Source of the DNA: Breoghania corrubedonensis
GTDB taxonomy: Bacteria; Pseudomonadota; Alphaproteobacteria; Rhizobiales; Stappiaceae
Direction: 5' to 3'
DNA length: 64,000 nucleotides
Assembly: GCF_003053845.1 (NCBI RefSeq)
Contig: NZ_QAYG01000007.1
Location: forward strand, 62,001 to 126,000
Every line of letters begins with the position of its first letter. Position 1 is the stretch's first letter. Position numbers and translations under genes: made by a program. Below, in pieces: positions 1 through 64,000 of this stretch. The notes beneath the pieces were generated by a model. That model made no database searches, was not told the DNA's origin, and saw nothing but the letters and a program-made list of their open reading frames with translations.

Positions 1-2
1 TC

Positions 3-164
3 TCGCCGGAGGCGCCGGATATCCGGGGCGCGAGCATCGCCGCTGCCCATGTCTGTGGCATGCTGGCAGCCGACTGGGCGGGCGGCGGGCTGGAAACCCT
101 TCGCGCGTTCGAGCGGCGAATCCGGTATCACGGGTGTGAGAGGCGGACCGAGCCAACCATGTGA
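3..164 (+). CDS. C-terminal fragment of an unidentified protein, cut by the window edge
   Basis: This frame is open from the left edge to a TGA at 162-164. The encoded 53-residue tail contains GASIAAAHVCGMLAADW and ends in an arginine-rich stretch. The GASIAAAHVCG segment is faintly like the serine-region signature of subtilases (GTSxAAPHVAG), but the threonine and proline are missing, so I do not assign a family. It is read as real because codon use fits the region and the gene would end about 110 bp before the next one. The rest lies outside the window. Confidence 0.35.
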   Translation, partial: SPEAPDIRGASIAAAHVCGMLAADWAGGGLETLRAFERRIRYHGCERRTEPTM

Positions 165-273
165 AACGGGTGTCCGGCCGCAAAGCGGGTGGTCGTTCGG
201 ATGTTCCGCCGGTATGTTTCTCCTGCGGTTCCTTGCGGTGCCGCGGGTTTCAGGCAGAAAGGCGGGCACTCCC

Positions 274-1077
274 ATGACGGACGGAAAACGGGGCACAATC
301 CGGATCGGCATCGGAGGCTGGACCTATGAGCCGTGGCGCGGGGTGTTCTATCCCGAAAAGCTCGCCCAGAAGCGCGAACTCGAATATGCCGCGCAGCACC
401 TCACCTCCATCGAGATCAACGGCACCTATTATGGCAGCCAGAAGCCGGCAAGCTTCATCAAGTGGCGCGAGGAAACGCCGGAAGGCTTCGTCTTCTCCGC
501 CAAGGCGCCGCGTTTCGCGACCAACCGGCGGGTGCTGGCCGAGGCCGGGCCATCGATCGAGAAGTTCTTTTCAAGCGGGCTCATGGAGCTTCGCGACAAG
601 CTCGGCCCCGTCAACTGGCAGTTCATGAAGACCAAGAAATTCGACCCGGACGATTTCGAGGCCTTCCTGAAGCTGCTGCCGAAAACGGTCGAGGGCCGCG
701 ATATCCGGCATGTGGTGGAGGTGCGCCACGACAGCTTCTGCGCACCCGATTTCGTGGCGCTGGTGCGTGACTACGGCGTTGGCGTGGTGTTCGCGGCGGA
801 TTCGGAGTTTCCGCAGATCGCGGATCTCACCGCCCCGTTCGTCTATGTCCGGCTGATGGGCACGCGCGAGGAGCATGAGGCGGGCTACGCGCCGAGCGCT
901 CTCGATACGTGGGCGCAACGCGCCGGGACATGGGCAAAAGGCGATGTGCCGGAGGGGCTTGCGACGTTCGCGGAGCCCGTGCCGAGCGCGCCGCGCGATG
1001 TCTATCTCTATGTGATTTCCGGCCACAAGGTGGCGAACCCGGCGGCCGCAATGGAGCTGATCCGGCGAGTGGGGTGA
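274..1077 (+). CDS. DUF72 (YecE-like) family protein
   Basis: The 267-residue protein opens with RIGIGGWTYEPWRGVFYP, the hallmark start of the DUF72/YecE family, a TIM-barrel fold of unknown biochemical role. Further family features are the SIEINGTYYG strand, the FSAKAPRFAT segment, HVVEVRHDSF and the YVRLMGTREEH region near the C terminus. Length (about 230-300 residues) is normal. The frame stays open upstream to 49, but the family begins near residue 10 of the form started at 274 and the upstream translation looks like random GC-rich sequence, so 274 was chosen. The gene stands alone. No catalytic function can be given. Confidence 0.88.
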   Translation: MTDGKRGTIRIGIGGWTYEPWRGVFYPEKLAQKRELEYAAQHLTSIEINGTYYGSQKPASFIKWREETPEGFVFSAKAPRFATNRRVLAEAGPSIEKFFSSGLMELRDKLGPVNWQFMKTKKFDPDDFEAFLKLLPKTVEGRDIRHVVEVRHDSFCAPDFVALVRDYGVGVVFAADSEFPQIADLTAPFVYVRLMGTREEHEAGYAPSALDTWAQRAGTWAKGDVPEGLATFAEPVPSAPRDVYLYVISGHKVANPAAAMELIRRVG

Positions 1078-1151
1078 GGCGGACGCAGGAGAGGCGCCGC
1101 AGCGGCAACGGACTGTCCGGGATGAGAGGACACGGTTCGACGGGTACAAGC

Positions 1152-1284
1152 GGCCCATCCTTCGAGACGGCCGCTTGCGCGGCCTCCTCAGGATGACGCT
1201 GTGTTTGTTGATGTTTTAGAGGAACGAGCAACACGATAACGTCATCCTGAGGAGGCCTGATAAGGCCGTCTCGAAGGATGGGCC
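1152..1284. repeat. RIME-like long inverted repeat
   Basis: Two 21-bp arms (GGCCCATCCTTCGAGACGGCC at 1152-1172 and its reverse complement at 1264-1284) and a second inner pair (CCTCCTCAGGATGACG and its complement) face each other around a short unique centre. The whole can fold into one long interrupted hairpin. Elements with this CATCCTTCGAGACGG core are widespread between genes in Hyphomicrobiales genomes. It sits between the 3' ends of two convergent genes, so it may also serve as a bidirectional transcription end. Confidence 0.85.
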
Positions 1285-1310
1285 ACAAGCGCCCTCAAGG
1301 GGCGGCGTCG

Positions 1311-1871
1311 CTATCCCTTCGATGCTTCCGCCAGATCGTTCCACACCTGCTGATCGGTCAGCTTGCCGTCCTCCATCGTGAACCGGTCGATGAAGCGGAT
1401 GCCGGAAAAGGGTGTGCCGTCGGGCCATTCGCCCGCAAGCGTGCCGCGGCAATAGACCGTCACGCCGTTTTCGCCGAAGGCCTCGTCGAAGCCCTCATAG
1501 GTCTTGGTCACGAAGCGGTAGCGCGATTTCGCCCAGTCCACCAGATCCTCCAGTCGCGCAAACGTCGCGCCGCCGGGAAAGGTCATGCGGAAGCCGTCGG
1601 CCAAATGCGCGCTTGCGCCGGCGAGATCGCGCGCCTCCATCTTCGCCAGGTAATCGCGCACGATATCGACCGGCGCGGGCAGCGGCACGCCGGGCGTGCG
1701 TGTCACGCGGCCGCGCATGTAGCTTGAGGGCTTCACCTCATCGATGGCGACGGTGATCGCGTCAAGCGGAGCGGCAATGGTGGCGCGGATCGCATCGGTC
1801 AGCCGTGTGGCAAGGCGGAGGCGGGTGTCGTCGTCATAGCCCTCGATCAGTGTCATTCGGATAATCGGCAT
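1311..1871 (-). CDS. 4-oxalocrotonate tautomerase domain fused to a SnoaL/NTF2-like domain
   Basis: Residues 1-58 form a tautomerase-superfamily subunit. It starts Met-Pro-Ile-Ile, so removal of Met exposes the catalytic N-terminal proline of this family, and it continues with the helix and the ITVAIDEV strand typical of 4-OT. Residues 67-183 look like an NTF2/SnoaL-type alpha+beta domain (VDIVRDYLAKMEARDL, later GIRFIDRFTMEDGKLTDQQVWND). The start is supported by an AAGGAG ribosome site and by the need for Pro-2. Free-standing 4-OT proteins are about 60-80 residues, so the 186-residue fusion is the odd feature. It is divergent from the GntR gene and may isomerise a keto or enol intermediate of the adjacent pathway, which is inference. 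Confidence 0.82.
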   Translation of the reverse strand: MPIIRMTLIEGYDDDTRLRLATRLTDAIRATIAAPLDAITVAIDEVKPSSYMRGRVTRTPGVPLPAPVDIVRDYLAKMEARDLAGASAHLADGFRMTFPGGATFARLEDLVDWAKSRYRFVTKTYEGFDEAFGENGVTVYCRGTLAGEWPDGTPFSGIRFIDRFTMEDGKLTDQQVWNDLAEASKG

Positions 1872-1960
1872 GCGGTGGGCTCCTTCTTGCGGGGCTGTGG
1901 CGGGCTTGCGAGGCTGTGGCGGGTCATTCGTATTTTTACGTCATGTCACGCGGAATCATG

Positions 1961-1984
1961 TTGACATAATGGTATAAACATAAT
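1961..1984. promoter_or_regulatory. Candidate GntR (HutC-type) operator in the divergent promoter
   Basis: The octamer GTATAAAC at 1972-1979 fits the GT-N-TA-N-AC pattern known for HutC-subfamily GntR regulators. It is framed by two ACATAAT copies at 1964-1970 and 1978-1984, 14 bp apart. The site lies between the tautomerase gene and the GntR gene, where an autoregulatory operator would be expected. Binding by this regulator is inference. Confidence 0.4.
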
Positions 1985-2018
1985 CCATTAGATCACGGAA
2001 CGGCAGCGGGGGTCGAGG

Positions 2019-2894
2019 GTGTCGGACAAGCGGCAATCGGATGACGGGAAGGAGGCCGGCGGCACGGATCGCCAGCCGGAGGGAAAGGGCCGCTCGGTCG
2101 GCCTGCTCTCCACCCAGTCGCGCGTGCCGCTCTACCACCAGATCTTCCTCATCCTGCGCAATCGCATCTACGGCGGCGAGATCATGCCCGGCAATCTGGT
2201 GCCGGGCGAGCAGGAACTGGCGGCCGAGTTCGACGTCTCGCGGATCACCGCCAAGCGCGCGCTCAATGAACTGGCGGATGCCGGACTGGTGGTGCGCGAA
2301 CGCGGCCGCGGTACGCGGGTCATCCACCGTCCGCCGGCCCCGGCCGTCGCCTCCTCCATCGAGGGGTGGCTGGAGAACATCACGCTGATGGGCACGGCCA
2401 CGGAAGCGCGGGTTCTCGAATTCGATCACGTCCATGCCAATGAGGATGTGGCGCACGCGCTGGAGATCGAGGCCGGTTCCGACGTGCAGCGCGCGGTGCG
2501 CGTACGCACGCTCGACGGCGAGCCGATGTCCTATCTGATCACCTACGTGCCCGGCGATATCGGCCGGCAGTTCGACCGCGACGATCTCGATCGCTCGCCG
2601 CTGCTCAGGCTTCTGGAAATGGCCGGCATCGAGGTGTCCTCCGCCCGCCAGCAGATTTCCGCCATCGTAGCCGATCCGGCGGTCGCCAACGCGCTTTCCA
2701 TTCAGGCCGGTTCGCCGTTGCTGGAGATCTTGCGCGTGGTGCGCGATACCTCCGGGCGGCCGGTTGAATATCTCCGGGTTCTCTATCGCCCGGACGTCTA
2801 TCGCTTCGACATGTCCATGCGCCGCGTGCGCGAAAAAGAAGGCATGCGCTGGGCAGCACTGACTTCGTCATCGGTCCCGGCCGGCGACGCATAA
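2019..2894 (+). CDS. GntR-family transcriptional regulator with UTRA ligand domain
   Basis: The 291-residue protein has a GntR winged helix-turn-helix at about residues 36-103 (VPLYHQIFLILRNRI, then LVPGEQELAAEFDVSRITAKRALNELADAGL) and a UTRA effector domain at about 130-270. This is the HutC subfamily, which usually represses catabolic operons until a pathway metabolite binds. The start is a GTG at 2019. No in-frame ATG occurs before the HTH, and the N-terminal 30 residues are low in family similarity, so the true start could be slightly downstream. It lies 59 bp before the solute-binding protein gene on the same strand and is the likely local regulator of the importer and catabolic genes. 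Confidence 0.9.
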   Translation: MSDKRQSDDGKEAGGTDRQPEGKGRSVGLLSTQSRVPLYHQIFLILRNRIYGGEIMPGNLVPGEQELAAEFDVSRITAKRALNELADAGLVVRERGRGTRVIHRPPAPAVASSIEGWLENITLMGTATEARVLEFDHVHANEDVAHALEIEAGSDVQRAVRVRTLDGEPMSYLITYVPGDIGRQFDRDDLDRSPLLRLLEMAGIEVSSARQQISAIVADPAVANALSIQAGSPLLEILRVVRDTSGRPVEYLRVLYRPDVYRFDMSMRRVREKEGMRWAALTSSSVPAGDA

Positions 2895-2953
2895 AAATAG
2901 CAGGGAACACCGGGAGACATCGGGCCTTCAAGGTCGCAATTCGGGAGGTCAGC

Positions 2954-4192
2954 ATGACTGACAACAAGGGTAAGCGTAACGGCGGCCTCGGTCGTCGCGA
3001 ATTTCTGGCTACAGGTGCTGCCGTCCTCGGGCTCGGCGTCACGGGCTTTCCGGCGGTGCTGCGCGCTCAGCCGGCATCCGTCAAGGTGGGGCTGATCCAC
3101 CCTGTTTCCGGTTTCATCGCGTTCTCCGGCACCCAGTGCCGCGAGGGTGCGCAAATGGCGATTGCCGATATCAATGCCGCCGGCGGCATCAAGTCGCTTG
3201 GCGGCGCGAAGCTCGAGGCCATGCTCGGCGATAGTCAGGGCAAGCCGGAAGTCGGCGCCTCGGAAGTCTCCAAGATGGTCGAGGGCGGGGTTCACGGCAT
3301 CGTCGCGGGCTATTCGTCGGCGATTTCGCTCGCAACATCGCAGGAGGCCGCCAAGTCGATGACGCCGCATATCGTCGATGTCGGCGTCTCCGACCAGATC
3401 GTCGATCGTGGCCTCAAGAACACGTTCCGCTTCGCGCCGGGCTACGGCACCATTGCCAAGTTCGCGGTCGACAATCTCGCCGGCATCAACCAGATGTCCG
3501 ACGACAAGGCCAAGACGGCCATGATCATCCACGAGGAGTCGCTGTTCGGCACGGGTACCGCCAACCTGCTGCAGAAGAAGCTGCCGGAAATCGGCATCGA
3601 GGTGCTCGATGTCATCAAGCACGCCAATCCGACGCGCGACTTCACCAACATCGTGCTGCAGATCAAGTCCAAGAAGCCGGACCTGATCATCCCGGCCAAC
3701 TACTACAACGAATACGTGCTGCTTGCCCGCACCATGCGCCAGCAGCAGGTCAAGGCGAAGGGCATCTATTCGGTGCTCGGCGGCGCTGCGTCGAACTACA
3801 AGTTCGTCAACGAATTCCCCGAAGCCGCCCAGGGCATCATGGATTGCAACCACTGGTTCAATCCGAAGTCCGAGGTCGCGCTTCAGCGCAAGGCGGCGGC
3901 GGAAGCCAAGGGCCTCGTCTACACCTACGAGGTGTTCCTCGCCTACAACGCGGTTCTGGCGCTGGCCGACGGATTCGAGCGTGCCGGCTCCACCGAGCAT
4001 GACGCGGTCAACGCCGCGCTCGCCGCCTCCACGCTGGACATGTCCTACATGCCCTACGGTCCGACCAGGATGATCAACGGTCAGAACGTCGGCGCCCGGC
4101 CGGTGAACACCCAGGTTCTCGACGGCAAGATCGAGGTGATCTTCCCGCAACAGTTCGCGTCCGCGAAACCCGTCTTCCCGATGAATTCCTAA
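2954..4192 (+). CDS. ABC transporter substrate-binding protein, branched-chain amino acid type
   Basis: The 412-residue periplasmic protein belongs to the leucine/isoleucine/valine-binding family (Peripla_BP_6). An N-terminal GRREFLATG motif followed by a hydrophobic run ending in FPAVLRAQP looks like a twin-arginine export signal. The mature part begins VKVGLIHPVSGFIAFSG, a standard family opening, and includes the GIVAGYSSAISLATSQEAAKS ligand-pocket segment. It is followed by livH, livM, livG and livF homologues. The ligand cannot be read from sequence. Members of this family bind aromatic acids, amides and urea as well as amino acids, and the enzymes downstream suggest an organic acid or cyclic amide. 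Confidence 0.92.
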   Translation: MTDNKGKRNGGLGRREFLATGAAVLGLGVTGFPAVLRAQPASVKVGLIHPVSGFIAFSGTQCREGAQMAIADINAAGGIKSLGGAKLEAMLGDSQGKPEVGASEVSKMVEGGVHGIVAGYSSAISLATSQEAAKSMTPHIVDVGVSDQIVDRGLKNTFRFAPGYGTIAKFAVDNLAGINQMSDDKAKTAMIIHEESLFGTGTANLLQKKLPEIGIEVLDVIKHANPTRDFTNIVLQIKSKKPDLIIPANYYNEYVLLARTMRQQQVKAKGIYSVLGGAASNYKFVNEFPEAAQGIMDCNHWFNPKSEVALQRKAAAEAKGLVYTYEVFLAYNAVLALADGFERAGSTEHDAVNAALAASTLDMSYMPYGPTRMINGQNVGARPVNTQVLDGKIEVIFPQQFASAKPVFPMNS

Positions 4193-4307
4193 GTCCGAAC
4201 GGACGCACGGGAAGCCGGACCAGAAAAACAAGACGTGGTCCCATCCACCTGAAGCCGGACGGCGCAATGCCGTCGTCTGGCACCTTTCCCAATTCATCGT
4301 GAGTGCC

Positions 4308-5180
4308 ATGCCTGACCTGGCGATCATCATTCCTTCGGTCCTCAACGGACTGACCACGGGCGCGCTCTATGCGCTGGTGGCGCTCGGGCTCACCCTGATT
4401 TACGGGGTGCTGCACATCATCAATTTCGCCCATGGCGCCCTGCTGATGCTCGGGCTTTACGCGGTCTACTATCTCAACACCCGGTTCGGGCTGGATCCGT
4501 ATGTGTGCCTGCTGATCGTCCCGCCGGCGATGTTCGCGCTCGGCTACGCCCTGCAGCGCGGCATCATCGGCCGTGCCGGCCATGGCCGCGACGAGAACAT
4601 CCTGCTGGTGACGCTGGGGCTTTCCATCGTCATCGAGAACCTGGCGCTGTTCTTCTTCAAGTCCGATACCCGCATCATCGACACGCCCTATTCCTTCGAG
4701 GTGGTGCAGATCATCGGCGCCTTCGTTCCCGAGCCCAAGGTCTTCGCCTTCATCGGCGCCTTCGTCACCGCGGGCCTCCTGTGGGCGCTGATGAGCTTCA
4801 CCGATCTCGGCCGCGCCATCCGCGCGCTTGCCAAGGAACGCAAGGGCGCGACGCTCGTTGGCATCAATGCCGATCACGTCTACGCCATGAGCTTCGGCCT
4901 CGGCATCGCCTGTCTGGGCGTCGCCGCCTGCCTGTTGCTGCCGAGCTACTACGTCAGCCCGCAGGTCGGGCAGGGCTTCGTGCTGATCGCCTTCACCATC
5001 GTGGTGCTCGGCGGTATGGGGTCTTTCGTGGGCGCACTCATCGGCGGGCTCTTCATCGGCGTCGTGGAGGCGCTGAGCGGGTTGTTCCTGGGCGAAAGCC
5101 TCGGCCAGATCGGCATCTTCGCGATCTTCATCGTCGTCCTCATCTTCCGCCCCACAGGGCTTCTCGGACACAAGGTTTGA
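4308..5180 (+). CDS. livH: Branched-chain amino acid-type ABC transporter permease (LivH family)
   Basis: This integral inner-membrane permease has about eight hydrophobic segments. It shows the LivH-type opening (LNGLTTGALYALVALGLTLIYGVLHIINFAHGALLMLG) and the cytoplasmic coupling region ending in AIRALAKERKGATLVGIN, where the ATPases dock. I prefer the ATG at 4308 over an in-frame GTG at 4299 because family members begin close to this point; neither has a convincing ribosome site. Its TGA overlaps the ATG of the next permease gene by one base, so the two are translationally coupled. Confidence 0.9.
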   Translation: MPDLAIIIPSVLNGLTTGALYALVALGLTLIYGVLHIINFAHGALLMLGLYAVYYLNTRFGLDPYVCLLIVPPAMFALGYALQRGIIGRAGHGRDENILLVTLGLSIVIENLALFFFKSDTRIIDTPYSFEVVQIIGAFVPEPKVFAFIGAFVTAGLLWALMSFTDLGRAIRALAKERKGATLVGINADHVYAMSFGLGIACLGVAACLLLPSYYVSPQVGQGFVLIAFTIVVLGGMGSFVGALIGGLFIGVVEALSGLFLGESLGQIGIFAIFIVVLIFRPTGLLGHKV

Positions 5181-6163
5181 TGGCGATGCGAACCCTTATC
5201 ATCCTCGCCGCCGTCTTTGCCGCGCTCGGTCTGGTGCCGTTCTTCGTCGTCTCCGACGTCTGGCTCAACATCGCGATCATGGTGCTCTATTCCGCGCTGC
5301 TCGGTCAGGCCTGGAACATGCTCGGCGGCTATGGCGGCCAGTTCTCCTTCGGCCATGCCGCCTTCTTCGGCACCGGCGCCTACACCGTCGCCGTCCTGCA
5401 GGTGCAATACGGCATCAATCCGTGGATCGGGCTCTTCGCCGGCGGGCTGGCCGCCGTCGTTGTCGCGGCGATCATCGGCTATTCCACGTTTCGCTACGGC
5501 CTCAAGGGCTCCTACTTCGCGCTGGTGACGCTGGCCTTTGCAGAGGTGCTGCGCATCCTGTCGAATTCGGTGCCGATCACGGGCGCCGGCGTCGGCCTGC
5601 TGATCCCGCTTCAGGTCGCGCCGTCCAATCTGCAGTTCGCCGACAAGGGCAGCTATTACTGGCTCGTCTGGGCGATGGCGCTTTGCGCCTTCGCGGCCGC
5701 CTGCTGGATCGGCAACTCGCGTTTCGGCGCGCAGCTCATGGCGGTACGCGACAACGAGGACGCGGCCCGTGCACTCGGCGTGCGCGCCTATTCCGTCAAG
5801 CTTCGGGCGATCATGCTGTCGGGCTTCTTCTCCGGCCTCGGCGGCGTCTTCTACGCGCAATATTTCCTCTATCTCGATCCGCATATCGCCTATGGCGCGT
5901 CGGTCTCCATCGAGAGCCTGCTGGTGCCGATCATCGGCGGTATCGGCACGCTGTTTGGGCCGTTGCTGGGCGCGGTCGTGCTGCACGCGATCTCGGAAGT
6001 CTCGCGAGATCTCATCGGCGATGTCCCCGGCATCAGCCTGGTTCTCTATGGCGCGCTGCTTGTCGTGATGGTGCTGTTCCTGCCGCGCGGGCTTGCCGGA
6101 TTGCTGATCCGCAGGAAAGCCGCGCCGCAAAACCGGAAGAAGCAGGAGGCCGAACATGCCTGA
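5180..6163 (+). CDS. livM: Branched-chain amino acid-type ABC transporter permease (LivM family)
   Basis: The 327-residue inner-membrane protein is the second permease. It has the LivM signature region AWNMLGGYGGQFSFGHAAFFG, the KGSYFALVTLAFAEVLR segment and the coupling helix LMAVRDNEDAARALGV. The C terminus carries a short basic tail after the last membrane span. It pairs with the LivH-type subunit and the two ATPases that follow. Start ATG 5180 shares a base with the upstream stop codon, and its own end overlaps the next gene by 8 nt. Confidence 0.9.
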   Translation: MAMRTLIILAAVFAALGLVPFFVVSDVWLNIAIMVLYSALLGQAWNMLGGYGGQFSFGHAAFFGTGAYTVAVLQVQYGINPWIGLFAGGLAAVVVAAIIGYSTFRYGLKGSYFALVTLAFAEVLRILSNSVPITGAGVGLLIPLQVAPSNLQFADKGSYYWLVWAMALCAFAAACWIGNSRFGAQLMAVRDNEDAARALGVRAYSVKLRAIMLSGFFSGLGGVFYAQYFLYLDPHIAYGASVSIESLLVPIIGGIGTLFGPLLGAVVLHAISEVSRDLIGDVPGISLVLYGALLVVMVLFLPRGLAGLLIRRKAAPQNRKKQEAEHA

Positions 6164-6906
6164 GGCGATGCTCGAGGTCTCCAATATCTGCAAGACCTTC
6201 GGCGGCGTGCGCGCCTCGCGCAACGTTTCGTTGAGCGTGCCCGACGGCAAGATCACCTCCCTGATCGGGCCGAACGGTGCCGGCAAGACCACGCTGTTTG
6301 CGCAGATCACCGGCTTCCTCAAGCCCGATTCCGGCTCCATCCGGTTCCTGGGCGAGGACATCACCGGAGCATCCCCGGAGGAGATCGCCGAGCGCGGCAT
6401 GATCCGCACGTTTCAGGTGGTGAAGCCGTTCGCCGGCCAGACCGTGCGCGACAACATCGCGGTCGGCGCGCATCTGCGCATTCGTTCGCGTCGCGGCGCG
6501 CTGGCCAAGGCGGAGGAGGTGGCGCGCGAGGTCGGCCTCGGCAACCGGCTCGACCAGGACGCCTCCTCGCTCACCGTCGCCGGCCGCAAGCGGCTGGAGG
6601 TTGCCCGCGCGCTCGCCACCGAGCCGAAGCTGATCCTCTTCGACGAGGTGCTGGCCGGTCTCAACCCATCCGAAATCCGCGATGTCATTCCGGTCATCCG
6701 GGCGGTGAAGGATCGCGGCATCACCATTCTCCTGATCGAACACGTCATGCAGGCCGTGATGAGCCTTTCCGAATACACCTGGGTGCTCAACCAGGGCGGA
6801 CTGATCGCGGAGGGAGTGCCGAAGGACGTTGTCTCCGACCCCCACGTGATCGAGGCCTATCTCGGCAAGGGCATGGCGGAGCGCATCGCAGCCCGGGAGA
6901 AGGCCG

Positions 6907-6914
<8 letters not shown>
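6156..6914 (+). CDS. livG: ABC transporter ATP-binding protein (LivG family)
   Basis: The 252-residue ATPase has Walker A GPNGAGKTT, a LivG-type Q-loop region (MIRTFQVVKPFAGQTVRDN), the signature region SLTVAGRKRLEVARAL, Walker B LILFDEVLAGLNP and the switch histidine in LLIEHVM. Two deviations from consensus are visible and both occur in this subfamily: the signature is LTVAGRKR rather than LSGGQ, and Walker B is followed by EVLAGL, as in many LivG proteins. It energises uptake through the LivH/LivM pair, and its start overlaps livM by 8 nt. Confidence 0.9.
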
Positions 6915-7622
<708 letters not shown>

Positions 7623-7623
<1 letters not shown>

Positions 7624-8900
7624 TGGCCTCCACGCTCGCCCAGAAGATCATCGCGCGCGCGGCCGGACGGGAGATCGTCACGCCCGGCGAGGTGGTCACC
7701 GTCAATGTCGATCTGGCGATGATCCACGATTCCGGCGGACCGCGCCGGGTGGAGCCGATCTTGCAGGATCTCGGCGTTGGCCTGTGGGATGCCGATAAGG
7801 TCGTGCTGATCTCCGATCATTTCGTGCCCGGAGACACCGACGAGGGCGCCCGCATCCTCGAGCTTACCCGCCAGTGGGCGCAGAAGCGCAAGGTCGCCTT
7901 CCATGACGGCCTCGGCATTTGCCATGTGGTGCTGCCGGAAAGCGGTCGGCTGAAGCCCGGCATGCTGGTGGTGGGCGGCGACAGCCATTCGCCGACCGGC
8001 GGGGCCTTCGGCGCCTACATGTTCGGCATCGGCGCGACCGAAATGGCCGGCGTTCTGGCGACCGGCGAGATCTGGCTGAAGGTGCCGGAAACGATCCTCG
8101 TGGAATGGCGCAACCGACTGCAGCCCGGCGTTCTCGCCAAGGACATCATGCTGGCTCTGTGCGGCAGGCTCGGCATGGACGGCGGGCAGTACCAGGCCGT
8201 GCAATATGCGGGCGAGGCGATAACGGCGCTGTCGATGCAGGAGCGCATGACGCTGTCGAACATGGCCGCTGAACTCGGCGGTCAGGCGGGCCTTATCGAA
8301 CCCGACGAGACGACTGCGGCCTTCCTCCGCTCCGTCGGCGGGGATGTGGGTTCGTGGCAGGGCCTGAAGACCGATCCCGGCGCGGCGCTTCTCGCCCATC
8401 ACGTTTTTGATGCGGCAACGCTCGAACCACAGGCGGCAGCCCCCCATTCCCCGGCCAACGCCGCGCCCGTCACGGAGATTTCCGAAACGCTCATCGAGGT
8501 CGCCTATATCGGCGCCTGCACGGGCGCGAAATACGAGGATCTGAGAGGGGCTGCCGCGATCCTGAAGGGCCGCAAGCTGGCGCCCGGCGTCGCTCTCTCC
8601 GTCGCGCCCGCCTCGCGCATGGATCAGGACCGGGCGGAAGCGGAAGGCATCATGGCCGTTTTCGAGGCGGCGGGCGCGAAGATCCTGCCCAACGCCTGCG
8701 GCATCTGCGCGGGCTACGGCACCGAACGGCTCGGCGAGGACGTCGTCGCGATTTCCTCCACGGCGCGCAATTTCAAGGGCCGCATGGGGGCTGCATCCTC
8801 CAAGGTGTGGCTCGGTTCGCCGCTGACGGTTGCAGCATCCGCCATCGTCGGCCGCATCTCCGATCCGCGTCCTTTCCTCGATGAAGGAGCGGAAGCATGA
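7623..8900 (+). CDS. Aconitase-family hydro-lyase, large (Fe-S) subunit
   Basis: The 425-residue protein is a LeuC/homoaconitase-type large subunit. It carries the three cluster ligands expected for a [4Fe-4S] centre: Cys299 (YIGACTGAK) and Cys359 and Cys362 (NACGICAG). The substrate-site segment GGDSHSPTGGAFGAYMFGIGATEMAGVL matches the family GDSHT..GAFG motif. It forms a heterodimer with the small subunit that follows. In the family such pairs act in leucine and lysine biosynthesis or on 2,3-dimethylmalate in Eubacterium barkeri nicotinate fermentation. The setting (importer, C-C lyase, amide hydrolase) argues against a biosynthetic role, and a dimethylmalate- or methylisocitrate-like hydration is the best guess. 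The exact substrate is unknown. Confidence 0.85.
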
Positions 8901-9379
8901 GCGGCCGCGTCTTTCTCTTCGGCAACGACGTCGACACCGACCAGCTGGCGCCCGGCGAATACATGAAGGGCGGCATCGAGGCGATCGCCGCCCATTGCCT
9001 GGAAGGCATCCGGCCGGATTTTGCGAAGACAGTGAAGCCCGGCGACGTGGTCGTGGCGGGCACGAATTTCGGCATGGGCTCGTCGCGCGAGCAGGCGGCG
9101 GAGGCGCTGAAGCGGCTTGGCGTCGCCGGTGTCGTCGCCCGTTCCTTTGCCGGCATCTTCTATCGCAACGCCATCAATCTCGGTCTGCCCGTCATGATCG
9201 CAAACGATCTGGCGGGTGTGGAGGACGGGGCGGCGGCCGATCTCGACATCGCGGCCGGGGAACTCCGGCTTCCCGGGAAAACGGTTCCGCTGGAGCCCTT
9301 GCCCGACAATCTGAAGGCCATGCTCGCCGATGGCGGGCTCGTGCCGCACCTCAAGAAGCGCTTCGCGGCCCAAGGCTGA
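8897..9379 (+). CDS. Aconitase-family hydro-lyase, small (swivel) subunit
   Basis: The 160-residue LeuD-type swivel domain shows FLFGNDVDTDQLAPGEYM at the N terminus and the family core GTNFGMGSSREQAAEALK, whose GSSRE segment contacts the substrate carboxylate. It continues with VVARSFAGIFYRNAINLGLP. Its length matches the compact archaeal-type small subunits (about 160 residues) rather than the 200-residue enterobacterial LeuD. ATGA overlaps the large-subunit stop by 4 nt, so the two subunits are made together. A second leuCD-like set for leucine biosynthesis would be expected elsewhere in the genome. Confidence 0.85.
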   Translation: MSGRVFLFGNDVDTDQLAPGEYMKGGIEAIAAHCLEGIRPDFAKTVKPGDVVVAGTNFGMGSSREQAAEALKRLGVAGVVARSFAGIFYRNAINLGLPVMIANDLAGVEDGAAADLDIAAGELRLPGKTVPLEPLPDNLKAMLADGGLVPHLKKRFAAQG

Positions 9380-9472
9380 CCGGAGCGCTGATCCGGGCCG
9401 GATCAACCGGCTCTAATAGTGGAAGACGATCGGCCGTTCCCATCGCGGACCGATCCAACAGGAGGCAGGCTC

Positions 9473-10342
9473 ATGAGCCTCAAACGTCGGCTGAGCGAGG
9501 AGAAAATCCTGCTCGCCCCCGGTGTCTACGACGCCCTTACCGGCCTGATCGCCGAGCAGGCGGGTGCCGAGGCGGTCTACCTTTCCGGCGCGTCGATCGC
9601 CTATACCCGCTTCGGCCGCTCCGATATCGGGCTCGTCTCGATGGCGGAAGTCGCGGACACGATTGCGGCCGTGCGCGACCGCATTTCCGTGCCGCTGATC
9701 GTTGATGCGGACAATGGCTTCGGCAACGCGCTCAACGTCCAGCGCACGGTGCGCGTCTTCGAGCGCATGGGCGCCAATGCCCTGCAGCTTGAGGACCAGA
9801 CCTTGCCCAAGCGTTGCGGGCATCTGGACGGCAAGTCGGTGATCCCGACGGCCGAGATGGCCGGCAAGATCCGCGCCGCCGTTGATGCGCGCGCCTCGCA
9901 GGAAACGCTGATCATCGCCCGCACCGATGCCATCGCCGTGGAGGGCTTCGAGGCGGCTCTCGCCCGGGCCGAGGCCTATGTCGAGGCTGGCGCCGACATG
10001 CTGTTCATCGAGGCGCCGCAGTCGATGGGCGAGATCGAGGAGATTCTGAAGCGCTTCAGGGGCCGCGTGCCGCTGATGGCCAACATGGTGGAGGGCGGCA
10101 AGACGCCGATCGTCAACGCCGCCGGCCTCGAAGCCCTCGGCTTCTCCTTCGTGATCTTTCCCGGCGGAATCGTACGCGCACTGGCCGTCACCGCGCGCGA
10201 CTACTACGCCAATCTGGTCGCCAACGGCTCCAACCAGAAATTTCGCGACCGCATGTTCGATTTTGCCGGACTGAACGAGGTCCTCGGCACGGACGACCTG
10301 CTCGTCACCGGCAAGCGCTACGACGGAGAGGGCGCGCAATGA
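9473..10342 (+). CDS. Isocitrate lyase/PEP mutase superfamily C-C lyase (2,3-dimethylmalate or methylisocitrate lyase-like)
   Basis: The 289-residue TIM-barrel enzyme begins LLAPGVYDALTGLIAEQAG. It has the Mg-site strand VDADNGFGN and the active-site loop LEDQTLPKRCGH, with Cys115 in KRCGH. That cysteine marks true lyases of the superfamily and is absent from several mutases and decarboxylases. Lyases of this type split 2-hydroxy diacids to pyruvate or glyoxylate plus an acid. Standing after an aconitase-type hydratase it would cleave the hydrated product, as in the dimethylmalate dehydratase/lyase pair of E. barkeri. Start ATG 9473 follows an AGGAGGC ribosome site, and its end overlaps hyuB by 4 nt. 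Confidence 0.85.
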   Translation: MSLKRRLSEEKILLAPGVYDALTGLIAEQAGAEAVYLSGASIAYTRFGRSDIGLVSMAEVADTIAAVRDRISVPLIVDADNGFGNALNVQRTVRVFERMGANALQLEDQTLPKRCGHLDGKSVIPTAEMAGKIRAAVDARASQETLIIARTDAIAVEGFEAALARAEAYVEAGADMLFIEAPQSMGEIEEILKRFRGRVPLMANMVEGGKTPIVNAAGLEALGFSFVIFPGGIVRALAVTARDYYANLVANGSNQKFRDRMFDFAGLNEVLGTDDLLVTGKRYDGEGAQ

Positions 10343-12075
10343 GTATCGATCCCGTAACGCTGGCCATCCTGAAAGGCCGGCTGGAGCAGATCGCCGACGA
10401 GATGGACGCGACGCTGTTCCGCTCCGCCTTCAACCCGATCATCGCCGAAGCGCACGATGCCTCGCACGGCATCTATGACGCGACGACCGGAGAGACGCTG
10501 GTGCAGGGCAAGTCCGGCCTGCCGATCTTCGTCGGCGTCATGGCCTTCGCCGTCAAGGCCGTCATCGACAAGGCGGCCCGCCAGGGCGGCGTCCACGAGG
10601 GCGACGTCTGGATCTTCAACGATCCTTACGAGGGCGGCACGCATCTGTCCGACTTCCGGTTGGTGAAGCCGGTATTCCGCGATGGCAAGCTCTTCTGCTT
10701 CCTCGCCTCCGTCGGCCACTGGCACGATGTCGGCGGCAACGTTCCGGGCAACTACAACCCGGCCGCCACCGAGTGCTTCCAGGAAGGCATGCTGATCCCG
10801 CCGGTCAAGCTCTATGACCGGGGCGAATTCCGGCAGGACGTGGTCGATATCCTGTCGGCCAATTCCCGCCTGCCGCTGTCGCTCTACGGCGATCTCAACG
10901 GCCAGATCAACGCGCTGAGCCTCGGCGAGAAGCGCATGGCCGATCTTCTCGACGAGTATATGGATGCGACCGTCGCCGAGTGCCTTGTGGAGCTGAAGGC
11001 CCGCGCCGCGCAGATGATGCGGGCGCAGATCGCGAGCCTTCCCGCCGGCACCGTATCGGCCGAGGATTACCTCGACAATGACGGCAATTCCGACGCGCCG
11101 TTGAAGATCGCGCTCGACCTCACCATCGACGGCGAGCGCATGGTGATGGACTTCTCTCGCTCTTCGCCGGCCTGCATGGGACCGGTGAACATTTCCCGCG
11201 CCACCACGATCGCGGCCTGCTACGTCGCGCTGAAGCACGTCTTCGGTGATGTTCCGGCCAATGCCGGCGTTCTGGAGCCGGTCGATTTCGTCATCGACGA
11301 GGCGTCGCTTCTCAGCGTCAAGGCACCCAAGCCGGTGGGCGGCTACACCGAGACGATCATGCGGCTCATCGACGTGATCTTCGAGGCGATCGCGCAGCTC
11401 GCGCCGCAAGACGCGATGGCGCCGGCCTACGGCACCATCAACGCGCTGTCGCTCGCCGGCCACCGTGAGGACGGCCGGCGCTGGGTGATGTTCTCGTTCT
11501 TCGGCGGCGGTCATGGCGCGCACGGGGCCGGCGACGGTCTCAACCACGGCAATGCGCCGATTTCGACCGCCACCATTCCGCCGCTGGAAATTCTGGAAGC
11601 CGCTTATCCGGTGCGCTTCACGCAATGGTCGCTGAGGCCGGATTCCGGCGGCGCCGGGCAGTATCGCGGCGGACTGGGGGCCACCTACGAGATCGAGCTT
11701 CTGGAAAAGCACGCCGACGTGTTCCTGTTCGGCGAGCGCGGCAAGTTCGCGCCTCCGGGCATCCTCGGCGGCGGACCGGGCGCGCGCAACGTCTTCCACT
11801 ACCAGCAGAACGATGGCGAACACGTCCCGCCGATGGTCTCGAAAATCGTCGGGATTGGCATCGATCGCGGCCAACGGGTGCGCCTCGACAGCCCCGGCGG
11901 CGGCGGCTACGGCGATGCCCATGATAGGGACCCGCAAGCCGTGGCCCGCGATGTCCGTCTCGGCTTCGTCTCGCGCGACCGGGCTGAAGCCGACTATGCC
12001 GTCGTGCTGAAGGCCGACGGCTCGGTCGATCAGACCGCAACCCAATCCCTGCGTACCCAGGAGGCTGCCCAATGA
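10339..12075 (+). CDS. hyuB: Hydantoinase B/oxoprolinase family subunit (first pair)
   Basis: The 578-residue HyuB/HydB-type protein begins DPVTLAILKGRLEQIADEMDATLFRSAFNPII and contains the family landmarks IFNDPYEGGTHLSDF, SVGHWHDVGGNVPG and LRPDSGGAGQYRGGLG. With HyuA it makes an ATP-dependent enzyme that opens cyclic amides (N-methylhydantoin, 5-oxoproline, caprolactam), or in related carboxylases adds CO2 to ketones. The gene is coupled on both sides by 4-nt overlaps, to the C-C lyase and to hyuA. The ring substrate is not predictable from sequence. Confidence 0.9.
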   Translation: MSIDPVTLAILKGRLEQIADEMDATLFRSAFNPIIAEAHDASHGIYDATTGETLVQGKSGLPIFVGVMAFAVKAVIDKAARQGGVHEGDVWIFNDPYEGGTHLSDFRLVKPVFRDGKLFCFLASVGHWHDVGGNVPGNYNPAATECFQEGMLIPPVKLYDRGEFRQDVVDILSANSRLPLSLYGDLNGQINALSLGEKRMADLLDEYMDATVAECLVELKARAAQMMRAQIASLPAGTVSAEDYLDNDGNSDAPLKIALDLTIDGERMVMDFSRSSPACMGPVNISRATTIAACYVALKHVFGDVPANAGVLEPVDFVIDEASLLSVKAPKPVGGYTETIMRLIDVIFEAIAQLAPQDAMAPAYGTINALSLAGHREDGRRWVMFSFFGGGHGAHGAGDGLNHGNAPISTATIPPLEILEAAYPVRFTQWSLRPDSGGAGQYRGGLGATYEIELLEKHADVFLFGERGKFAPPGILGGGPGARNVFHYQQNDGEHVPPMVSKIVGIGIDRGQRVRLDSPGGGGYGDAHDRDPQAVARDVRLGFVSRDRAEADYAVVLKADGSVDQTATQSLRTQEAAQ

Positions 12076-14120
12076 GCGGTCCCTCATATGTGATCGGCGT
12101 CGATGTCGGCGGCACCTTCACCGATGTTTTCATTCTGGACGAGACCACCGGCGAGGTCGTGATCACCAAGATCCCGTCGACGCGCGGCGACCAGTCCAAG
12201 GGCTTCGTGGAAGGCATCGGCCGAAAGGTCGACGATTTCTCCGCGATCTCCACCGTCGTGCACGGCACCACGGTCGGCACCAACGCGCTTCTTGAGCGCA
12301 AAGGGGCCCGCACCGGCATCATCACCACGGAAGGCTTCCGCGACGTTCTGGAAATGCGCCGTCGCGACCGGCCGACGACGTGGGGCCTCAAGGGCGCGTT
12401 CACGCCGGTGGTGGAACGCCCCGACCGGGTCGAGGTGTCGGAACGCGTCCTCGCCGACGGCTCGGTGCTGCAGGTCGTGGACGAGGAGCAGGTGAAGGCG
12501 CAGGCGAAGGCGCTGGCCGACGCAGGCTGCGAGGCGGTCTGCGTGTTCTTCATCAACGGCTACGCCAACAACGACAACGAGCGCCGCGCGGTCGAGGCTG
12601 TGCGCTCGGTCTGGCCGAATGCCTACGTCACCGCCGCAACCGAGATCCTGCCGGAGATCCGCGAGTTCGAGCGGCTGTCGACGGCGACGCTCAACGCCTA
12701 TCTGCAACCGGTCGTCTCCTCCTATCTCGACCGGCTGGAAAAGGGTCTCGCGGCTGAGGGCTTTGCCGGCGACATCCTGATCGTGCAGTCGAACGGCGGC
12801 GTCATGTCGGTGGAGACGGCGAAGGAATATCCGGTGCGCACCGCGCTTTCGGGCCCGGCCGCTGGCGTCATCGCCGCGACCGCCATCGCCAAGGCGGCGG
12901 GTTTTGACAATATCATCACGTGCGACATGGGCGGCACGTCCTTCGACGTCTCGCTGATCGCGGCCGGCGAGGCGGCGCTTGCCGCCCAGACCTCGATCGA
13001 GTTCGGCATGGTCGTGCGCACGCCGATGATCGAGATCACCACGATCGGCGCGGGTGGCGGGTCCATCGCCTCGGTCGACAAGTCGGGGCTGTTGCAGGTG
13101 GGGCCGGAATCGGCCGGTTCCGATCCCGGACCGGTGTGTTACGGGCTCGGCAACGACCGCCCGACGGTGACGGACGCCAATGTCGTGCTCGGCCGCATCA
13201 ACCCCGACCGGCCCATCGGCGGCAAGCTTGCGCGGCTCGATATCGATGCCTCCCGCAAGGCCATCGAGACGCACATCGCCCGTCCGCTCGGCCTCGGCAT
13301 CGAGGAGGCGGCGGAAGCGATCCTGAAGCTCGCCAACGCCAAGATGGCCGGCGCCATCCGCCTTGTCTCCATCGAGAAGGGGCATGATCCGGCGAAATTC
13401 TCCGCCATGCCGTTTGGCGGCGGCGGGTCGCTCCATACCGGTGCGCTCATCAAGGAAGTGGGGCTCTCCTCCGCACTCGTGCCGCGGTTCCCGGGTGTCA
13501 CCTCGGCGCTTGGCTGTGTCGTCGCCGACATGCGCCACGACAAGGTGCAGACGGTCAACCGTACGCTGGATGAGATCGACGCAGAAGCGCTCGGCCGCGA
13601 GATGAAGGCGGTGGCGGACGAAACCGAGACGCTGCTTCGGAGCGCCGGCATCGCGTTTTCGGCCATCGACCGGGTCTACGAGTTCGACATGCTCTATGTC
13701 GGCCAGACGCACACCGTTTCGGTCGCTCTGGACATGCCGGCCGGGGGGCTTACCCGTGAGGCGATCCGTGACGCCTTCGAGGCGGCCTACCGCGAGGCCT
13801 ACGGCCGGCTTCTCGACGGCATCCCGATGCGGGTGATGAACTACCGCATCGCCGTCATCGGGCGCCGCCCGCAACTCGACATGGGCGTCTTCGCGCCTGT
13901 CGACGGCAAACCGGCGCAAGCTTGCCGGATCGGCACGCGGCAGGTCTATGTCGACGGCGCTTTCCATGAGGCCGGCGTCTACGAGCGGCTTCAGCTGGAA
14001 GTCGGCGCGACCATCGAGGGTCCGGCGCTCTTGGAACAGGCGGATACCACGATCTTTGTCGATCCCGGGCTTGTCGCGACGGTGGACCCGTTCGGCAACC
14101 TGGTGATCAAGGCGGAGTGA
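12072..14120 (+). CDS. hyuA: Hydantoinase A/oxoprolinase family ATPase subunit (first pair)
   Basis: The 682-residue HyuA protein has the actin-like ATPase phosphate loop VIGVDVGGTFTDVFILD at the N terminus, TTVGTNALLERKGARTG, the core CDMGGTSFDVSLI and the IGAGGGSIA segment. It phosphorylates or activates the ring carbonyl at the expense of ATP, with HyuB supplying the rest of the site. It is the last tightly coupled gene of the run. The 193-bp interval after it holds a palindromic repeat, which may attenuate transcription into the two genes downstream. Confidence 0.9.
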   Translation: MSGPSYVIGVDVGGTFTDVFILDETTGEVVITKIPSTRGDQSKGFVEGIGRKVDDFSAISTVVHGTTVGTNALLERKGARTGIITTEGFRDVLEMRRRDRPTTWGLKGAFTPVVERPDRVEVSERVLADGSVLQVVDEEQVKAQAKALADAGCEAVCVFFINGYANNDNERRAVEAVRSVWPNAYVTAATEILPEIREFERLSTATLNAYLQPVVSSYLDRLEKGLAAEGFAGDILIVQSNGGVMSVETAKEYPVRTALSGPAAGVIAATAIAKAAGFDNIITCDMGGTSFDVSLIAAGEAALAAQTSIEFGMVVRTPMIEITTIGAGGGSIASVDKSGLLQVGPESAGSDPGPVCYGLGNDRPTVTDANVVLGRINPDRPIGGKLARLDIDASRKAIETHIARPLGLGIEEAAEAILKLANAKMAGAIRLVSIEKGHDPAKFSAMPFGGGGSLHTGALIKEVGLSSALVPRFPGVTSALGCVVADMRHDKVQTVNRTLDEIDAEALGREMKAVADETETLLRSAGIAFSAIDRVYEFDMLYVGQTHTVSVALDMPAGGLTREAIRDAFEAAYREAYGRLLDGIPMRVMNYRIAVIGRRPQLDMGVFAPVDGKPAQACRIGTRQVYVDGAFHEAGVYERLQLEVGATIEGPALLEQADTTIFVDPGLVATVDPFGNLVIKAE

Positions 14121-14140
14121 CACCGTGAATGTTGATCTTG

Positions 14141-14280
14141 CACCCTTCTCCCCCCTTGTGGGGGAGATGTCGGCGTCAGCCGACAGAGGGGGGTAAGGCG
14201 GCAGGTTCGGAACAAGCGGCTTTACCCCCCTCTGTCACGCGATGCGTGACATCTCCCCCGCAAGGGGGGAGAGGGGAGCG
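14141..14280. repeat. RIME2-like double-hairpin intergenic element, copy 1
   Basis: Two inverted half-elements (CCCCCTTG.GGGGGAGATGTC...GACAGAGGGGGGTA) face each other around the spacer with GGCAGGTTCGGAACAAGCGG. The tips are TGTCGGC-gtca-GCCGACA on the left and TGTCACGC-gat-GCGTGACA on the right. Two more copies lie at 36229 and 41216 in the opposite orientation. It interrupts an otherwise continuous gene run between hyuA and the isochorismatase-fold gene. Confidence 0.9.
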
Positions 14281-14313
14281 AGCCCGCGTCCACGGAAACA
14301 AGGCACGCTTTTC

Positions 14314-14928
14314 ATGTCCCTCGAAAATCTCGATCCTTCCCGCACCGGCCTCGTCATCGTCGATCTGCAGAACGACTTCGTCCATCCCGACGGCGCCTAT
14401 GCGCGCGGCGGGGCGACGTCGGACATGATCGCGGCGCTGCCGGCGCGCGTGAAACCGGTGGCGGACGCCCTTCGCGCAAAAGGCGGATGGGTCATCTCCA
14501 CCCAGTTCACGTTGGTGCCGGGCAAGGCCGGCGAGCCCTTCATCTCCCCGCACCTGAAGGAACTGCGACCCTTCCTCAGGAAAAACGACTTCTGCCCCGG
14601 TCAATGGGGGCACCAGCTTCTCGATGACCTCCAGCCGGCCGACCTCACCGTAGAGAAGGTCGCCTATTCCGCCTTCTACATGTCGCGGCTGGAATGGGTC
14701 TTGAAGAAGGCCGGCATCGACACGCTCATCTTCTCAGGCATCGTCACCAATGGCGGCGTCGCCTCCACGCTGCGCGATGCGCATGTGCGTGACTTTGCAA
14801 CAGCGATCCTCACCGATGGCTGCGGCGCCTTCAAGCAGGCGACGCACGACGCGGCAATCGCCGATCTTTCCACCATCGCCACGCCGATGACCTGCGCCGA
14901 GGCAGTGGCGTTCATCGAGGCGCTCTGA
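14314..14928 (+). CDS. Isochorismatase-fold hydrolase homologue lacking the catalytic cysteine
   Basis: The 204-residue protein has the isochorismatase-like fold: IVDLQNDF (Asp17) near the start and VEKVAYSAF (Lys115), two members of the usual Asp-Lys-Cys triad. The third position, normally TN-x-CVEST, reads TNGGVAST, so Cys148 is replaced by glycine. Amidases and nicotinamidases of the family need that cysteine, whereas true isochorismatases also have glycine there. This enzyme is therefore not an ordinary cysteine amidase. Start ATG 14314 was chosen because the upstream frame runs into the repeat. It sits one base before the flavoprotein gene and probably acts in the same pathway. Confidence 0.82.
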   Translation: MSLENLDPSRTGLVIVDLQNDFVHPDGAYARGGATSDMIAALPARVKPVADALRAKGGWVISTQFTLVPGKAGEPFISPHLKELRPFLRKNDFCPGQWGHQLLDDLQPADLTVEKVAYSAFYMSRLEWVLKKAGIDTLIFSGIVTNGGVASTLRDAHVRDFATAILTDGCGAFKQATHDAAIADLSTIATPMTCAEAVAFIEAL

Positions 14929-14929
14929 C

Positions 14930-16336
14930 ATGAGCCCGCGCGTTTCCCGCGAAGCGCCGCCGCGGCTCGATGTCGAAACCGACGTTCTGGTCATCGGGGC
15001 GGGCGCCTGCGGTCTCGTCGCGGCGCTTAAGGCGCGTGATGCGGGCGCGGAGGCGATCGTCGTCGAGCGCGATGCCTCGCCCACCGGGTCCACCTCCATG
15101 TCGTCCGGCTTCGTGCCTGCGCCCGCCACCCGCTTTCAGCGCGCCATCGGTGTTGCCGACGACACGCCGGAGCGCTTTGCCGCCGATATCATGGCGAAAT
15201 CCAAGGGCAAGTCGGAGCCGGCGCTCGCAAGGCTTGCGGCGAAAACCATCGGCCCCGCGCTCGAATGGCTCAGCCGTGCGCACGGGCTCGAATGGCTCGT
15301 GCTCGATGACTTCCTCTATCCCGGTCACAGCCGCCATCGCATGCACGCGGTGCCGGAAAAGACCGGGGAGGCGCTGCTCGCCCGCCTGATCGCCGCAGCG
15401 GAGGCCGCCGATATTCCCATCGTGACGGAGGCCCGCGCCACCACGCTCTTTGCCAATGAGGGAAACCGCATCGAGGCGGTTGAGGTCACGCGGCCGGACG
15501 GGGCGAGCGAAATCATCGGCTGCGGTGCGCTGGTGCTCGCCTGCAACGGCTTCGGCGGCAACCGGGAGCTTGTCGCCAAGTTCATCCCGGAAATCGCCGA
15601 CGGCCTTTACTACGGCCACGAAGGCAACGAGGGCGATGCGGTGCTGTGGGGCGAGCAGATCGGCGCGGAGCTTCGGCATCTGTCAGGCTATCAGGGCCAC
15701 GGGTCGCTCGCCCATCCGCACGGAATTCTCATCTCCTGGGCGCTGATGATGGAGGGCGGCTTTCAGGTGAATACGCAAGGCCAGCGCTTTTCCAACGAGC
15801 ACGGCGGCTATTCGGAACAGGCGGTCAACGTGCTGGCCCAGCCCGGCGGCATCGCCTGGAACGTCTACGACGACCGCCTGCATCGGTTCGCGCAAGGGTT
15901 CCCCGACTACTGCGATGCGCTCGATGTCGGCGCCATCCGGGAAGGCGAAAGCGTGGCGGGCCTTGCCGCCGTCATAGGCCTGCCGGCGGATGCGCTTGCC
16001 GAGACCTTCGCAGAGGTCGCGCGTTGCCAGCGTGGCGAGACGGCGGATCCGTTCGGCCGCGATTTCACCGGCAAGCCGGCGCTTGCCGCGCCCTTTTATG
16101 CGGTCAAGGTCACCGGCGCACTGTTTCACACCCAGGGCGGTCTGATGATCAATGATGATGCCCGCGTGCTCGACACCGAAGGCCACGCATTCGCGAACCT
16201 CCATGCGGGCGGCGGGGCCGCCTGCGGCGTGTCGGGGCCCGAGGTTTCGGGCTATCTGTCGGGCAACGGTCTTCTGACGGCGATCGCCTTCGGCTATCTC
16301 GCCGGCAGTTCGGCGGCGGCGAGGAAGGCGCCGTAG
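14930..16336 (+). CDS. FAD-dependent dehydrogenase/reductase of the fumarate reductase flavoprotein family
   Basis: The 468-residue protein has an N-terminal dinucleotide fold (DVLVIGAGACGLVAALKARDAGAEAIVVERD) and the C-terminal FAD segment LHAGGGAACGVSGP followed by GNGLLTAIAFGYLAG. Both are diagnostic of the fumarate reductase/succinate dehydrogenase flavoprotein superfamily, which includes tricarballylate dehydrogenase, urocanate reductase and 3-ketosteroid dehydrogenases. No signal peptide or haem motif is present, so it is a soluble cytoplasmic form. In this operon it could saturate or desaturate a dicarboxylate or ring C=C bond. It overlaps the convergent lipoate-ligase-like gene by 43 bp. 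Confidence 0.85.
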   Translation: MSPRVSREAPPRLDVETDVLVIGAGACGLVAALKARDAGAEAIVVERDASPTGSTSMSSGFVPAPATRFQRAIGVADDTPERFAADIMAKSKGKSEPALARLAAKTIGPALEWLSRAHGLEWLVLDDFLYPGHSRHRMHAVPEKTGEALLARLIAAAEAADIPIVTEARATTLFANEGNRIEAVEVTRPDGASEIIGCGALVLACNGFGGNRELVAKFIPEIADGLYYGHEGNEGDAVLWGEQIGAELRHLSGYQGHGSLAHPHGILISWALMMEGGFQVNTQGQRFSNEHGGYSEQAVNVLAQPGGIAWNVYDDRLHRFAQGFPDYCDALDVGAIREGESVAGLAAVIGLPADALAETFAEVARCQRGETADPFGRDFTGKPALAAPFYAVKVTGALFHTQGGLMINDDARVLDTEGHAFANLHAGGGAACGVSGPEVSGYLSGNGLLTAIAFGYLAGSSAAARKAP

Positions 16337-17007
16337 ATCGCTTCCATGCTTGCGCGCGTCAGGTCATGGAGTGCGAGGCCGGCCGCTGGGTCGCAACGCT
16401 GGCTGGAGCCGGTTAGCGCGTTGAACAGGTTGACGGCCACCGCGGCGTCATTCGGATCTTCGTCGATGAGGATCGAGGCATCCGCGACAACCGCGCCGTT
16501 GACTGACCCGGCCTGCGACAGCCCGGCGATCTTCTGATCGCCCACGGCGACATCGAAGCGGCCGGGGCAGAAGGCGCGTCCCACCTCGCGGATCTCGCTC
16601 GGCACACCGAGGTTCACCAGCGCCAGCTGGATGAGATTCGCCAGTCGCCAATGGAGGGCATCGAAGGAGAGGCCCGGCGTATCGCGCGGTGTCAGCAGCG
16701 AGATCTGCAAGGTCCCCGGCTCGACGGGGAAGGCGCCGCCACCGCTTTTCCTGACCACGATTGGCCAGCCGTCGTGCCCCAACCGCTTGCGGGCCGCGGC
16801 AAAGCCGGGCAGACGGGTTTGCGCGTCCGTGACTGTCAGCGCCCTGGCAGCACGCCAGAAAACGACTGATGGCGGTCTTCGGCCCGCCGCCACTTCGCCT
16901 GCCAGATGTTCGATATCGCCAAACCGACCGGCGGCTTCGCCGGGTTCGAACAGGGTGAGAACCGCACCATGTGTTGCGGGAGCGGGTTCGGCGATCAGAT
17001 GGTCCAT
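16294..17007 (-). CDS. Lipoate/biotin-protein ligase-like protein
   Basis: The 237-residue protein fits the LplA/BPL ligase fold. RKSGGGAF stands where lipoate ligases have R-x-x-GGG, and the lysine-containing segment GRFDVAVGDQKIAGLSQ corresponds to the conserved GxKIxG-x-xQ motif that contacts lipoyl- or octanoyl-AMP. It is shorter than bacterial LplA (about 330 residues) because the C-terminal accessory domain is missing. It may transfer octanoate or lipoate or be a divergent paralogue. It is convergent with, and overlaps, the flavoprotein gene, so it is unlikely to belong to that operon. Confidence 0.78.
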   Translation of the reverse strand: MDHLIAEPAPATHGAVLTLFEPGEAAGRFGDIEHLAGEVAAGRRPPSVVFWRAARALTVTDAQTRLPGFAAARKRLGHDGWPIVVRKSGGGAFPVEPGTLQISLLTPRDTPGLSFDALHWRLANLIQLALVNLGVPSEIREVGRAFCPGRFDVAVGDQKIAGLSQAGSVNGAVVADASILIDEDPNDAAVAVNLFNALTGSSQRCDPAAGLALHDLTRASMEAIYGAFLAAAELPAR

Positions 17008-17492
17008 TGTTCGATGCCGGCAGGGCCGGTCTCTTCGCTATTGATGAAATCGCGTCCGGCCGCAGGCAAGGGCCAGCGGGCCGCGTCGCAAGGGGCGGTT
17101 GCCATATTCAGGGGATACCAGATTCGTCCGCCGGGAGACGGCGTGCGGCAATTGGGATGTGGATTGCGGGCGCGGAGGAGGCTGCACGCGAGCACTCCCG
17201 CCGGTTCTTCGTGGTGGATAAATTATCGGCGATGGCCCGACCCTTCCGGGTCGCATCATGATGCGAGAGAAACGCCCGGTGGCGGTCTCGCTTTGAAAAA
17301 GTGGGCCTCCACGGCCAGCGGGACAGTATTTCTTCGGTTACATCTGGAAATATTCTGATAGCTGTTAACGCGTTCGGTGCGATCATGGTCATCGCGCCTG
17401 CGGGACGGGGCATTCGTCGGTCTGCTCACGTTCGGTCCGCAGGTTTTCCGGGGCTGGCGCATGCCGCGTTGATGGAATTACGGTCTGTCGGG
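17008..17492. other. Non-coding interval before the type I secretion genes
   Basis: This 485-bp spacer separates divergent genes and should hold both promoters. Several short open frames cross it but none has a ribosome site or a recognisable product. I see no clear operator or structured RNA. Confidence 0.5.
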
Positions 17493-19223
17493 ATGAATGA
17501 ACACAACAATCCCTTGCGGGAGGCGATCTCGGCGCTGCGCGGTGCCTTCGTCAGCGTCGGCGTCTTTTCGCTGGCCATCAATCTCCTGATGCTGACGGGC
17601 CCGCTGTTCATGCTGCAGGTCTACGACCGGGTGCTGACCAGCCGTTCTGTACCCACGCTCGTCGCGCTCGCCGGTCTCGTTGGGGGATTGTTCCTGTTTC
17701 TCGGCCTGTTCGAGGCGATCCGCACCCGCGTGCTGTCGCGCGCCGGCTACTGGCTTGACGACCGGCTCGGGCCGCTGAATTTCCGCACCTATGTCGCTCG
17801 CGGGATTTCCGGAAGTGGACAGGGGAACACGGGGCCGGTTGGCAGGCCGGTCCAGGACATGGCGGTGCTGCGCTCCTTTCTCGGCAGTCCCGGTCTTACC
17901 GGTCTTTTCGACCTGCCGTGGATGCCGCTCTATCTGGCGATCGTCTTCCTCATTCACACCTATCTCGGCCTGCTGGCGCTTGCCGGGGCGCTGTTCGTCG
18001 CTGCACTGGCGCTTGCCACGGAATTCCTGACGCGAAAGCCGCTCGGCCAGGCGATGGCGTCGGAGCTGGCCGAAGGCCGGTTCGCCGACCAGAGCCACCG
18101 CAATGCGGAAACGATCGTGCCCATGGGCATGCTCGGCCATATCGCCGGCCAGTGGCAGGCGATCCATGCCGAGGGCGCACAGCGTGCGCAGACCGGCGGC
18201 GAACGGGCGGAAGTGCTTTCCGCCCTCTCCAAATCGGCCCGGTTGCTGCTGCAATCCGCCATCCTCGGGCTGGGCGCGTGGCTGGCGATCCATCAGGAAA
18301 TCACGCCCGGCATGATCGTCGCCACCTCGATCATTTCCGGACGCGCGCTCGCGCCTGTCGATCAGGTCATCGGCCAGTGGCGCTCGATCGTGCGGGCGCG
18401 GCAAAGCTATCGCCGGCTGAAAGGGCATCTGGCGGGGACGGGCGCCGGCGAGGCGCCGTTGCAGCTGCCGCAGCCCGAAGGTCATCTGCAGGTGCGCATC
18501 GCGACCCAGTTCGTGCCCCAAACCGCGTCGGCCTCTTCCGTTGATGAGGGGGGCCGGCGGCGGGCCATCCTGTCGCATGTGAATTTCGATCTTGAGCCGG
18601 GCGACGGGCTCGGGGTGATCGGACCTTCGGCCTGTGGCAAGTCGAGCCTGGCGCGGCTTCTCGTCGGCGCCTGGAAGCCGGATGTGGGGAGCGTGCGCCT
18701 CGACGGTGCCTCGCTGGAGCATTGGGAGCGCGAAGCGCTTGGCCGCCATATCGGCTATCTGCCGCAAACGGTCGAATTGTTGCCGGGCTCGATCCGGCAG
18801 AACATCGCGCGGTTCGATCCGCAGGCCGAGGATGGCGAGATCGTGCGCGCCGCGAAGATCGCCGGCGTCCACGACATGATCCTGCGGCTTCCCGAGGGCT
18901 ACGCCACGCTGGTCGGCGAGCGCGTCGGACCGCTTTCCGGCGGCCAGATCCAGCGCATAGGGCTCGCCCGCGCGCTCTATGGCGGGCCCAGGCTGGTGGT
19001 GCTTGACGAGCCGAACTCCAATCTCGATGCCGATGGCGATGCCGCGTTGACGGCGGCGATCGAGGCGATGCGCGGGGCCGGGTCCGTGGTCATCGTCATG
19101 GCGCACCGGCCTTCCGCGATCGCGGCGGTCAACAAGGTGGCGATGCTGGCCGGCGGCACGATGAAGGAATTCGGCGACAAGGCCGACGTGTTGCGCAAGG
19201 TCACGCGCATGGCTGCGGGGTAG
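17493..19223 (+). CDS. Type I secretion system ABC transporter (PrtD/HlyB-like permease-ATPase)
   Basis: The 576-residue half-transporter has an N-terminal membrane domain (hydrophobic segments from GVFSLAINLLMLTGPLFMLQVYDRVLTS onward, the PrtD-type opening). The C-terminal ATPase has Walker A GPSACGKSS, signature LSGGQIQRIGLARAL, Walker B LVVLDEPNSNLD and the switch histidine in MAHRPSA. No peptidase C39 domain precedes it, so it belongs to the protease/lipase exporter branch. An in-frame ATG at 17472 is an alternative start; neither has a good ribosome site. It is followed after 4 bp by its HlyD partner. No RTX substrate or TolC gene is visible nearby. Confidence 0.88.
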   Translation: MNEHNNPLREAISALRGAFVSVGVFSLAINLLMLTGPLFMLQVYDRVLTSRSVPTLVALAGLVGGLFLFLGLFEAIRTRVLSRAGYWLDDRLGPLNFRTYVARGISGSGQGNTGPVGRPVQDMAVLRSFLGSPGLTGLFDLPWMPLYLAIVFLIHTYLGLLALAGALFVAALALATEFLTRKPLGQAMASELAEGRFADQSHRNAETIVPMGMLGHIAGQWQAIHAEGAQRAQTGGERAEVLSALSKSARLLLQSAILGLGAWLAIHQEITPGMIVATSIISGRALAPVDQVIGQWRSIVRARQSYRRLKGHLAGTGAGEAPLQLPQPEGHLQVRIATQFVPQTASASSVDEGGRRRAILSHVNFDLEPGDGLGVIGPSACGKSSLARLLVGAWKPDVGSVRLDGASLEHWEREALGRHIGYLPQTVELLPGSIRQNIARFDPQAEDGEIVRAAKIAGVHDMILRLPEGYATLVGERVGPLSGGQIQRIGLARALYGGPRLVVLDEPNSNLDADGDAALTAAIEAMRGAGSVVIVMAHRPSAIAAVNKVAMLAGGTMKEFGDKADVLRKVTRMAAG

Positions 19224-19227
19224 CGGT

Positions 19228-20544
19228 ATGGGCAGGACAGAACCCGCGCGCGCTGCGCGCACCGGCTATCGCACGGCGGTGATCGTCGGGCTCGTGGCCT
19301 TCGTGCTGCTGTTTGCCGGCGGCTTCGGCTGGATGGCCTTCGCCTCGCTGTCGGGGGCGGTGGTGGCGGAAGGGTCCGTCATCGTGCGCGGCAAGGCGAA
19401 ATCCGTGCAGCATCTGGACGGCGGCATCGTGGAAGCGATCGAGGTGGAGAACGGCGACCTGGTGAAGGCCGGGGACGTTCTCGTGCGGCTCGATGAAACG
19501 CTGCTGCGGGCAACGCTCGAAATCGCGCGCAACCGCCTGCGCGAGGCAGCAGCGCGGCGAGACCGGTTACAGGCCGAGCGCGACGGGCTCGATGTGATCG
19601 TGTTCGATGACGCGCTTGTGCGCACCTACGGGCTGGGCGGCGAAGATGAGATCCATCGCGAGGGGCAGCGCAAGATCTTCGAGGCCCGCCGGGCGACGCG
19701 GGAAGGCGAGATTGCGCAGCAGCGCGAGAAGATCGCGCGCTTTGCCAATCAGATCGCGGGCGTCAAGGGCCAGATCGCGGCCAAGCAGGAACAGCTCTCG
19801 CTCATCGAGGAGGAGCTGGCGGGTCTGCGCACGCTTGAGGAAAAGGGGCTCACGTCGAGGACGCGGGTGATGGCGCAGGCGCGTGCGCGCGCCAATCTTG
19901 TCGGCCAGATCTCGGAGCATCGGGCCGATCTGGCGCGCATCGAGAATTCCATCCGCGAGACGGAAATCTCAATCCTTCAGGTCGAGCGCCAGTTCCGCGA
20001 ACAGGTGCTCTCCGAGCTGCGCGAGGCGTCAACCACGGTGGATGATCTCGTGCAGCAGATCGTGGCGACGGATAAGCAGCTCGAACGTGTCGATATTCGC
20101 GCGCCGATCGACGGCATCGTGCATGAGCTGAACGTACACACGATCGGCGGCGTGGTGCCACCCGGCGGCACCTTGATGCAGCTTATTCCCGTTGGCGGCG
20201 GGCTGGAGGTGGAGGTCGCCGTCCAGCCGCAATTCATCGACCAGATCTACCGCGAGCAGACGGCGGCCATCCGGTTCCCGGCCTTCAACCAACGCACGAC
20301 GCCGGAGATCTTCGGCGTGCTCACCAACATCTCGCCGGCAAGCATCGTCAACGAGAAGACGGGACGGCCGTTCTATCGGGTGGAGATCACGATTTCGGAA
20401 GCCGAACTGGCGCGGCTGGGGGCGCTTCAGCTGTTGCCGGGCATGCCGGTGGAAGCCTTCATCGAAACGAAGTCCCGAACCGTGCTGAGCTACCTTATCA
20501 AGCCGCTGTCCGACCAGTTCAACCGTGCACTTCGGGAAGATTAG
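19228..20544 (+). CDS. Type I secretion membrane fusion protein (HlyD/PrtE family)
   Basis: The 438-residue adaptor has a single N-terminal membrane anchor (about residues 16-36). It continues with the lipoyl-like half motif VQHLDGGIVEAIEVENGDLVKAGDVLVRLD, a long coiled-coil hairpin rich in Glu, Arg and Ala (about 95-285), and a second lipoyl half with RAPIDGIVHELNVHTIGGVVPPGG. It bridges the ABC exporter to an outer-membrane channel. Start and length match PrtE/HlyD proteins. It is co-transcribed with the ATPase gene. Confidence 0.9.
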   Translation: MGRTEPARAARTGYRTAVIVGLVAFVLLFAGGFGWMAFASLSGAVVAEGSVIVRGKAKSVQHLDGGIVEAIEVENGDLVKAGDVLVRLDETLLRATLEIARNRLREAAARRDRLQAERDGLDVIVFDDALVRTYGLGGEDEIHREGQRKIFEARRATREGEIAQQREKIARFANQIAGVKGQIAAKQEQLSLIEEELAGLRTLEEKGLTSRTRVMAQARARANLVGQISEHRADLARIENSIRETEISILQVERQFREQVLSELREASTTVDDLVQQIVATDKQLERVDIRAPIDGIVHELNVHTIGGVVPPGGTLMQLIPVGGGLEVEVAVQPQFIDQIYREQTAAIRFPAFNQRTTPEIFGVLTNISPASIVNEKTGRPFYRVEITISEAELARLGALQLLPGMPVEAFIETKSRTVLSYLIKPLSDQFNRALRED

Positions 20545-21006
20545 AGGGCGGCCAAGAGCTATGCGCGGGCGGCGGCAAGCTCATCGACGGGACGGTTTTC
20601 GCGAGGTGCGGACGGTGGCGGCAAGTTCAATGAACGCGTGCTCGCTCGCAATATCGATCCATGGGAGCCACGGACATCCTGAAGACTCGGCCAATGAAGA
20701 GTGAAGGATCACTCTAATATAATTCGCGCCCTCATATTATCGGACCATCAGAGAGATCCTGCCGAATACAGTCATTCAAATGAAAAAGTTTACGTTTCAT
20801 GCCAAATATCCAAAATAAATGCACATTCATTATTGATATAAATCAAACCGCCATTGGTCTTGTCTGGTTCGCGACCTAAAAGTCGCACTTGGCTCGTGTT
20901 CAGTTTACGTTGCAAATGTGATTATATCGGCCCGGAATTGGAAAATGCGCAGGTACGGATATCGATAATCTCGGCATCACAGTGTTGGCGAGGGGAGAGC
21001 GGCTAA
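20545..21006. other. AT-rich regulatory interval upstream of the LysR gene
   Basis: This 462-bp stretch has no gene. It contains a small perfect hairpin (AGAGTGA-agga-TCACTCT, 20698-20715), the FNR-type box listed separately, and a 10-bp direct repeat AGTTTACGTT at 20787-20796 and 20902-20911. The composition is clearly more AT-rich than the neighbouring genes. Confidence 0.6.
20833..20846. promoter_or_regulatory. Perfect FNR/FixK-type anaerobox
   Basis: TTGAT-ATAA-ATCAA matches the FNR/FixK/Anr consensus TTGAT-N4-ATCAA without mismatch. It lies about 160 bp upstream of the LysR start codon, in the AT-rich spacer. By family knowledge such sites respond to low oxygen through FNR/FixK. Which transcript it controls is not shown by sequence. 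Confidence 0.6.
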
Positions 21007-22023
21007 ATGGAATTGAAACTGTTCCGCGAGTTCGAGGTTCTGGCCGAACACCTGAATTTCAGCCGGGCAGCCGAGCAGTTGAACATGACGCAGCCGGTGC
21101 TCAGTCGTCACATCAAGTATCTGGAGGAGCAGTTTCAGGTCCGGCTGCTGAACAGGAACACCCACAAGGTGGAACTGACACTCGCCGGCAGGCTCATGCT
21201 GGAAGAATCCAAGAAAATCATCGCCCAGTTCGAATCCCTGACACTTGCGGTGCGCGCGGCCAAGGGGCTGGGCAACGGCAAGCTCTCCGTTCTCTATCTC
21301 GGCGAGGCGACGCGCAGCTTCCTGTCTTCGTTCCTGGGCACCTTCCGCAGGAACCATGGCGATATCACCGTGGAATGCTGTGACAGCGAACTCGATGCGG
21401 TTCCCGAGGCAATCAAGAAACACACATGCGATCTGGCCTTCGTTATCCGTCCGCACGGGGTTGCGGAAACCATTGCGTCGGTAAGGCACCTTCATCTGTT
21501 CGAGGATCGCATGTGCATCGCGGTCAACAAGAACCACCCGTTGGCGCAGCGTGCGAGCGTTTCCATCCACGAGGCGGCGAAATGGCCGGTGATCGCCACC
21601 AGTCGCGAGCTCTCACCGCGTTCCGGGGAATGCAACGCTCATTTTCTCGAGCGCTACGGCTACAAGGACAGAATCGAGATCGAATGCCCCAACCTGAAGA
21701 CATGTTGCTTCTATCAGGATATCCATGAAGAGGCGGTCGTCATCCTGCCGCGGCATTGTTCCGACCTCATGTCGCCCAACTCCACACTGGTGTGGCTCGA
21801 TGAGGAAGACTGCAAGTTCGATATCGATCTGATCTGGGAGCGGGAGAACCGGAACCCCTGCATCGACGTGTTCGTCAAGGAATTGAGCGCGTTTTCGCAG
21901 GAACACAGTCTCGCGCCGCAAAGTCCGTTCCCCGCCGGACGGGAGGTCGTCCTCCACGAGGCTTTCCAGTCTGGCGGTCTCTCACCCTTGCGCAGTGCGA
22001 ATGCTCTTGTCGGCCGTGCCTGA
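21007..22023 (+). CDS. LysR-family transcriptional regulator
   Basis: The 338-residue protein has an N-terminal LysR helix-turn-helix (LFREFEVLAEHLNFSRAAEQLNMTQPVLSRHIKYLEEQF, residues about 4-42) and a periplasmic-binding-like effector domain from about 95 to 300. It ends in an unusually long, poorly conserved tail of about 40 residues. Cysteines are more frequent than usual (CC at about 124 and again in LKTCCF). It precedes the two MFS permease genes and is the nearest candidate regulator of the crotonase/BKACE region. LysR proteins normally activate in response to a pathway substrate or intermediate. Confidence 0.9.
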   Translation: MELKLFREFEVLAEHLNFSRAAEQLNMTQPVLSRHIKYLEEQFQVRLLNRNTHKVELTLAGRLMLEESKKIIAQFESLTLAVRAAKGLGNGKLSVLYLGEATRSFLSSFLGTFRRNHGDITVECCDSELDAVPEAIKKHTCDLAFVIRPHGVAETIASVRHLHLFEDRMCIAVNKNHPLAQRASVSIHEAAKWPVIATSRELSPRSGECNAHFLERYGYKDRIEIECPNLKTCCFYQDIHEEAVVILPRHCSDLMSPNSTLVWLDEEDCKFDIDLIWERENRNPCIDVFVKELSAFSQEHSLAPQSPFPAGREVVLHEAFQSGGLSPLRSANALVGRA

Positions 22024-22580
22024 CGGCACATAGCCAGCCGGAGCGGGACACGCTCCAAGCTGACATCCTGCACACATTCTCGCCGACCGGGCCGATTCAA
22101 TCAGGCCCGAATCTGCGTGGCCGCTCGCTTTCGTATTCCCGTCAGCGCTTCCGATCCTGTACTTGGCATTGCATTACGTCGTATTCGGTTATGTCTTGCG
22201 TGAATATCCATTTTCGGAAAAAGAATTACCGGAAAAATAATCGATATATATAATTAAACATCGGAACTGGTGAGTCCGGAAGTCTGAATACATAGATGAG
22301 AAATACGATGTGAAAGTCGTTTTTCAAAGCGTTCGGCTGAAAGTGACAGACTTCTCCCGCAGTGCCGGCCGGTGCTCGGCGTGCGCTCCCAACGACATGG
22401 AAGAAGGCAAACCGTCATCGTCGTTTCTGCTGGTCCTCGGCTTGCAGCCTTTGCCGTCACTCATTCCGAGTGCTTTGCCTCGGGTGGGATCATCTCAAGG
22501 CGGAACGCCGCACGAGTGCATCCACATGTGCTGCCCGGTAGCAATCGACTTCTTCATGACAATAATAAAAATGGGCCGCA
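22024..22580. other. Non-coding interval between the LysR and first MFS genes
   Basis: This 557-bp spacer is AT-rich in its middle (around 22200-22320). An open frame starting at 22310 crosses into the MFS gene in another frame but has no ribosome site and no recognisable product. The interval probably holds the MFS promoter; no operator is convincing. Confidence 0.5.
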
Positions 22581-23888
22581 ATGATGGAAACGCAAATAAA
22601 TGTGGCAATGGTCCAGAATTCCGCTTCCACCGGAGTGTCGCCGGTGGACAGGAAGAGCAATTTTGGCGGCCGAGGATGGACGATCATTTTCATCGAGGCG
22701 GCGCTGCTATGGATAAGCAGCGGCTCCGTCGTTCATGGCATGAACATCATATTGCCGGCGCTGTCGGGGGCGTTCGGGCTTGACCACACGGTCCTGCTGG
22801 CGCTGGCGACGCCGGCCACCTGGGCGTCCATCGTGGCAGGCTACGTGGGCGCGTATGTGTGCGAAAGGCGCGGCGCGAAGTTCCTCATCCTGACGAGCCT
22901 GTGCGTCGGCGGCGTGAGTTTCGGTCTGCTCGGCACCTGGACGACGACCACCGGGTTCTTCGTTCTCTTCTCGATCATCTGCTTCTTCGACACGTGCTTT
23001 GCCTATATCGGCGGACCGGCGCTGCTCGCCACCTGGTTTCCGCGCAAGAAGGGGCTGGCGCTGGGGTGGGCCACCATGGGACAGACCTTCTCCACCGCCA
23101 CCTACGTGCCCTACCTGGCCTTCATGTTCGCGACCTTCGGCGTGGCGCGCGGGTTCTGGGGCATTACCGCGCTGATGGCAGTGATGTTCGTCGTCGTCCT
23201 GTTCTTCGTAAGGGACAAGCCGGAAGACTTCGGATGCGCGCCGGACAACGTGCAGATGAGCGCGCGGGAGCTGGAGGAGAGCCGGCGCGAACAGGAAACC
23301 TACACCGCCGAATTCACCACATGGCAATTGCTCAAGATGAAGGACGTCTGGTTCATGGGCCTTGCCTTCGGCGGCGTCTATGTGGTCGTCGTCGGGCTGC
23401 TCAGCCAGTTCGTCCCGCGCATGATGGCGACGGGCATCGATCAGGAAACCGCGATCATCTACATGTCGATCGCGGCGATGGTCGGCGTTCCGGGCGCCTA
23501 CCTGTGGGGATGGCTGAGCCAGCGGATCGGCGTCAAGTGGTGCTCCATCGCCTATCTCTCGTGGTACGCCATCGCCCTCGTTCTCAACATCGTCGCGATG
23601 AACGAGGTCACCCTGTGGATCTCCCTGCTGATGATCGGTGAGGCGCTCGGCGGGGCCACCAATCTCTCGATGTCCATCGTTGCGGAGAAGTTCCCTCGGC
23701 AAGCCTTCGTCAAGGCCTGGGGGGTCGTGCAGCCGATCCAGTCGATCATCCGCAGTTGCGCCTTCGCCATCCTGGCCTTCGGGCTGACCTATCTGGGCGG
23801 GTTTTCCGGAGCCTACGCCGTCCTGCTGGTCATCGCGATCGTGTCGATCGTCCTGATCTGGCTGGTCGATCTCGAACCGGTGACCTGA
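22581..23888 (+). CDS. Major facilitator superfamily permease, paralogue 1
   Basis: The 435-residue inner-membrane protein has about 12 hydrophobic segments and resembles the OFA/monocarboxylate branch of MFS, for example WFPRKKGLALGWATMGQTFSTATYVPYLA after helix 4 and a central cytoplasmic loop ending WQLLKMKDVWFMGLAFGG. The start at 22581 (Met-Met) is taken as the first in frame. The first 25 residues are soluble. It is clearly paralogous to the next gene and both end with similar SIIRSCAFAILAFGLTYLGG-type segments. The substrate is not known; uptake of the compound degraded by neighbouring enzymes is inferred. Confidence 0.87.
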   Translation: MMETQINVAMVQNSASTGVSPVDRKSNFGGRGWTIIFIEAALLWISSGSVVHGMNIILPALSGAFGLDHTVLLALATPATWASIVAGYVGAYVCERRGAKFLILTSLCVGGVSFGLLGTWTTTTGFFVLFSIICFFDTCFAYIGGPALLATWFPRKKGLALGWATMGQTFSTATYVPYLAFMFATFGVARGFWGITALMAVMFVVVLFFVRDKPEDFGCAPDNVQMSARELEESRREQETYTAEFTTWQLLKMKDVWFMGLAFGGVYVVVVGLLSQFVPRMMATGIDQETAIIYMSIAAMVGVPGAYLWGWLSQRIGVKWCSIAYLSWYAIALVLNIVAMNEVTLWISLLMIGEALGGATNLSMSIVAEKFPRQAFVKAWGVVQPIQSIIRSCAFAILAFGLTYLGGFSGAYAVLLVIAIVSIVLIWLVDLEPVT

Positions 23889-23922
23889 ACGCCTTTTGTT
23901 TCAATCGCTAAGCGGTCTTTCC

Positions 23923-23943
23923 CCGCGCACGCGAAGTGCGCGG
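23923..23943. other. Short hairpin between the two MFS genes
   Basis: CCGCGCAC-gcgaa-GTGCGCGG forms a perfect 8-bp stem with a 5-nt loop, 35 bp after the first MFS stop codon. No T-run follows, so it is more likely an mRNA-stabilising or processing structure than a terminator. Confidence 0.45.
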
Positions 23944-24034
23944 ACACCCGGAGTGCGACCTCAATCCGGGCCTCGGAAGGCCACACAGTTCAACACGCAG
24001 CACCTCCCGAGGTGCCGATTATTGGAGAACGTCG

Positions 24035-25330
24035 ATGACAGACGAGGCAAGTACACTTTCCGGGGGCGTCCCGGAAAAGCGTGCGATCGACACCAAGAGC
24101 AACTTCGGTTTCTGGGGGTGGTCGATCGTCATTATCGAGGCATTCATGCTGTGGGGCAGCGCGGGCGTGCAGGTCCACGGTCTCAACATCATGGTGCCGA
24201 CATTGTCGGAGCATTTCGGCATCCCGCGCACAACGCTGCTGTTCTGGGCGACGCCTGCTTCCGGGGGCTCGGTCATCGCCGGCTTCGTCTGCGCCATGAT
24301 CGCAGACAAGTTCGGCGCGAAGATCACCATCGTCATGAGCCTGATCATGTGCGCCCTGTGCTTCGGCATGCTGGGCACCTGGGGCACCGTGCCGGGCTTC
24401 GTGATCCTGTTCTTCGGCGTGTGCTTCTTCGGTTCGGGCTATGCCTATGTGGGCGGCTTCGCGCTGATCGCCAACTGGTTCCCGGGCAAGAAGAACCTGG
24501 CGCTCGGCTGGGTCACCATGGGGCAGACCTTCTCCACGGTGGTCTTCGTGCCGCTGCTGGCCTATCTGTTTGTCCACATTGGCGTTCAGGCCGGCTTCTG
24601 GGCGATCTCGGCGCTGCTGGGCGTGCAGCTCGTCATCGTGCTCGCGATGGTCAAGAACACGCCGGAAGAACGCGGGATGACCCCTGACAACATGCCGGTC
24701 GTCGCGCCGGCTCCCGATGGCGGCAATGGGGCTGCGGAAAGCAAGGCCTGCCCCTTCACCATCGGGCAGCTTTTGAAGATGAAGGATGTCTGGTTCATCG
24801 CGCTCGGCTCGGGCGGCATCTTCGTGATGCTGGTCGGCGTTCTCAGCCAGTTCGTTCCGCGGCTGATGACGCTTGGCTATTCGCTCGACAAGGCGATCCT
24901 TTATCTCTCCGTTTCCGCCCTGATCGGCGTTCCCGGCGCCTACATGTGGGGCTGGATCGGCCAGAAGTTCGGCACCAAGAACGGGCTCCTGTTCTACACC
25001 CTGTGGTGGCTGGTGGCCGTCATCCTCAACATGTTCGAACTGAGCCCGGTGGTCCTCTATCTCTCGCTCGGCATGCTGGGGCTCAGCTTCGGCGGGGCGA
25101 GCAACCTGACCACGGCGATCGTGGCGGAGAAGTTCCCGCGGGCTGCCTTCGTTCGGGCCTTTGCCCTCATCCAGCCGATCCAGGGCATCATCAGGTGCTG
25201 CTCCTTCGCCATTCTGGCCTTCGGGCTCACTTACCTCGGCGGATATATCGGGGCTTACGCCTGCCTGGCGGCCGTCGGCGTCGTCACATTGATCTTGTTC
25301 TGGATCATGGATCCGACCCCGGTCGCATGA
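24035..25330 (+). CDS. Major facilitator superfamily permease, paralogue 2
   Basis: This 431-residue permease is paralogous to the preceding one. Both share the KSNFGFWGW/KSNFGGRGW lead-in, the VHGLNIMVPTLS / VHGMNIILPALS first-loop segment, the NWFPGKKNLALGWVTMGQTFST loop and the LLKMKDVWF central loop. Start ATG 24035 follows a TTGGAGAAC ribosome site. About 12 membrane spans are predicted. Two tandem permeases could differ in substrate (for example parent compound and breakdown product) or in affinity. A terminator-like hairpin follows directly. Confidence 0.87.
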   Translation: MTDEASTLSGGVPEKRAIDTKSNFGFWGWSIVIIEAFMLWGSAGVQVHGLNIMVPTLSEHFGIPRTTLLFWATPASGGSVIAGFVCAMIADKFGAKITIVMSLIMCALCFGMLGTWGTVPGFVILFFGVCFFGSGYAYVGGFALIANWFPGKKNLALGWVTMGQTFSTVVFVPLLAYLFVHIGVQAGFWAISALLGVQLVIVLAMVKNTPEERGMTPDNMPVVAPAPDGGNGAAESKACPFTIGQLLKMKDVWFIALGSGGIFVMLVGVLSQFVPRLMTLGYSLDKAILYLSVSALIGVPGAYMWGWIGQKFGTKNGLLFYTLWWLVAVILNMFELSPVVLYLSLGMLGLSFGGASNLTTAIVAEKFPRAAFVRAFALIQPIQGIIRCCSFAILAFGLTYLGGYIGAYACLAAVGVVTLILFWIMDPTPVA

Positions 25331-25338
25331 TGCTCGCG

Positions 25339-25362
25339 GGCCCGGTTCGCGCCGGGCCTTTC
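25339..25362 (+). terminator. Rho-independent-type terminator after the second MFS gene
   Basis: GGCCCGG-ttcgcg-CCGGGCC gives a perfect 7-bp GC stem followed by TTTCCCC. It starts 9 bp after the MFS stop codon. Confidence 0.55.
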
Positions 25363-25720
25363 CCCATTGTCCCGCGGGCCGATCGGTCCGATCCGACAAA
25401 GACCGCTTTTCGGCCGGACCTCGTGTCCGGCCGAATGCGTTTGCAGAGGCGGAGCGCTTCGAATGGGACGATGCACCGCTCGCGGGCGGATGCCCGTTGC
25501 GGCCGCCTGCCTTCGTGAGACCGCTGTCGCCGCAGCCCGGACCGCACCGCGGCGCATTTCTGCCGTGTCGTATCGATCCTTTCCTCGCCTCACCTACCGT
25601 CGCCCGGCCGCAGTCCGATGGCGGCGAGGCAGGACGGTCGGCGCTCATGGCGCGAGGGATATGCCCGGGCGGAGAGGCTGCAGGGCGGGGGCGTCCTTGC
25701 GCGCGACATGGAGGTCAAAG

Positions 25721-25758
25721 CAAGAAAAAGGCCGGCACGCCTTTGATGCGTGCCGGCC
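25721..25758 (-). terminator. Rho-independent terminator of the crotonase gene
   Basis: On the minus strand a perfect 11-bp stem (GGCCGGCACGC / GCGTGCCGGCC) with a 7-nt loop is followed by TTTTTCTTG. It stands 50 bp past the crotonase stop codon, a textbook intrinsic terminator. Confidence 0.8.
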
Positions 25759-25808
25759 CATCTGTTTGCATGAAAGGATGGAGAGGCGCGTCCTCTCCGT
25801 GCCTGTCG

Positions 25809-26804
25809 TTACTTGATCTCGTCTTCCTCCTGACCGCCGCCTACGCGCGGACGGACGATCTTGCCCTTCTTTTCGGCGGCCTTGACGAGTTCGGCCTCTT
25901 CCTTGGCCCAGTCCCAGTAGCCGATCTCATGCGGGGAATGCTCGGTAGCGGTGACGAACATCTCCGTGGAGAAGGCATTGCGCAGCTCGTTGGCGATGTC
26001 TTCCTTCCAGGGCTTGCGGATCTGCTGGGTGGTGATGCGGCGCGTGACGCGGGTGCCGAGGCTCATGATGAGTTCGGCGATCTCGTGCGCACGCGTGTAG
26101 CAGGCTTCGGTGTCCGTGCAGATCTCGTTGACCATGCCGAGCTGTAGCGCCTTGCGGGCGGTGATGATCTCGCCGGTGAGCTCCGCATAGGCATAGCGCT
26201 TGCGGCCCATCAGCTCGCGCCAGGCGATCTGGACGCCGTCGCCGGGGACCATGTTGACGCGGTAGTGCATCTCGGTCGTCCAGGCGTCCTCGGTGCACAG
26301 CGTGATGTCGGAGAACAGCACCAGATCGGAGTGGAAGGCGCCGCCGTTCCATACGCCGATGGTCGGAACCTCGATGTCGAAGACCTGGCCTTCGATGTCG
26401 TTGGTGCCGTCATAGTACTGGTACTCGTACATCTTCCAGGCTTCTTGCGGGGCCGAGGCGAACTCCGTGGAAGGCAGCCACTCGCCGTTCTTGCCGACGC
26501 GGCCGATGCCCTTGAAGAGATCGGGGCCGGTGCCGCCGAGGATGATGACCTCGTTGTCCGGATCCCGGCCGGCCCAATCGAAGAAATAGTGCAGGCCCTG
26601 GTGAAGCGGCGCGCCCCACTGGATCGGGCCGCCATTGGTGTGCATGCGGGCTTCCAGGATGCCGTTCGTGCGCTTCATCTGGAAGCAATGCTTCAGGCGC
26701 TCGGAATATTCCTCGAAAGGCATGTGCGGAATGGTGCCCAGTTCTTCGTGGGACATTTCCTTCCGCTTGCCGGCGTCGGATTCGAAATTGGCTTTGATCG
26801 CCAT
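25809..26804 (-). CDS. Crotonase-superfamily enzyme resembling 6-oxocamphor hydrolase (candidate C-C hydrolase)
   Basis: The 331-residue protein has the crotonase fold. The opening (FEEYSERLKHCFQMKRTNGILEARMHTNGGPIQWGAPLHQ), the EVIILGGTGPDLFKGI strand and the VNMVPGDGVQIAWRELMGRKRY-AELTGE segment resemble the beta-diketone hydrolase 6-oxocamphor hydrolase more than enoyl-CoA hydratases. That family performs retro-Claisen cleavage of cyclic 1,3-diketones without CoA. It is longer than usual (about 255-260) through an N-terminal arm and a lysine-rich C-terminal tail. Start ATG 26804 has a strong AAGGAG site at good spacing. A simple CoA-dependent hydratase cannot be excluded. It stands alone on its strand with its own terminator. 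Confidence 0.75.
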   Translation of the reverse strand: MAIKANFESDAGKRKEMSHEELGTIPHMPFEEYSERLKHCFQMKRTNGILEARMHTNGGPIQWGAPLHQGLHYFFDWAGRDPDNEVIILGGTGPDLFKGIGRVGKNGEWLPSTEFASAPQEAWKMYEYQYYDGTNDIEGQVFDIEVPTIGVWNGGAFHSDLVLFSDITLCTEDAWTTEMHYRVNMVPGDGVQIAWRELMGRKRYAYAELTGEIITARKALQLGMVNEICTDTEACYTRAHEIAELIMSLGTRVTRRITTQQIRKPWKEDIANELRNAFSTEMFVTATEHSPHEIGYWDWAKEEAELVKAAEKKGKIVRPRVGGGQEEDEIK

Positions 26805-27655
26805 ATTGTACTCCTTTTCAAGCACACCCCGCGAGAGCACCTCGTCGACATGCGCCATCCGCAATTGGCTTCTCTATTCTTGCGATAAGCGATCGTCTTT
26901 GCGATAAATATACTTTCGCGTACTGATGCTTATTCGAATAAATAGTTATCACTGTCGATATGTATAAGAGAAATTCTGTTTATATATTTCGATTATGCCA
27001 TTCGCGCATAAGCTGTAGGGCGAAGTCGGCCAGGTCACGAGTGGCGCTTCATGCGCCTGCCGGGCATTGCCCACGGCGAGGCGAATGCCCGGGCGACTGT
27101 CGTCGCGAAACATCGGGGCGCGGTTCGCGCAACGGCTTCGGATCAAGTCCCTGGTTATGTTTCCGAAGCATTAGCAAAATACTGAAATAGTATTAGCCAT
27201 AATATGTTCCATCGATACGATGTTTTTGCGAGGTGTATCTGAAGGAAATCCATTTCCCGAAGCACGATATATTCTCAAATGGATGATTATATTCGCGATT
27301 TGACGAGATTCCGCAGGGAGTCCCGGCCTGATGAATATTGCTCATCTTTCGGGGGGAGAAGGGAGAAAAGCATAACTATTCGACGCGGAAGCGGAGATTT
27401 ATTTCGGTCGAAAGCGCGCGAATACACCGGAGAACTGCGATGGATACATGCATGTACACGGGCGCGCTCTTTCGTTCGCAAGTTTTTTTCGCAGTAACCC
27501 GAGCCAGGGAGGCGCGCGAGAGAACCGATCGCAACGAGAAAGTCCGTGGACCGAGACCCCGTCCATCGGGACATCTCCGGGATTTCGGCGCGTTCGCAGT
27601 CCCGAAATTCAAATCTTCATGGGTAACCAACCTCCAGTAGAGAGTGCAAGTAAAC
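26805..27655. other. AT-rich divergent promoter interval between the crotonase and SphA-like genes
   Basis: This 851-bp interval has no supported gene. A 9-bp direct repeat TTGCGATAA occurs at 26880-26888 and 26899-26907, 76 bp upstream of the crotonase start codon and suited to a regulator site. Short frames near 27280-27800 have no ribosome site and give unstructured Arg/Ser-rich products. The low GC content suggests acquired or regulatory DNA. Confidence 0.5.
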
Positions 27656-28549
27656 ATGCAAAATCTCAAGGTGTTCGGCGTGTATGCGTGCCTGGCGGCG
27701 GGCGCTGCGCTGCTTCCGATGTCCTCGGCGAATGCTGCGGAACGATTGACCCCGATGCAGCCTGGCGGTTCGACGGGCAATGCGGCGGGTGCATTGCCGC
27801 CTGACGGGCTCTATTTCTCCGTCGACACGTTCGTAAACAACGGCTCGCTCAGGGGCGACGACGGCAAGCGGGTGAAACCTGCCGGGCGGTCGATCAACAC
27901 GATGAATATCGGCGTGACGCCGACCTTGTTGTGGGTTCCCGGCTGGGAGGTCCTCGGCGCGCGCTACGGCATGGCGATCACCCAGCCGTATCAGCATACC
28001 GAGACCACGGGCTCCGAAATCACCGACGCGCTGTTCAACCTGATCCTGACGCCGGCCATCCTGTCCTGGGATCTCGGAAACGGTCTCTTCGTCGGGACGG
28101 GCATGAACATCTACATGAAGACCGGTGACTTCGACCGCTACGCCAACGAATTCTGGACCTTCGAACCGAACCTGGCCGTCAGCTACCTCGCCAACGGCTG
28201 GAACCTCACGCTGAACAACACCTTCGACTTCAACACCAAGAACGAGTCGAACGATTATCAGACTGGCAGCTTCTACTATCTGGACGCGACGGCGACCAAG
28301 CGGTTCGGCCGTTGGCAGGTCGGCGCCGTCGCCAACTACACGCAGCAGCTGGAAGAGGACGAGCAGTACGGTGTGAAGCTGGACGATACGCAGGTCATGC
28401 ACGTCATGGCCGGGCCGTATCTCAGCTACGACTTCGACAAATTCACCGTGTCGGCCCGCTATCTCCAGAACATCCGCACGGAGAATGATATGGGCGTCTC
28501 CTTCTTCCATATCGGCGTGGGCGTTCCGCTCTACCGACCAGGCAAGTAA
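27656..28549 (+). CDS. SphA/phenol-MetA-type outer-membrane channel protein
   Basis: The 297-residue protein has a signal peptide ending SSANAAE and then a beta-barrel pattern of alternating strands. The start ERLTPMQPGGSTGNAAGALPPDGLYFS is the typical lead of the SphA / 'MetA-pathway of phenol degradation' family. Later segments such as TLLWVPGWEVLGARYGM and GVGVPLYRPGK are also family-like. These porin-like proteins accompany catabolic genes for hydrophobic or phenolic compounds and are thought to aid uptake across the outer membrane. ATG 27656 was preferred to the in-frame GTG at 27644. It is followed by a strong terminator, so it is a single-gene unit. Confidence 0.82.
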   Translation: MQNLKVFGVYACLAAGAALLPMSSANAAERLTPMQPGGSTGNAAGALPPDGLYFSVDTFVNNGSLRGDDGKRVKPAGRSINTMNIGVTPTLLWVPGWEVLGARYGMAITQPYQHTETTGSEITDALFNLILTPAILSWDLGNGLFVGTGMNIYMKTGDFDRYANEFWTFEPNLAVSYLANGWNLTLNNTFDFNTKNESNDYQTGSFYYLDATATKRFGRWQVGAVANYTQQLEEDEQYGVKLDDTQVMHVMAGPYLSYDFDKFTVSARYLQNIRTENDMGVSFFHIGVGVPLYRPGK

Positions 28550-28592
28550 CCGCTTTCGGCGCAATACGATATCGGAATACGGCAACCAAAGG

Positions 28593-28637
28593 TGCGGGCC
28601 GCTGCCTTCGAAAGGAGGCAGCGGCCCGCATTTCTGT
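28593..28637 (+). terminator. Rho-independent terminator of the SphA-like gene
   Basis: A perfect 15-bp stem (TGCGGGCCGCTGCCT at 28593-28607 and its complement at 28616-28630) with an 8-nt loop is followed by TTTCTGTTT. It starts 44 bp after the stop codon. Confidence 0.8.
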
Positions 28638-28806
28638 TTGGGGCCAGGCATATTGCCTGCGCCGCCCGCCGGATGGTAGCCGCCTGCCGCGACAATGACG
28701 TCGCCATCCGGCTCCTGAGGAGAATGCTGCCGTCGGACGGCTTGGGCCTTGAGGGTCCGCCCGGTCAAACCGGCGGTCACGACCTTCATTTGGCGCACAA
28801 GATAAA

Positions 28807-28844
28807 TCGCCGCCGACCCCGGTTTGAACCGGGATCGGCGGCGA
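28807..28844 (-). terminator. Long hairpin, likely terminator of the BKACE/thiolase/CoA-transferase operon
   Basis: TCGCCGCCGA at 28807-28816 pairs with TCGGCGGCGA at 28835-28844. The inner CCCGGTT/AACCGGG pairs as well, giving a 17-bp stem with one mismatch and a tiny loop. Read on the minus strand it is followed by TTTATCTTG. It lies 139 bp past the last CoA-transferase gene. Confidence 0.6.
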
Positions 28845-28982
28845 CTGCCACGAGGGCAAGGCCAACGGAAGGGGGACCTTTGCGCTGAACCTGTACCCTC
28901 TTGGCGCGCGCCCTCAGGCAAGGCGCGATATCTGCGGGGAGGGGCATCCGGCGTCGCCGCCAGAAAGCCTCACCCGATCATG

Positions 28983-29627
28983 TCACTCGGCCATGACGGC
29001 CAGATCGCCGGCCACAACGAGCGTCGGTTCGACCTGCTTCTGGATATCCTCCGGCGCCAGTCCCTCAAGAATCTCGCGCAGCAGCAGGCCTTCGGGAACC
29101 ACGTCGATCACACACTGGTCCGTCACGATATGGCTGACGCAGGCCTTGCCGGTCAGCGGGAAGGTGCATTCGTTGAGGATCTTCGGCTCGCCGGTCTTGG
29201 TCACCAGATCCATGGTGACGATGACCTGACGCGCGCCGTTGACTAGATCCATCGCGCCGCCCATGCCGACGGTTTTGCCCGGCCGGGCCCAGTTGGCGAG
29301 ATCGCCCTTAACGGAAACCTGCAGCCCGCCGAGCACGGTTGCCGCCAGACGTCCGGAGCGCACGATGGCAAACGACTCAGCGCTGTCGAAGACACTGGAG
29401 CCGGGCACCGGCACGAAACGCATGGCGTTGGCATTCGAAAAACTCTCGACGTTCTGCAACCCCGTGGAGGCGGGGCCGACGCCGATGAGGCCGTTTTCGG
29501 TGTGCAGCATGACGCCTTTGGGCGCATAGTTGCCGCAAAGGCTCGGAATGCCGATGCCGAGGTTGATAATGTCGCCGGGCTTGAAGTATTCCGCGACGCG
29601 CTTGGCCATCCTGTTACGCTTGTCCAT
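28983..29627 (-). CDS. 3-oxoacid CoA-transferase-type subunit B
   Basis: The 214-residue protein is the beta subunit of a family I CoA-transferase (AtoA/ScoB-like). The catalytic glutamate is Glu44 in TENGLIG. Other family features are the INLGIGIPSLCGNYAP start and GKTVGMGGAMDLVNGARQVIVTMD. It forms a complex with subunit A encoded immediately upstream (10 bp gap) and moves CoA from a donor such as succinyl-CoA or acetyl-CoA to a keto acid. In this operon acetoacetate is the natural acceptor. It is the last gene before a strong hairpin. Confidence 0.9.
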   Translation of the reverse strand: MDKRNRMAKRVAEYFKPGDIINLGIGIPSLCGNYAPKGVMLHTENGLIGVGPASTGLQNVESFSNANAMRFVPVPGSSVFDSAESFAIVRSGRLAATVLGGLQVSVKGDLANWARPGKTVGMGGAMDLVNGARQVIVTMDLVTKTGEPKILNECTFPLTGKACVSHIVTDQCVIDVVPEGLLLREILEGLAPEDIQKQVEPTLVVAGDLAVMAE

Positions 29628-29637
29628 CTGACTTCCC

Positions 29638-30288
29638 CTACCTGGCCAGGATCATGTCGACAAAGACGCCCGGAGTGACGATATGGTCGAGACCGACCTC
29701 GTCGAGTTCGACCATCATGTCGGCCTCCACGATCGTCAGATCCGAGCACTTGGCGACGAGCGGATTGAAGTTGCGGCTCGTGCCGCGATAGGTGAGGTTT
29801 CCCAGCGGATCGGCGGTTCGCGCCCGCACAAGCGCGATCTCCGCGCGCAACGCCGGTTCCAGCAGGTATGTCTCGCCGGCGACCTCGATAATCTGCTTGC
29901 CTTCCGCCGCTATCGTGCCGAGGCCGGTCTTGGTCAGCACGCCGCCAAGGCCCGAGCCGCCGCACCGCAGGCGCTCGGCGAAGCTGCCCTGCGGGATCAG
30001 GGTGACGTCGATCTTCCCGGCCTCCTTCAGCGGCACCGTCTCGGTGTTCATTCCGATATGCGAGCAGAACACCTTGTCGATGCGGCCCTCGTGTACGAGG
30101 CGGCCGATCGTCAGGTTGGCGTCGCCGGTGTCGTTGGAGACCAGCGTCAGGTGGCGAGCGCCGCTGTCGATGACGCATTCGATGAGTTCGTTCGGCGTGC
30201 CATGATTGGCGAAGCCGCCGATCGCGATCGTCTGGCCGTCCTTGAACAGCGCCACGATCTCTTCACGTGCGCGGAGTTTTCCCAGCAT
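29638..30288 (-). CDS. 3-oxoacid CoA-transferase-type subunit A
   Basis: The 216-residue alpha subunit (AtoD/ScoA-like) shows the CoA-binding glycine motif TIAIGGFANHGTPNELIE near the N terminus, ADPLGNLTYRGTSRNFNP and the C-terminal IVTPGVFVDMIL. Start ATG 30288 lies 2 bp after the thiolase stop codon, so it is translationally linked. Length and order (A before B) are standard. Specificity cannot be read, but the thiolase and BKACE partners point to acetoacetate. Confidence 0.9.
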   Translation of the reverse strand: MLGKLRAREEIVALFKDGQTIAIGGFANHGTPNELIECVIDSGARHLTLVSNDTGDANLTIGRLVHEGRIDKVFCSHIGMNTETVPLKEAGKIDVTLIPQGSFAERLRCGGSGLGGVLTKTGLGTIAAEGKQIIEVAGETYLLEPALRAEIALVRARTADPLGNLTYRGTSRNFNPLVAKCSDLTIVEADMMVELDEVGLDHIVTPGVFVDMILAR

Positions 30289-30290
30289 GT

Positions 30291-31457
30291 TCAATCCCTC
30301 GTAAGAAGCACGGCCACGCCCTGGCCGCCGCCGACACAGAAGGTGATGACGGCCTTTTCCAGATCGCAGCGGTGCATTTCGTAGACTGTCTTGGCGGTCA
30401 GGATGGCGCCGGTGCCGGCCAGCGGATGGCCGAGCGCGATGGCGCCGCCGTTCGGGTTGACCTTGTCGATCGGAAGCCCGAGATCGCGGATGCAGGCGAG
30501 CGACTGCGAGGCGAAGGCCTCGTTGAGCTCCCACAGGTCGATGTCGGCGACGGTGAGCTTCTCGCGCGCCAGTAGCTTGCCGACGGCCGCGATCGGTCCG
30601 ACGCCCATGATGTTGGGATCGACGCCGGCCGCGGCATAGCTGCGGAACACGGCCAGGATCGGCAGCCCTTCCGCCTCCGCCGCCTTGCGTTCCATGATGA
30701 CCATGGCGCCGCCGCCGTCGCTCATCGGCGAGGAATTGCCCGCCGTGACGATGCCGTCGGCGATGAAGCAGGGCTTCAGAGCGGCCAACGTGTCCGCCGT
30801 GCAGTCGGCGCGCACCGGCTCGTCGCGCCTGATCATCGTGCTGCCCTTGCGGCCTTTGACCTCGATCGGCACGATCTGTTCGTCGAAGAGGCCGGCATCC
30901 CACGCCTTCGTGGCGCGGGCATGGGACTGCGCCGAGAACTCATCGAGCTGACGGCGGGTGAAGCCGTATTTCTTCGCGACGTTTTCCGCCGTGATGCCCA
31001 TGGTCACATGGCCGACGCGGTCGGGCGCGGTGTGGATGTCGACGAATTGCGGCGGCGCGACGGAGTAGGGCACCTCGCACTTTTCCAGCGAATAGGTGCG
31101 GCGCGAGTCGCTTTCCACGCCGCCGGCGACGATGACGTCGGCAAAGCCCGCCATGATCTGGATGGCGCCGTAGGCAAGGGCGTTCAGAGAGGCCGCGCAC
31201 TGACGGTCGAGCGTGATGCCCGGCACCGTCACCGGCAGGTCTGCCTCGAGCGCCACCATGCGGCCCATGTTGTTGATTTCGTTGTTCATCAGGTTGGCGT
31301 AGATGACGTCGTCGATCCGGGCAGGATCGATTTTCGCGCGGGCGACCGCCTCCCTGACCGCGGCGGCGCCGAGGATATGGGCCGGCACCGGGGCGAACTG
31401 GCCGCGGCAGCGGCCGACCGGGGTGCGGACGGTGGATACGATGACGGCTTCTCTCAT
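30291..31457 (-). CDS. Thiolase (acetyl-CoA acetyltransferase-like)
   Basis: The 388-residue thiolase has all catalytic elements: the acyl-accepting Cys87 (TLDRQCAAS), His344 in GHPLAGTG and Cys374 in CVGGGQG. The REAVIVSTVRTPVGR start is standard. Members of this branch cleave acetoacetyl-CoA or beta-ketoadipyl-CoA to acetyl-CoA and a shorter acyl-CoA. With the BKACE and CoA-transferase genes it would turn acetoacetyl-CoA into two acetyl-CoA. The ribosome site is modest, and the gene lies 39 bp after the BKACE gene. Confidence 0.92.
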   Translation of the reverse strand: MREAVIVSTVRTPVGRCRGQFAPVPAHILGAAAVREAVARAKIDPARIDDVIYANLMNNEINNMGRMVALEADLPVTVPGITLDRQCAASLNALAYGAIQIMAGFADVIVAGGVESDSRRTYSLEKCEVPYSVAPPQFVDIHTAPDRVGHVTMGITAENVAKKYGFTRRQLDEFSAQSHARATKAWDAGLFDEQIVPIEVKGRKGSTMIRRDEPVRADCTADTLAALKPCFIADGIVTAGNSSPMSDGGGAMVIMERKAAEAEGLPILAVFRSYAAAGVDPNIMGVGPIAAVGKLLAREKLTVADIDLWELNEAFASQSLACIRDLGLPIDKVNPNGGAIALGHPLAGTGAILTAKTVYEMHRCDLEKAVITFCVGGGQGVAVLLTRD

Positions 31458-31496
31458 CGAGAAAACTCCAGCAGGTCTCAGGTAAGGAACGGACGA

Positions 31497-32342
31497 TCAG
31501 CGCGCGAGCGGCTTGATGCCCAGGATTTCGCGTGCCTGCGCCGGGCTGGCCGGCTCCTTGCCGAAGAGCCGGATTGCGTCGGCGGCCCGTTCAACCAGCT
31601 GCAGGTTGGTGGCCTTCACGCCCTTGGAGAAATAGACGTTGTCCTCCAGGCCGACGCGAATGTTGCCGCCGAGCGCGAGCGCGGCGTACATGATCGGCAG
31701 GTGGTCCTTGCCGATGCCGAAGGCCGACCAGGTCGAGCCGGCCGGCAGCTTCGACTTGAGGTAGAGCAGGTTCTCCACGGTGGCCGGCATGCCGCCGAGC
31801 ACGCCCAGGCAGAACTGGTAGTGGCCGGGAATCGAGAGCTTGCCTTCTTTCATGAAGTAGCCGGCGACGCCGAGCATGCCGGAATCGAAGATCTCGATCT
31901 CCGGCTTGATGCCGCGGTTCATCAGTACCTGGCCGAGCTCGCCGAGGAACTTCGGGGAGTTGGTAAAGACGCCGCCCGGCATCCAGTTGAAGGAGCCCGC
32001 GTCATAGGAGGCCATCTCGATCCCGTCGAGCGTCGCGACATGTTCCATGCGCTGCGCGTCGGTGGCGCGGTTGTCGCCGGATGTGGTGCAGTTGATGACC
32101 ACGTCGCAGTCCTCGTGAGCGCGGATCAGGCGGATCGTTTCCTTGAACTTCGCCGGGTCCATCGTGCCGATGCCGTTGTCGTCGCGCATGTGCAGGTGGA
32201 CGACAGCAGCCCCCGCCTGCCAACAGGCGTAGGCGTCGCTGGCGATTTCTTCCGGTGTCAGGGGAATGTTCTCGTTGATGTCCTTGGGGGTCATGGCGCC
32301 GGTCAGGGCGGCGGAGATGATGACCTTGTTTTCGACAGTCAT
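31497..32342 (-). CDS. BKACE family beta-keto acid cleavage enzyme (DUF849)
   Basis: The 281-residue TIM-barrel protein has the metal-site pair His49 and His51 (VVHLHMRD) and the Glu233-Asp234 pair (VGLEDNVY). These correspond to the zinc ligands and catalytic Asp of Kce, the 3-keto-5-aminohexanoate cleavage enzyme. The start SAALTGAMTPKDINENIPLTPEEIA is typical. BKACE enzymes react a beta-keto acid with acetyl-CoA to give acetoacetate and a new CoA ester, and triacetate acetoacetate-lyase belongs here. Start ATG 32342 follows a GAGGAAGCC ribosome site. As first gene of the operon it defines the entry reaction; the R-group of its keto acid is unknown. Confidence 0.9.
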   Translation of the reverse strand: MTVENKVIISAALTGAMTPKDINENIPLTPEEIASDAYACWQAGAAVVHLHMRDDNGIGTMDPAKFKETIRLIRAHEDCDVVINCTTSGDNRATDAQRMEHVATLDGIEMASYDAGSFNWMPGGVFTNSPKFLGELGQVLMNRGIKPEIEIFDSGMLGVAGYFMKEGKLSIPGHYQFCLGVLGGMPATVENLLYLKSKLPAGSTWSAFGIGKDHLPIMYAALALGGNIRVGLEDNVYFSKGVKATNLQLVERAADAIRLFGKEPASPAQAREILGIKPLAR

Positions 32343-33248
32343 GGCTTCCTCAGTCTTGATTTCCCGGCGGGCATGATCTCCCGGGGGCTTGATTGCTCGT
32401 GGGCCTGGCTCCAAAGGGGCGGTATCGGCCCGATCCGTTCGGCGTCGCGGGGGGGGCGGCGCAGGGGCGGCCGGTGGTCGGCGGCTGCTCGCGCGCCGCC
32501 GATCCTTCGAACAAGCGGTCCTCGCAGTTGCTCATCGCCGGTGGTGCTCCTGGTGGCCCATGGCTTTCCCGGCTCCAGTCCCGCTGGAGCGAGGTGCGTG
32601 CCGATCGGTGGTCGCGGCATGTGGGCGTCGCGACCGAACGGGCCATCCGGTGAGACTGCGCGCGGTTCCGGGTTCCGTCGTGCAGCGGTGCAAGCAGCGC
32701 TCCAGAAACGGTCTCCTTTTCTCGACAACCCATCCGGCCTTCCCTGCTCGACTTCATTGCCCACAAGATTTTCACTCTTGAGACAAGTAAAATCTGCTCG
32801 TCGTCGGACGTTTTTCGTTATTTTCTTTATATTGTAATTATGCAGTCAGAAGACTATGTGTACTATGTATGATATAGATGTAATATATTTACGGTAATTC
32901 TTTTTGGGTAAATGAACATGCTCGCCAAGCATAACCGGTCGCGTTGCGAACCGTCGATCCGCAGGATGGATCATGTTCAACGGCTTGGCCGTCGGACTGA
33001 AATTCAGATGCTCGGCCAGAAACTCGAACTCTCGCGGAACAGTCTCAATTCCGTGCGGCCGCTCTCCTCATTTGAGTGAATGCAGAGCATATGGCGCAAG
33101 GACACATATCCTCCGGGGAGCGCGAGGTATCGCGGCCGGAAAGGGCCATGGCGCTTTGCCGTTTCTCTCGGATCCCGCCGGCGTGCGCGCCGCCGGCACG
33201 GTGATGTCGCCCCGGTGTGAGCGTACTGGCGCCAGGTCCGAGGGGCGG
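32343..33248. other. Long upstream interval of the BKACE operon
   Basis: This 906-bp interval lies between the BKACE start and the 3' end of the esterase gene. The first 420 bp are GC-rich but give no plausible protein on either strand. 32760-32930 is strongly AT-rich and probably holds the promoter, which implies a long leader. No perfect FNR, RirA or GntR site was found. Confidence 0.5.
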
Positions 33249-34151
33249 TCACTCCGCCTTGACCGGCTTCAGCGCGAAGCGGAACGCCTTGCTGATGGCC
33301 GGCGCCAGAACGGTCGCGTGATCTTCGCCGTCGAATATGGTCAGCGCCACATCAGCGTTCGGATATGTATCGCCGATGACCGGGGCCAGCTCGCTCGGGT
33401 TATTGCACATCCGGCGTCGCCGCTTGCGGGTCTTGAAGATCTCGCGGTCGGGGTGGGTGAGGTGCCAGGGGGCGATGTCCTCTTCGAGCCGGCCGGCGAG
33501 CACGATGACCCGGAGCCCCGCCTCGGGCAGGGTGGCGGCCGGAGCGGCCTTGCGCGCGGCGTACTTCTCAAGAAGCCGATCCTTGTTCCACCACAGCGAG
33601 GGGCTGACCGCGATCCAGCCGTGGAAAAGGTCCGGGCGCTCGGCCAGAAGCTCCAGCGCGAAGCCACCGCCGAGTGAATGGCCGAACAGGATCTGCCGCG
33701 TCGTATTGATGGCCCGCATCCGCGCGATCAGCGGCTTCAGGTCGGCCTCGATGAAGGCGAGAAAGGCCTCCGCTCCTCCAAAAGGCGCGTCGGGTCGGAC
33801 GTCGGGATCGATCGACGGCCCGGACGTGAAATCCAGCATCCGCCGGTTAGGCTCGAAATCGGACGTGCCGGGATAGCCGATGCCGACAATCACCGCCGGG
33901 TCGATATTGGTGTAGCTCACCCGCTGGTTCACCCGCCGCATCGTCTCCGACAGCAAGGCGAAATCGGCGTTCGCGTCGAGCAGATAGATGACCGGATAGC
34001 CGCCCCGCGGTGCCGGGGCCGCCGGCGTGGAGAGGAAGATGCGGTAAGGCGCGCCGGTGGCGCTCGCCTCGATGTCGAAGGTTTCCGCGCCCGCCACCAG
34101 AACGGGGCTCGTTTCCGGCAGGGTCCGGGCTTCGGCGTCGACGGCTTTCAT
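33249..34151 (-). CDS. Alpha/beta hydrolase, Fes/BesA/IroE-like siderophore esterase
   Basis: The 300-residue esterase (esterase D/putative-esterase family) has the strand YPVIYLLDANADF, the nucleophile elbow FGHSLGGGF, the segment GWIAVSPSLWW and a late DGEDHATV carrying the catalytic His. Proteins of this type hydrolyse the trilactone backbone of ferric enterobactin or bacillibactin to release iron. No signal peptide is seen, so it should act in the cytoplasm after uptake. Start 34151 was preferred to 34205 because the extra residues are unlike the family. It is divergent from the FecCD gene with a RirA-type box between them. Confidence 0.82.
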   Translation of the reverse strand: MKAVDAEARTLPETSPVLVAGAETFDIEASATGAPYRIFLSTPAAPAPRGGYPVIYLLDANADFALLSETMRRVNQRVSYTNIDPAVIVGIGYPGTSDFEPNRRMLDFTSGPSIDPDVRPDAPFGGAEAFLAFIEADLKPLIARMRAINTTRQILFGHSLGGGFALELLAERPDLFHGWIAVSPSLWWNKDRLLEKYAARKAAPAATLPEAGLRVIVLAGRLEEDIAPWHLTHPDREIFKTRKRRRRMCNNPSELAPVIGDTYPNADVALTIFDGEDHATVLAPAISKAFRFALKPVKAE

Positions 34152-34236
34152 GATCTGTCCGTATCCTTCAAATCCTGATGATGTCCCTGCGGCGCGACGC
34201 ACCATATCGACCTATCCGATATCACGCCATAAAACT

Positions 34237-34251
34237 TGACTGTAAATCTCA
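34237..34251. promoter_or_regulatory. RirA-type iron box (TGA-N9-TCA), site 1
   Basis: TGACTGTAAATCTCA fits the rhizobial iron-responsive operator TGA-N9-TCA and is preceded by AAAACT, as at the second site. It lies 69 bp upstream of the FecCD permease and 86 bp upstream of the divergent esterase, so it can serve both. By family knowledge RirA represses from such sites under iron sufficiency. Confidence 0.7.
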
Positions 34252-34319
34252 TCTATTGCATCACCGAGGCGACCGGGTGGACCAGTCTTCCCGCCACACG
34301 TTTTCGCGAAGGATGCGAG

Positions 34320-35414
34320 ATGACGAGCCGCGTGCCGTCCGCCGGGAGCGGGCAATCGGAAGAGGCAGCAGGCGAGGCGCGCGCGTGGATCTCCGGCTAT
34401 GACGCGCGCATCCGCCGTCGCCTCGTCATCCTCGTCCTTCTGTCGCTCGCCCTTTGCGCCTCCTTCGTTCTGGACCTCATCACCGGTCCCTCGAGCATGG
34501 GTGTGCCGCACGCCCTGAAAGGGCTTTTCGGCCTGGGCGAGCTTTCGCTGCCGCAACGCATCATCATCTTCGACGTTCGCGTACCGGCGGCGATCGTCGC
34601 CATTCTCGTGGGCGCGGCGCTGTCGCTGGCGGGCGCGGAAATGCAGACGGTTCTGAACAATCCGCTGGCGAGCCCGTTCACGCTCGGGGTCTCGTCGGCC
34701 GCCTCGCTGGGGGCGGCGCTGGCGCTGGTGCTCGGGATCGGCATTCCCGGCGTGCCGCCCGACTGGATCGTCTCCGGCAACGCCTTTCTGTTCGCCTTCG
34801 CCTCCGTTTTGCTGCTGCAGGGCATGGCGCGGGCGCGCGGTGCGGGCGTGGAGACGCTCGTCCTCGTCGGCATCGCCATGGTCTTTACGTTCAACGCGCT
34901 GGTGGCGCTGGTGCAGTTCGTCGCCAGCCAGGACGCGCTGCAGCAGCTCGTCTTCTGGACCATGGGAAGCCTCGGCCGGGCGAGCTGGAACAAGCTGGCG
35001 ATCCTGGCGTTCCTGCTCATCATCCTGCTGCCGTTGTCGTTGAAGGATGCGTGGAAGCTGACCGCGCTGAGGCTTGGCGAGGACCGGGCGCGCAGCTTCG
35101 GCATCAATGTCGCGCGCCTGCGTTTCGTCTCGCTGGTGCGCGTCAGCCTGCTGGCCGGTACGTCGGTGGCCTTCGTCGGAACGATCGGCTTCATCGGGCT
35201 TGTCGGTCCCCATATCGCGCGGCTCATGGTGGGCGAGGATCATCGCTTCTTCCTGCCGACCTCCGTTCTCACCGGCGCGCTCCTGATGTCGCTCGCTTCC
35301 GCGCTCTCCAAGGTGCTGGCCACCGGTGTCGTCCTTCCCGTCGGCATCATGACGGCGCTCATCGGCGTGCCGTTCTTCATCTTTCTCATCTTCACGAGCC
35401 GCGAGCGGACATGA
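34320..35414 (+). CDS. Ferric-siderophore ABC transporter permease (FecCD family)
   Basis: The 364-residue inner-membrane permease has about nine or ten spans and the FecCD landmarks: RVPAAIVAILVGAALSLAGAEMQTVLNNPLASPFTLGVSSAA near the start and FVGTIGFIGLVGPHIARLMVGEDHR late in the protein. A hydrophilic N-terminal arm of about 35 residues precedes the first span. Only one FecCD gene is present, so the channel is presumably a homodimer, unlike the FepD/FepG pair of enteric bacteria. Start ATG 34320 has a GAAGGA ribosome site. Its stop overlaps the ATPase start (ATGA). Confidence 0.9.
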   Translation: MTSRVPSAGSGQSEEAAGEARAWISGYDARIRRRLVILVLLSLALCASFVLDLITGPSSMGVPHALKGLFGLGELSLPQRIIIFDVRVPAAIVAILVGAALSLAGAEMQTVLNNPLASPFTLGVSSAASLGAALALVLGIGIPGVPPDWIVSGNAFLFAFASVLLLQGMARARGAGVETLVLVGIAMVFTFNALVALVQFVASQDALQQLVFWTMGSLGRASWNKLAILAFLLIILLPLSLKDAWKLTALRLGEDRARSFGINVARLRFVSLVRVSLLAGTSVAFVGTIGFIGLVGPHIARLMVGEDHRFFLPTSVLTGALLMSLASALSKVLATGVVLPVGIMTALIGVPFFIFLIFTSRERT

Positions 35415-36193
35415 GTTCCTCCCTCCTGACGATCCGCGACCTTTGCGCCGGCTACGGTCGTCGCCGCATCATCGAGACCTTGAGCGTGCCTGCCATCGAG
35501 GGAGGCTCTGTCACGGCACTGCTCGGCCCGAATGCGGCGGGCAAGACCACGCTGCTTCGCGCCCTGGCCGGGCTGCTGCCGATGACGGGCGGGCTCGATC
35601 TCTGCGGGGAAGACCTGACGGCGCTCTCGGTTGCCGAGCGCGCCTCGCGCGTGACCTACATGCCGCAAAGCCTGCCGCAGCGCGTGGCGCTCACGGTGTT
35701 CGAGGCGGTGCTGGCCGCATTGCGGGCATCGCCGCTTGCCGGGATGTCACCCGAGGGCGCGCGCAACGAGGCGATGCGGGCGCTCGAACGCCTCGGCATC
35801 GCCGATCTCGCACTTTCATCGCTCGACGAACTGTCCGGCGGCCAGCGCCAGCTCGCGAGCCTCGCCCAGGCGATCGTGCGTTCGCCGCGGGTGCTGCTGC
35901 TCGACGAGCCGACGAGCGCGCTCGATCTCAACCACCAGCACAAGGTCATGGCGCTGGTGGAGGAGGTCGCGCGCGAACGCGGCATCGTCGCCATCATCGT
36001 GCTGCACGACATCGCGCTCGCCTGCCGCTGGTGCAAACGGGTGATGGTGTTCTCGAAAGGCGCCGTGGTCGCCGACGGCACACCGGAAAAGGCGGTCACG
36101 CCCGAGGTTCTGGCCGCTGTCTACGGTGTTTCGGCACGTGTGGAGCGCTGTTCGCGCGGGTTCCTGCAGGTGAGCGTCGACGGGCCGGCGTAA
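35411..36193 (+). CDS. Ferric-siderophore ABC transporter ATP-binding protein (FecE/FepC family)
   Basis: The 260-residue ATPase has Walker A GPNAAGKTT, signature LSGGQRQLASLAQAI, Walker B VLLLDEPTSALD and switch histidine VLHDI. The Walker A carries NAAGKT rather than NGAGKS, as occurs in this branch. It powers the FecCD permease; the binding protein is encoded separately at 46447-47583 under its own iron box. The gene ends 35 bp before a palindromic repeat that probably closes the transcript. Confidence 0.9.
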   Translation: MSSSLLTIRDLCAGYGRRRIIETLSVPAIEGGSVTALLGPNAAGKTTLLRALAGLLPMTGGLDLCGEDLTALSVAERASRVTYMPQSLPQRVALTVFEAVLAALRASPLAGMSPEGARNEAMRALERLGIADLALSSLDELSGGQRQLASLAQAIVRSPRVLLLDEPTSALDLNHQHKVMALVEEVARERGIVAIIVLHDIALACRWCKRVMVFSKGAVVADGTPEKAVTPEVLAAVYGVSARVERCSRGFLQVSVDGPA

Positions 36194-36228
36194 GGGGTGT
36201 GGCAGCGGTTTGCTGTGAGTTCACAGCT

Positions 36229-36372
36229 TGCTCCCCTCTCCCCCCTTGCGGGGGAGATGTCACGCGAATGCGTGACAGAGGGGGGTAACGCCGCTTGCTC
36301 CGAACCTGTCGCTTCACCCCCCTCTGTCGGCTGCTGCCGACATCTCCCCCTCAAGGGGGAGAGGGGAGCAAG
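36229..36372. repeat. RIME2-like double-hairpin intergenic element, copy 2
   Basis: Same architecture as copy 1 but inverted. The tips are TGTCACGC-gaat-GCGTGACA and TGTCGGC-tgct-GCCGACA and the spacer reads CTTGCTCCGAACCTG. It separates the convergent FecE-type and entA genes. Confidence 0.9.
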
Positions 36373-36437
36373 CGGTGAGTTCACGGCTTTGCATTGACCT
36401 TCTGGCCGCCGCGTCCTGACAGGCGGGTACATTCCCC

Positions 36438-37217
36438 TCACGCCCTGAGCGTCGCCCCACCGTCCACATAGAGATCCGCCATGGTGATATGGCCGGCGCG
36501 CGCCGACAGCAGGAACACCACGGCTTCCGCGATATCCTCCGGCGTCGCGATCTTTCGAAGCGGAATGCCCGTCTTGAAGACCTGCGGCTGGCCCGCGATC
36601 ACGGCCTCCGAGCCGCTCCCGTCGGCCCACATGCCGGTCTGCATCGGGGTGAGCGTGGAGCCGGGCGCGACCACGTTGCAGCGGATGCCGAATTCGGCCA
36701 ATTCCAGCCCCAGGCAGCGGGTGAACATGGTGGCCGCCGCCTTGGAGGCCGCATAGGCCGCCATGGAGTGGCGCGGGATGCCGGCCGCGTTGGAACTCAC
36801 CGTCACGATATCGCCCTTGCGGCGCGGGCTCATCACCCGGGCAAGCGCGCGCGACACATGGAAAACACCGCCCGTATTGACCGCAAAAACCCGCTGCCAG
36901 TCCGCATCGTCGGTTTCCATGATGGGCGTTGTGGAGAGAACGCCGGCGATGTTGGCGCCGATGGAGAGGGGCCCGATGTCGCTTTCAATGCGTGCGACCA
37001 GCGCATCGACGGCGGCGCTGTCGGTAACGTCCAGATCGACATTGGTGATCCGCGCCCCGTTGCAGTCGATCGCGAAATCCACCGCCGGGGCGGCCTCGAT
37101 ATCGGCGGCGACGACACGCACACCTTCCTCCGCCAGAAGCCGAACCACGGCCGCACCGATGCCGCCGCGCGCGCCCGTCACCAGTGCCACACGCCCCTTC
37201 AATCCGCTGTCACGCAT
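36438..37217 (-). CDS. entA: 2,3-dihydro-2,3-dihydroxybenzoate dehydrogenase (SDR family)
   Basis: The 259-residue short-chain dehydrogenase has the cofactor motif [12 protein letters not shown], the NIAGVL strand (NxAG), catalytic Ser in VTVSSNAAG and the YAASK motif (Tyr-x-x-x-Lys). It ends [10 protein letters not shown]. It oxidises 2,3-dihydro-DHB to 2,3-dihydroxybenzoate with NAD. The assignment as EntA rather than a generic SDR rests on its place as last gene after entC-entE-entB-entF. Start ATG 37217 overlaps the entF stop by 8 nt. Confidence 0.87.
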
Positions 37218-40200
37218 GCTGCGCCTCCGTTTCCGCGCGTTCGGCGCGCTCAAGCCGGCTCTTCAGCTCCGGCGCGATGATCGCGGTCGCCTCCGCGCCG
37301 GTCAGGTATCCGTGCAGAGACGGCACGTCGATGATTTCGATCCCGTCCGCATAAGGTGCCCAGCTTGCCGGCGTCAGTCCGCTCGTCCCGTGGTCGAGGG
37401 CCGCGCGGAAATGGGTGAGATGTCCGGAGAACCGGTCGTGATGATGGCCGCGCACCAGTCGGTTGTTGGTTGCCACCACCCGCATCACGCCGTCGAGCGC
37501 CTCGTCCGGGAGTTGCCCGAGCGGGCTTTCGCTTTCCTTGAGGAATGTCATTACCGTCGGCCGTGTCAGGGCGAGGCCGTCCGCCACCAGTTGGTCGGGA
37601 TCGTGGCCGGCAATCGCCAGCAGCGCCTTCAGTTCCGCGCCGGGGCCCGGGTCGGGTTCGTCGCGCCAGCAATCGCACGGATAGGCATCGAGAAGCGCGA
37701 CGACGCCGAGCCGCGCGCCGCGTCGTTGCAGGCTTGCCGCCACCGCCTGCGCGAGGATGCCGCCGACCGACCAGCCTGCGATGTGGATCGGCCCGGCGGG
37801 CGCGTGTCCGAGGATCTGGTCGCCATAGTCCTCTGCCATCGCGGCAAGGCTCTTGGGCGCCGGGCAATCGGGCGAGAGCGCGCGGGCCTGAAGCGCCAGA
37901 ACGGGCCTGCCGAGCGTGCGGGCGAGCCCGCCATAGCACCACGAGATACCGCCGGCCGGATGGATGACGAAGACGGGCAACCCGTCGCCTTCGGTGAGCC
38001 GGATCAGCGGTTCGAGCCCGCTCACCCGTTCGTCCGCCGCCTCGATCACGGCGGAAAGCCGCTCCACGCTCGCATTGGCGAAAAGCGCGCCGAGCCCCGG
38101 ATCGCGGCCGAATTCCTCGCGGATGCGGCGCATCAGCTCCACCGCCAGCAGCGAGTGCCCGCCGAGCGCGAAGAAGTCGCCGTCGGCGGCGGGCGGCGTT
38201 TTCAGTTTCAGGATTTCGGCGAAGAGGCTTGCTACGCGGATTTCCGTCTCCGTCGCGGCCGCACGGCCCTGGGTTGCCGCGATATCGGGGGCGGGCAGGG
38301 CGGCACGGTCGAGCTTGCCGTTTGTCGTCACCGGCAGGGCATCGAGCGCGACGAAGGCCGCGGGCACCATGTAGTCGGGAACAAGTGCCGCGACATGGGC
38401 GGCGAGCCGTTCCTCGTCATAGCCTTCGCCCGGCACGACATAGGCGAGGATGCGCGGGCCGAGGCCGTCCCGGTCTGTTGCGATGACGCCCGCCTGGCGC
38501 ACGAGGCCGGAGCCCGTCACCGCCGCTTCGATCTCGTCGAGTTCGATGCGCAGGCCGCGGATCTTCACCTGATGATCGATGCGGCCGAGAAACATGACCG
38601 CGCCGTCGTGCCGCCGCCGCGCCACGTCGCCGGTCCTGTAGAGCCGGTCGCCTGATCGATGCGGATCGTCGATAAAGCGCTCCGCCGTCAGGTCCGGCCT
38701 TCCGAGATAGCCGCGCGCAAGCTGGCGTCCGGCGAGGTAAAGATCGCCGACGACGCCCGGCGGCACGGGCCGCATGCGGGCATCGAGCACATGCAGCGCG
38801 GTATTCCAGACCGGCCAGCCGATCGGCACCGGGCGCGATGCGTCGTCGCGTGAGGCCGGCCAGTAGCTCACATCGACGGCGGCCTCCGTTGGCCCGTAGA
38901 GATTGTGCAGCTCGCCCGCGATCGTCTTGTGGAACCGGTCGCGCAGGTCCGCCGTCAGTTCCTCGCCCGAACAGAAGACACGGGCGATGTCGAGCCCCTT
39001 CGCGGACGGCTCGGCGAGGAACGCGCCCAGCATGGAGGGCACGAAATGGCAGGTGGTGATCCGCTCCGTGCGCAGAATTTGAGCGAGTGCAAGCGGGTCC
39101 TTGTGCGCGTCCGGCGGGGCGACGACCAGCGTGGCGCCCGACAGGAACGCCAGGAAGAACTCCCAGACCGAGACGTCGAAGGTCATCGGCGTCTTCTGCA
39201 GGATGCGGTCGGCGGGGGAAAAGCCGTAATGCGTCCGCATCCATTCCAGCCGGTTGACGATGGCGCGGTGTTCCACCACCACGCCCTTCGGCTCGCCGGT
39301 CGAGCCCGACGTGTAGATCACGTAAGCCGGATTGTTGGGCGTCAGATCGGCGCCGCCCGCCGGTACCGTATCCGCCTCTCGCGGCCAGTCATCGGGCGCA
39401 AGGATCGCGGCCGTTGCGGGCAGCGCCGCATCGGGCAGTGCCAGCGTCGCCACCGGCCCGGCGGAGTCGAAGATGCGCCTGAGTCGTTCCGCCGGATGGG
39501 TCGTGTCGACGGGCATGTAGGCGGCACCGGCGCGCAGGATCGCGATCAGTCCGACGATCAGCTCGACGGAACGCGGCAGCGCCACGGCGACGATCTTCTC
39601 CGGTCCCGCGCCGAGCGCGCCAAGCTTTGCGGCAAGGGCCGCGGAGCGCGCATCAAGTTCGCCGTAGCTCACCGTTTCGCCGGCAAAGGAAATGGCAACC
39701 GCCTCCGGCGTTGCGGCGAGACGCCGCTCGATGAGCGTCGTGAGCGTCGTCTCCTCGATCGGATGGGCTGTGGTGTTGAGGCGCTCGAGCCAGCGGGCTT
39801 CCGCCGTGCTTGCCGTCGCCACGTCGGCGAGCCTTTCCGCATCCGCCGCCCGTATCAGGAAATCCTCAAGGCGCGGGGCATGTGCGGCGATGTCCGCCTC
39901 GTCGTAGAGCGCCGGGTTGGCCTCGATCTCCAGCCGCATGCGCCCGGTCGCCGGATCACCGCGCAGCGAGATTGTCAGGTCCTCCACCGGCCCGGTGCCG
40001 AGGATGACGAGTTCCGACGAAAGCCCCGCGAACTGCGGCGCCTCGTCGAAGGGCAGGATGTTGACGAGCGGACCGGTGAGGCGCCGGCCGGTGCCGACGA
40101 GCCGCAGGTCGCGGGCGATCTGTTCGCCGCGATAGCGCCCGTGCCGCCGCCCTTTCATCATGCGCTTGGCCGCCTCGTTCAGGACATCGGCAAGCGGCGC

Positions 40201-41130
40201 GTCCTCGTCCACGCGCAAGCGCAGCGGCAGCACGTTCATCACCATGGAGGCGGCGCGCGCGGCTTTCGTGCCGAAGCGTCCCATGTGAGGAACGCCCAGC
40301 ACCACCTCGTCCGCCGCGATGTGGCGCGCGCAATAGGCGCCGATGAGCGCGGTCGCGGCATCGGGCCACGGCAGTTGCGCACGTTTCGACAGCCGCATCA
40401 GGGCATCGGGCAGCGCGCCATCGAGATCGCGCGACAGACGGTGGATGCGCGGCGAGGCGGCGGCATTGGTGCCCGCGAGGCTCGCCGCCTCCGCCCCTGT
40501 CATTTCATCCGCCCAATAGGCGCGGTCCTTTGCGTATTTCTCGCTGGCGCGATAGTCGTCGTCCTCCTGCAGCACGGCGGACAGGGGGCTCAGCGGCGCG
40601 CCTGGCTCCCGGCCGCTGACACGGGCGCCATAGAGATCGGCGACCCGGTCGCATAGTGTCATCGTGCCGACGCCGTCGATGGCGAGGTGGTGGATGCGCT
40701 GGTACCAGAAATGACGTTCCGGCCCGACCTTCGCGAGCACCTGCCGGGCAAGCGGATCGCGGGTCGGGTCCAGCGGGCGGGCCATGTCGGCCCGGGCAAG
40801 CGCGAGGGCTGCGGCCTCCGGGGCGGGCTCGCCCGTCATGTCGAGGCGTTCGAGGACGGGCAGGCGGCTCGGGTCTATCTCCAGCGTGTCGTCGCCCCCG
40901 TCGTCGGGCCGGATGCGGATCGCCAGTGTTTCGGCCTCACGCTGCGCCTGCGTTATCGCCTGCGCGAAGACGGTCCTGTCCAGCGGACCGTCGAGGATGA
41001 CTAGATGTCCGGTGTTGAAGGTCGGATTTGCCGCGTCGATGCGCTGGGCAAACCACATGCCCCGTTGCGCCTCGGTGAGCGGAAAGCGCGCGGGCCCTTC
41101 GGCGCGCGCCGCCGATGCTGTCGCCGTCAT
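37210..41130 (-). CDS. entF: Enterobactin synthase component F-type NRPS (C-A-PCP-TE), serine-activating
   Basis: The 1306-residue megasynthase contains, in order, a condensation domain (HHLAIDG, His147-His148 to Asp152), an adenylation domain (about 460-960; core YTSGSTGEPKG, YRTGD, NGKLDR), a carrier domain (GGHSLL, Ser993) and a thioesterase (GWSVGG, Ser1121; Asp and His downstream). The adenylation specificity residues read D-V-W (FDVSVW), H (CHFVPS), F-S (VFCSGE), L (NLYGPTE) and V-D (AAVDVS), identical to the serine code of E. coli EntF. It should join DHB to serine and cyclise the trimer. No MbtH-like gene is in the window. Confidence 0.93.
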   Translation of the reverse strand: MTATASAARAEGPARFPLTEAQRGMWFAQRIDAANPTFNTGHLVILDGPLDRTVFAQAITQAQREAETLAIRIRPDDGGDDTLEIDPSRLPVLERLDMTGEPAPEAAALALARADMARPLDPTRDPLARQVLAKVGPERHFWYQRIHHLAIDGVGTMTLCDRVADLYGARVSGREPGAPLSPLSAVLQEDDDYRASEKYAKDRAYWADEMTGAEAASLAGTNAAASPRIHRLSRDLDGALPDALMRLSKRAQLPWPDAATALIGAYCARHIAADEVVLGVPHMGRFGTKAARAASMVMNVLPLRLRVDEDAPLADVLNEAAKRMMKGRRHGRYRGEQIARDLRLVGTGRRLTGPLVNILPFDEAPQFAGLSSELVILGTGPVEDLTISLRGDPATGRMRLEIEANPALYDEADIAAHAPRLEDFLIRAADAERLADVATASTAEARWLERLNTTAHPIEETTLTTLIERRLAATPEAVAISFAGETVSYGELDARSAALAAKLGALGAGPEKIVAVALPRSVELIVGLIAILRAGAAYMPVDTTHPAERLRRIFDSAGPVATLALPDAALPATAAILAPDDWPREADTVPAGGADLTPNNPAYVIYTSGSTGEPKGVVVEHRAIVNRLEWMRTHYGFSPADRILQKTPMTFDVSVWEFFLAFLSGATLVVAPPDAHKDPLALAQILRTERITTCHFVPSMLGAFLAEPSAKGLDIARVFCSGEELTADLRDRFHKTIAGELHNLYGPTEAAVDVSYWPASRDDASRPVPIGWPVWNTALHVLDARMRPVPPGVVGDLYLAGRQLARGYLGRPDLTAERFIDDPHRSGDRLYRTGDVARRRHDGAVMFLGRIDHQVKIRGLRIELDEIEAAVTGSGLVRQAGVIATDRDGLGPRILAYVVPGEGYDEERLAAHVAALVPDYMVPAAFVALDALPVTTNGKLDRAALPAPDIAATQGRAAATETEIRVASLFAEILKLKTPPAADGDFFALGGHSLLAVELMRRIREEFGRDPGLGALFANASVERLSAVIEAADERVSGLEPLIRLTEGDGLPVFVIHPAGGISWCYGGLARTLGRPVLALQARALSPDCPAPKSLAAMAEDYGDQILGHAPAGPIHIAGWSVGGILAQAVAASLQRRGARLGVVALLDAYPCDCWRDEPDPGPGAELKALLAIAGHDPDQLVADGLALTRPTVMTFLKESESPLGQLPDEALDGVMRVVATNNRLVRGHHHDRFSGHLTHFRAALDHGTSGLTPASWAPYADGIEIIDVPSLHGYLTGAEATAIIAPELKSRLERAERAETEAQHA

Positions 41131-41215
41131 GGTTTCGGGCCTCTCCCTCGTGAGCCTCGATCAGGCATGCGTTGCTCTCCCGTCTGCTGGCCGCTCTGGG
41201 TTCCGTGCCTGTCCC

Positions 41216-41359
41216 GCTTGCGCCCCTCTCCCCCCTTGAGGGGGAGATGTCACCCTATGGGTGACAGAGGGGGGTAGGCCGCGTGTTATGAACCTGCCGC
41301 CACCCTCCTCTGTCGGCAAAGCCGACATCTCCCCCTCAAGGGGGGAGAGGGGCGCAAGC
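41216..41359. repeat. RIME2-like double-hairpin intergenic element, copy 3
   Basis: The third copy lies in the 272-bp gap between entB and entF. The tips are TGTCACCC-tat-GGGTGACA and TGTCGGC-aaa-GCCGACA. The outer arms begin and end with GCTTGCGCCCC/GGGGCGCAAGC. It sits inside the siderophore operon and must be transcribed through. Confidence 0.9.
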
Positions 41360-41402
41360 GGTGCGGATACAGGACAATCGGCTCCGACAGGGAATGCCTG
41401 CC

Positions 41403-42296
41403 TCAGGCCGCCATCTTCCGCAGGCGCCGCTCCACCACGGCCCACCAGCGGGAAAGCGTCGGGTCCTGTGCGAATTCCGAAAAGTCGAGATCGAGCCCCA
41501 GGTCGCGCCAGCCGGTCACCAGCGTCATTGCCCGCATGGAATCGAGACCGAGGTCGACAAGGTTGTCGTCGTCCCCGATCTCGCCGGGGTCCTCGTGGAT
41601 CGTCGCGGCGATGTCGGCGCGCATCCGCTCCCGCGTCAGCACGTCACTGAGAGCAGGGGCAGCGCCCAGCGCCTGCAGTATCGCATCCGTCGTCATCGCC
41701 ACGCCGCAGCGCCCCGCGACCCAGCGCACCGCCATGTCGTGTTCGGCGCGGGAGAAATCCGCCATCGCGTCGGCGACCACGAAGGTCTCGAAATCGCGCT
41801 GAAAGGCTTCGGATGCGGTCATCAGGCAGCCGATATGGGCGTATATGCCGGTCACGATCAGCTGGTCGCGGCCGCGCACCCGCATCAGCGGTTCGAGGTT
41901 CGAGCGCTGGAAGGCGGAATAACGGTGCTTCACCAGCACCCGTTCGCCCGCCTTGGGGGCAAGTTCAGCGACGATTGCCGTCTCGCCGGGATCATTCGAC
42001 ATGCCCGGGCCCCACAGATCGGCCTGAAGGCCCCGGTCGCGGCGGTCCTGGTCGCCGGTCTGGGCGGTGTAGAAAACCGGGATTTCCAGCGCGCGGGCCT
42101 GCTCGATCAACCGCGCCATGTTGGCAATGGCGGGTGCGATCGGCGCCATGGTGCGGTCGAAGGCGCGCACGAAGTAGGTCTGCATGTCGTGGACCAGCAG
42201 CACGGCGCGGCCTGCCTCAATTTTCCATGGGCCACGGGGCTCGGGAATGTCGCCCGCCACGGGCAGCTGGTAAGGGGCGATCCGGGGAAGTCCCAT
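41403..42296 (-). CDS. entB: Isochorismatase with aryl carrier domain
   Basis: The 297-residue bifunctional protein has an N-terminal isochorismatase with Asp37 (LLVHDMQTYF), Lys123 (VKHRYSAF) and Gly156 in GIYAHIGCL, where amidases have cysteine, as expected for true isochorismatases. The C-terminal aryl carrier domain has its phosphopantetheine serine at Ser253 (LGLDSMRAM). It hydrolyses isochorismate to 2,3-dihydro-DHB and then carries DHB for the condensation by EntF. Start ATG 42296 follows GGGAGTTTG, and it lies 4 bp after the entE stop. Confidence 0.94.
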   Translation of the reverse strand: MGLPRIAPYQLPVAGDIPEPRGPWKIEAGRAVLLVHDMQTYFVRAFDRTMAPIAPAIANMARLIEQARALEIPVFYTAQTGDQDRRDRGLQADLWGPGMSNDPGETAIVAELAPKAGERVLVKHRYSAFQRSNLEPLMRVRGRDQLIVTGIYAHIGCLMTASEAFQRDFETFVVADAMADFSRAEHDMAVRWVAGRCGVAMTTDAILQALGAAPALSDVLTRERMRADIAATIHEDPGEIGDDDNLVDLGLDSMRAMTLVTGWRDLGLDLDFSEFAQDPTLSRWWAVVERRLRKMAA

Positions 42297-42300
42297 CGTT

Positions 42301-43935
42301 TCAAACTCCCTGCTTTTCTCGTTGTGTTTCCAGAAACTGTGCCCTGAGCCGGGCCCGCAGCTCCTTGCGGCTGATCTTGCCGACCGCCGTCGTCTCGAAG
42401 CGTTCCACGAAGACGATCTGGTCTGGAACCTTGAAATCGGCGAGGCCGCGCGTGCGCATGAAAGCCTTGATGGCGGCGCTCCGGGGTTTTTCGCCCTTCG
42501 GGATGATGAAAGCGCAGCTGCGCTCGCCGAGGTAGTCGTCGGGGATGGAGACGACGGCGGCATCGAAGACGTTGTCGTGCGCCAGCAGATGATCCTCGAT
42601 CTCCTCGGCCGAGATCTTCTCGCCCGCCCTGTTGATGTGATCGCCGGCGCGGCCCTGCACGACGAGATTGCCGTCGGCGCGGCGCACGACGATGTCGCCG
42701 GTGCGGTAGAAGCCGTCGGGCGTGAAGGCGCGCTGGTTGGCGGCGGGCGCGTTGTGATAGCCGCGGATCGTGTAGGGGCCGCGCGTCAACAGATGTCCCG
42801 GTGTGCCGTCGGGAGCGGGAACGCCGCGATCGTCCAGCACCAGCACCTCGTCGTCCGGGCTGATGGGGCGGCCTTGCGTTGAGACGATCACCTCTTCCGG
42901 GTCGTCGAGCCGCGTGTAGTTGACGAGCCCCTCCGCCATGCCGAAGACCTGTTGCAACGTGCAGCCGAGCACCGGCCTGACGCGCCGCGCGACTTCGGGC
43001 ATGAGCTTCGCCCCACCCACATGCAGGACTTCGAGCGAGGAGAGGTCGGCAGACGTCGTGTCGGCGGCCTGCAGCCACAAAAGCGCCAGCGGCGGCACGA
43101 GACCCGTCGTCGTCACGCGCTCGCGTTCGATCAGCGCAAAGGCGCGGTCGGGGGAGGGTGAAGAGCTCATGACGACCCGCGCGCCGACATAAAGCGCGCC
43201 GAAGAAGCCGGGCGAACTCATCGGGAAATTGTGCGCGGCCGGCAGCGCCACCATCAGCACGCTCTTCTCGCTCAGCCCGCAGATCCGGGCACTTTCGCGG
43301 AAGGAATAGATGTAGTCGTCATGCGTGCGCGGAATGAGCTTGGAAAGCCCCGTGGTGCCGCCGGAAATCTGCATGAAGGCAACATCGCAGGGCGCGGCGT
43401 CCGCTGGCAGCAGGCCCGCATCGGGCGTGAACCCATCGAGCGGGACGAACTCTTCCGCCTCGCCGACCACCACCACGTGGCGCAGCGTCGGCACCTCGGC
43501 CTTAACCGCGCGCGCGAGGTGGCGATAGTCGAATTCGTCCCAGCGGTCCTTGACGACATATGCGGAGGCTTCTGCCGTTTGCGCGAAGTGGCGGATCTCC
43601 GTCAGCCGTTGGGCCGGCAGGGCGAAGACGGGTATCAGCCGCGCCCGGAACAGGCCGAAGACGACCGACAGGAATTCCGCGATATTGGGAAGCTGCACCA
43701 CGACGCGCTCGCCCGGCGCAAGGCCCAGCGCCAGGAAGCCGGCCGCGACGGTTTCGGCGCGCGTCTGGAGCTCGGCGTAGCTCCAGCCCACGCCGTCACC
43801 AACCACGGCGATGCGGTCAGGGTGCATCGCCGCGCGGCGGTTCAGGAAGGACGTGAATGTCTCCCCGTTCCAGTATCCCTTTTCGCGGTAGCGGCGGGCA
43901 ACGTCCTGCGGCCAGATTTGCGTGACGGGGATCAT
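42301..43935 (-). CDS. entE: 2,3-dihydroxybenzoate-AMP ligase
   Basis: The 544-residue stand-alone adenylation enzyme (EntE/DhbE) has the P-loop [20 protein letters not shown], the family-typical [14 protein letters not shown] and [18 protein letters not shown] segments, FYRTGD and [13 protein letters not shown]. The C-terminal catalytic lysine lies in the [10 protein letters not shown] segment. It activates DHB and loads it on the EntB carrier domain. The start ATG 43935 overlaps the entC stop (ATGA). Length is normal. Confidence 0.94.
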
Positions 43936-45176
43936 CGCGCCGCCTCCCCTTGTCCTTCGCGACGTTCCGGGCCGCGTCCCGGCTCCGCGATGCCGAGCGC
44001 CGCCAGCATCGCCTTGAATTTCACCGAGGTCTCGTTGGTCTCCGATGCCGGATCGGAGCCCGGCACGATGCCGGCGCCCGCATAGAGCCGGGCCGTGCGG
44101 CCGCAAATCTCCGCACAGCGGATGGAAACCGACCAGCGGCCGTCGCCTGCCGCGTTGCACCAGCCGACGGCGCCGGCATAGAAATCGCGGTCATAGCCCT
44201 CCAGCCGGTCGATGGCCGCGGCGGCTTCAGCGCGCGGCTCGCCGCAGACGGCGGGCGTGGGGTGAAGGGCGGCGACGAGATCGGCCGACGAGATCGCCGC
44301 GTCCTTCAGCCGCCCCTCGATGCGCGTGCCCAGGTGCCAGAGGCTCGCGGTTGCGCGCAGGCAGGTTCCTTCCGGCGTCGCAAGATCGCGGCAGAAGGGC
44401 GCGAGCGTATCGAGGATCGCCTCGACCACCAGCGCATGTTCGCGGTGATCCTTGCCCGACGCCATCAGCGCCTTCGCCGAGGCCTCGTCCGCACCCTTGT
44501 CGGTGCGGCGTGGGGCTGAGCCCGCCAATGGGTGGGAGAGGACACGAAGCCCGCGCTTTTCGACCAGCAGTTCCGGCGTCGCGCCGATCAGCGTTCGCGG
44601 TGCGCCGTCGCGGGCTGGCAGCGGGGCGGCGAAGGTGGTGATGCTCTCGTCGCCGGCGAGGCGGGCGAACAGCATGCGCAGATCGAAAGGATGTTCGGCC
44701 CGGACCACGAGGCTGCGCGACAGAACGATCTTGCGCAAGGCCCCGGCGGAGGAGGCGATCGCCTCCAGTCCGGCATCGACCGAATGGGCGTAGCCGTCGG
44801 CGTCAGGCTCTCCGGCAATGCGGCACTGGCCCGATGTTTGGGGCGTGCGATCGCGCACCGATGACAGCTCCAGCACGTCATGCGGATCGAACCGCCCCTG
44901 GATCCGCATCACCTGGCGCGGCTGCACCAGATGGGCGCTTTCGTCTCGCGAGAACGGCACGGCCCCGACCAGCACATCGGGGCCCTCCGCCTGGTCCTCG
45001 AAGAAGCGGGCGACCCGTTCGCTCAAGGTCTCGAGCGGGCCTTTGTCCAGCGCCGCTCTTTCGCCATGGCCGATCAGCGTTTCGGCGCCGCCTACCAGAG
45101 CGAAGGGCAGGGGATGGCCGTGGGCACCAGCAGGTGTGCGTTCGGAAAAACCGTGCCAGAAGGGCTGTGTCGTCAT
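43932..45176 (-). CDS. entC: Isochorismate synthase
   Basis: The 414-residue chorismate-utilising enzyme has the C-terminal conserved blocks: [71 protein letters not shown] and [12 protein letters not shown]. It converts chorismate to isochorismate, the committed step to DHB. ATG 45176 was chosen over an in-frame TTG at 45185. It follows the YncE-like gene by 75 bp, without a recognisable promoter of its own. Confidence 0.94.
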
Positions 45177-45251
45177 GGTCGTCAATCCCGCATCTTGAAA
45201 CGACGGCCGCAGGCGGAGCCCCTTGTGGGGCCGCCCATGACCGTCGGGGCC

Positions 45252-46391
45252 TCAGGGTCGGATGAGCGAAACCGTGTCGCCGTTGGGATCGATCACCGGC
45301 GGGGCGTCGCGCGGGCGCGGCGTCGTCTTGTTTGTGACGTAGACCCGGCCAGATTTGCGGTCGACGGCGACGGTGTTGGGCGCGCTGCCGGTCTTCAGGC
45401 TGGCGAGAACCTTCAGCGTTTCCGCATCGATGACGCTGACCGTTCCCGCGCCGCGATTGGCGATGTAGACGTGGCCCGCATCGAAATTGACGCCGAGCGC
45501 GCCGTCGCCGGTCTTCACGGTGTCGATCAGCTTGCCGTTGTCGGCATCGAGCACCGTCATCGTGCCGGACTTCTGGTTGGTAACGTAGAGCCGGCCGCGG
45601 TCCGCGTCGTAGGCGACGTTGGTCGGGAATTCGCCGCCCGACGGATAGCGCGCCGAAACCGCGCCCGTTTCCGTGTCGAGCGCGATCACCTCGTTGGAAT
45701 AAAGAAGCGTGGTGAAGAGACGGCGGTTCTTCGGATCGAGCGCCAGCCCGGTCGCGCCGAGATCGATGCCGTCGAAGGTCTTTTCCAGCGTGTTGGTGGC
45801 GCCGTCGATCACCCAGATCGCGCTCTTGTCCTCCTTGCGGCCGACGACGGTGGCGTAGATCCGGTTCGCCGCCTCATCGACCGTGATCTCGCGCAGATGC
45901 GCCTTGTTGCCGGTGGCGATCGGCTTGATCAGCTTTCCGGCCTTAGCGTCGACGGCGGCGACCGCGCCGAGCCGGGTGCCGGTCGCATAGAGCGTGTTCG
46001 TCTTCGCGTTCAGCGTGATGCCGAAGGCCGGTACTTCGGCCATGTCGATGGTGTTCTTGATCTCCAGCGTCTCGGGATCGAGCACGAGGATCTTCGAGTT
46101 GTGCTTGCCGCGCTCGCCGGCGGTTGCGACGTAGACCGGGCCGTCCGGCGCCACGGCGAGTTCATAGACGTTGGTGCCGGCGGGCACGGTCTTGACCACC
46201 GCCGGGGCCGCGTCGGCGGCGGTGGCCAGCAGCGCCAGCGTGCCGACGAGGGCGAGCGGCCGGAGGACGTCCTTCAGGATGCCGAGGCCGGGATTGCCTC
46301 CATCCGTTTCGAGTGCGGCTGTTGCCCCGCTCGTCGTCGGCGCCATTGTAGCGAACGGGGTGCTTACGTCGGCGTGGATACGCGTCCGCAT
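45252..46391 (-). CDS. YncE-like periplasmic beta-propeller protein
   Basis: The 379-residue protein contains repeated beta-propeller blades of the YVTN type, for example NRIYATVVG, GRLYVTNQKSG, GHVYIANRGAG and GRVYVTNKTT, each about 40-45 residues apart from residue 70 to the end. A signal peptide at about 38-62 (PLALVGTLALLATAADAAP) is preceded by an unusually long hydrophilic segment, although the ATG at 46391 has a good AGGAG site. E. coli YncE is a related periplasmic protein linked to the iron-responsive receptor YncD. The gene lies between the siderophore-binding protein and entC, so a role in siderophore export or uptake is likely but undefined. Confidence 0.82.
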   Translation of the reverse strand: MRTRIHADVSTPFATMAPTTSGATAALETDGGNPGLGILKDVLRPLALVGTLALLATAADAAPAVVKTVPAGTNVYELAVAPDGPVYVATAGERGKHNSKILVLDPETLEIKNTIDMAEVPAFGITLNAKTNTLYATGTRLGAVAAVDAKAGKLIKPIATGNKAHLREITVDEAANRIYATVVGRKEDKSAIWVIDGATNTLEKTFDGIDLGATGLALDPKNRRLFTTLLYSNEVIALDTETGAVSARYPSGGEFPTNVAYDADRGRLYVTNQKSGTMTVLDADNGKLIDTVKTGDGALGVNFDAGHVYIANRGAGTVSVIDAETLKVLASLKTGSAPNTVAVDRKSGRVYVTNKTTPRPRDAPPVIDPNGDTVSLIRP

Positions 46392-46446
46392 GGGATACTC
46401 CTGTCAGATGTCACGGGCGGCCGGTGCGGATCGGGAGAAACCCGCG

Positions 46447-47583
46447 CTACTCGCTCCAGTAGACGCCTTCCAGCGGAACGCTGAGGAGGCGCGCGTTCAT
46501 CTCGTCGCGGGTCTTCGCGACATCGATGTCGGAAAAGAGATCGGGGTGGATCCACTTCGCCAGCAGCTCGATGGTGAGGACATCGAGGGGCGAGGAGAAC
46601 AGCTGGTGGGAGAGCGCATGGACGTTGCCAGCCTTCACCGCGGGCAGCTCGGAAAAGCCGGTGCGCGCGAGCACTTTGGCGAGCGTTTCGGCAGTGCGTT
46701 CGGGATCATAATAGGGGCCGACCAGCACGCCGGAACGCTTTTCCATGTAGGCGCCGCCGGTGGCGATGTAGATCTCGGGCTTCGCCTCGATCACGTATTC
46801 CAGGCTGATCTTGCCGAAGGCGCGGTCGATCACGTCGGCGCCGATGTTGTGCCCTCCGGCGAAATCGATCATCGCGCCGATGCTGCCCGTGCCCGGCGAA
46901 TTGCAGCAGTCGGTGGAGGTGGAGGCGTGCGCCTCCAGAAAGACCTTCGGCCGCCCCGCGTCCGGGTGGCTGGCGAGCCGCTCGGCGATTACGCGATAGC
47001 GCTGCTGCCGGAAGGCGACGGCCGCCTCGGCCCTCGCCTCGTTGCCGGTGAGCGTGCCCAGCATCAGCAGCGTCCTGTCGACGTTTGCGAGCGGGTCCGC
47101 GACGTTGTCGGCGATGGCGACGGGAATGCCGGCCGCCTCGATCAACTCGATCTCGCGCGCCGACGGCTTCGACATGAGCGAGAAGACGGCAAGGTCGGGG
47201 TCGGCCGCCAGCACCTGTTCCACCGACAGCGTGCGCGACGAACTCGCCGTGTGCTTCAGGGTCTCGATTGCCGGGAAGCGCTGCCTGAAGCGGGCGTAGA
47301 TTTCCTCGCCCAGCCGGTTGCTGTCATGCGGCCAGGCGACGACGAGGGAGACGGGATCGTCGGCAAGCAGGGCGAGGTTGAGGAAGTAGCGCCCGTCGTC
47401 GATGAGGATGCGATGTGCGGGCGCCTCCAGCCGGATCGTGCGGCCGGTCACGTCCTTGGCGACGATCTCGGCCGTGGCAGGGGCGGTTGCGGCGAGCAGC
47501 GCCGGGGCGAGCAGGAGCAGTGCCACCAGGCCGGCCGTCCGCCCTTTTTCCGCAAAACGCGGACGTGCAAGGCGCATGCGCAT
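46447..47583 (-). CDS. Ferric-siderophore periplasmic binding protein (FecB/FepB-like)
   Basis: The 378-residue protein has a signal peptide (TAGLVALLLLAPALLAATAPATAEI) and the type III binding-protein layout: VTGRTIRLEAPAHRILI, then LSVEQVLAADPDLAVFS joined by a long helix to the C-terminal lobe with YVIEAKPEIYIATGG. It would bind the ferric siderophore in the periplasm and pass it to the FecCD/FecE-type transporter at 34320-36193. ATG 47583 has GAGGA at 6-nt spacing; an ATG at 47601 lies closer to the iron box and lacks a ribosome site. It starts the long iron-regulated transcript that continues through entA. Confidence 0.87.
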   Translation of the reverse strand: MRMRLARPRFAEKGRTAGLVALLLLAPALLAATAPATAEIVAKDVTGRTIRLEAPAHRILIDDGRYFLNLALLADDPVSLVVAWPHDSNRLGEEIYARFRQRFPAIETLKHTASSSRTLSVEQVLAADPDLAVFSLMSKPSAREIELIEAAGIPVAIADNVADPLANVDRTLLMLGTLTGNEARAEAAVAFRQQRYRVIAERLASHPDAGRPKVFLEAHASTSTDCCNSPGTGSIGAMIDFAGGHNIGADVIDRAFGKISLEYVIEAKPEIYIATGGAYMEKRSGVLVGPYYDPERTAETLAKVLARTGFSELPAVKAGNVHALSHQLFSSPLDVLTIELLAKWIHPDLFSDIDVAKTRDEMNARLLSVPLEGVYWSE

Positions 47584-47904
47584 CGTTATTCCTCGTCGCA
47601 TAAAACTTGACTTTTTAACTCATGAATATGAGCATTCTAATCGCGCTTCCGCATCGAGCTGTCAAGCGTCCAATGCGGTGGTGGAAAGTTTTTCTCCTTA
47701 AGAGGTCCGTATGCACGCAGAAATTTCTGATTTTGTTTAGAAAGATTCAAATATATATGGCGCCAATGAAATATGTTTAACGTATTACCGCATTTTTCAT
47801 GGCAGGAGTTCGCCATTATTGCAGTTGTATTGACCGTCCATCGCGAAAAATTGGCATAATTGAGGCGATAAAGCCAACGAATACACGAAAATGAACGTGC
47901 AATA
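47584..47904. other. Regulatory interval upstream of the siderophore-binding protein gene
   Basis: This 321-bp AT-rich spacer has no gene. It holds the RirA-type box listed separately and, at 47736-47751, a sequence partly resembling an Irr-type site, which I do not call. Confidence 0.5.
47608..47622. promoter_or_regulatory. RirA-type iron box (TGA-N9-TCA), site 2
   Basis: TGACTTTTTAACTCA fits TGA-N9-TCA. The preceding bases CATAAAACT are identical to those at site 1 (34228-34236), so the two promoters share an extended motif. It lies 25 bp upstream of the binding-protein start codon, well placed to repress the whole fecB-yncE-entCEBFA transcript when iron is plentiful. Confidence 0.7.
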
Positions 47905-48540
47905 TCAGCGGCGGCGAACGAAGGTCATGCCGTCGCCGAAGGGAATGAGCGACATGTCCACACGGGCATCGTCGCGGATCTTGATGTTGAGCTCGCGCAG
48001 CGCGACCGTCTCGGGGCGGTTGTCGTCGGCATCGGCCACCGAGCGGCCCCAGAACATGTTGTCGAAGACGATCAGTCCGCCGGGCCGCACCAGTTTCAGG
48101 CAGCGTTCGTAATAGGCGTCGTAGTCGTTCTTGTCGGCGTCGATGAAGGCGAGATCGAAGGTATCCGCCTGTCCTTCCTCGATCAGCCGGTCGAGGGTGG
48201 CGACCGCCTCGCCGAGCTGGAGATTTATCTTGTCGGAAAGGCCAGCGCGCTCCCAGTAGCGCCGGGCGATCGCGGTATATTCCTCCGACATGTCGCAGGC
48301 GACGATCTCGCCGTCCTCGGGCAGGGCGGCGGCGACGGAAAGCGCGCTGTAGCCGGTAAACGTGCCGACCTCCAGCGTCCGCTTCGCGCCGATGAGTTTG
48401 GCGAGCAGAGCCAGGAACTCGCCGCAGGCGGGCGAGACCATCATCATGCCGTTCGCCATCGCCATGGTCTCGGCGCGCAGGTCCTTCTGGATGTCGGTCT
48501 GCCGCGTGCCGGTGTCGATGACGTAGCGGCGGATCTCCAT
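47905..48540 (-). CDS. Catechol O-methyltransferase-like SAM-dependent methyltransferase
   Basis: The 211-residue protein is an O-methyltransferase of family 3 (CCoAOMT/COMT type). It has the SAM motif LEVGTFTGYSALSVAAALP, VACDMSEEYTAIARRYWERAG, the metal and SAM contact LAFIDADKNDYDAYYE and GGLIVFDNMFWGR. These enzymes use Mg2+ to methylate one hydroxyl of a catechol. ATG 48540 follows AAGAAGG; a GTG at 48567 is an alternative. It sits downstream of the siderophore receptor beyond a strong hairpin. A catechol-methylating enzyme in a catecholate siderophore locus is unusual, because methylation would block iron binding. Confidence 0.88.
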   Translation of the reverse strand: MEIRRYVIDTGTRQTDIQKDLRAETMAMANGMMMVSPACGEFLALLAKLIGAKRTLEVGTFTGYSALSVAAALPEDGEIVACDMSEEYTAIARRYWERAGLSDKINLQLGEAVATLDRLIEEGQADTFDLAFIDADKNDYDAYYERCLKLVRPGGLIVFDNMFWGRSVADADDNRPETVALRELNIKIRDDARVDMSLIPFGDGMTFVRRR

Positions 48541-48597
48541 GTCGGAGACCTTCTTTTCCTTCTGCACGACAGGTCGTTCCTTCTCAAAAGGAGGAAG

Positions 48598-48623
48598 GCC
48601 CCGCCGGGTCATTCCGGCGGGGC
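48598..48623 (-). terminator. Strong hairpin after the TonB receptor gene
   Basis: GCCCCGCCGG and CCGGCGGGGC form a perfect 10-bp stem with a 6-nt loop, starting 6 bp beyond the receptor stop codon. On the minus strand it is followed by CTTCCTCCTTTTGAG, a weak T-rich run. It probably terminates or attenuates transcription before the methyltransferase. Confidence 0.65.
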
Positions 48624-48629
48624 AGGCAA

Positions 48630-50831
48630 TCACCACTTGTACTTGAGCGAGGCCAGGAAGGTTCGGCCGGTGCCATAGAAGCAGGCGTTGGAGGCCGAGC
48701 AGGAGGAGACGTACTCGGTATCCAGAACGTTCTGCACGTTGAAGCGGAAGGTCGTGCCTTCGAGCTGGTCGTCGAGCTTGCCAAGATCGTAGTCGAGGGC
48801 CGCGTCGAACAGGGTGAAGTCCTTCACCTTGAATTCGTTCTCGTCGTTGCCCCAGCTCTCGCCGGTGTAGCGCGCGCCGGCGCCGAGCCCCAGGCCCTCC
48901 AGCTTGCCCGACTGGAACGTGTAGTGCGCCCAGATCGAGGCGATGTGCTGCGGGATGGTCGCCGGCGTGTTGCCGACATTCGTCTTGGTGACGAGGTCCT
49001 TCCTGATCTCGGCGTCGACGAAAGTGTAGGAGCCCGTCAGGTCCCAGCCATTGTCAAAGCTCGCCTTGCCGGTCACCTCGATGCCGCGGGAATTTACCCG
49101 GCCGATCTTCCTGTAGTAACCGCTGTTTGATGTGTCGGAGGTGACCGCATTGTTCTGGGTCAGGTCGAAGGCGGAGATCATGAGGAAGCTGTCGTAGCCC
49201 GCAGGCTGATACTTGACGCCGATCTCGTACTGCCTGCCGGTGACCGGGTCGAGCGCGACATTCCCGACGGCAACGCCCGCGGGCACCTCGAACGAGGTGG
49301 CGTAGCTGACGTAGGGCGCGAAACCGCTGTCGAAGAGATAGGCCGCACCGGCGCGCCAGGTGAAGGCCGTGTCCTGCTGGTTCTGGGTATTGAGATCGCC
49401 GCTGGCGATCGTCAGCGTCTCGGTCTTCTGCGAATACCAGTCGAGACGGCCGCCGAGCGTCAGGGCCAACTTGCCGATGCGCGCCTGCTCCTGCAGATAG
49501 GTACCTGCCTGTTGGGTGTGCTGGTCCACATCCGTCCTGAAAGCCGGCGTCGCGATCGTGCCGGAGTAGTCCGGGTCGAGAATGTCGATGCTCGTGGTCC
49601 CGGCGGCACCGAACAGGCGGTTCGCTTCCGACCACTGGTAGTCGAAGCCGCCGAGCATCTTGTGCTCGACCATGCCTGTCGTGAAATCCGCCTCAAGCTG
49701 GTTGTCGACCGCCAGCGTGTGCAGTTCCTCGTCGACGGCCGAGGCGGTGCGGCCGAGCGTCGTGCCGGAGATCGTGCCCGGCGCGAAGCCTCTGAACTCG
49801 GTCTCCATGTAGGAGTAGCGCAGGTTCTGACGGAAGGTGAAGACGTCGTCGAACTGGTGTTCGAATTCGTAGCCGATACGGAAGCTGTCGCGGATGAACT
49901 TGTCGAAGTCGGGATCGGCGATGTTGAAGTCGTAGGGGATGTGGGTGGACGCATTTTTCAGGTAGACGGTTCCGTCGGCCGGTAGGCGCGAGGGGTAGTA
50001 GCTCTCCGGCTCGTGCGTCACGTTGGCGAGCAGCGTGATCTTCGTGTCGTCGCTCGGAAGCCACGTGAACGACGGCGAGATCGAATAGCGCTGGCTGTTC
50101 ATGTCGTCCATGTCGGACTGCTTGAAGTAGCCGAAGCCCGAGACCCGGTAGAGGAACGTCTCGGCGTCGTTGACCGGGCCGGACGTGTCGAAGGCGCCGG
50201 TGACGCCCCACGGATAGCCGACGGCAAGTTCCAGCTCGTGCTGCGTCTCCTTGGTCGGACGCTTGGAGACGAGATTGACCAGCCCGCCCGGATTGACCGC
50301 GCCGTAGAGCACGGAAGCCGGCCCGCGGAAAATCTCGATGCGCTCCAGTTCGCGCACGTCCACGGTCGGCTGGGCGAAGGAGATGCCCTTCAGCATGCGC
50401 AGGCCGTCGAGATACTGCACGAAGCTCTGGTAGCCGCCGAAGCCGCGCATCGGCACGATGTCGTAGCGGTCCTGCGCGCGGATATCGGCGGCGACGCCGG
50501 CCGAATAGCGCAGCGCTTCCTGCACCGTCTGCGCGCCCTGCTGTTCGACCTGATCCTTCGTCACCACCGAAACGGAGGCCGGCGTCTCCAGGATCGATGC
50601 GTTGGTCTTGGTGCCCGACGTGCTGCGCGAGGCGACGAAACCGTCCACCGGACCCTTGGGGTCCTCGCCGCCATCCGCCGTTACGACGATGGTTTCCAGT
50701 TCGATGGCCTTGGCGCGCTGCGCGTGGGCAATGCCGGGAGGGGCCGCCAGGGCCGACAGGGCCGCTATGCCAACCAGCCCCGTGGTCGACAGGATGCCCC
50801 TGAGCGATTTGTTATTGCAGACCATGGACAT
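48630..50831 (-). CDS. TonB-dependent ferric siderophore receptor
   Basis: The 733-residue outer-membrane receptor has a signal peptide (about residues 1-37), a TonB box ETIVVTA at about 46-52, a plug domain (TPASVSVVTKDQVEQQGAQTVQEALRYSAGV, then RIEIFRGPASVLYGAVNPGGLVNLVSKRP) and a 22-strand barrel ending in aromatic KYKW. The layout follows the FhuA/ferrichrome-type siderophore receptor class. Start ATG 50831 follows AAGAGG; in-frame codons upstream to 50870 look non-coding. It is the probable uptake gate for the enterobactin-like product and lies under an iron box. Confidence 0.94.
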   Translation of the reverse strand: MSMVCNNKSLRGILSTTGLVGIAALSALAAPPGIAHAQRAKAIELETIVVTADGGEDPKGPVDGFVASRSTSGTKTNASILETPASVSVVTKDQVEQQGAQTVQEALRYSAGVAADIRAQDRYDIVPMRGFGGYQSFVQYLDGLRMLKGISFAQPTVDVRELERIEIFRGPASVLYGAVNPGGLVNLVSKRPTKETQHELELAVGYPWGVTGAFDTSGPVNDAETFLYRVSGFGYFKQSDMDDMNSQRYSISPSFTWLPSDDTKITLLANVTHEPESYYPSRLPADGTVYLKNASTHIPYDFNIADPDFDKFIRDSFRIGYEFEHQFDDVFTFRQNLRYSYMETEFRGFAPGTISGTTLGRTASAVDEELHTLAVDNQLEADFTTGMVEHKMLGGFDYQWSEANRLFGAAGTTSIDILDPDYSGTIATPAFRTDVDQHTQQAGTYLQEQARIGKLALTLGGRLDWYSQKTETLTIASGDLNTQNQQDTAFTWRAGAAYLFDSGFAPYVSYATSFEVPAGVAVGNVALDPVTGRQYEIGVKYQPAGYDSFLMISAFDLTQNNAVTSDTSNSGYYRKIGRVNSRGIEVTGKASFDNGWDLTGSYTFVDAEIRKDLVTKTNVGNTPATIPQHIASIWAHYTFQSGKLEGLGLGAGARYTGESWGNDENEFKVKDFTLFDAALDYDLGKLDDQLEGTTFRFNVQNVLDTEYVSSCSASNACFYGTGRTFLASLKYKW

Positions 50832-50887
50832 GTTACCTCTTTGTCCCGAAGACAGGATCTTCGTCGACAAAAGGCAGTATCATATCC

Positions 50888-50902
50888 TGAGTCAAAAACT
50901 CA
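50888..50902. promoter_or_regulatory. RirA-type iron box (TGA-N9-TCA), site 3
   Basis: TGAGTCAAAAACTCA fits TGA-N9-TCA and is a near-perfect palindrome, the best of the three sites. It lies 57 bp upstream of the TonB receptor start codon. Confidence 0.75.
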
Positions 50903-51071
50903 AGAATTAAGGGCGGCAATATTCACACTGTGACCTATGCGCAACGGTCCGCGGCCGAGGCGCCGCCTCAGATCTGGATGTTCCAGAGATATGGAGCGCG
51001 GACTTTTCCACAGGTCGGCCGGTGGTGTGGGAGGTGAGGAGGAGGGGAAACTCCTTGCCCTACCGCCGGAA

Positions 51072-51302
51072 TCAGTCGTTGTCGCCGCCCGTGTGTCCGC
51101 TCTGGGTCACCGATACGGGGTCGCTGGCGGGGAAGGTGTCACGCAGGCCCTCTTCCAGCTCGCCTTCCTTCTCCGCCTGTTCCTCCGCCGCGGCCTTGCC
51201 GGCGGCCTGCGCGTCCTCGCGGGTGCCGAAGCTCTGTGAAACACGGCCTTCGACCACATAGGCCCAGCCGTCCTCGCGTTGCACGACTTCGATCTTCTTC
51301 AT
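51072..51302 (-). CDS. Small DUF2188 family protein
   Basis: The 76-residue protein shows the DUF2188 pattern: W-x-Y-V-V-E-G...SFGTREDAQAAGKAAAEEQAEKE. A C-terminal LRDTFPASDPVSVTQ tail is a short motif common in rhizobial small proteins. It starts at ATG 51302 with GGAGAGA upstream. No function is known. It lies between the siderophore locus and the EEP gene on the same strand as both. Confidence 0.75.
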   Translation of the reverse strand: MKKIEVVQREDGWAYVVEGRVSQSFGTREDAQAAGKAAAEEQAEKEGELEEGLRDTFPASDPVSVTQSGHTGGDND

Positions 51303-51407
51303 GTTGTCTCTCCGTTGCTGTTTCCGCTGGCCTTCGACGTTCTGTCCGAGGTCAACGTGCGGTGGCCGCTTCGCGTTCCGGCTGGATGCGGCCAGCGTGC
51401 GGAGGGG

Positions 51408-52145
51408 CTACGTGGCAGGGGCGATATCAGAGTGCGCCGACAGGCGGATATCCGCGATGACGGGAAGGTGATCGGAGCAGGCGCGTGCCTGCTCATCGCT
51501 CCAGACCCTCAGCAGGTTGTGCGGCGCGCGGCAATAGATGCGGTCGAGCCGCAGCAGCGGCCAGCGCGCGGGAAAGGTCTTCACCATCGTGCGCACCGGC
51601 AGCACCTGACGCATGGCACGCCGTACCGCGCCGACGGTGAACCAGTCGTTGAAATCGCCCAGCGCCACGCTCGTCGCCGCGCGCCGGTTGCCGGCCAGCG
51701 CCGCCAGCTTTCGCGCCTGCATCCGCCGCTCCGCGAGCTTGAGTCCGAGATGAACGGAAATCAGGTGCAGCGCGCCGCCCGGGCTTTCGATGATTGCCTC
51801 GATGGCCGAGCGCGGCTCGCGGCGGGCGATGGAGAGATCGTGCAGCACGCTCTCGCGCATCGGCCAGCGGCTCAGGATGGCGTGTCCATAGAAACGGCCG
51901 TCGGGCGCCTCGATGGTGCGCGCCTCCCGCCAGTGGCCGCTATCCTCGTGCAGCGTTTTCAGCGGCGCCAGGCAATCGATATCGCGCCCGCGCGTGTCGA
52001 CCTCCTGAAGCGCGACGATATCGGGATCGTGCCGACGGATGACGTCGGAGACGCGGGCGAGATCGAACCGCCCGTCCGCGCCGACGCCGCCGTGGATGTT
52101 CCACGTCATCAGCCGCACGGGCCTGTCGTCTCCGGGCTCGCTCAC
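51408..52145 (-). CDS. Endonuclease/exonuclease/phosphatase (EEP) family protein
   Basis: The 245-residue protein has the EEP fold: RLMTWNIHGGVG, DIVALQEVDTRG (metal-binding Glu), ISVHLGL, ALGDFND (Asp/Asn) and the terminal CSDHLPVIADI with catalytic His. Such enzymes cut phosphodiesters in nucleic acids or lipids. The start is a GTG at 52145 that overlaps the stop of the phospholipase D gene (GTGA), so the two are translationally coupled, a pairing that suggests phospholipid head-group metabolism. Confidence 0.87.
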   Translation of the reverse strand: MSEPGDDRPVRLMTWNIHGGVGADGRFDLARVSDVIRRHDPDIVALQEVDTRGRDIDCLAPLKTLHEDSGHWREARTIEAPDGRFYGHAILSRWPMRESVLHDLSIARREPRSAIEAIIESPGGALHLISVHLGLKLAERRMQARKLAALAGNRRAATSVALGDFNDWFTVGAVRRAMRQVLPVRTMVKTFPARWPLLRLDRIYCRAPHNLLRVWSDEQARACSDHLPVIADIRLSAHSDIAPAT

Positions 52146-54358
52146 GATCGCGCCCTGCGGTAGCGGCGGACCAGGAACTGCAGGGCGAAAATGATCCCGC
52201 TCCAGAAGACGATCAGTCCCGCGAAGACGGCGACGCGGCCGAGCGTCGGTTCGTTCACGAGCCGGGTGATCTGCTGGGCGAGCAGCGTCATCGTGAGCAG
52301 GCCCGGGGCGAGACCCAGTATGGTTCCGATGCAATAGTCGACAAAGCGCACCCGCATGGCGCCGGCCACCAGATTGATCAGCGTGAACGGAGCGATCGGC
52401 ACCAGCCGGATGCTGGCGATGGTGACGACGCCATTGTCGGACATGCCATGCCGGATGCGGCTGATGCGCGGTCCGACCATGCGGCGCAGCGCGCGCTGGC
52501 CGAGCTTGCGGCCGATCAGGTAGGTGACGATGGCGCTGAGCGTCGCACCCGACGCCGCCAGCAGCATGCCGAGCCAGCCGCCGAAGACCGCCACCGTCGC
52601 CAGGATCAGCACGGTGACGGGGAAGGCAACGAGACCGCCCGCGATAAAGCTTGCGATGACGATGCCGGGCGCCCAGGGATGGCGGGAAATGCCCTGAAAC
52701 AGCTGGCCGAGCCTCTCCGGATCCGCCACCGGGGAATATCTCCATGCCAGGATCGCGAGCCCGATGACGCCGATAGCGATGGCCGCGCGCACGATGGTCG
52801 GCCACCAGCGCGGATCGGGCGCGACATCGGCCGCCGGGTTGAGACCGTAAAGCGGTTCCGGCGGATCGCCGATCTGGCGCAGCGATACCGGAACGTTGAT
52901 TTCCTCGTCCGCAACCGGCACCAGTGTGCGGCGGGTCTTCGGCAACGCGTCGATCGCGTCGAAGAGCGAGCCCTGCGCTGTGTCGATCGCGGCCTGCAAT
53001 TTTGTCGGCTCGGCCCCGACATGTTCGCCAAGCAGCCGGTTGCGCACCTCGCGCACAGCAAAGCGCTGCGCCTCGTCGCGCGCTTCCAGCGTCAGGTCGC
53101 ATTCGCTGTCGAAACCGATGGAGCGGTTGCACAGGTTGGCCGATCCGATCCGCAGCCAGCGATCGTCGATCACCATCACCTTGGCATGCACCATGATGGC
53201 GACGTTGACGCCATCATCGCTTGCCTGGGGGTAGACGAGGCGGACGCGATCGGCGACGCCCGCATCGCGCAAGACCTGCATGAAGCGCTGCCGGCCATCC
53301 AGCATCGAGGCTTTTGCGAGCCATTCGGGATAGGTGTCGGGCACGACGACGACGGCCTCGAGCTTCGGCCGTTGCTTCAGCCTGTCCGCCAGTTTGCGCG
53401 CGAGTGTCAGGGCGGTGAGAAACTGGTTCTCGATATAGATGGCCCGTTCCGCCCGGCCGATCATGTCATACCAGAGGTCTTCCACCTCGGTGACCGCCGG
53501 CGCGCCCTCGTGCGCGGGGCAGGTGCGCGAGATGCCGATCCGCGCATCCCGAAAAAGAGGCGTGAGATCCTCCGGCCAGGGATCGGTTTCGGGGGAAAGG
53601 ACGTCGTCGTCGGTTGCGGGGCGTTCCAGCCGCTCGTCGGTGGCGATGCGCCAGCGTTCGCGAACGAGGTCGCCAAGCGCCGTGGCGGCATCGCCATCGA
53701 CCGCCATCTGCACGTCGTGGAAAGGGCCATAGCTGCTGCCGGTGGGGTCTATCCGGCGCTCGTCCTCAGCCTTGTGGGTCGGATTGTCCCAGCGCCGGCG
53801 GGTGAGATCCAGACCGCCGGAGAAGGCGATCGTGTCATCGATCACCACGATCTTTTGATGCTGGGAGGCGCCGAGCGGGATTTCGTCGTCCAGGCACAGC
53901 TCGATCTGCGGCGGGGTCGACCAGAACAGCCGGAGCCGCGGCGCCAGTTCGCGCTCCAGCGAGAACAGCATCGAGTAGTCCCACAGCAGCAGACGGACGT
54001 GGAGGTTGTCGTTGCGGCGAACCAGTTCGGTGAGAAAGGCGGCGAAGGTTTCGGGCAGGTCGTCGTCCACCGTGCCGTCGGGGCCGACGAGACGCATGCG
54101 GCTTTCGATATCCCATCCCACGATGACGATCGACTTGCGCGCCATCAGCATCGCCTTGCGCAGCGCGCCGAAATAGGCACCCGCATCGATCAGCGGCGCC
54201 ACGCGCGGCGCATGCTCCACACGCCAGACGTTGCGGCCCGGTTCGAACACGGATTCGTCCGCGCCGGCTGTCGGCGCATCGTGCGATGAGGCGCCGTTCC
54301 GTGTCGCGTTGGGCGATCGATCGTCGTGCGAGCCGTCCGGCCCGGTCTCCATCAGCAT
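52142..54358 (-). CDS. Phospholipase D-type protein fused to a VTT (DedA-like) membrane domain
   Basis: The 738-residue protein has two HKD motifs, His167-x-Lys169 with Asp174 (SQHQKIVVIDD) and His391-x-Lys393 with Asp398 (VHAKVMVIDD), in a phospholipase D region spanning about 45-480. It is followed by a C-terminal VTT/SNARE-associated membrane domain from about 510 with several spans and the VAFPVTVLILATVAVFGGWLG segment. It would hydrolyse or transfer phosphatidyl groups at the inner membrane. Start ATG 54358 has GGGGG upstream; earlier in-frame starts give non-family sequence. It is coupled to the EEP gene. Confidence 0.88.
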   Translation of the reverse strand: MLMETGPDGSHDDRSPNATRNGASSHDAPTAGADESVFEPGRNVWRVEHAPRVAPLIDAGAYFGALRKAMLMARKSIVIVGWDIESRMRLVGPDGTVDDDLPETFAAFLTELVRRNDNLHVRLLLWDYSMLFSLERELAPRLRLFWSTPPQIELCLDDEIPLGASQHQKIVVIDDTIAFSGGLDLTRRRWDNPTHKAEDERRIDPTGSSYGPFHDVQMAVDGDAATALGDLVRERWRIATDERLERPATDDDVLSPETDPWPEDLTPLFRDARIGISRTCPAHEGAPAVTEVEDLWYDMIGRAERAIYIENQFLTALTLARKLADRLKQRPKLEAVVVVPDTYPEWLAKASMLDGRQRFMQVLRDAGVADRVRLVYPQASDDGVNVAIMVHAKVMVIDDRWLRIGSANLCNRSIGFDSECDLTLEARDEAQRFAVREVRNRLLGEHVGAEPTKLQAAIDTAQGSLFDAIDALPKTRRTLVPVADEEINVPVSLRQIGDPPEPLYGLNPAADVAPDPRWWPTIVRAAIAIGVIGLAILAWRYSPVADPERLGQLFQGISRHPWAPGIVIASFIAGGLVAFPVTVLILATVAVFGGWLGMLLAASGATLSAIVTYLIGRKLGQRALRRMVGPRISRIRHGMSDNGVVTIASIRLVPIAPFTLINLVAGAMRVRFVDYCIGTILGLAPGLLTMTLLAQQITRLVNEPTLGRVAVFAGLIVFWSGIIFALQFLVRRYRRARS

Positions 54359-54664
54359 TGCGCCCCCAAAACGCGTGGTCCTGATCCGCCGGCGGGTTGC
54401 CATGCTTTTGTGGCGGATCTGATCTGCGATTTGACAACGCCGACAAGTGGGGAGGGTTCCCGAGCCTGTTCTAAATAGCTGAAGAATATAGATAAAGATT
54501 GAAGCTCCCGAACCTTCGATGGGTCCCGATATGCGTGGTTGAGGCTGACCGCGGCATCCCCCAGTGGTTGCGGCGTCTTGCATCATGGCGGCCCTCATGA
54601 TATTTAAATGGTAATTTAAATAGCCTGCTACTCATTCGTGGGCGAACTAATTCGGAAAAGTGAC
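54359..54664. other. Divergent promoter interval of the phospholipase D and MarR genes
   Basis: This 306-bp interval has no supported gene. It contains the palindromic operator at 54601-54622; the remainder is featureless. Confidence 0.5.
54601..54622. promoter_or_regulatory. Palindromic MarR-type operator
   Basis: Perfect 9-bp arms TATTTAAAT and ATTTAAATA are separated by GGTA, 43 bp upstream of the MarR start codon. AT-rich palindromes of this kind are typical autoregulatory sites of MarR proteins that govern efflux operons. The arms stand out sharply from the GC-rich surroundings. Confidence 0.65.
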
Positions 54665-55165
54665 ATGTCTGCCCAAAACCCGAGCGCCTCCTCGGAGTTC
54701 CTGGAAGCGTTGACCAAGCTCAGCCGCAAGATCCGCACCCTGTTCAACGCCCGGGTGACGGCGCACGGGCTGACCTATCCGCGGGCGAGGGTGTTGATCC
54801 GGCTGGCGCGCAAGTCCGGCTGCACGCAGCGCGAACTCGCCTGCGAGCTGGAGCTGGAGCAGCCGACGCTGGTGCGCATTCTCGACCGGATGGAAGCGCT
54901 CGACCTGATCACCCGCGAGCCCGATCCGGCCGACCGGCGTGCCAAGCACATCGTGCTCACCGCCCATGGACGCGAGCAGGCCAGCCTTGTCCAGCGTCTG
55001 GGCGAAGAGATGCGCTGTGAGGTTTTCAGCAAGGTGGAGGATGCGGAACTGCGCCGCGCGGTCGATCTGTTCGAACGCATCGAGGCCGAAATATGCGTGG
55101 TCGCGGCCGCCGCATCCCCCGCGCAAGTTGAAAAGCCGATCGTGGGGAAGATCGATGGCCGATAA
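54665..55165 (+). CDS. MarR-family transcriptional regulator
   Basis: The 166-residue protein has the MarR winged helix (LTYPRARVLIRLARKSGCTQRELACELELEQPTLVRILDRMEALDLI, then the wing REPDPADRRAKHIVLT) at about residues 37-100, flanked by dimer helices. It is the first gene of an operon with an MFS drug exporter and an HlyD adaptor, which is the classic EmrR-EmrB-EmrA arrangement. ATG 54665 is preferred over an in-frame GTG at 54638. Its end overlaps the MFS gene by 11 nt. Ligand binding would release repression at the upstream palindrome. Confidence 0.9.
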   Translation: MSAQNPSASSEFLEALTKLSRKIRTLFNARVTAHGLTYPRARVLIRLARKSGCTQRELACELELEQPTLVRILDRMEALDLITREPDPADRRAKHIVLTAHGREQASLVQRLGEEMRCEVFSKVEDAELRRAVDLFERIEAEICVVAAAASPAQVEKPIVGKIDGR

Positions 55166-56816
55166 CGAACCTGAGCTGCGTTCCCCGACGCAGCCCGCAG
55201 CGGCGGCGGCTTCCCCGCAGCCGGCCGCCGCTGCGCCTCCTCCTCCGCCGCATTCCACCGGTCTCGTCGTGACCTACATGGCCGTCGGCGTTCTCGTGGC
55301 TGTGACGCAGGGGCTCGGCATGAGCCTTGTGTCCGTGAACCTTCGCCAGCTCGCGGGCGAATACGGAGCGACGACCAACGAGGCGATCTGGCTGCTCGCC
55401 ATCTACATGGCGCCGAATGTCAGCCTGACGCTGCTGCTGTTGAAGCTGCGTTCCCAGTTCGGCCTGCGCCGGTTCGCCGAGATCGCGATCATCATCTTCG
55501 TGATCACGAGCCTGGTGCAGCTTTGGGCGACCGATCTGCAGACCGCGCTGGTCGTGCGTTTCTGTTCCGGCGTGGCGGCCTCGCCGATGTCCTCGCTCGC
55601 CATTCTCTACATCCTCGACGGCCTGCCACGCGAAAGGAAGCTGACGGTCGGTCTGCCGGTTGCGCTGACCGCCATGGTCGCCGGTACGCCGATCGCGGGC
55701 CTGATCTCGCCGACACTGCTCAATCTGGGCGGCGCCGAGGCGTTGTTCATGTTCGAGGCGGGGCTGGCGCTCGTCGCGCTCGGCATGATCATCCGGCTGC
55801 CGCTGCTGACACCGACCCTGACCTTCAATCCCCTCAACCTGCTGGATCTCGTCACCTATGCCTTCCTGGCCGTCGGCCTTGGTTCGCTTGCCATCGTCAC
55901 GGTCACCGGGCGTTACTACTGGTGGTTCGAGGCGCCGTGGATCGGCGCGCTGATCGCACTCGCCATCGTCTGTCTGGCGGTGGCTGCCGTCATCGAGCTC
56001 AACCGGAAGGAACCGCTGGTCGACGTGCGGTGGCTGAGCTCCAAGGAGATCGTCCACTTCACCGGCAGCCTGTTGCTGTTCCGCCTTCTCCTGTCGGAAC
56101 AATCGACGGGAACGCGGCAGTTCTTCAGCCAGCTCGGTCTCCTGAACGAACAGATATCCGGCTTTTACTGGGTCGTGCTGGTGAGCGGCGCGGCGTCCGG
56201 GTTCGTCTGTTCGCGGCTGATCCAGCCGGGCAAGGTCGCCGGTATCCACCTGCTGTCGCTGACCCTGCTCGCCATCGGGACCGGGCTCGATTCCCAGGCG
56301 ACAGCACAGACCCGGCCGGAGCAGATGTATTTCTCGCAAATGCTGGTGGGCTTTGCCAGCGGGCTGTTCCTGCCGCCAGCCATGGCGTTCGGTTTCATCG
56401 CCGCGTTGAAGCGAGGGCCGAACTACCTTCTGTCCTTCGTCATCGTGTTCCTGACGACGCAACGCCTCGGCGCGCTGTTTGGCAGTGCCGTCTTCGGAAC
56501 CTTCGTGACATGGCGCGAGCAGTTTCATTCCGCGCATCTCGTCAGCCGTCTGGTGCCGTCCGATCCCCTGGTCGCCGCCCGCATCGGCCAGCTTGCCGCA
56601 TCCTACAAGAGCGTCCTCACCGACGCGGTCCAGCTCAAGGCGGAAGGGTCCGTCCTGCTGGCTGCCCAGGTGCAGAAACAGGCCTACGTGCTGGCCTACA
56701 CGGACGCCTTTTTCGTCACATCGGTGATCGCGACGATCGCCGTCATCGTTCTCGTCCTCTATCTGGCCTGGCGCGCGCTCCTCGACATGGTGCGCCCCGT
56801 CCAGGCTGAAAGCTGA
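55155..56816 (+). CDS. EmrB/QacA-type MFS multidrug exporter (DHA2 family)
   Basis: The 553-residue permease has about 14 hydrophobic segments. An Ala/Pro-rich soluble N terminus (about 40 residues, including PPPPP) is unusual. Typical segments are the first helix TGLVVTYMAVGVLVAVTQGLGMSLVSVNLRQLAGEYGATTNEAIW, the RFCSGVAASPMSSLAILYILDGLPRERK loop and the final helices. It pairs with the HlyD-type adaptor 6 bp downstream to pump compounds, usually hydrophobic acids or phenolics, across both membranes. Substrates are unknown. Confidence 0.87.
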   Translation: MADNEPELRSPTQPAAAAASPQPAAAAPPPPPHSTGLVVTYMAVGVLVAVTQGLGMSLVSVNLRQLAGEYGATTNEAIWLLAIYMAPNVSLTLLLLKLRSQFGLRRFAEIAIIIFVITSLVQLWATDLQTALVVRFCSGVAASPMSSLAILYILDGLPRERKLTVGLPVALTAMVAGTPIAGLISPTLLNLGGAEALFMFEAGLALVALGMIIRLPLLTPTLTFNPLNLLDLVTYAFLAVGLGSLAIVTVTGRYYWWFEAPWIGALIALAIVCLAVAAVIELNRKEPLVDVRWLSSKEIVHFTGSLLLFRLLLSEQSTGTRQFFSQLGLLNEQISGFYWVVLVSGAASGFVCSRLIQPGKVAGIHLLSLTLLAIGTGLDSQATAQTRPEQMYFSQMLVGFASGLFLPPAMAFGFIAALKRGPNYLLSFVIVFLTTQRLGALFGSAVFGTFVTWREQFHSAHLVSRLVPSDPLVAARIGQLAASYKSVLTDAVQLKAEGSVLLAAQVQKQAYVLAYTDAFFVTSVIATIAVIVLVLYLAWRALLDMVRPVQAES

Positions 56817-56822
56817 CCCGTC

Positions 56823-57932
56823 ATGGCCATCAAGTCCCTTCTCCCCTCCGCCGTCACGTCCCTGGCGATCGTTGCCGCCGCCGCCGGAGTATCGCTGGTC
56901 CTCTATTCGTGGAACCTGCCGCCCTTTCACGGTTCGATGGAAACGACCAACGACGCCTATATCCAGGGCAAGGTCACCGCCATCGCGCCGCAGCTCGCCG
57001 GCTATGTCGTCGATGTGCCCGTGCAGGATTTCCAGCACGTGAAGAAGGGCGATCTGCTGGTCAAGATCGACGACCGCATCTATGCCCAGAAGCTCGCCCA
57101 GGCGAAGGCGACCCTTCAATCGAAGGTGGCCGCGCTCACAAAACTCGCCAGACAGCGCGCGTCGGCCAGGGCGACGGTCGAGTCGCGTCAGGCGGCACTT
57201 GAGAGCGCGGAAGCCGCGCTGAAGCAGGCCAAGGCCGACTGGAAGCGCAAGAGGGCATTGCAGCAGAAGGGGTTCTCGGCCAATTCGGCGGCCGACGAGA
57301 GCCAGGCATCCTACGATCAGGCGCAGGCTTCGGTGCGTCAGGCGCGCGCCGCGCTTGTCGTCGCCCAGCAGGATCTCGAAGCCACGATCGCCGACCGCCA
57401 GCAGGCCGAGGCCGACCTGGAGGGCGCGGGAGCCGCCGTGCGGCTTGCCGAGATCGATCTCCAGAACACCCGTATCACCGCGCCGGCCGACGGCACGCTC
57501 GGCCAGATCGGCGCGCGGGTGGGGCAATACGTGTCCGCCGGAAGCTCGCTCACCTCGCTCGTCACCGATACGATCTGGATGGTGGCGAATTTCAAGGAAA
57601 CCCAGCTTCCCGGCATGAAGACCGGCCAGAAGGTCAGCTTTTCCGTCGATGCGCTGGGCGGGCTGGTCTTCCATGGCCGTATCGAGCGGTTCTCGCCGGC
57701 CACCGGCTCCGAATTCAGCGTGATCAAGTCGGACAATGCGACCGGCAACTTCACCAAGATCGCCAAGCGTTTGCCGGTGCGCATCGCCATCGATGCGGGG
57801 CAGCCCGATACCGGTCGGCTGGTGCCGGGGCTGTCGGTCGTCGCCAGCGTCGATGTGGCGTCCGCCCCGTTGCCGCCCACCTCGGCCCTTGCCGAGGCGG
57901 AGCCCCAGAAAAGCCGCGTGGCATTGCCGTAA
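56823..57932 (+). CDS. EmrA/HlyD-type membrane fusion protein
   Basis: The 369-residue adaptor has an N-terminal anchor (residues about 10-28), the EmrA-type TTNDAYIQGKVTAIAPQLAGYVVDVPVQDFQHVKKGDLLVKID lipoyl half, a coiled-coil hairpin rich in Ala, Gln and Lys from about 90 to 210, and TRITAPADGTLGQIGARVGQYVSAG as the second lipoyl half. It links the MFS exporter to an outer-membrane channel. It ends about 95 bp before a palindromic repeat that may terminate the operon. Confidence 0.9.
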   Translation: MAIKSLLPSAVTSLAIVAAAAGVSLVLYSWNLPPFHGSMETTNDAYIQGKVTAIAPQLAGYVVDVPVQDFQHVKKGDLLVKIDDRIYAQKLAQAKATLQSKVAALTKLARQRASARATVESRQAALESAEAALKQAKADWKRKRALQQKGFSANSAADESQASYDQAQASVRQARAALVVAQQDLEATIADRQQAEADLEGAGAAVRLAEIDLQNTRITAPADGTLGQIGARVGQYVSAGSSLTSLVTDTIWMVANFKETQLPGMKTGQKVSFSVDALGGLVFHGRIERFSPATGSEFSVIKSDNATGNFTKIAKRLPVRIAIDAGQPDTGRLVPGLSVVASVDVASAPLPPTSALAEAEPQKSRVALP

Positions 57933-58026
57933 AAACGGGAAGACGGCGGAGAGATCGCATCGCCGGAATGGGCGCCGGCTTGCCCGTGCCGCACGAAAAA
58001 CGCCGGACGCCCGGAGGCGCCCGGCG

Positions 58027-58143
58027 CTAGAGCGCTTGTCGTTCAGACGGAATCGTCTGAACGACAAGAAACCCCTCCAGATCAATACCTTGCGCATATC
58101 CTTATCGATCAGATCGGTTCAATCTGATCGGGATATGCTCTAG
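58027..58143. repeat. Rhizobial intergenic palindromic repeat pair
   Basis: A perfect 15-bp stem (CTTGTCGTTCAGACG and its complement, loop GAAT, 58035-58068) is followed by a second hairpin (GCATATCC...GATCAGAT with ATCTGATC...GGATATGC, 58094-58138). Repeats with the AGAGCATATCCCGATCAGATT core are frequent between genes in Rhizobiaceae and relatives. It separates convergent genes and may act as a bidirectional terminator. Confidence 0.85.
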
Positions 58144-58176
58144 GTTATCGAGAGCTTTGGGGGAAAGCTTTCCTGC

Positions 58177-58740
58177 TCAGGCGACCTTGCGCTGTTCGTG
58201 GCGGCCCTCGCGGATCTCCTCGATGATCTTCGCCACGAAGGCGTCGAGGTCTGCCGGCTGGCGGCTGGTGACGATGCCGCCATCGGCGACGACCTCGCGG
58301 TCCACCCATTTGCCGCCGGCGTTGATGACATCGGTTCGGATGGACTTGTAGGACGTCACCTCGCGCCCGCGCACTGCGTCCGCCTCGACCAGCAGCCACG
58401 GGCCGTGGCAGACTGCCGCAACGACCTTGCCGGAGGCGAGGAAGGTCTTCACCTGCGCCATCGCGTCTTCGTCGACGCGCAACAGGTCGGGGTTGATCTG
58501 GCCGCCCGGGATGACGAGCGCGTCGTAATCCTCCACGCGGGCATCGGCGATCTTGCGATCCACCGGCACCGTGTCGGCCCAGTCCTTGCCCTTCCAGCCG
58601 CGGATCTCGTTGCCGTCGGGGCTCGCCACGTCGACCGTGGCGCCGGCTTCGCGCAGCTTGTCGCGCGGTACTTCCAGCTCGCTCTGCTCGAAACCGTTGG
58701 TCGCGATGATCAGGATGCGGGATGCATTGATATCGGTCAT
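58177..58740 (-). CDS. DJ-1/PfpI family protein
   Basis: The 187-residue protein belongs to the DJ-1/PfpI superfamily. The nucleophile elbow AAVCHGPWLL holds Cys111, Glu18 stands in the NGFEQSEL segment, and DALVIPGG is typical. The family includes chaperone or deglycase-like stress proteins and glyoxalase III; activity of the PfpI branch is debated. ATG 58740 follows GGAG at 9-nt spacing. It is a single-gene unit between the repeat and the LysR gene. Confidence 0.88.
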   Translation of the reverse strand: MTDINASRILIIATNGFEQSELEVPRDKLREAGATVDVASPDGNEIRGWKGKDWADTVPVDRKIADARVEDYDALVIPGGQINPDLLRVDEDAMAQVKTFLASGKVVAAVCHGPWLLVEADAVRGREVTSYKSIRTDVINAGGKWVDREVVADGGIVTSRQPADLDAFVAKIIEEIREGRHEQRKVA

Positions 58741-59000
58741 GGTCTTGTACTCCGGGTCGGCCCGGCCGCACGCGGCGCGAATGATCCAGCGCGGGGAAAA
58801 TCCGCCCTGGCGGCGCCGGCAGCCGCAGCACATCTGTTCCGTTGTCTGCGTCCACGCTCACAGGCGGGACGACATGGAGACAACGAACCGGGTACGCGTC
58901 GTGTTCCATGCTCAAGGCCGAGAAACGAAACGTCACGGGAAAACGTACGGCGCCGGGCGTTTGCGAGCGGGGCCGTTTGCGCCCGCCTCGCGTGTCGCCA

Positions 59001-59906
59001 TCAGGGGTGGGGCGCGGCGGCGGCCAGGTGGTCGATCAGATCCTGCATCGAGGGGGAGAGGGGGCGGCGCGCCGCCGTCAGCACACGGATCTCGAAGAAG
59101 AGATCTTCGGCCGCCACGTCGAGCACGACCAGCTTGCCGGCGGCAACATCCGGAGTGATGCTCGCTTCCGTCGAGCACGCGATGCCGACGCCGGCAACCA
59201 CCAGTTCGCGCAGGAACTGGTATTCGGTCGCCTGGGCTGCGGTGTTGGGATCGCGGATGCCGATGCTGGCGAGAAGCCGTGCCACCGATTTGCCGAACAC
59301 CGAACTCGGCGGTGCGCCGACGAAACTGTAGCGCGCCACCGTTTCGGGGCGAATGTGCCGTCGTTTGGCGAGCGGGTGGTCGGGAGAGGCGATCAGTTTG
59401 AGTTTCTGCGCGCCGATCACCCGCGAGGAAAGCCCCCGTATGTCCTCGTTTACCTGGACGCAGCCGACATTGGCGATGCTCTCGCGAAGGTCGTGCACAA
59501 CTTCCTCGTGCTTGCCGACCCGCACCACAAGCTGTTGGTCTGGCCGGGTGAGCGCGAAGCTCGTCAGCGCGTCCTTCAGCGCGAAGTTCGCCAGACCGCG
59601 CTGGATGGAGATGACCAGACGGTCGCTGGCCCCGCCGCGCATGTTGATGATGTCGGCGCGCATGTCGTCGACCTCGGCCAGCATTTCGCGGGCATGCTCG
59701 CGCACCGCGCGTCCGAGTTCGGTCAGGAGAGGTCGCCCGCCGCGCCGGCGCTCGAAGACGAGGCCGCCGAGCCGCTCCTCCAGCGCGCGAACATGGGCGG
59801 AGACGGAGGGCTGCGCGATGTTCAGCAATTCGGCCGCACGGGAAAAGCTTCCGGTGTCGACGATGGCGAGAAACACCTCAAGGCGACGCAAGGAAACATT
59901 TATCAT
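59001..59906 (-). CDS. LysR-family transcriptional regulator
   Basis: The 301-residue regulator has an N-terminal helix-turn-helix (LRRLEVFLAIVDTGSFSRAAELLNIAQPSVSAHVRALEERLGG) and an effector-binding domain from about 92 to 290. It is divergent from the second hydantoinase pair and is its likely activator. The start lies immediately beside a set of four 7-bp repeats, which may be its own operator. Length and layout are normal for the family. Confidence 0.9.
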   Translation of the reverse strand: MINVSLRRLEVFLAIVDTGSFSRAAELLNIAQPSVSAHVRALEERLGGLVFERRRGGRPLLTELGRAVREHAREMLAEVDDMRADIINMRGGASDRLVISIQRGLANFALKDALTSFALTRPDQQLVVRVGKHEEVVHDLRESIANVGCVQVNEDIRGLSSRVIGAQKLKLIASPDHPLAKRRHIRPETVARYSFVGAPPSSVFGKSVARLLASIGIRDPNTAAQATEYQFLRELVVAGVGIACSTEASITPDVAAGKLVVLDVAAEDLFFEIRVLTAARRPLSPSMQDLIDHLAAAAPHP

Positions 59907-59933
59907 ACCTATATCCTATAGCCTATAACCTAT
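59907..59933. repeat. Four tandem 7-bp repeats beside the LysR start codon
   Basis: Read on the plus strand the sequence is ACCTAT, ATCCTAT, AGCCTAT, AACCTAT: four near-identical A-N-CCTAT units in phase, abutting the LysR start codon on its upstream side. On the minus strand they are ATAGGNT units. They cover the ribosome-binding region of the LysR message. Confidence 0.7.
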
Positions 59934-60122
59934 TAAAGAAAGAGGCGCTGGACCCGTTGCTTGCCAATGTGCCGCAGTGTCAATCTTGCGCAACCGGAAT
60001 CAAGTGAGTGATCGTCGCCACTGTTTAGATGATCTCGCCCTGCGTGTTTGTGTTTCAGAAGAAATTTTAGCGAGAGGGCCGAAAAGATCTCATGGCCTTC
60101 CCCAGGAAAAGGTGAGACGCGC

Positions 60123-62174
60123 GTGAATATCGTTGGTGTCGATATTGGGGGCACTTTCACGGATCTCGTCGGTTACGTGAACGGCGAGCTTGTGACGTCG
60201 AAGACATCGACCACCCCGGCAGATCCCACCCTGGCCATTGCGCGCAGCCTGGATATAGCCCGATGCGCGCCGTCCGAGCTTGACGAGATCCTGCACGGCT
60301 CGACCATCGCCATCAACACGGTGCTGGAGCGCAAGGGCGCACGCACCGCGCTGATCACCACCGAGGGCTTCCGGGACGTCTACGCCATCGGGCGATCGAA
60401 CCGGATCGAGGCGTTCAACCTGTTCTTCGAACGACCCCGGCCGCTGGTCGATCGGGCGCTCACATTCGAGATCCCGGAGCGCATGAAGGCCGATGGTTCG
60501 GTGCTGGTGCCGGTCGACGAACGGGCGCTGGAGCGCACGATCGCCGCGATCGACGCCGCCGGCTGCGAGGCGGTTGCCGTCTGTCTCGTCCATGCCTACG
60601 CCAATCCGGCGCACGAAAAGCTGATCGGCGCGATCCTGCGCCGGCGCCGGCCCGACCTCTTCGTCACACTGTCGCATGAGATTCTGCGCGAATACCGCGA
60701 ATACGAACGCACCTCCACCACCGTTCTCAACGCCTTCGTCGGTCCGCGCGTCGACGGCTATCTGGGGCGGCTCGAAGGGTATCTCGGCGGTGCGGACTTC
60801 ACTGGCCAGGTGCGGATCATGCGTTCCAATGGCGGGGTGATGTCGCTGCGCCATGCGCGCGAACAGCCTGTCACGATGATGGAATCCGGTCCTGTCGCCG
60901 GCATGATCGGGGCGGGGCGGCTCGCAAGCCTGCTCGGTCTGCCGCGCGCCGTCGGCTTCGACATGGGCGGTACCACGGCGAAGTCGAGCCTGATCGCCGA
61001 TGGAGTGCCGGCGATCGAGACCGGCTATGTCATTGGCGACAGGGCGACGGGCCAGCCGATGCAGCTTCCCGTGGTCGATATCGTGGAGATCGGGGCCGGC
61101 GGCGGCTCCATCGCATGGATCGACGCCCAGGGCGGGCTTCACGTCGGGCCGCAATCGGTGGGCGCCGATCCGGGGCCTGCGTGTTACGGCAAGGGAGCGG
61201 GCCTTGCGGTCGTCACCGACGCGGACCTGCTGCTCGGCCGAATCAATCCGGCCCGGTATCTGGGCGGCGACATCCAGATCGATCCGCCCGCCGCACGCTC
61301 CGCCATGCGCCGCGCGATTGCCGAGCCGCTTGGTCTCTCGATGATGGAAGCGGCGCGCGGCATCGTGCGCATCGCCGATGCCGCCATGTCGCTTTCCGTG
61401 CGCTCGGTCTCGGTTCACCGGGGCGTCGATCCGCGCGATACCGCGCTGATCGCTTTTGGCGGGGCCGGGCCTCTGCACGCGATGTCGATCGCCCGCGAAT
61501 TGTCGATCTCGCAGGTGGTGGTGCCGAAGCTGCCCGGTGCGTTTTCCGCCTATGGCATGCTGATGGCGTCGTGGCGCCAGGATTTCGTGCAGACGCTGAT
61601 CGGTCGTATTGGCGAACTGGACGCGACACAGGTGGAGGCGGTCTTTGCCGAACTCGCCGAGGCCGGACGCGAGCAACTTCGCCGCGACCGGCAGGGAGCG
61701 GGTACGGCCGATTTCCGCTTCTACGCGGATCTGCGCTACGCGGGCCAGGAACATGCGATCTCCATCCCTGTGGAGGCGCCGCACCAGCTCGCCGGCGATC
61801 ACGGAGACCTCAGGATCCGCTTCGATCGCGAGCATGCCCGACGCTATGCCCAGTCCGCGCCCGACGAGACGATGGAGATCGTCTCGCTGCGCCTCGTCGT
61901 CACCGCCGCGCGCGACGACACGCTCGCCGAACGCTGGCTGAGCGAGCCGTTTGTCGCTGAAGGCGACGCGAGCGCCGGCTTGCGCGATGTCGTTTTCGAC
62001 GATCCCGATACCCCGATCCCGACACCCGTCCTGTGGCGTCCGGCGCTCAAGCCCGGAATGTGCATCAGCGGCCCTGCCGTGATCGAGGAAGCAAACTCCA
62101 CGACATTGATCCACCCGGGAGATGAGGCGGTGGTTACCGACGCCGGTCATCTTGTGGTGAAGGTCGCGGTCTGA
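60123..62174 (+). CDS. hyuA: Hydantoinase A/oxoprolinase family ATPase subunit (second pair)
   Basis: The 683-residue HyuA has the ATPase loop VGVDIGGTFTDLVGYVNGE, STIAINTVLERKGARTALITTEGF, VGFDMGGTTAKSSLI and EIGAGGGSIAWID. It is diverged from the first HyuA of the window, for example in the second phosphate segment (DMGGTTAKSS instead of DMGGTSFDVS), so a different substrate is likely. The start is a GTG at 60123 preceded by AAAAGGTGAG; the frame is open to 60048 but that part is not family-like. It precedes its HyuB partner by 15 bp. Confidence 0.9.
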   Translation: MNIVGVDIGGTFTDLVGYVNGELVTSKTSTTPADPTLAIARSLDIARCAPSELDEILHGSTIAINTVLERKGARTALITTEGFRDVYAIGRSNRIEAFNLFFERPRPLVDRALTFEIPERMKADGSVLVPVDERALERTIAAIDAAGCEAVAVCLVHAYANPAHEKLIGAILRRRRPDLFVTLSHEILREYREYERTSTTVLNAFVGPRVDGYLGRLEGYLGGADFTGQVRIMRSNGGVMSLRHAREQPVTMMESGPVAGMIGAGRLASLLGLPRAVGFDMGGTTAKSSLIADGVPAIETGYVIGDRATGQPMQLPVVDIVEIGAGGGSIAWIDAQGGLHVGPQSVGADPGPACYGKGAGLAVVTDADLLLGRINPARYLGGDIQIDPPAARSAMRRAIAEPLGLSMMEAARGIVRIADAAMSLSVRSVSVHRGVDPRDTALIAFGGAGPLHAMSIARELSISQVVVPKLPGAFSAYGMLMASWRQDFVQTLIGRIGELDATQVEAVFAELAEAGREQLRRDRQGAGTADFRFYADLRYAGQEHAISIPVEAPHQLAGDHGDLRIRFDREHARRYAQSAPDETMEIVSLRLVVTAARDDTLAERWLSEPFVAEGDASAGLRDVVFDDPDTPIPTPVLWRPALKPGMCISGPAVIEEANSTTLIHPGDEAVVTDAGHLVVKVAV

Positions 62175-62189
62175 ACTGCCCAAGGCCCC

Positions 62190-63929
62190 ATGGACCAGAG
62201 AGTGAAAGAACACCCGGTCGATCCGATCACCGTCGAGGTGGTCCGCAATGCCATCGTCGCCTATGCCGACGAAATGGCCGACGTTCTATCCAAGTCGGCC
62301 TACAACATGATGATCTATGAGGTACGCGACTATTGTTGCGGTCTCCTGGATACGCAAGGCCGCATGATCGCGCAAAATCGCGGCGGCCTGCCGATCTTCC
62401 TCGCCGACTTGGGCGTGGCGGTGAAGGACGGCATAAAGCGCTACGGTCTCGATGGCTTCGCCGCAGGCGATGTCGTGGTGATGAACCACGGCACCGTCTG
62501 CGGCCAACACCTGAACAACGTCGTCGTCTACGCGCCCTGCTTCCACGCGGGCGAACTGGTGGGCTTCGCCGCCACCCGCGCGCACTGGGTGGATATTGGC
62601 GGATCGCGCTGGGGTTTCAGCTACAACGCGACATCGGATGTCTTCGCGGAAGGCCTGCAGATGCGCTCGCTCAAGGTCATGCAGGCGGGTGAGCCGAACG
62701 AGACATTGATGCAGATCCTGCGCGACAATATCCGTTCCGCCGATGCGGCACTCGGAGACCTGCGTGCCCAGACCGCCGCCTGTCAGATCGGCGCGCAACG
62801 CTTTGGCGAGCTGGTCGCGCGCTACACGCGCAAGGGCGTGGCGGATTGTGTTTCGCTCGTCTGGGAACAGGCCGACAAGGCCGTGCGCCAGGTGGTCGCC
62901 GCCATTCCCGACGGGCGCTACGAGGCGGAGAGCTTCATCGACAATGACGGGTTCAATCTCGACCGGCCGTTGCGGGTCAAGGTCGCTGTCGAGATTTCCG
63001 GCGCGTGCATGACGATCGACCTGTCGGACATGAATCCGCAGGTGGAATCGTCCGTGAACAGCGGCCGCTCCGGCGGCATCGCCTGCGCCCGCGTCGCCTT
63101 CAAGGCGCTCACCTCGCCGGATCTCGATGTCAACGAGGGGTGCTTTCGCGCGCTTGACGTCGTGCTGCCGGAAGGCACGATGCTGTCGGCCCGCCCGCCG
63201 GCGGCACTGGGGCAATGGTCGATCATCATGCCGACGGTAATCGACACCATCCTCAAGGCGCTGGCCTGCGCGATACCGGACCGTATTCCCGCCGCGCACA
63301 AGGGTGATCTCGGCGGATGCAGCTTCCATGGCGTCGACGACAACGGCGCGCCGTTCCTGTTGATGAACATTTTCGGCGGCGGCTGGGGCGGGCGGCCGCA
63401 TGGTGATGGCGCATCGGCCTCCATGTCCGTGTGTCAGGGCGATGTGCGCAACACGCCGGTGGAACTGCAGGAGATCAAGTATCCCTTCATCATCGAACGT
63501 CACGCGCTGAGACCGGATTCGGGCGGCGCCGGGCGGTTTCGCGGCGGGCTCGGGGTTGAACTGACCTACCGCTGCCTGTGCCGCTGCCGCGGCAATCTCG
63601 GCTTCGACCGGACGTTGACGCCGCCCTGGGGGCTGGCCGGCGGTCACGACGGGGTGACCGCGATCGGTATCATCGAGCGGGCAGACGGAACCGTGGAACG
63701 CGTTCTGAAGGCGACAGGACTTGCCTTCGAGCCCGGCGACCGCATCACCTTTCTGACCGCCGGCGGCGGCGGTTACGGCGATCCCGCGCTGCGCGACCCC
63801 GATCTCGTTCGCGCCGATATCGACAACGGTCTGGTAACGCGGGAGGCGGCCGAACGCGACTACGGCGTGCGCTGCGCGGACGCGGCCTCAGCTTCCACCG
63901 ATCCGCCGGGCGCGCTGGCGGCGCAATAG
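62190..63929 (+). CDS. hyuB: Hydantoinase B/oxoprolinase family subunit (second pair)
   Basis: The 579-residue HyuB begins DPITVEVVRNAIVAYADEMADVLSKSAYNMMIYEVRDYCCG and has ARTHW-type and LRPDSGGAGRFRGGLG segments near residues 130 and 435, close to the first HyuB. Differences such as the CCG at about 50 and NHGTVCGQHLNNV, in place of NDPYEGGTHLSD, suggest altered chemistry around the active site. It ends 71 bp before the window edge and no downstream partner is visible. Confidence 0.9.
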   Translation: MDQRVKEHPVDPITVEVVRNAIVAYADEMADVLSKSAYNMMIYEVRDYCCGLLDTQGRMIAQNRGGLPIFLADLGVAVKDGIKRYGLDGFAAGDVVVMNHGTVCGQHLNNVVVYAPCFHAGELVGFAATRAHWVDIGGSRWGFSYNATSDVFAEGLQMRSLKVMQAGEPNETLMQILRDNIRSADAALGDLRAQTAACQIGAQRFGELVARYTRKGVADCVSLVWEQADKAVRQVVAAIPDGRYEAESFIDNDGFNLDRPLRVKVAVEISGACMTIDLSDMNPQVESSVNSGRSGGIACARVAFKALTSPDLDVNEGCFRALDVVLPEGTMLSARPPAALGQWSIIMPTVIDTILKALACAIPDRIPAAHKGDLGGCSFHGVDDNGAPFLLMNIFGGGWGGRPHGDGASASMSVCQGDVRNTPVELQEIKYPFIIERHALRPDSGGAGRFRGGLGVELTYRCLCRCRGNLGFDRTLTPPWGLAGGHDGVTAIGIIERADGTVERVLKATGLAFEPGDRITFLTAGGGGYGDPALRDPDLVRADIDNGLVTREAAERDYGVRCADAASASTDPPGALAAQ

Positions 63930-64000
63930 GTGCGCGGGCGCGACCCGTCTCGCCGGGCCTCGGCGTCAACAGTCGATTGTCCAGGTCTGTCTGTACAACT

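Follow-up and report, generated by a model that had tools for sequence, protein, structure and literature searches.

In PMC10470551 (mBio 2023), the known anaerobic routes of ring cleavage are described as reducing or oxidizing the ring before opening it. The same paper sets out the phloroglucinol pathway of Clostridium scatologenes, with phloroglucinol reductase (PGR), dihydrophloroglucinol cyclohydrolase (DPGC), a triacetate-forming dehydrogenase (TfD) and triacetate acetoacetate-lyase (TAL), and reports that Glu14 of Kce binds the amino group of its substrate and that the proven TAL has Trp at that position. Cyclohexane-dione-type rings are the substrates, according to PDB titles, of 6-oxocamphor hydrolase (OCH) from Rhodococcus and the Anabaena beta-diketone hydrolase (ABDH, ALR4455). 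The locus described here combines a crotonase resembling OCH with a beta-keto acid cleavage enzyme (BKACE), and probably serves to split, by means of water and without oxygen, a phenolic ring of plant origin such as phloroglucinol and to convert the pieces to acetyl-CoA.

Organization of the locus

The window, that is, the whole stretch of DNA analyzed, consists of 64,000 nt of the forward strand of Breoghania corrubedonensis contig NZ_QAYG01000007.1 (62,001-126,000), within which the feature under study occupies positions 25,809-32,342. Its genes are listed in Table 1. A first-pass annotation of the same DNA had recognized a phenol-type outer-membrane channel and an operon of BKACE, thiolase and two-subunit CoA-transferase; the channel and all four operon genes are indeed found where it placed them. 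The crotonase gene and the operon are separate transcription units with the channel gene between them on the opposite strand. The crotonase start was set at the ATG common to most orthologues, and the open frame extends up to 26864. The LysR gene and the two MFS genes are counted into the gene set because their homologues travel with it elsewhere. Homologues of the channel are present in some related loci.

Table 1. Genes of the proposed ring-cleavage module, in window coordinates
Product	Position	Strand	Remarks
LysR regulator	21007..22023	+	Many related loci have a homologue (41-54% identity) near the crotonase
MFS transporter	22581..23888	+	Homologues of either MFS gene, counted together, in 22 of 38 related loci
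Second MFS transporter	24035..25330	+	Pooled with the first MFS gene in the locus count
OCH-type crotonase	25809..26804	-	331 aa; proposed ring-opening C-C hydrolase
Outer-membrane channel	27644..28549	+	PF13557 ('MetA-pathway of phenol degradation' family); putative role in uptake
3-Oxoacid CoA-transferase subunit B	28983..29627	-	TIGR02428, 247.7 bits vs cut-off 243.55
3-Oxoacid CoA-transferase subunit A	29638..30288	-	TIGR02429, over cut-off
Thiolase	30291..31457	-	TIGR01930, over cut-off
BKACE	31497..32342	-	PF05853; proposed cleavage of triacetate or a related 3,5-dioxo acid

Crotonase

The best PDB sequence match of the window crotonase is OCH (phmmer, E 2e-29), followed by ABDH. When its structural model (pLDDT 74.6) was compared using Foldseek, ranks 1-12 were all OCH or ABDH chains (TMt 0.86-0.88). 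His68, His158, His180 and Asp189 align with the catalytic residues His45, His122, His145 and Asp154 of OCH, of which His122 is named in a PDB title. All four are invariant in 39 of 39 crotonase orthologues. The resemblance to OCH noted in the first-pass annotation thus extends from sequence to fold and catalytic residues, and together they support assignment to the cyclic beta-diketone hydrolase type.

These findings, and the fact that no enoyl-CoA hydratase model is over its cut-off among the 25 NCBIfam models listed for the crotonase, speak against ordinary acyl-CoA or amino-keto-acid catabolism, in which the crotonase would be an enoyl-CoA hydratase and the BKACE would cleave dehydrocarnitine or 3-keto-5-aminohexanoate. 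We consider this explanation very improbable, also in view of the BKACE itself.

BKACE

The window BKACE scores 326 bits with PF05853 (gathering cut-off 24.8) and keeps the metal and catalytic residues of Kce (H46, H48, E143, R226, E230 and D231), as do the BKACEs linked to crotonase orthologues. The lysine-fermentation Kce model is its nearest in NCBIfam, the one point in favor of an amino-keto-acid substrate, though at 285.9 bits it stays below the cut-off of 382. Glu14 of Kce is replaced by Met in the window BKACE. The 31 linked BKACEs have Val (28), Met (1) or Gly (1) there, the remaining one having a gap. A lysine- or carnitine-type function was rejected on this position, and the residue change supports the view that the enzyme is not of the amino-keto-acid type. 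In addition, the surroundings of a separate host BKACE resemble a carnitine-dehydrogenase context. Trp occupies the Glu14 position in a further BKACE of the host, at C7:208.6 kb, and one linked BKACE (locus L041) is of another type (38%).

With the NCBIfam 3,5-dioxohexanoate model (NF053538) the window BKACE reaches 186 bits, below the cut-off of 430. This model was set aside as a TAL marker because it is uninformative: hits over its threshold occur in 62 of the 289 genomes of the class, the one in the host lying beside an aminotransferase.

Linkage across bacteria

Crotonase orthologues 75-90% identical span five phyla; they come from a single scan of genome contigs by exact peptide patterns, which misses distant copies and yields counts that are not prevalences. 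Among 38 orthologue loci, linkage to the crotonase was found for BKACE in 31, thiolase in 30 and CoA-transferase subunits A and B in 28 and 26 (by tblastn, gene calling being crude in high-GC loci). By comparison, BKACE was found near none of 12 paralogous crotonases, a control set of 11 matches in 10 same-order genomes plus the host's own paralogue that is not phylum-matched and includes two loci only 12-14 kb long. The linkage of crotonase and BKACE is more than chance, and the co-occurrence that the first-pass annotation had suggested looking for is strong. Six of the 7 orthologue loci without BKACE belong to genomes that do encode one, with 62-86% identity to that of the window. Among the loci, L048 and L043 lie on a single contig, and L023 and L025 come from a single genome; L056, in broken frames, is outside the 39-sequence set and has a BKACE fragment that is counted among the 31. 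The gene from Klebsiella indica has no blastn-level match in E. coli, and on plasmids only relatives at 31-37% identity were found. A hydrolase-plus-BKACE module, whose family, fold, catalytic residues and linkage were all computed, is well supported.

Proposed pathway

From these genes we infer a substrate, products, direction and order of steps. A phloroglucinol-type cyclic polyketone would be taken up via the channel plus an MFS carrier. In the keto form of this compound, a 1,3-diketone, the crotonase would hydrate one carbonyl and break the C-C bond by retro-Claisen cleavage, releasing a 3,5-dioxo acid; for phloroglucinol this would, in the simplest case, be triacetate (3,5-dioxohexanoate). 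With acetyl-CoA, the BKACE would convert this acid into acetoacetate and a 3-oxoacyl-CoA (acetoacetyl-CoA); the CoA-transferase would activate acetoacetate, and the thiolase would then yield acetyl-CoA. In sum, phloroglucinol would pass via triacetate to three acetyl-CoA with no net redox change, which fits the conserved core of the module, a core without a redox gene.

In its general form, a transferable, oxygen-independent catabolic module in which the crotonase hydrolyzes a phloroglucinol-type cyclic polyketone and BKACE, CoA-transferase and thiolase complete the conversion to acetyl-CoA, this proposal is tentative and stands a little short of an even chance. Counting against it in its simple form are the dedicated SDR of the host and many other lineages, the redox genes flanking other copies, the four genomes with both types of cluster, the low NF053538 score and the Met or Val of the BKACE pocket in place of the Trp of TAL, the divergent BKACE of L041, and the separate transcription units of crotonase and operon in the window. 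For the direct substrate, phloroglucinol is no more than the foremost candidate. That a single cofactor-free crotonase dearomatizes and cleaves phloroglucinol, taking the triketo form to triacetate in place of PGR, DPGC and TfD, and that the fully redox-free route to three acetyl-CoA which it would form together with BKACE, CoA-transferase and thiolase has been carried by horizontal transfer into five phyla or more, is possible but rather doubtful.

Redox genes

According to the first-pass annotation no reductase or dehydrogenase of the known anaerobic route was present. This stands for the interval it considered and fails for the genome, in which an SDR (SDR8) lies at C6:114224-114979 and a TfD-like dehydrogenase (HCDH, 56% match) at C14:60053-60991, beside another BKACE and outside the window cluster. 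SDR8 travels with the crotonase in other bacteria: the host copy is 68% identical to that of Telmatospirillum (the next best host SDR reaching 39%), and SDR8 occurs in 15 of the 38 loci at 50% identity or more. Twenty crotonase genomes, chosen from the 38 loci without L026, were searched whole for PGR, DPGC, TfD and SDR8. SDR8 was detected in 11 at E 1e-45, 10 full-length and one a fragment, and at that threshold was absent from six Enterobacterales isolates, Cohaesibacter and Pleomorphomonas. Since the host, like 10 of the 20 other genomes with the crotonase, has SDR8 as a dedicated full-length partner, the absence of a redox step may hold for some lineages only. SDR8 was rejected as the known PGR: 5g4k, which together with 5g4l we take to be the phloroglucinol reductase structure (the record says 'oxidoreductase'), is not among its 60 best PDB matches, and is the top match of the SDR in locus L135.

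Locus L135, from a genome of the same order, has a cluster of cyclase, cupin, PGR-type SDR, TfD-type HCDH and BKACE genes. Searches with its genes found the reductase-cyclase-dehydrogenase set in 4 of the 20 crotonase genomes but not in the host; in those four the two cluster types would duplicate each other if phloroglucinol were the substrate of both. In the host, no PGR-type SDR reached E 1e-30 and the cyclase search gave just a weak match (35%), so that neither PGR nor DPGC of the known route was found there at the thresholds used; most other crotonase genomes have only SDRs at 31-40%. TfD is absent at E 1e-25 from Acerihabitans, Brenneria sp. hezel4-2-4, Sodalis dw_96, Necropsobacter, Tolumonas, Lonepinella and Demequina. 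A second host cyclase, 29% identical to that of L135, adjoins the Trp-type BKACE at C7:208.6 kb; considered as a DPGC candidate, it has plasmid relatives at 70-75% in unrelated contexts (three viewed).

These absences of SDR8, PGR-type SDR and TfD weigh against a scheme in which the ring opened by the crotonase has first been reduced by a separate reductase, for example to dihydrophloroglucinol. In that scheme 3-hydroxy-5-oxohexanoate would be oxidized to triacetate by SDR8, by the C14 HCDH or by a dehydrogenase peculiar to a lineage, for instance the iron alcohol dehydrogenase, and the crotonase would be a second, independently recruited dihydrophloroglucinol cyclohydrolase. We judge it unlikely, notwithstanding that both dehydrogenases are in the host, that SDR8 accompanies the crotonase across many lineages, that OCH and ABDH themselves act on dione-type rings, and that in L175 and L176 an OCH-like crotonase (38-39% identical) is paired with HCDH, FAA-hydrolase and PGR-type SDR genes.

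Other redox genes often flank the core of the module. A VprA-like flavoprotein gene is found in 9 loci at 55% identity or more, one being the query, and OYE and HpaB-like genes lie by the core in spirochaetes. The Acerihabitans operon (L023) was dropped as an example without a redox neighbor, since an iron alcohol dehydrogenase gene follows it by 183 bases and the second copy in that genome (L025) has a VprA-like gene; the two genes make the direct route a little less probable. The redox-free shortcut of the first-pass annotation is partly supported: the gene content of the core fits it, and SDR8 in the host and these neighbors elsewhere speak against its simple form. In L036, two OCH-like crotonases are paired with an acetoacetate-CoA ligase over its cut-off; this pairing, like those of L175 and L176, speaks for the proposed module. 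Two transhydroxylase candidates were rejected: that of L036 is a Mo protein nearest acetylene hydratase among PDB sequences, and the 879-residue frame of L041 reads as a transporter fusion frame.

The flavoprotein, OYE, HpaB-like and SDR genes suggest tailoring of a more complex precursor, and the same module logic might apply to another ring: a methyl- or acyl-phloroglucinol, a 4-hydroxy-2-pyrone, or, once accessory redox steps have acted on it, a ring of the resorcinol or pyrogallol type. The BKACE would then receive a larger 3,5-dioxo acid, and the two thiolase types found in most related loci would split a larger and a small 3-oxoacyl-CoA. Val or Met instead of Trp would leave more room in the BKACE pocket, and in four genomes the operon is found beside the known type of phloroglucinol cluster. 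On the other side, no tailoring gene is in view in the simplest copies (L021, a 7.4 kb contig), and the high identity of the crotonases over five phyla suggests one common, widespread substrate. We regard a different ring as unlikely, though a serious contender.

Comparison with known systems

In the open-access papers searched, we found no description of a crotonase in phloroglucinol breakdown. If the proposal is true, the opening of a phenolic ring, or of one closely related, by a hydrolase using water and coupled to a BKACE would be a new entry among anaerobic ring-cleavage routes. The module may then explain how products of polyphenol breakdown could nourish facultative anaerobes from bark, sap, gut and peat, and would provide a genetic marker for such feeding.

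With OCH and ABDH, its best sequence and structure matches, the window crotonase shares the fold and four catalytic residues and, on the present proposal, would share the retro-Claisen hydrolysis of a cyclic 1,3-diketone. It differs from them in being only 27-30% identical in structural alignments, in extending further at both ends (331 aa versus about 250-260), in forming a separate clade, and in being linked to BKACE, thiolase and CoA-transferase rather than camphor genes. The window BKACE has its Pfam family, metal ligands and catalytic residues in common with Kce, but lacks Glu14 and does not reach the Kce cut-off.

With the C. scatologenes pathway, as described in PMC10470551, the gene set has in common a BKACE, thiolase, CoA-transferase, MFS carrier and regulator, and triacetate is an intermediate there as proposed here. 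PGR, DPGC (of the cyclase family) and TfD of that pathway are missing from the window cluster, which has the crotonase in their place, and the pocket position occupied by Trp in its TAL is Met or Val in the window and linked BKACEs. The L135-type cluster likewise shares a BKACE relative with the window, and presumably the end products, but carries three genes that the window cluster is without: its cyclase, PGR-type SDR and HCDH genes look replaced by the crotonase.

Gene content and conservation of the module

The genome of Breoghania corrubedonensis (5.33 Mb) is assembled in 21 contigs, and the window lies on C7. Features of interest are summarized in the table. The crotonase and the BKACE (beta-keto acid cleavage enzyme, PF05853) operon are on the minus strand, with the plus-strand channel between them; all genes named in the first-pass annotation (crotonase, channel and BKACE-thiolase-CoA-transferase operon) are present. 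The likely function is that a beta-diketone hydrolase opens a ring and supplies the product to a BKACE module.

Coordinates of the gene set and of other features in the host and related loci (OCH, 6-oxocamphor hydrolase; SDR8, the SDR accompanying the crotonase in other bacteria; PGR, phloroglucinol reductase; TfD/HCDH, dehydrogenase giving triacetate; Kce, lysine-fermentation BKACE; TAL, triacetate acetoacetate-lyase)
Position	Locus	Content
Window 21007-32342		LysR, two MFS, OCH-type crotonase, PF13557 channel, both CoA-transferase subunits, thiolase, BKACE
Window 33249-50870		Siderophore-like region by reading: PF00756 esterase, iron-transport permease and ATPase, SDR, 1306-aa peptide-synthetase-like protein, TonB-receptor-like protein
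Host C4	L082:6750-7598	Second, paralogous OCH-like crotonase, 32% to window crotonase, different context
Host C6:112880-114982	L118:7881-9983	SDR8 orthologue 141 bases downstream of PobA-type 4-hydroxybenzoate 3-monooxygenase
Host C7:208651-211610	L080:6649-9610	BKACE with Trp at Kce Glu14 position, as Clostridium scatologenes TAL; adjoins PF04199 cyclase and aromatic-acid MFS gene, no PGR or TfD alongside; may be another hydrolase-plus-BKACE pair of the host
Host C14:59193-63600	L078:10194-14600	BKACE with Phe at Kce Glu14 position, then TfD-like HCDH, transporter reading like AtoE, 3-hydroxybutyryl-CoA dehydrogenase
	L036:11386-14073	Mo protein with acetylene hydratase as closest match (E 1e-115), plus Fe-S subunit; adjoins two tandem OCH-like crotonases

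One scan of genome contigs, several of them metagenome bins, gave 38 crotonase loci, with best segments 75-90% identical to the window crotonase except in L056 (38%, broken frames). Co-occurrence of crotonase and BKACE, proposed earlier as a check, was borne out: by tblastn, BKACE accompanies 31 of the 38 (thiolase 30, CoA-transferase A 28, B 26, MFS 22), compared with none of 12 control loci of paralogous OCH-like crotonases. Many Enterobacterales loci have the order LysR, crotonase, BKACE, thiolase, CoA-transferase A and B, MFS, second thiolase. On the Enterobacter sp. EA-1 chromosome (L056) the entire operon is in broken frames, through decay or poor sequence. For six of the seven BKACE-less loci, the genome holds a BKACE 62-86% identical to that of the window; the seventh, L036, comes from a 1.3 Mb bin and has two tandem OCH-like crotonases beside acetoacetate-CoA ligase, an arrangement that would likewise yield acetoacetate. 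Actinobacterial loci carry extra butyrate kinase and phosphotransbutyrylase-like genes; according to PMC10470551, C. scatologenes grown on phloroglucinol also had the kinase.

The loci span Proteobacteria (Enterobacterales, Pasteurellaceae, Tolumonas, Telmatospirillum, Cohaesibacter, Rhodoplanes, Pleomorphomonas and others), spirochaetes, actinobacteria, a Chloroflexi and a deltaproteobacterial bin. In addition to the host, 200 relatives were searched: 10 gave some crotonase match at E 1e-20, none above 43% identity. All 39 orthologues fall in a single clade (100/99-100) of a 55-sequence tree. The window and Cohaesibacter sequences (98/84) join Pasteurellaceae and spirochaetes (95/97), and since they group away from other alphaproteobacteria, horizontal transfer is suggested, short of proof. 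Spirochaete contigs L045 and L043/L048 hold two orthologues of distinct subclades, with OYE and HpaB-like genes.

The crotonase

The OCH resemblance noticed in the first-pass annotation holds. A phmmer search of the PDB ranks OCH first (E 2e-29), followed by the Anabaena beta-diketone hydrolase (about 5e-27); the best enoyl-CoA hydratase reaches 5e-12. With its AlphaFold2 model (19 sequences; pLDDT 74.6, pTM 0.78), Foldseek ranks 1-12 are all chains of these two hydrolases (TMt 0.86-0.88). His68, His158, His180 and Asp189 (331-aa numbering) align with OCH His45, His122, His145 and Asp154, unchanged in 39/39 orthologues compared; one PDB title gives His122 by name, and the other three are likewise catalytic residues of OCH.

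Redox genes and the canonical phloroglucinol route

Since phloroglucinol (C6H6O3) and three acetyl units are at the same redox level, hydrolysis straight to triacetate would suffice chemically. Direct opening of phloroglucinol to triacetate is the leading specific candidate, tentatively held at less than an even chance. The earlier claim that no reductase or dehydrogenase of the known anaerobic route is present stands for the interval concerned, and the recurrent core (crotonase, BKACE, thiolases, CoA-transferase) has zero redox genes, but the host encodes SDR8 on C6. With an identity threshold of 50%, SDR8 accompanies the crotonase in 15/38 loci; at E 1e-45 it occurs in 11 of 20 crotonase genomes (one a fragment) and is missing from six Enterobacterales isolates, Cohaesibacter, Pleomorphomonas and the L036 bin. 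A VprA-like flavoprotein often comes after the Enterobacterales copies, and an iron alcohol dehydrogenase follows the operon in Acerihabitans (L023). These may be feeders, or may conceal the missing dehydrogenase; dihydrophloroglucinol as the ring opened is a serious rival. Identity between crotonases that have SDR8 and those that lack it reaches about 86-90%, so the two groups probably have a common substrate, and SDR8 would then more likely be a feeder than indispensable.

A related genome (L135) encodes the canonical set of cyclase, PGR-type SDR (best PDB match 5g4k), TfD-type HCDH and BKACE, and the first three were used as queries against the host and 20 crotonase genomes. At E 1e-30 no PGR turned up in the host, whose only cyclase match is weak. 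Adjacent canonical sets occur in four of the 20 (Rhodoplanes, Pleomorphomonas, Brenneria izbisi, bin_314), the B. izbisi SDR being closer to gluconate 5-dehydrogenase than to 5g4k. Because these four keep both, the two routes may serve different substrates; a substituted ring opened by the crotonase is likewise a serious rival to phloroglucinol. Judged by gene content, the crotonase route is independent of the cyclase-type cyclohydrolase, since PF04199 cyclases are missing altogether from 7/19 crotonase genomes.

Loci L175 and L176 have an OCH-like crotonase (38-39% identical to that of the window) together with HCDH and a member of the FAA-hydrolase family; their SDR shares 49-50% identity with the PGR-type SDR of L135 (5g4k second best PDB match). 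They are read as a phloroglucinol-type route with the crotonase as putative ring opener. Fumarylacetoacetase-type enzymes split triacetate, and this FAA-hydrolase may do so. Sulfatase-like genes, by reading, adjoin the set, which may therefore handle a sulfated polyphenol without CoA.

The BKACE pocket and comparison with known systems

According to PMC10470551, the amino group of the lysine-fermentation substrate is held by Kce Glu14, whose equivalent in the proven TAL is Trp16. Met occupies this position in the window BKACE; among the 31 crotonase-linked BKACEs the residue is Val in 28, Met in one and Gly in one, and one sequence has a gap here. The metal and catalytic residues are retained. 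Five of six unlinked copies have Val, the sixth not being caught by the search pattern. Because Glu14 is replaced, an amino-keto acid, which the first-pass annotation named as a substrate that would count against the route, is unlikely. The enzyme families are already known; within the open-access literature searched, neither their combination nor the proposed redox-free route has a precedent. The window BKACE pocket differs from that of the proven C. scatologenes TAL in having Met in place of Trp16.
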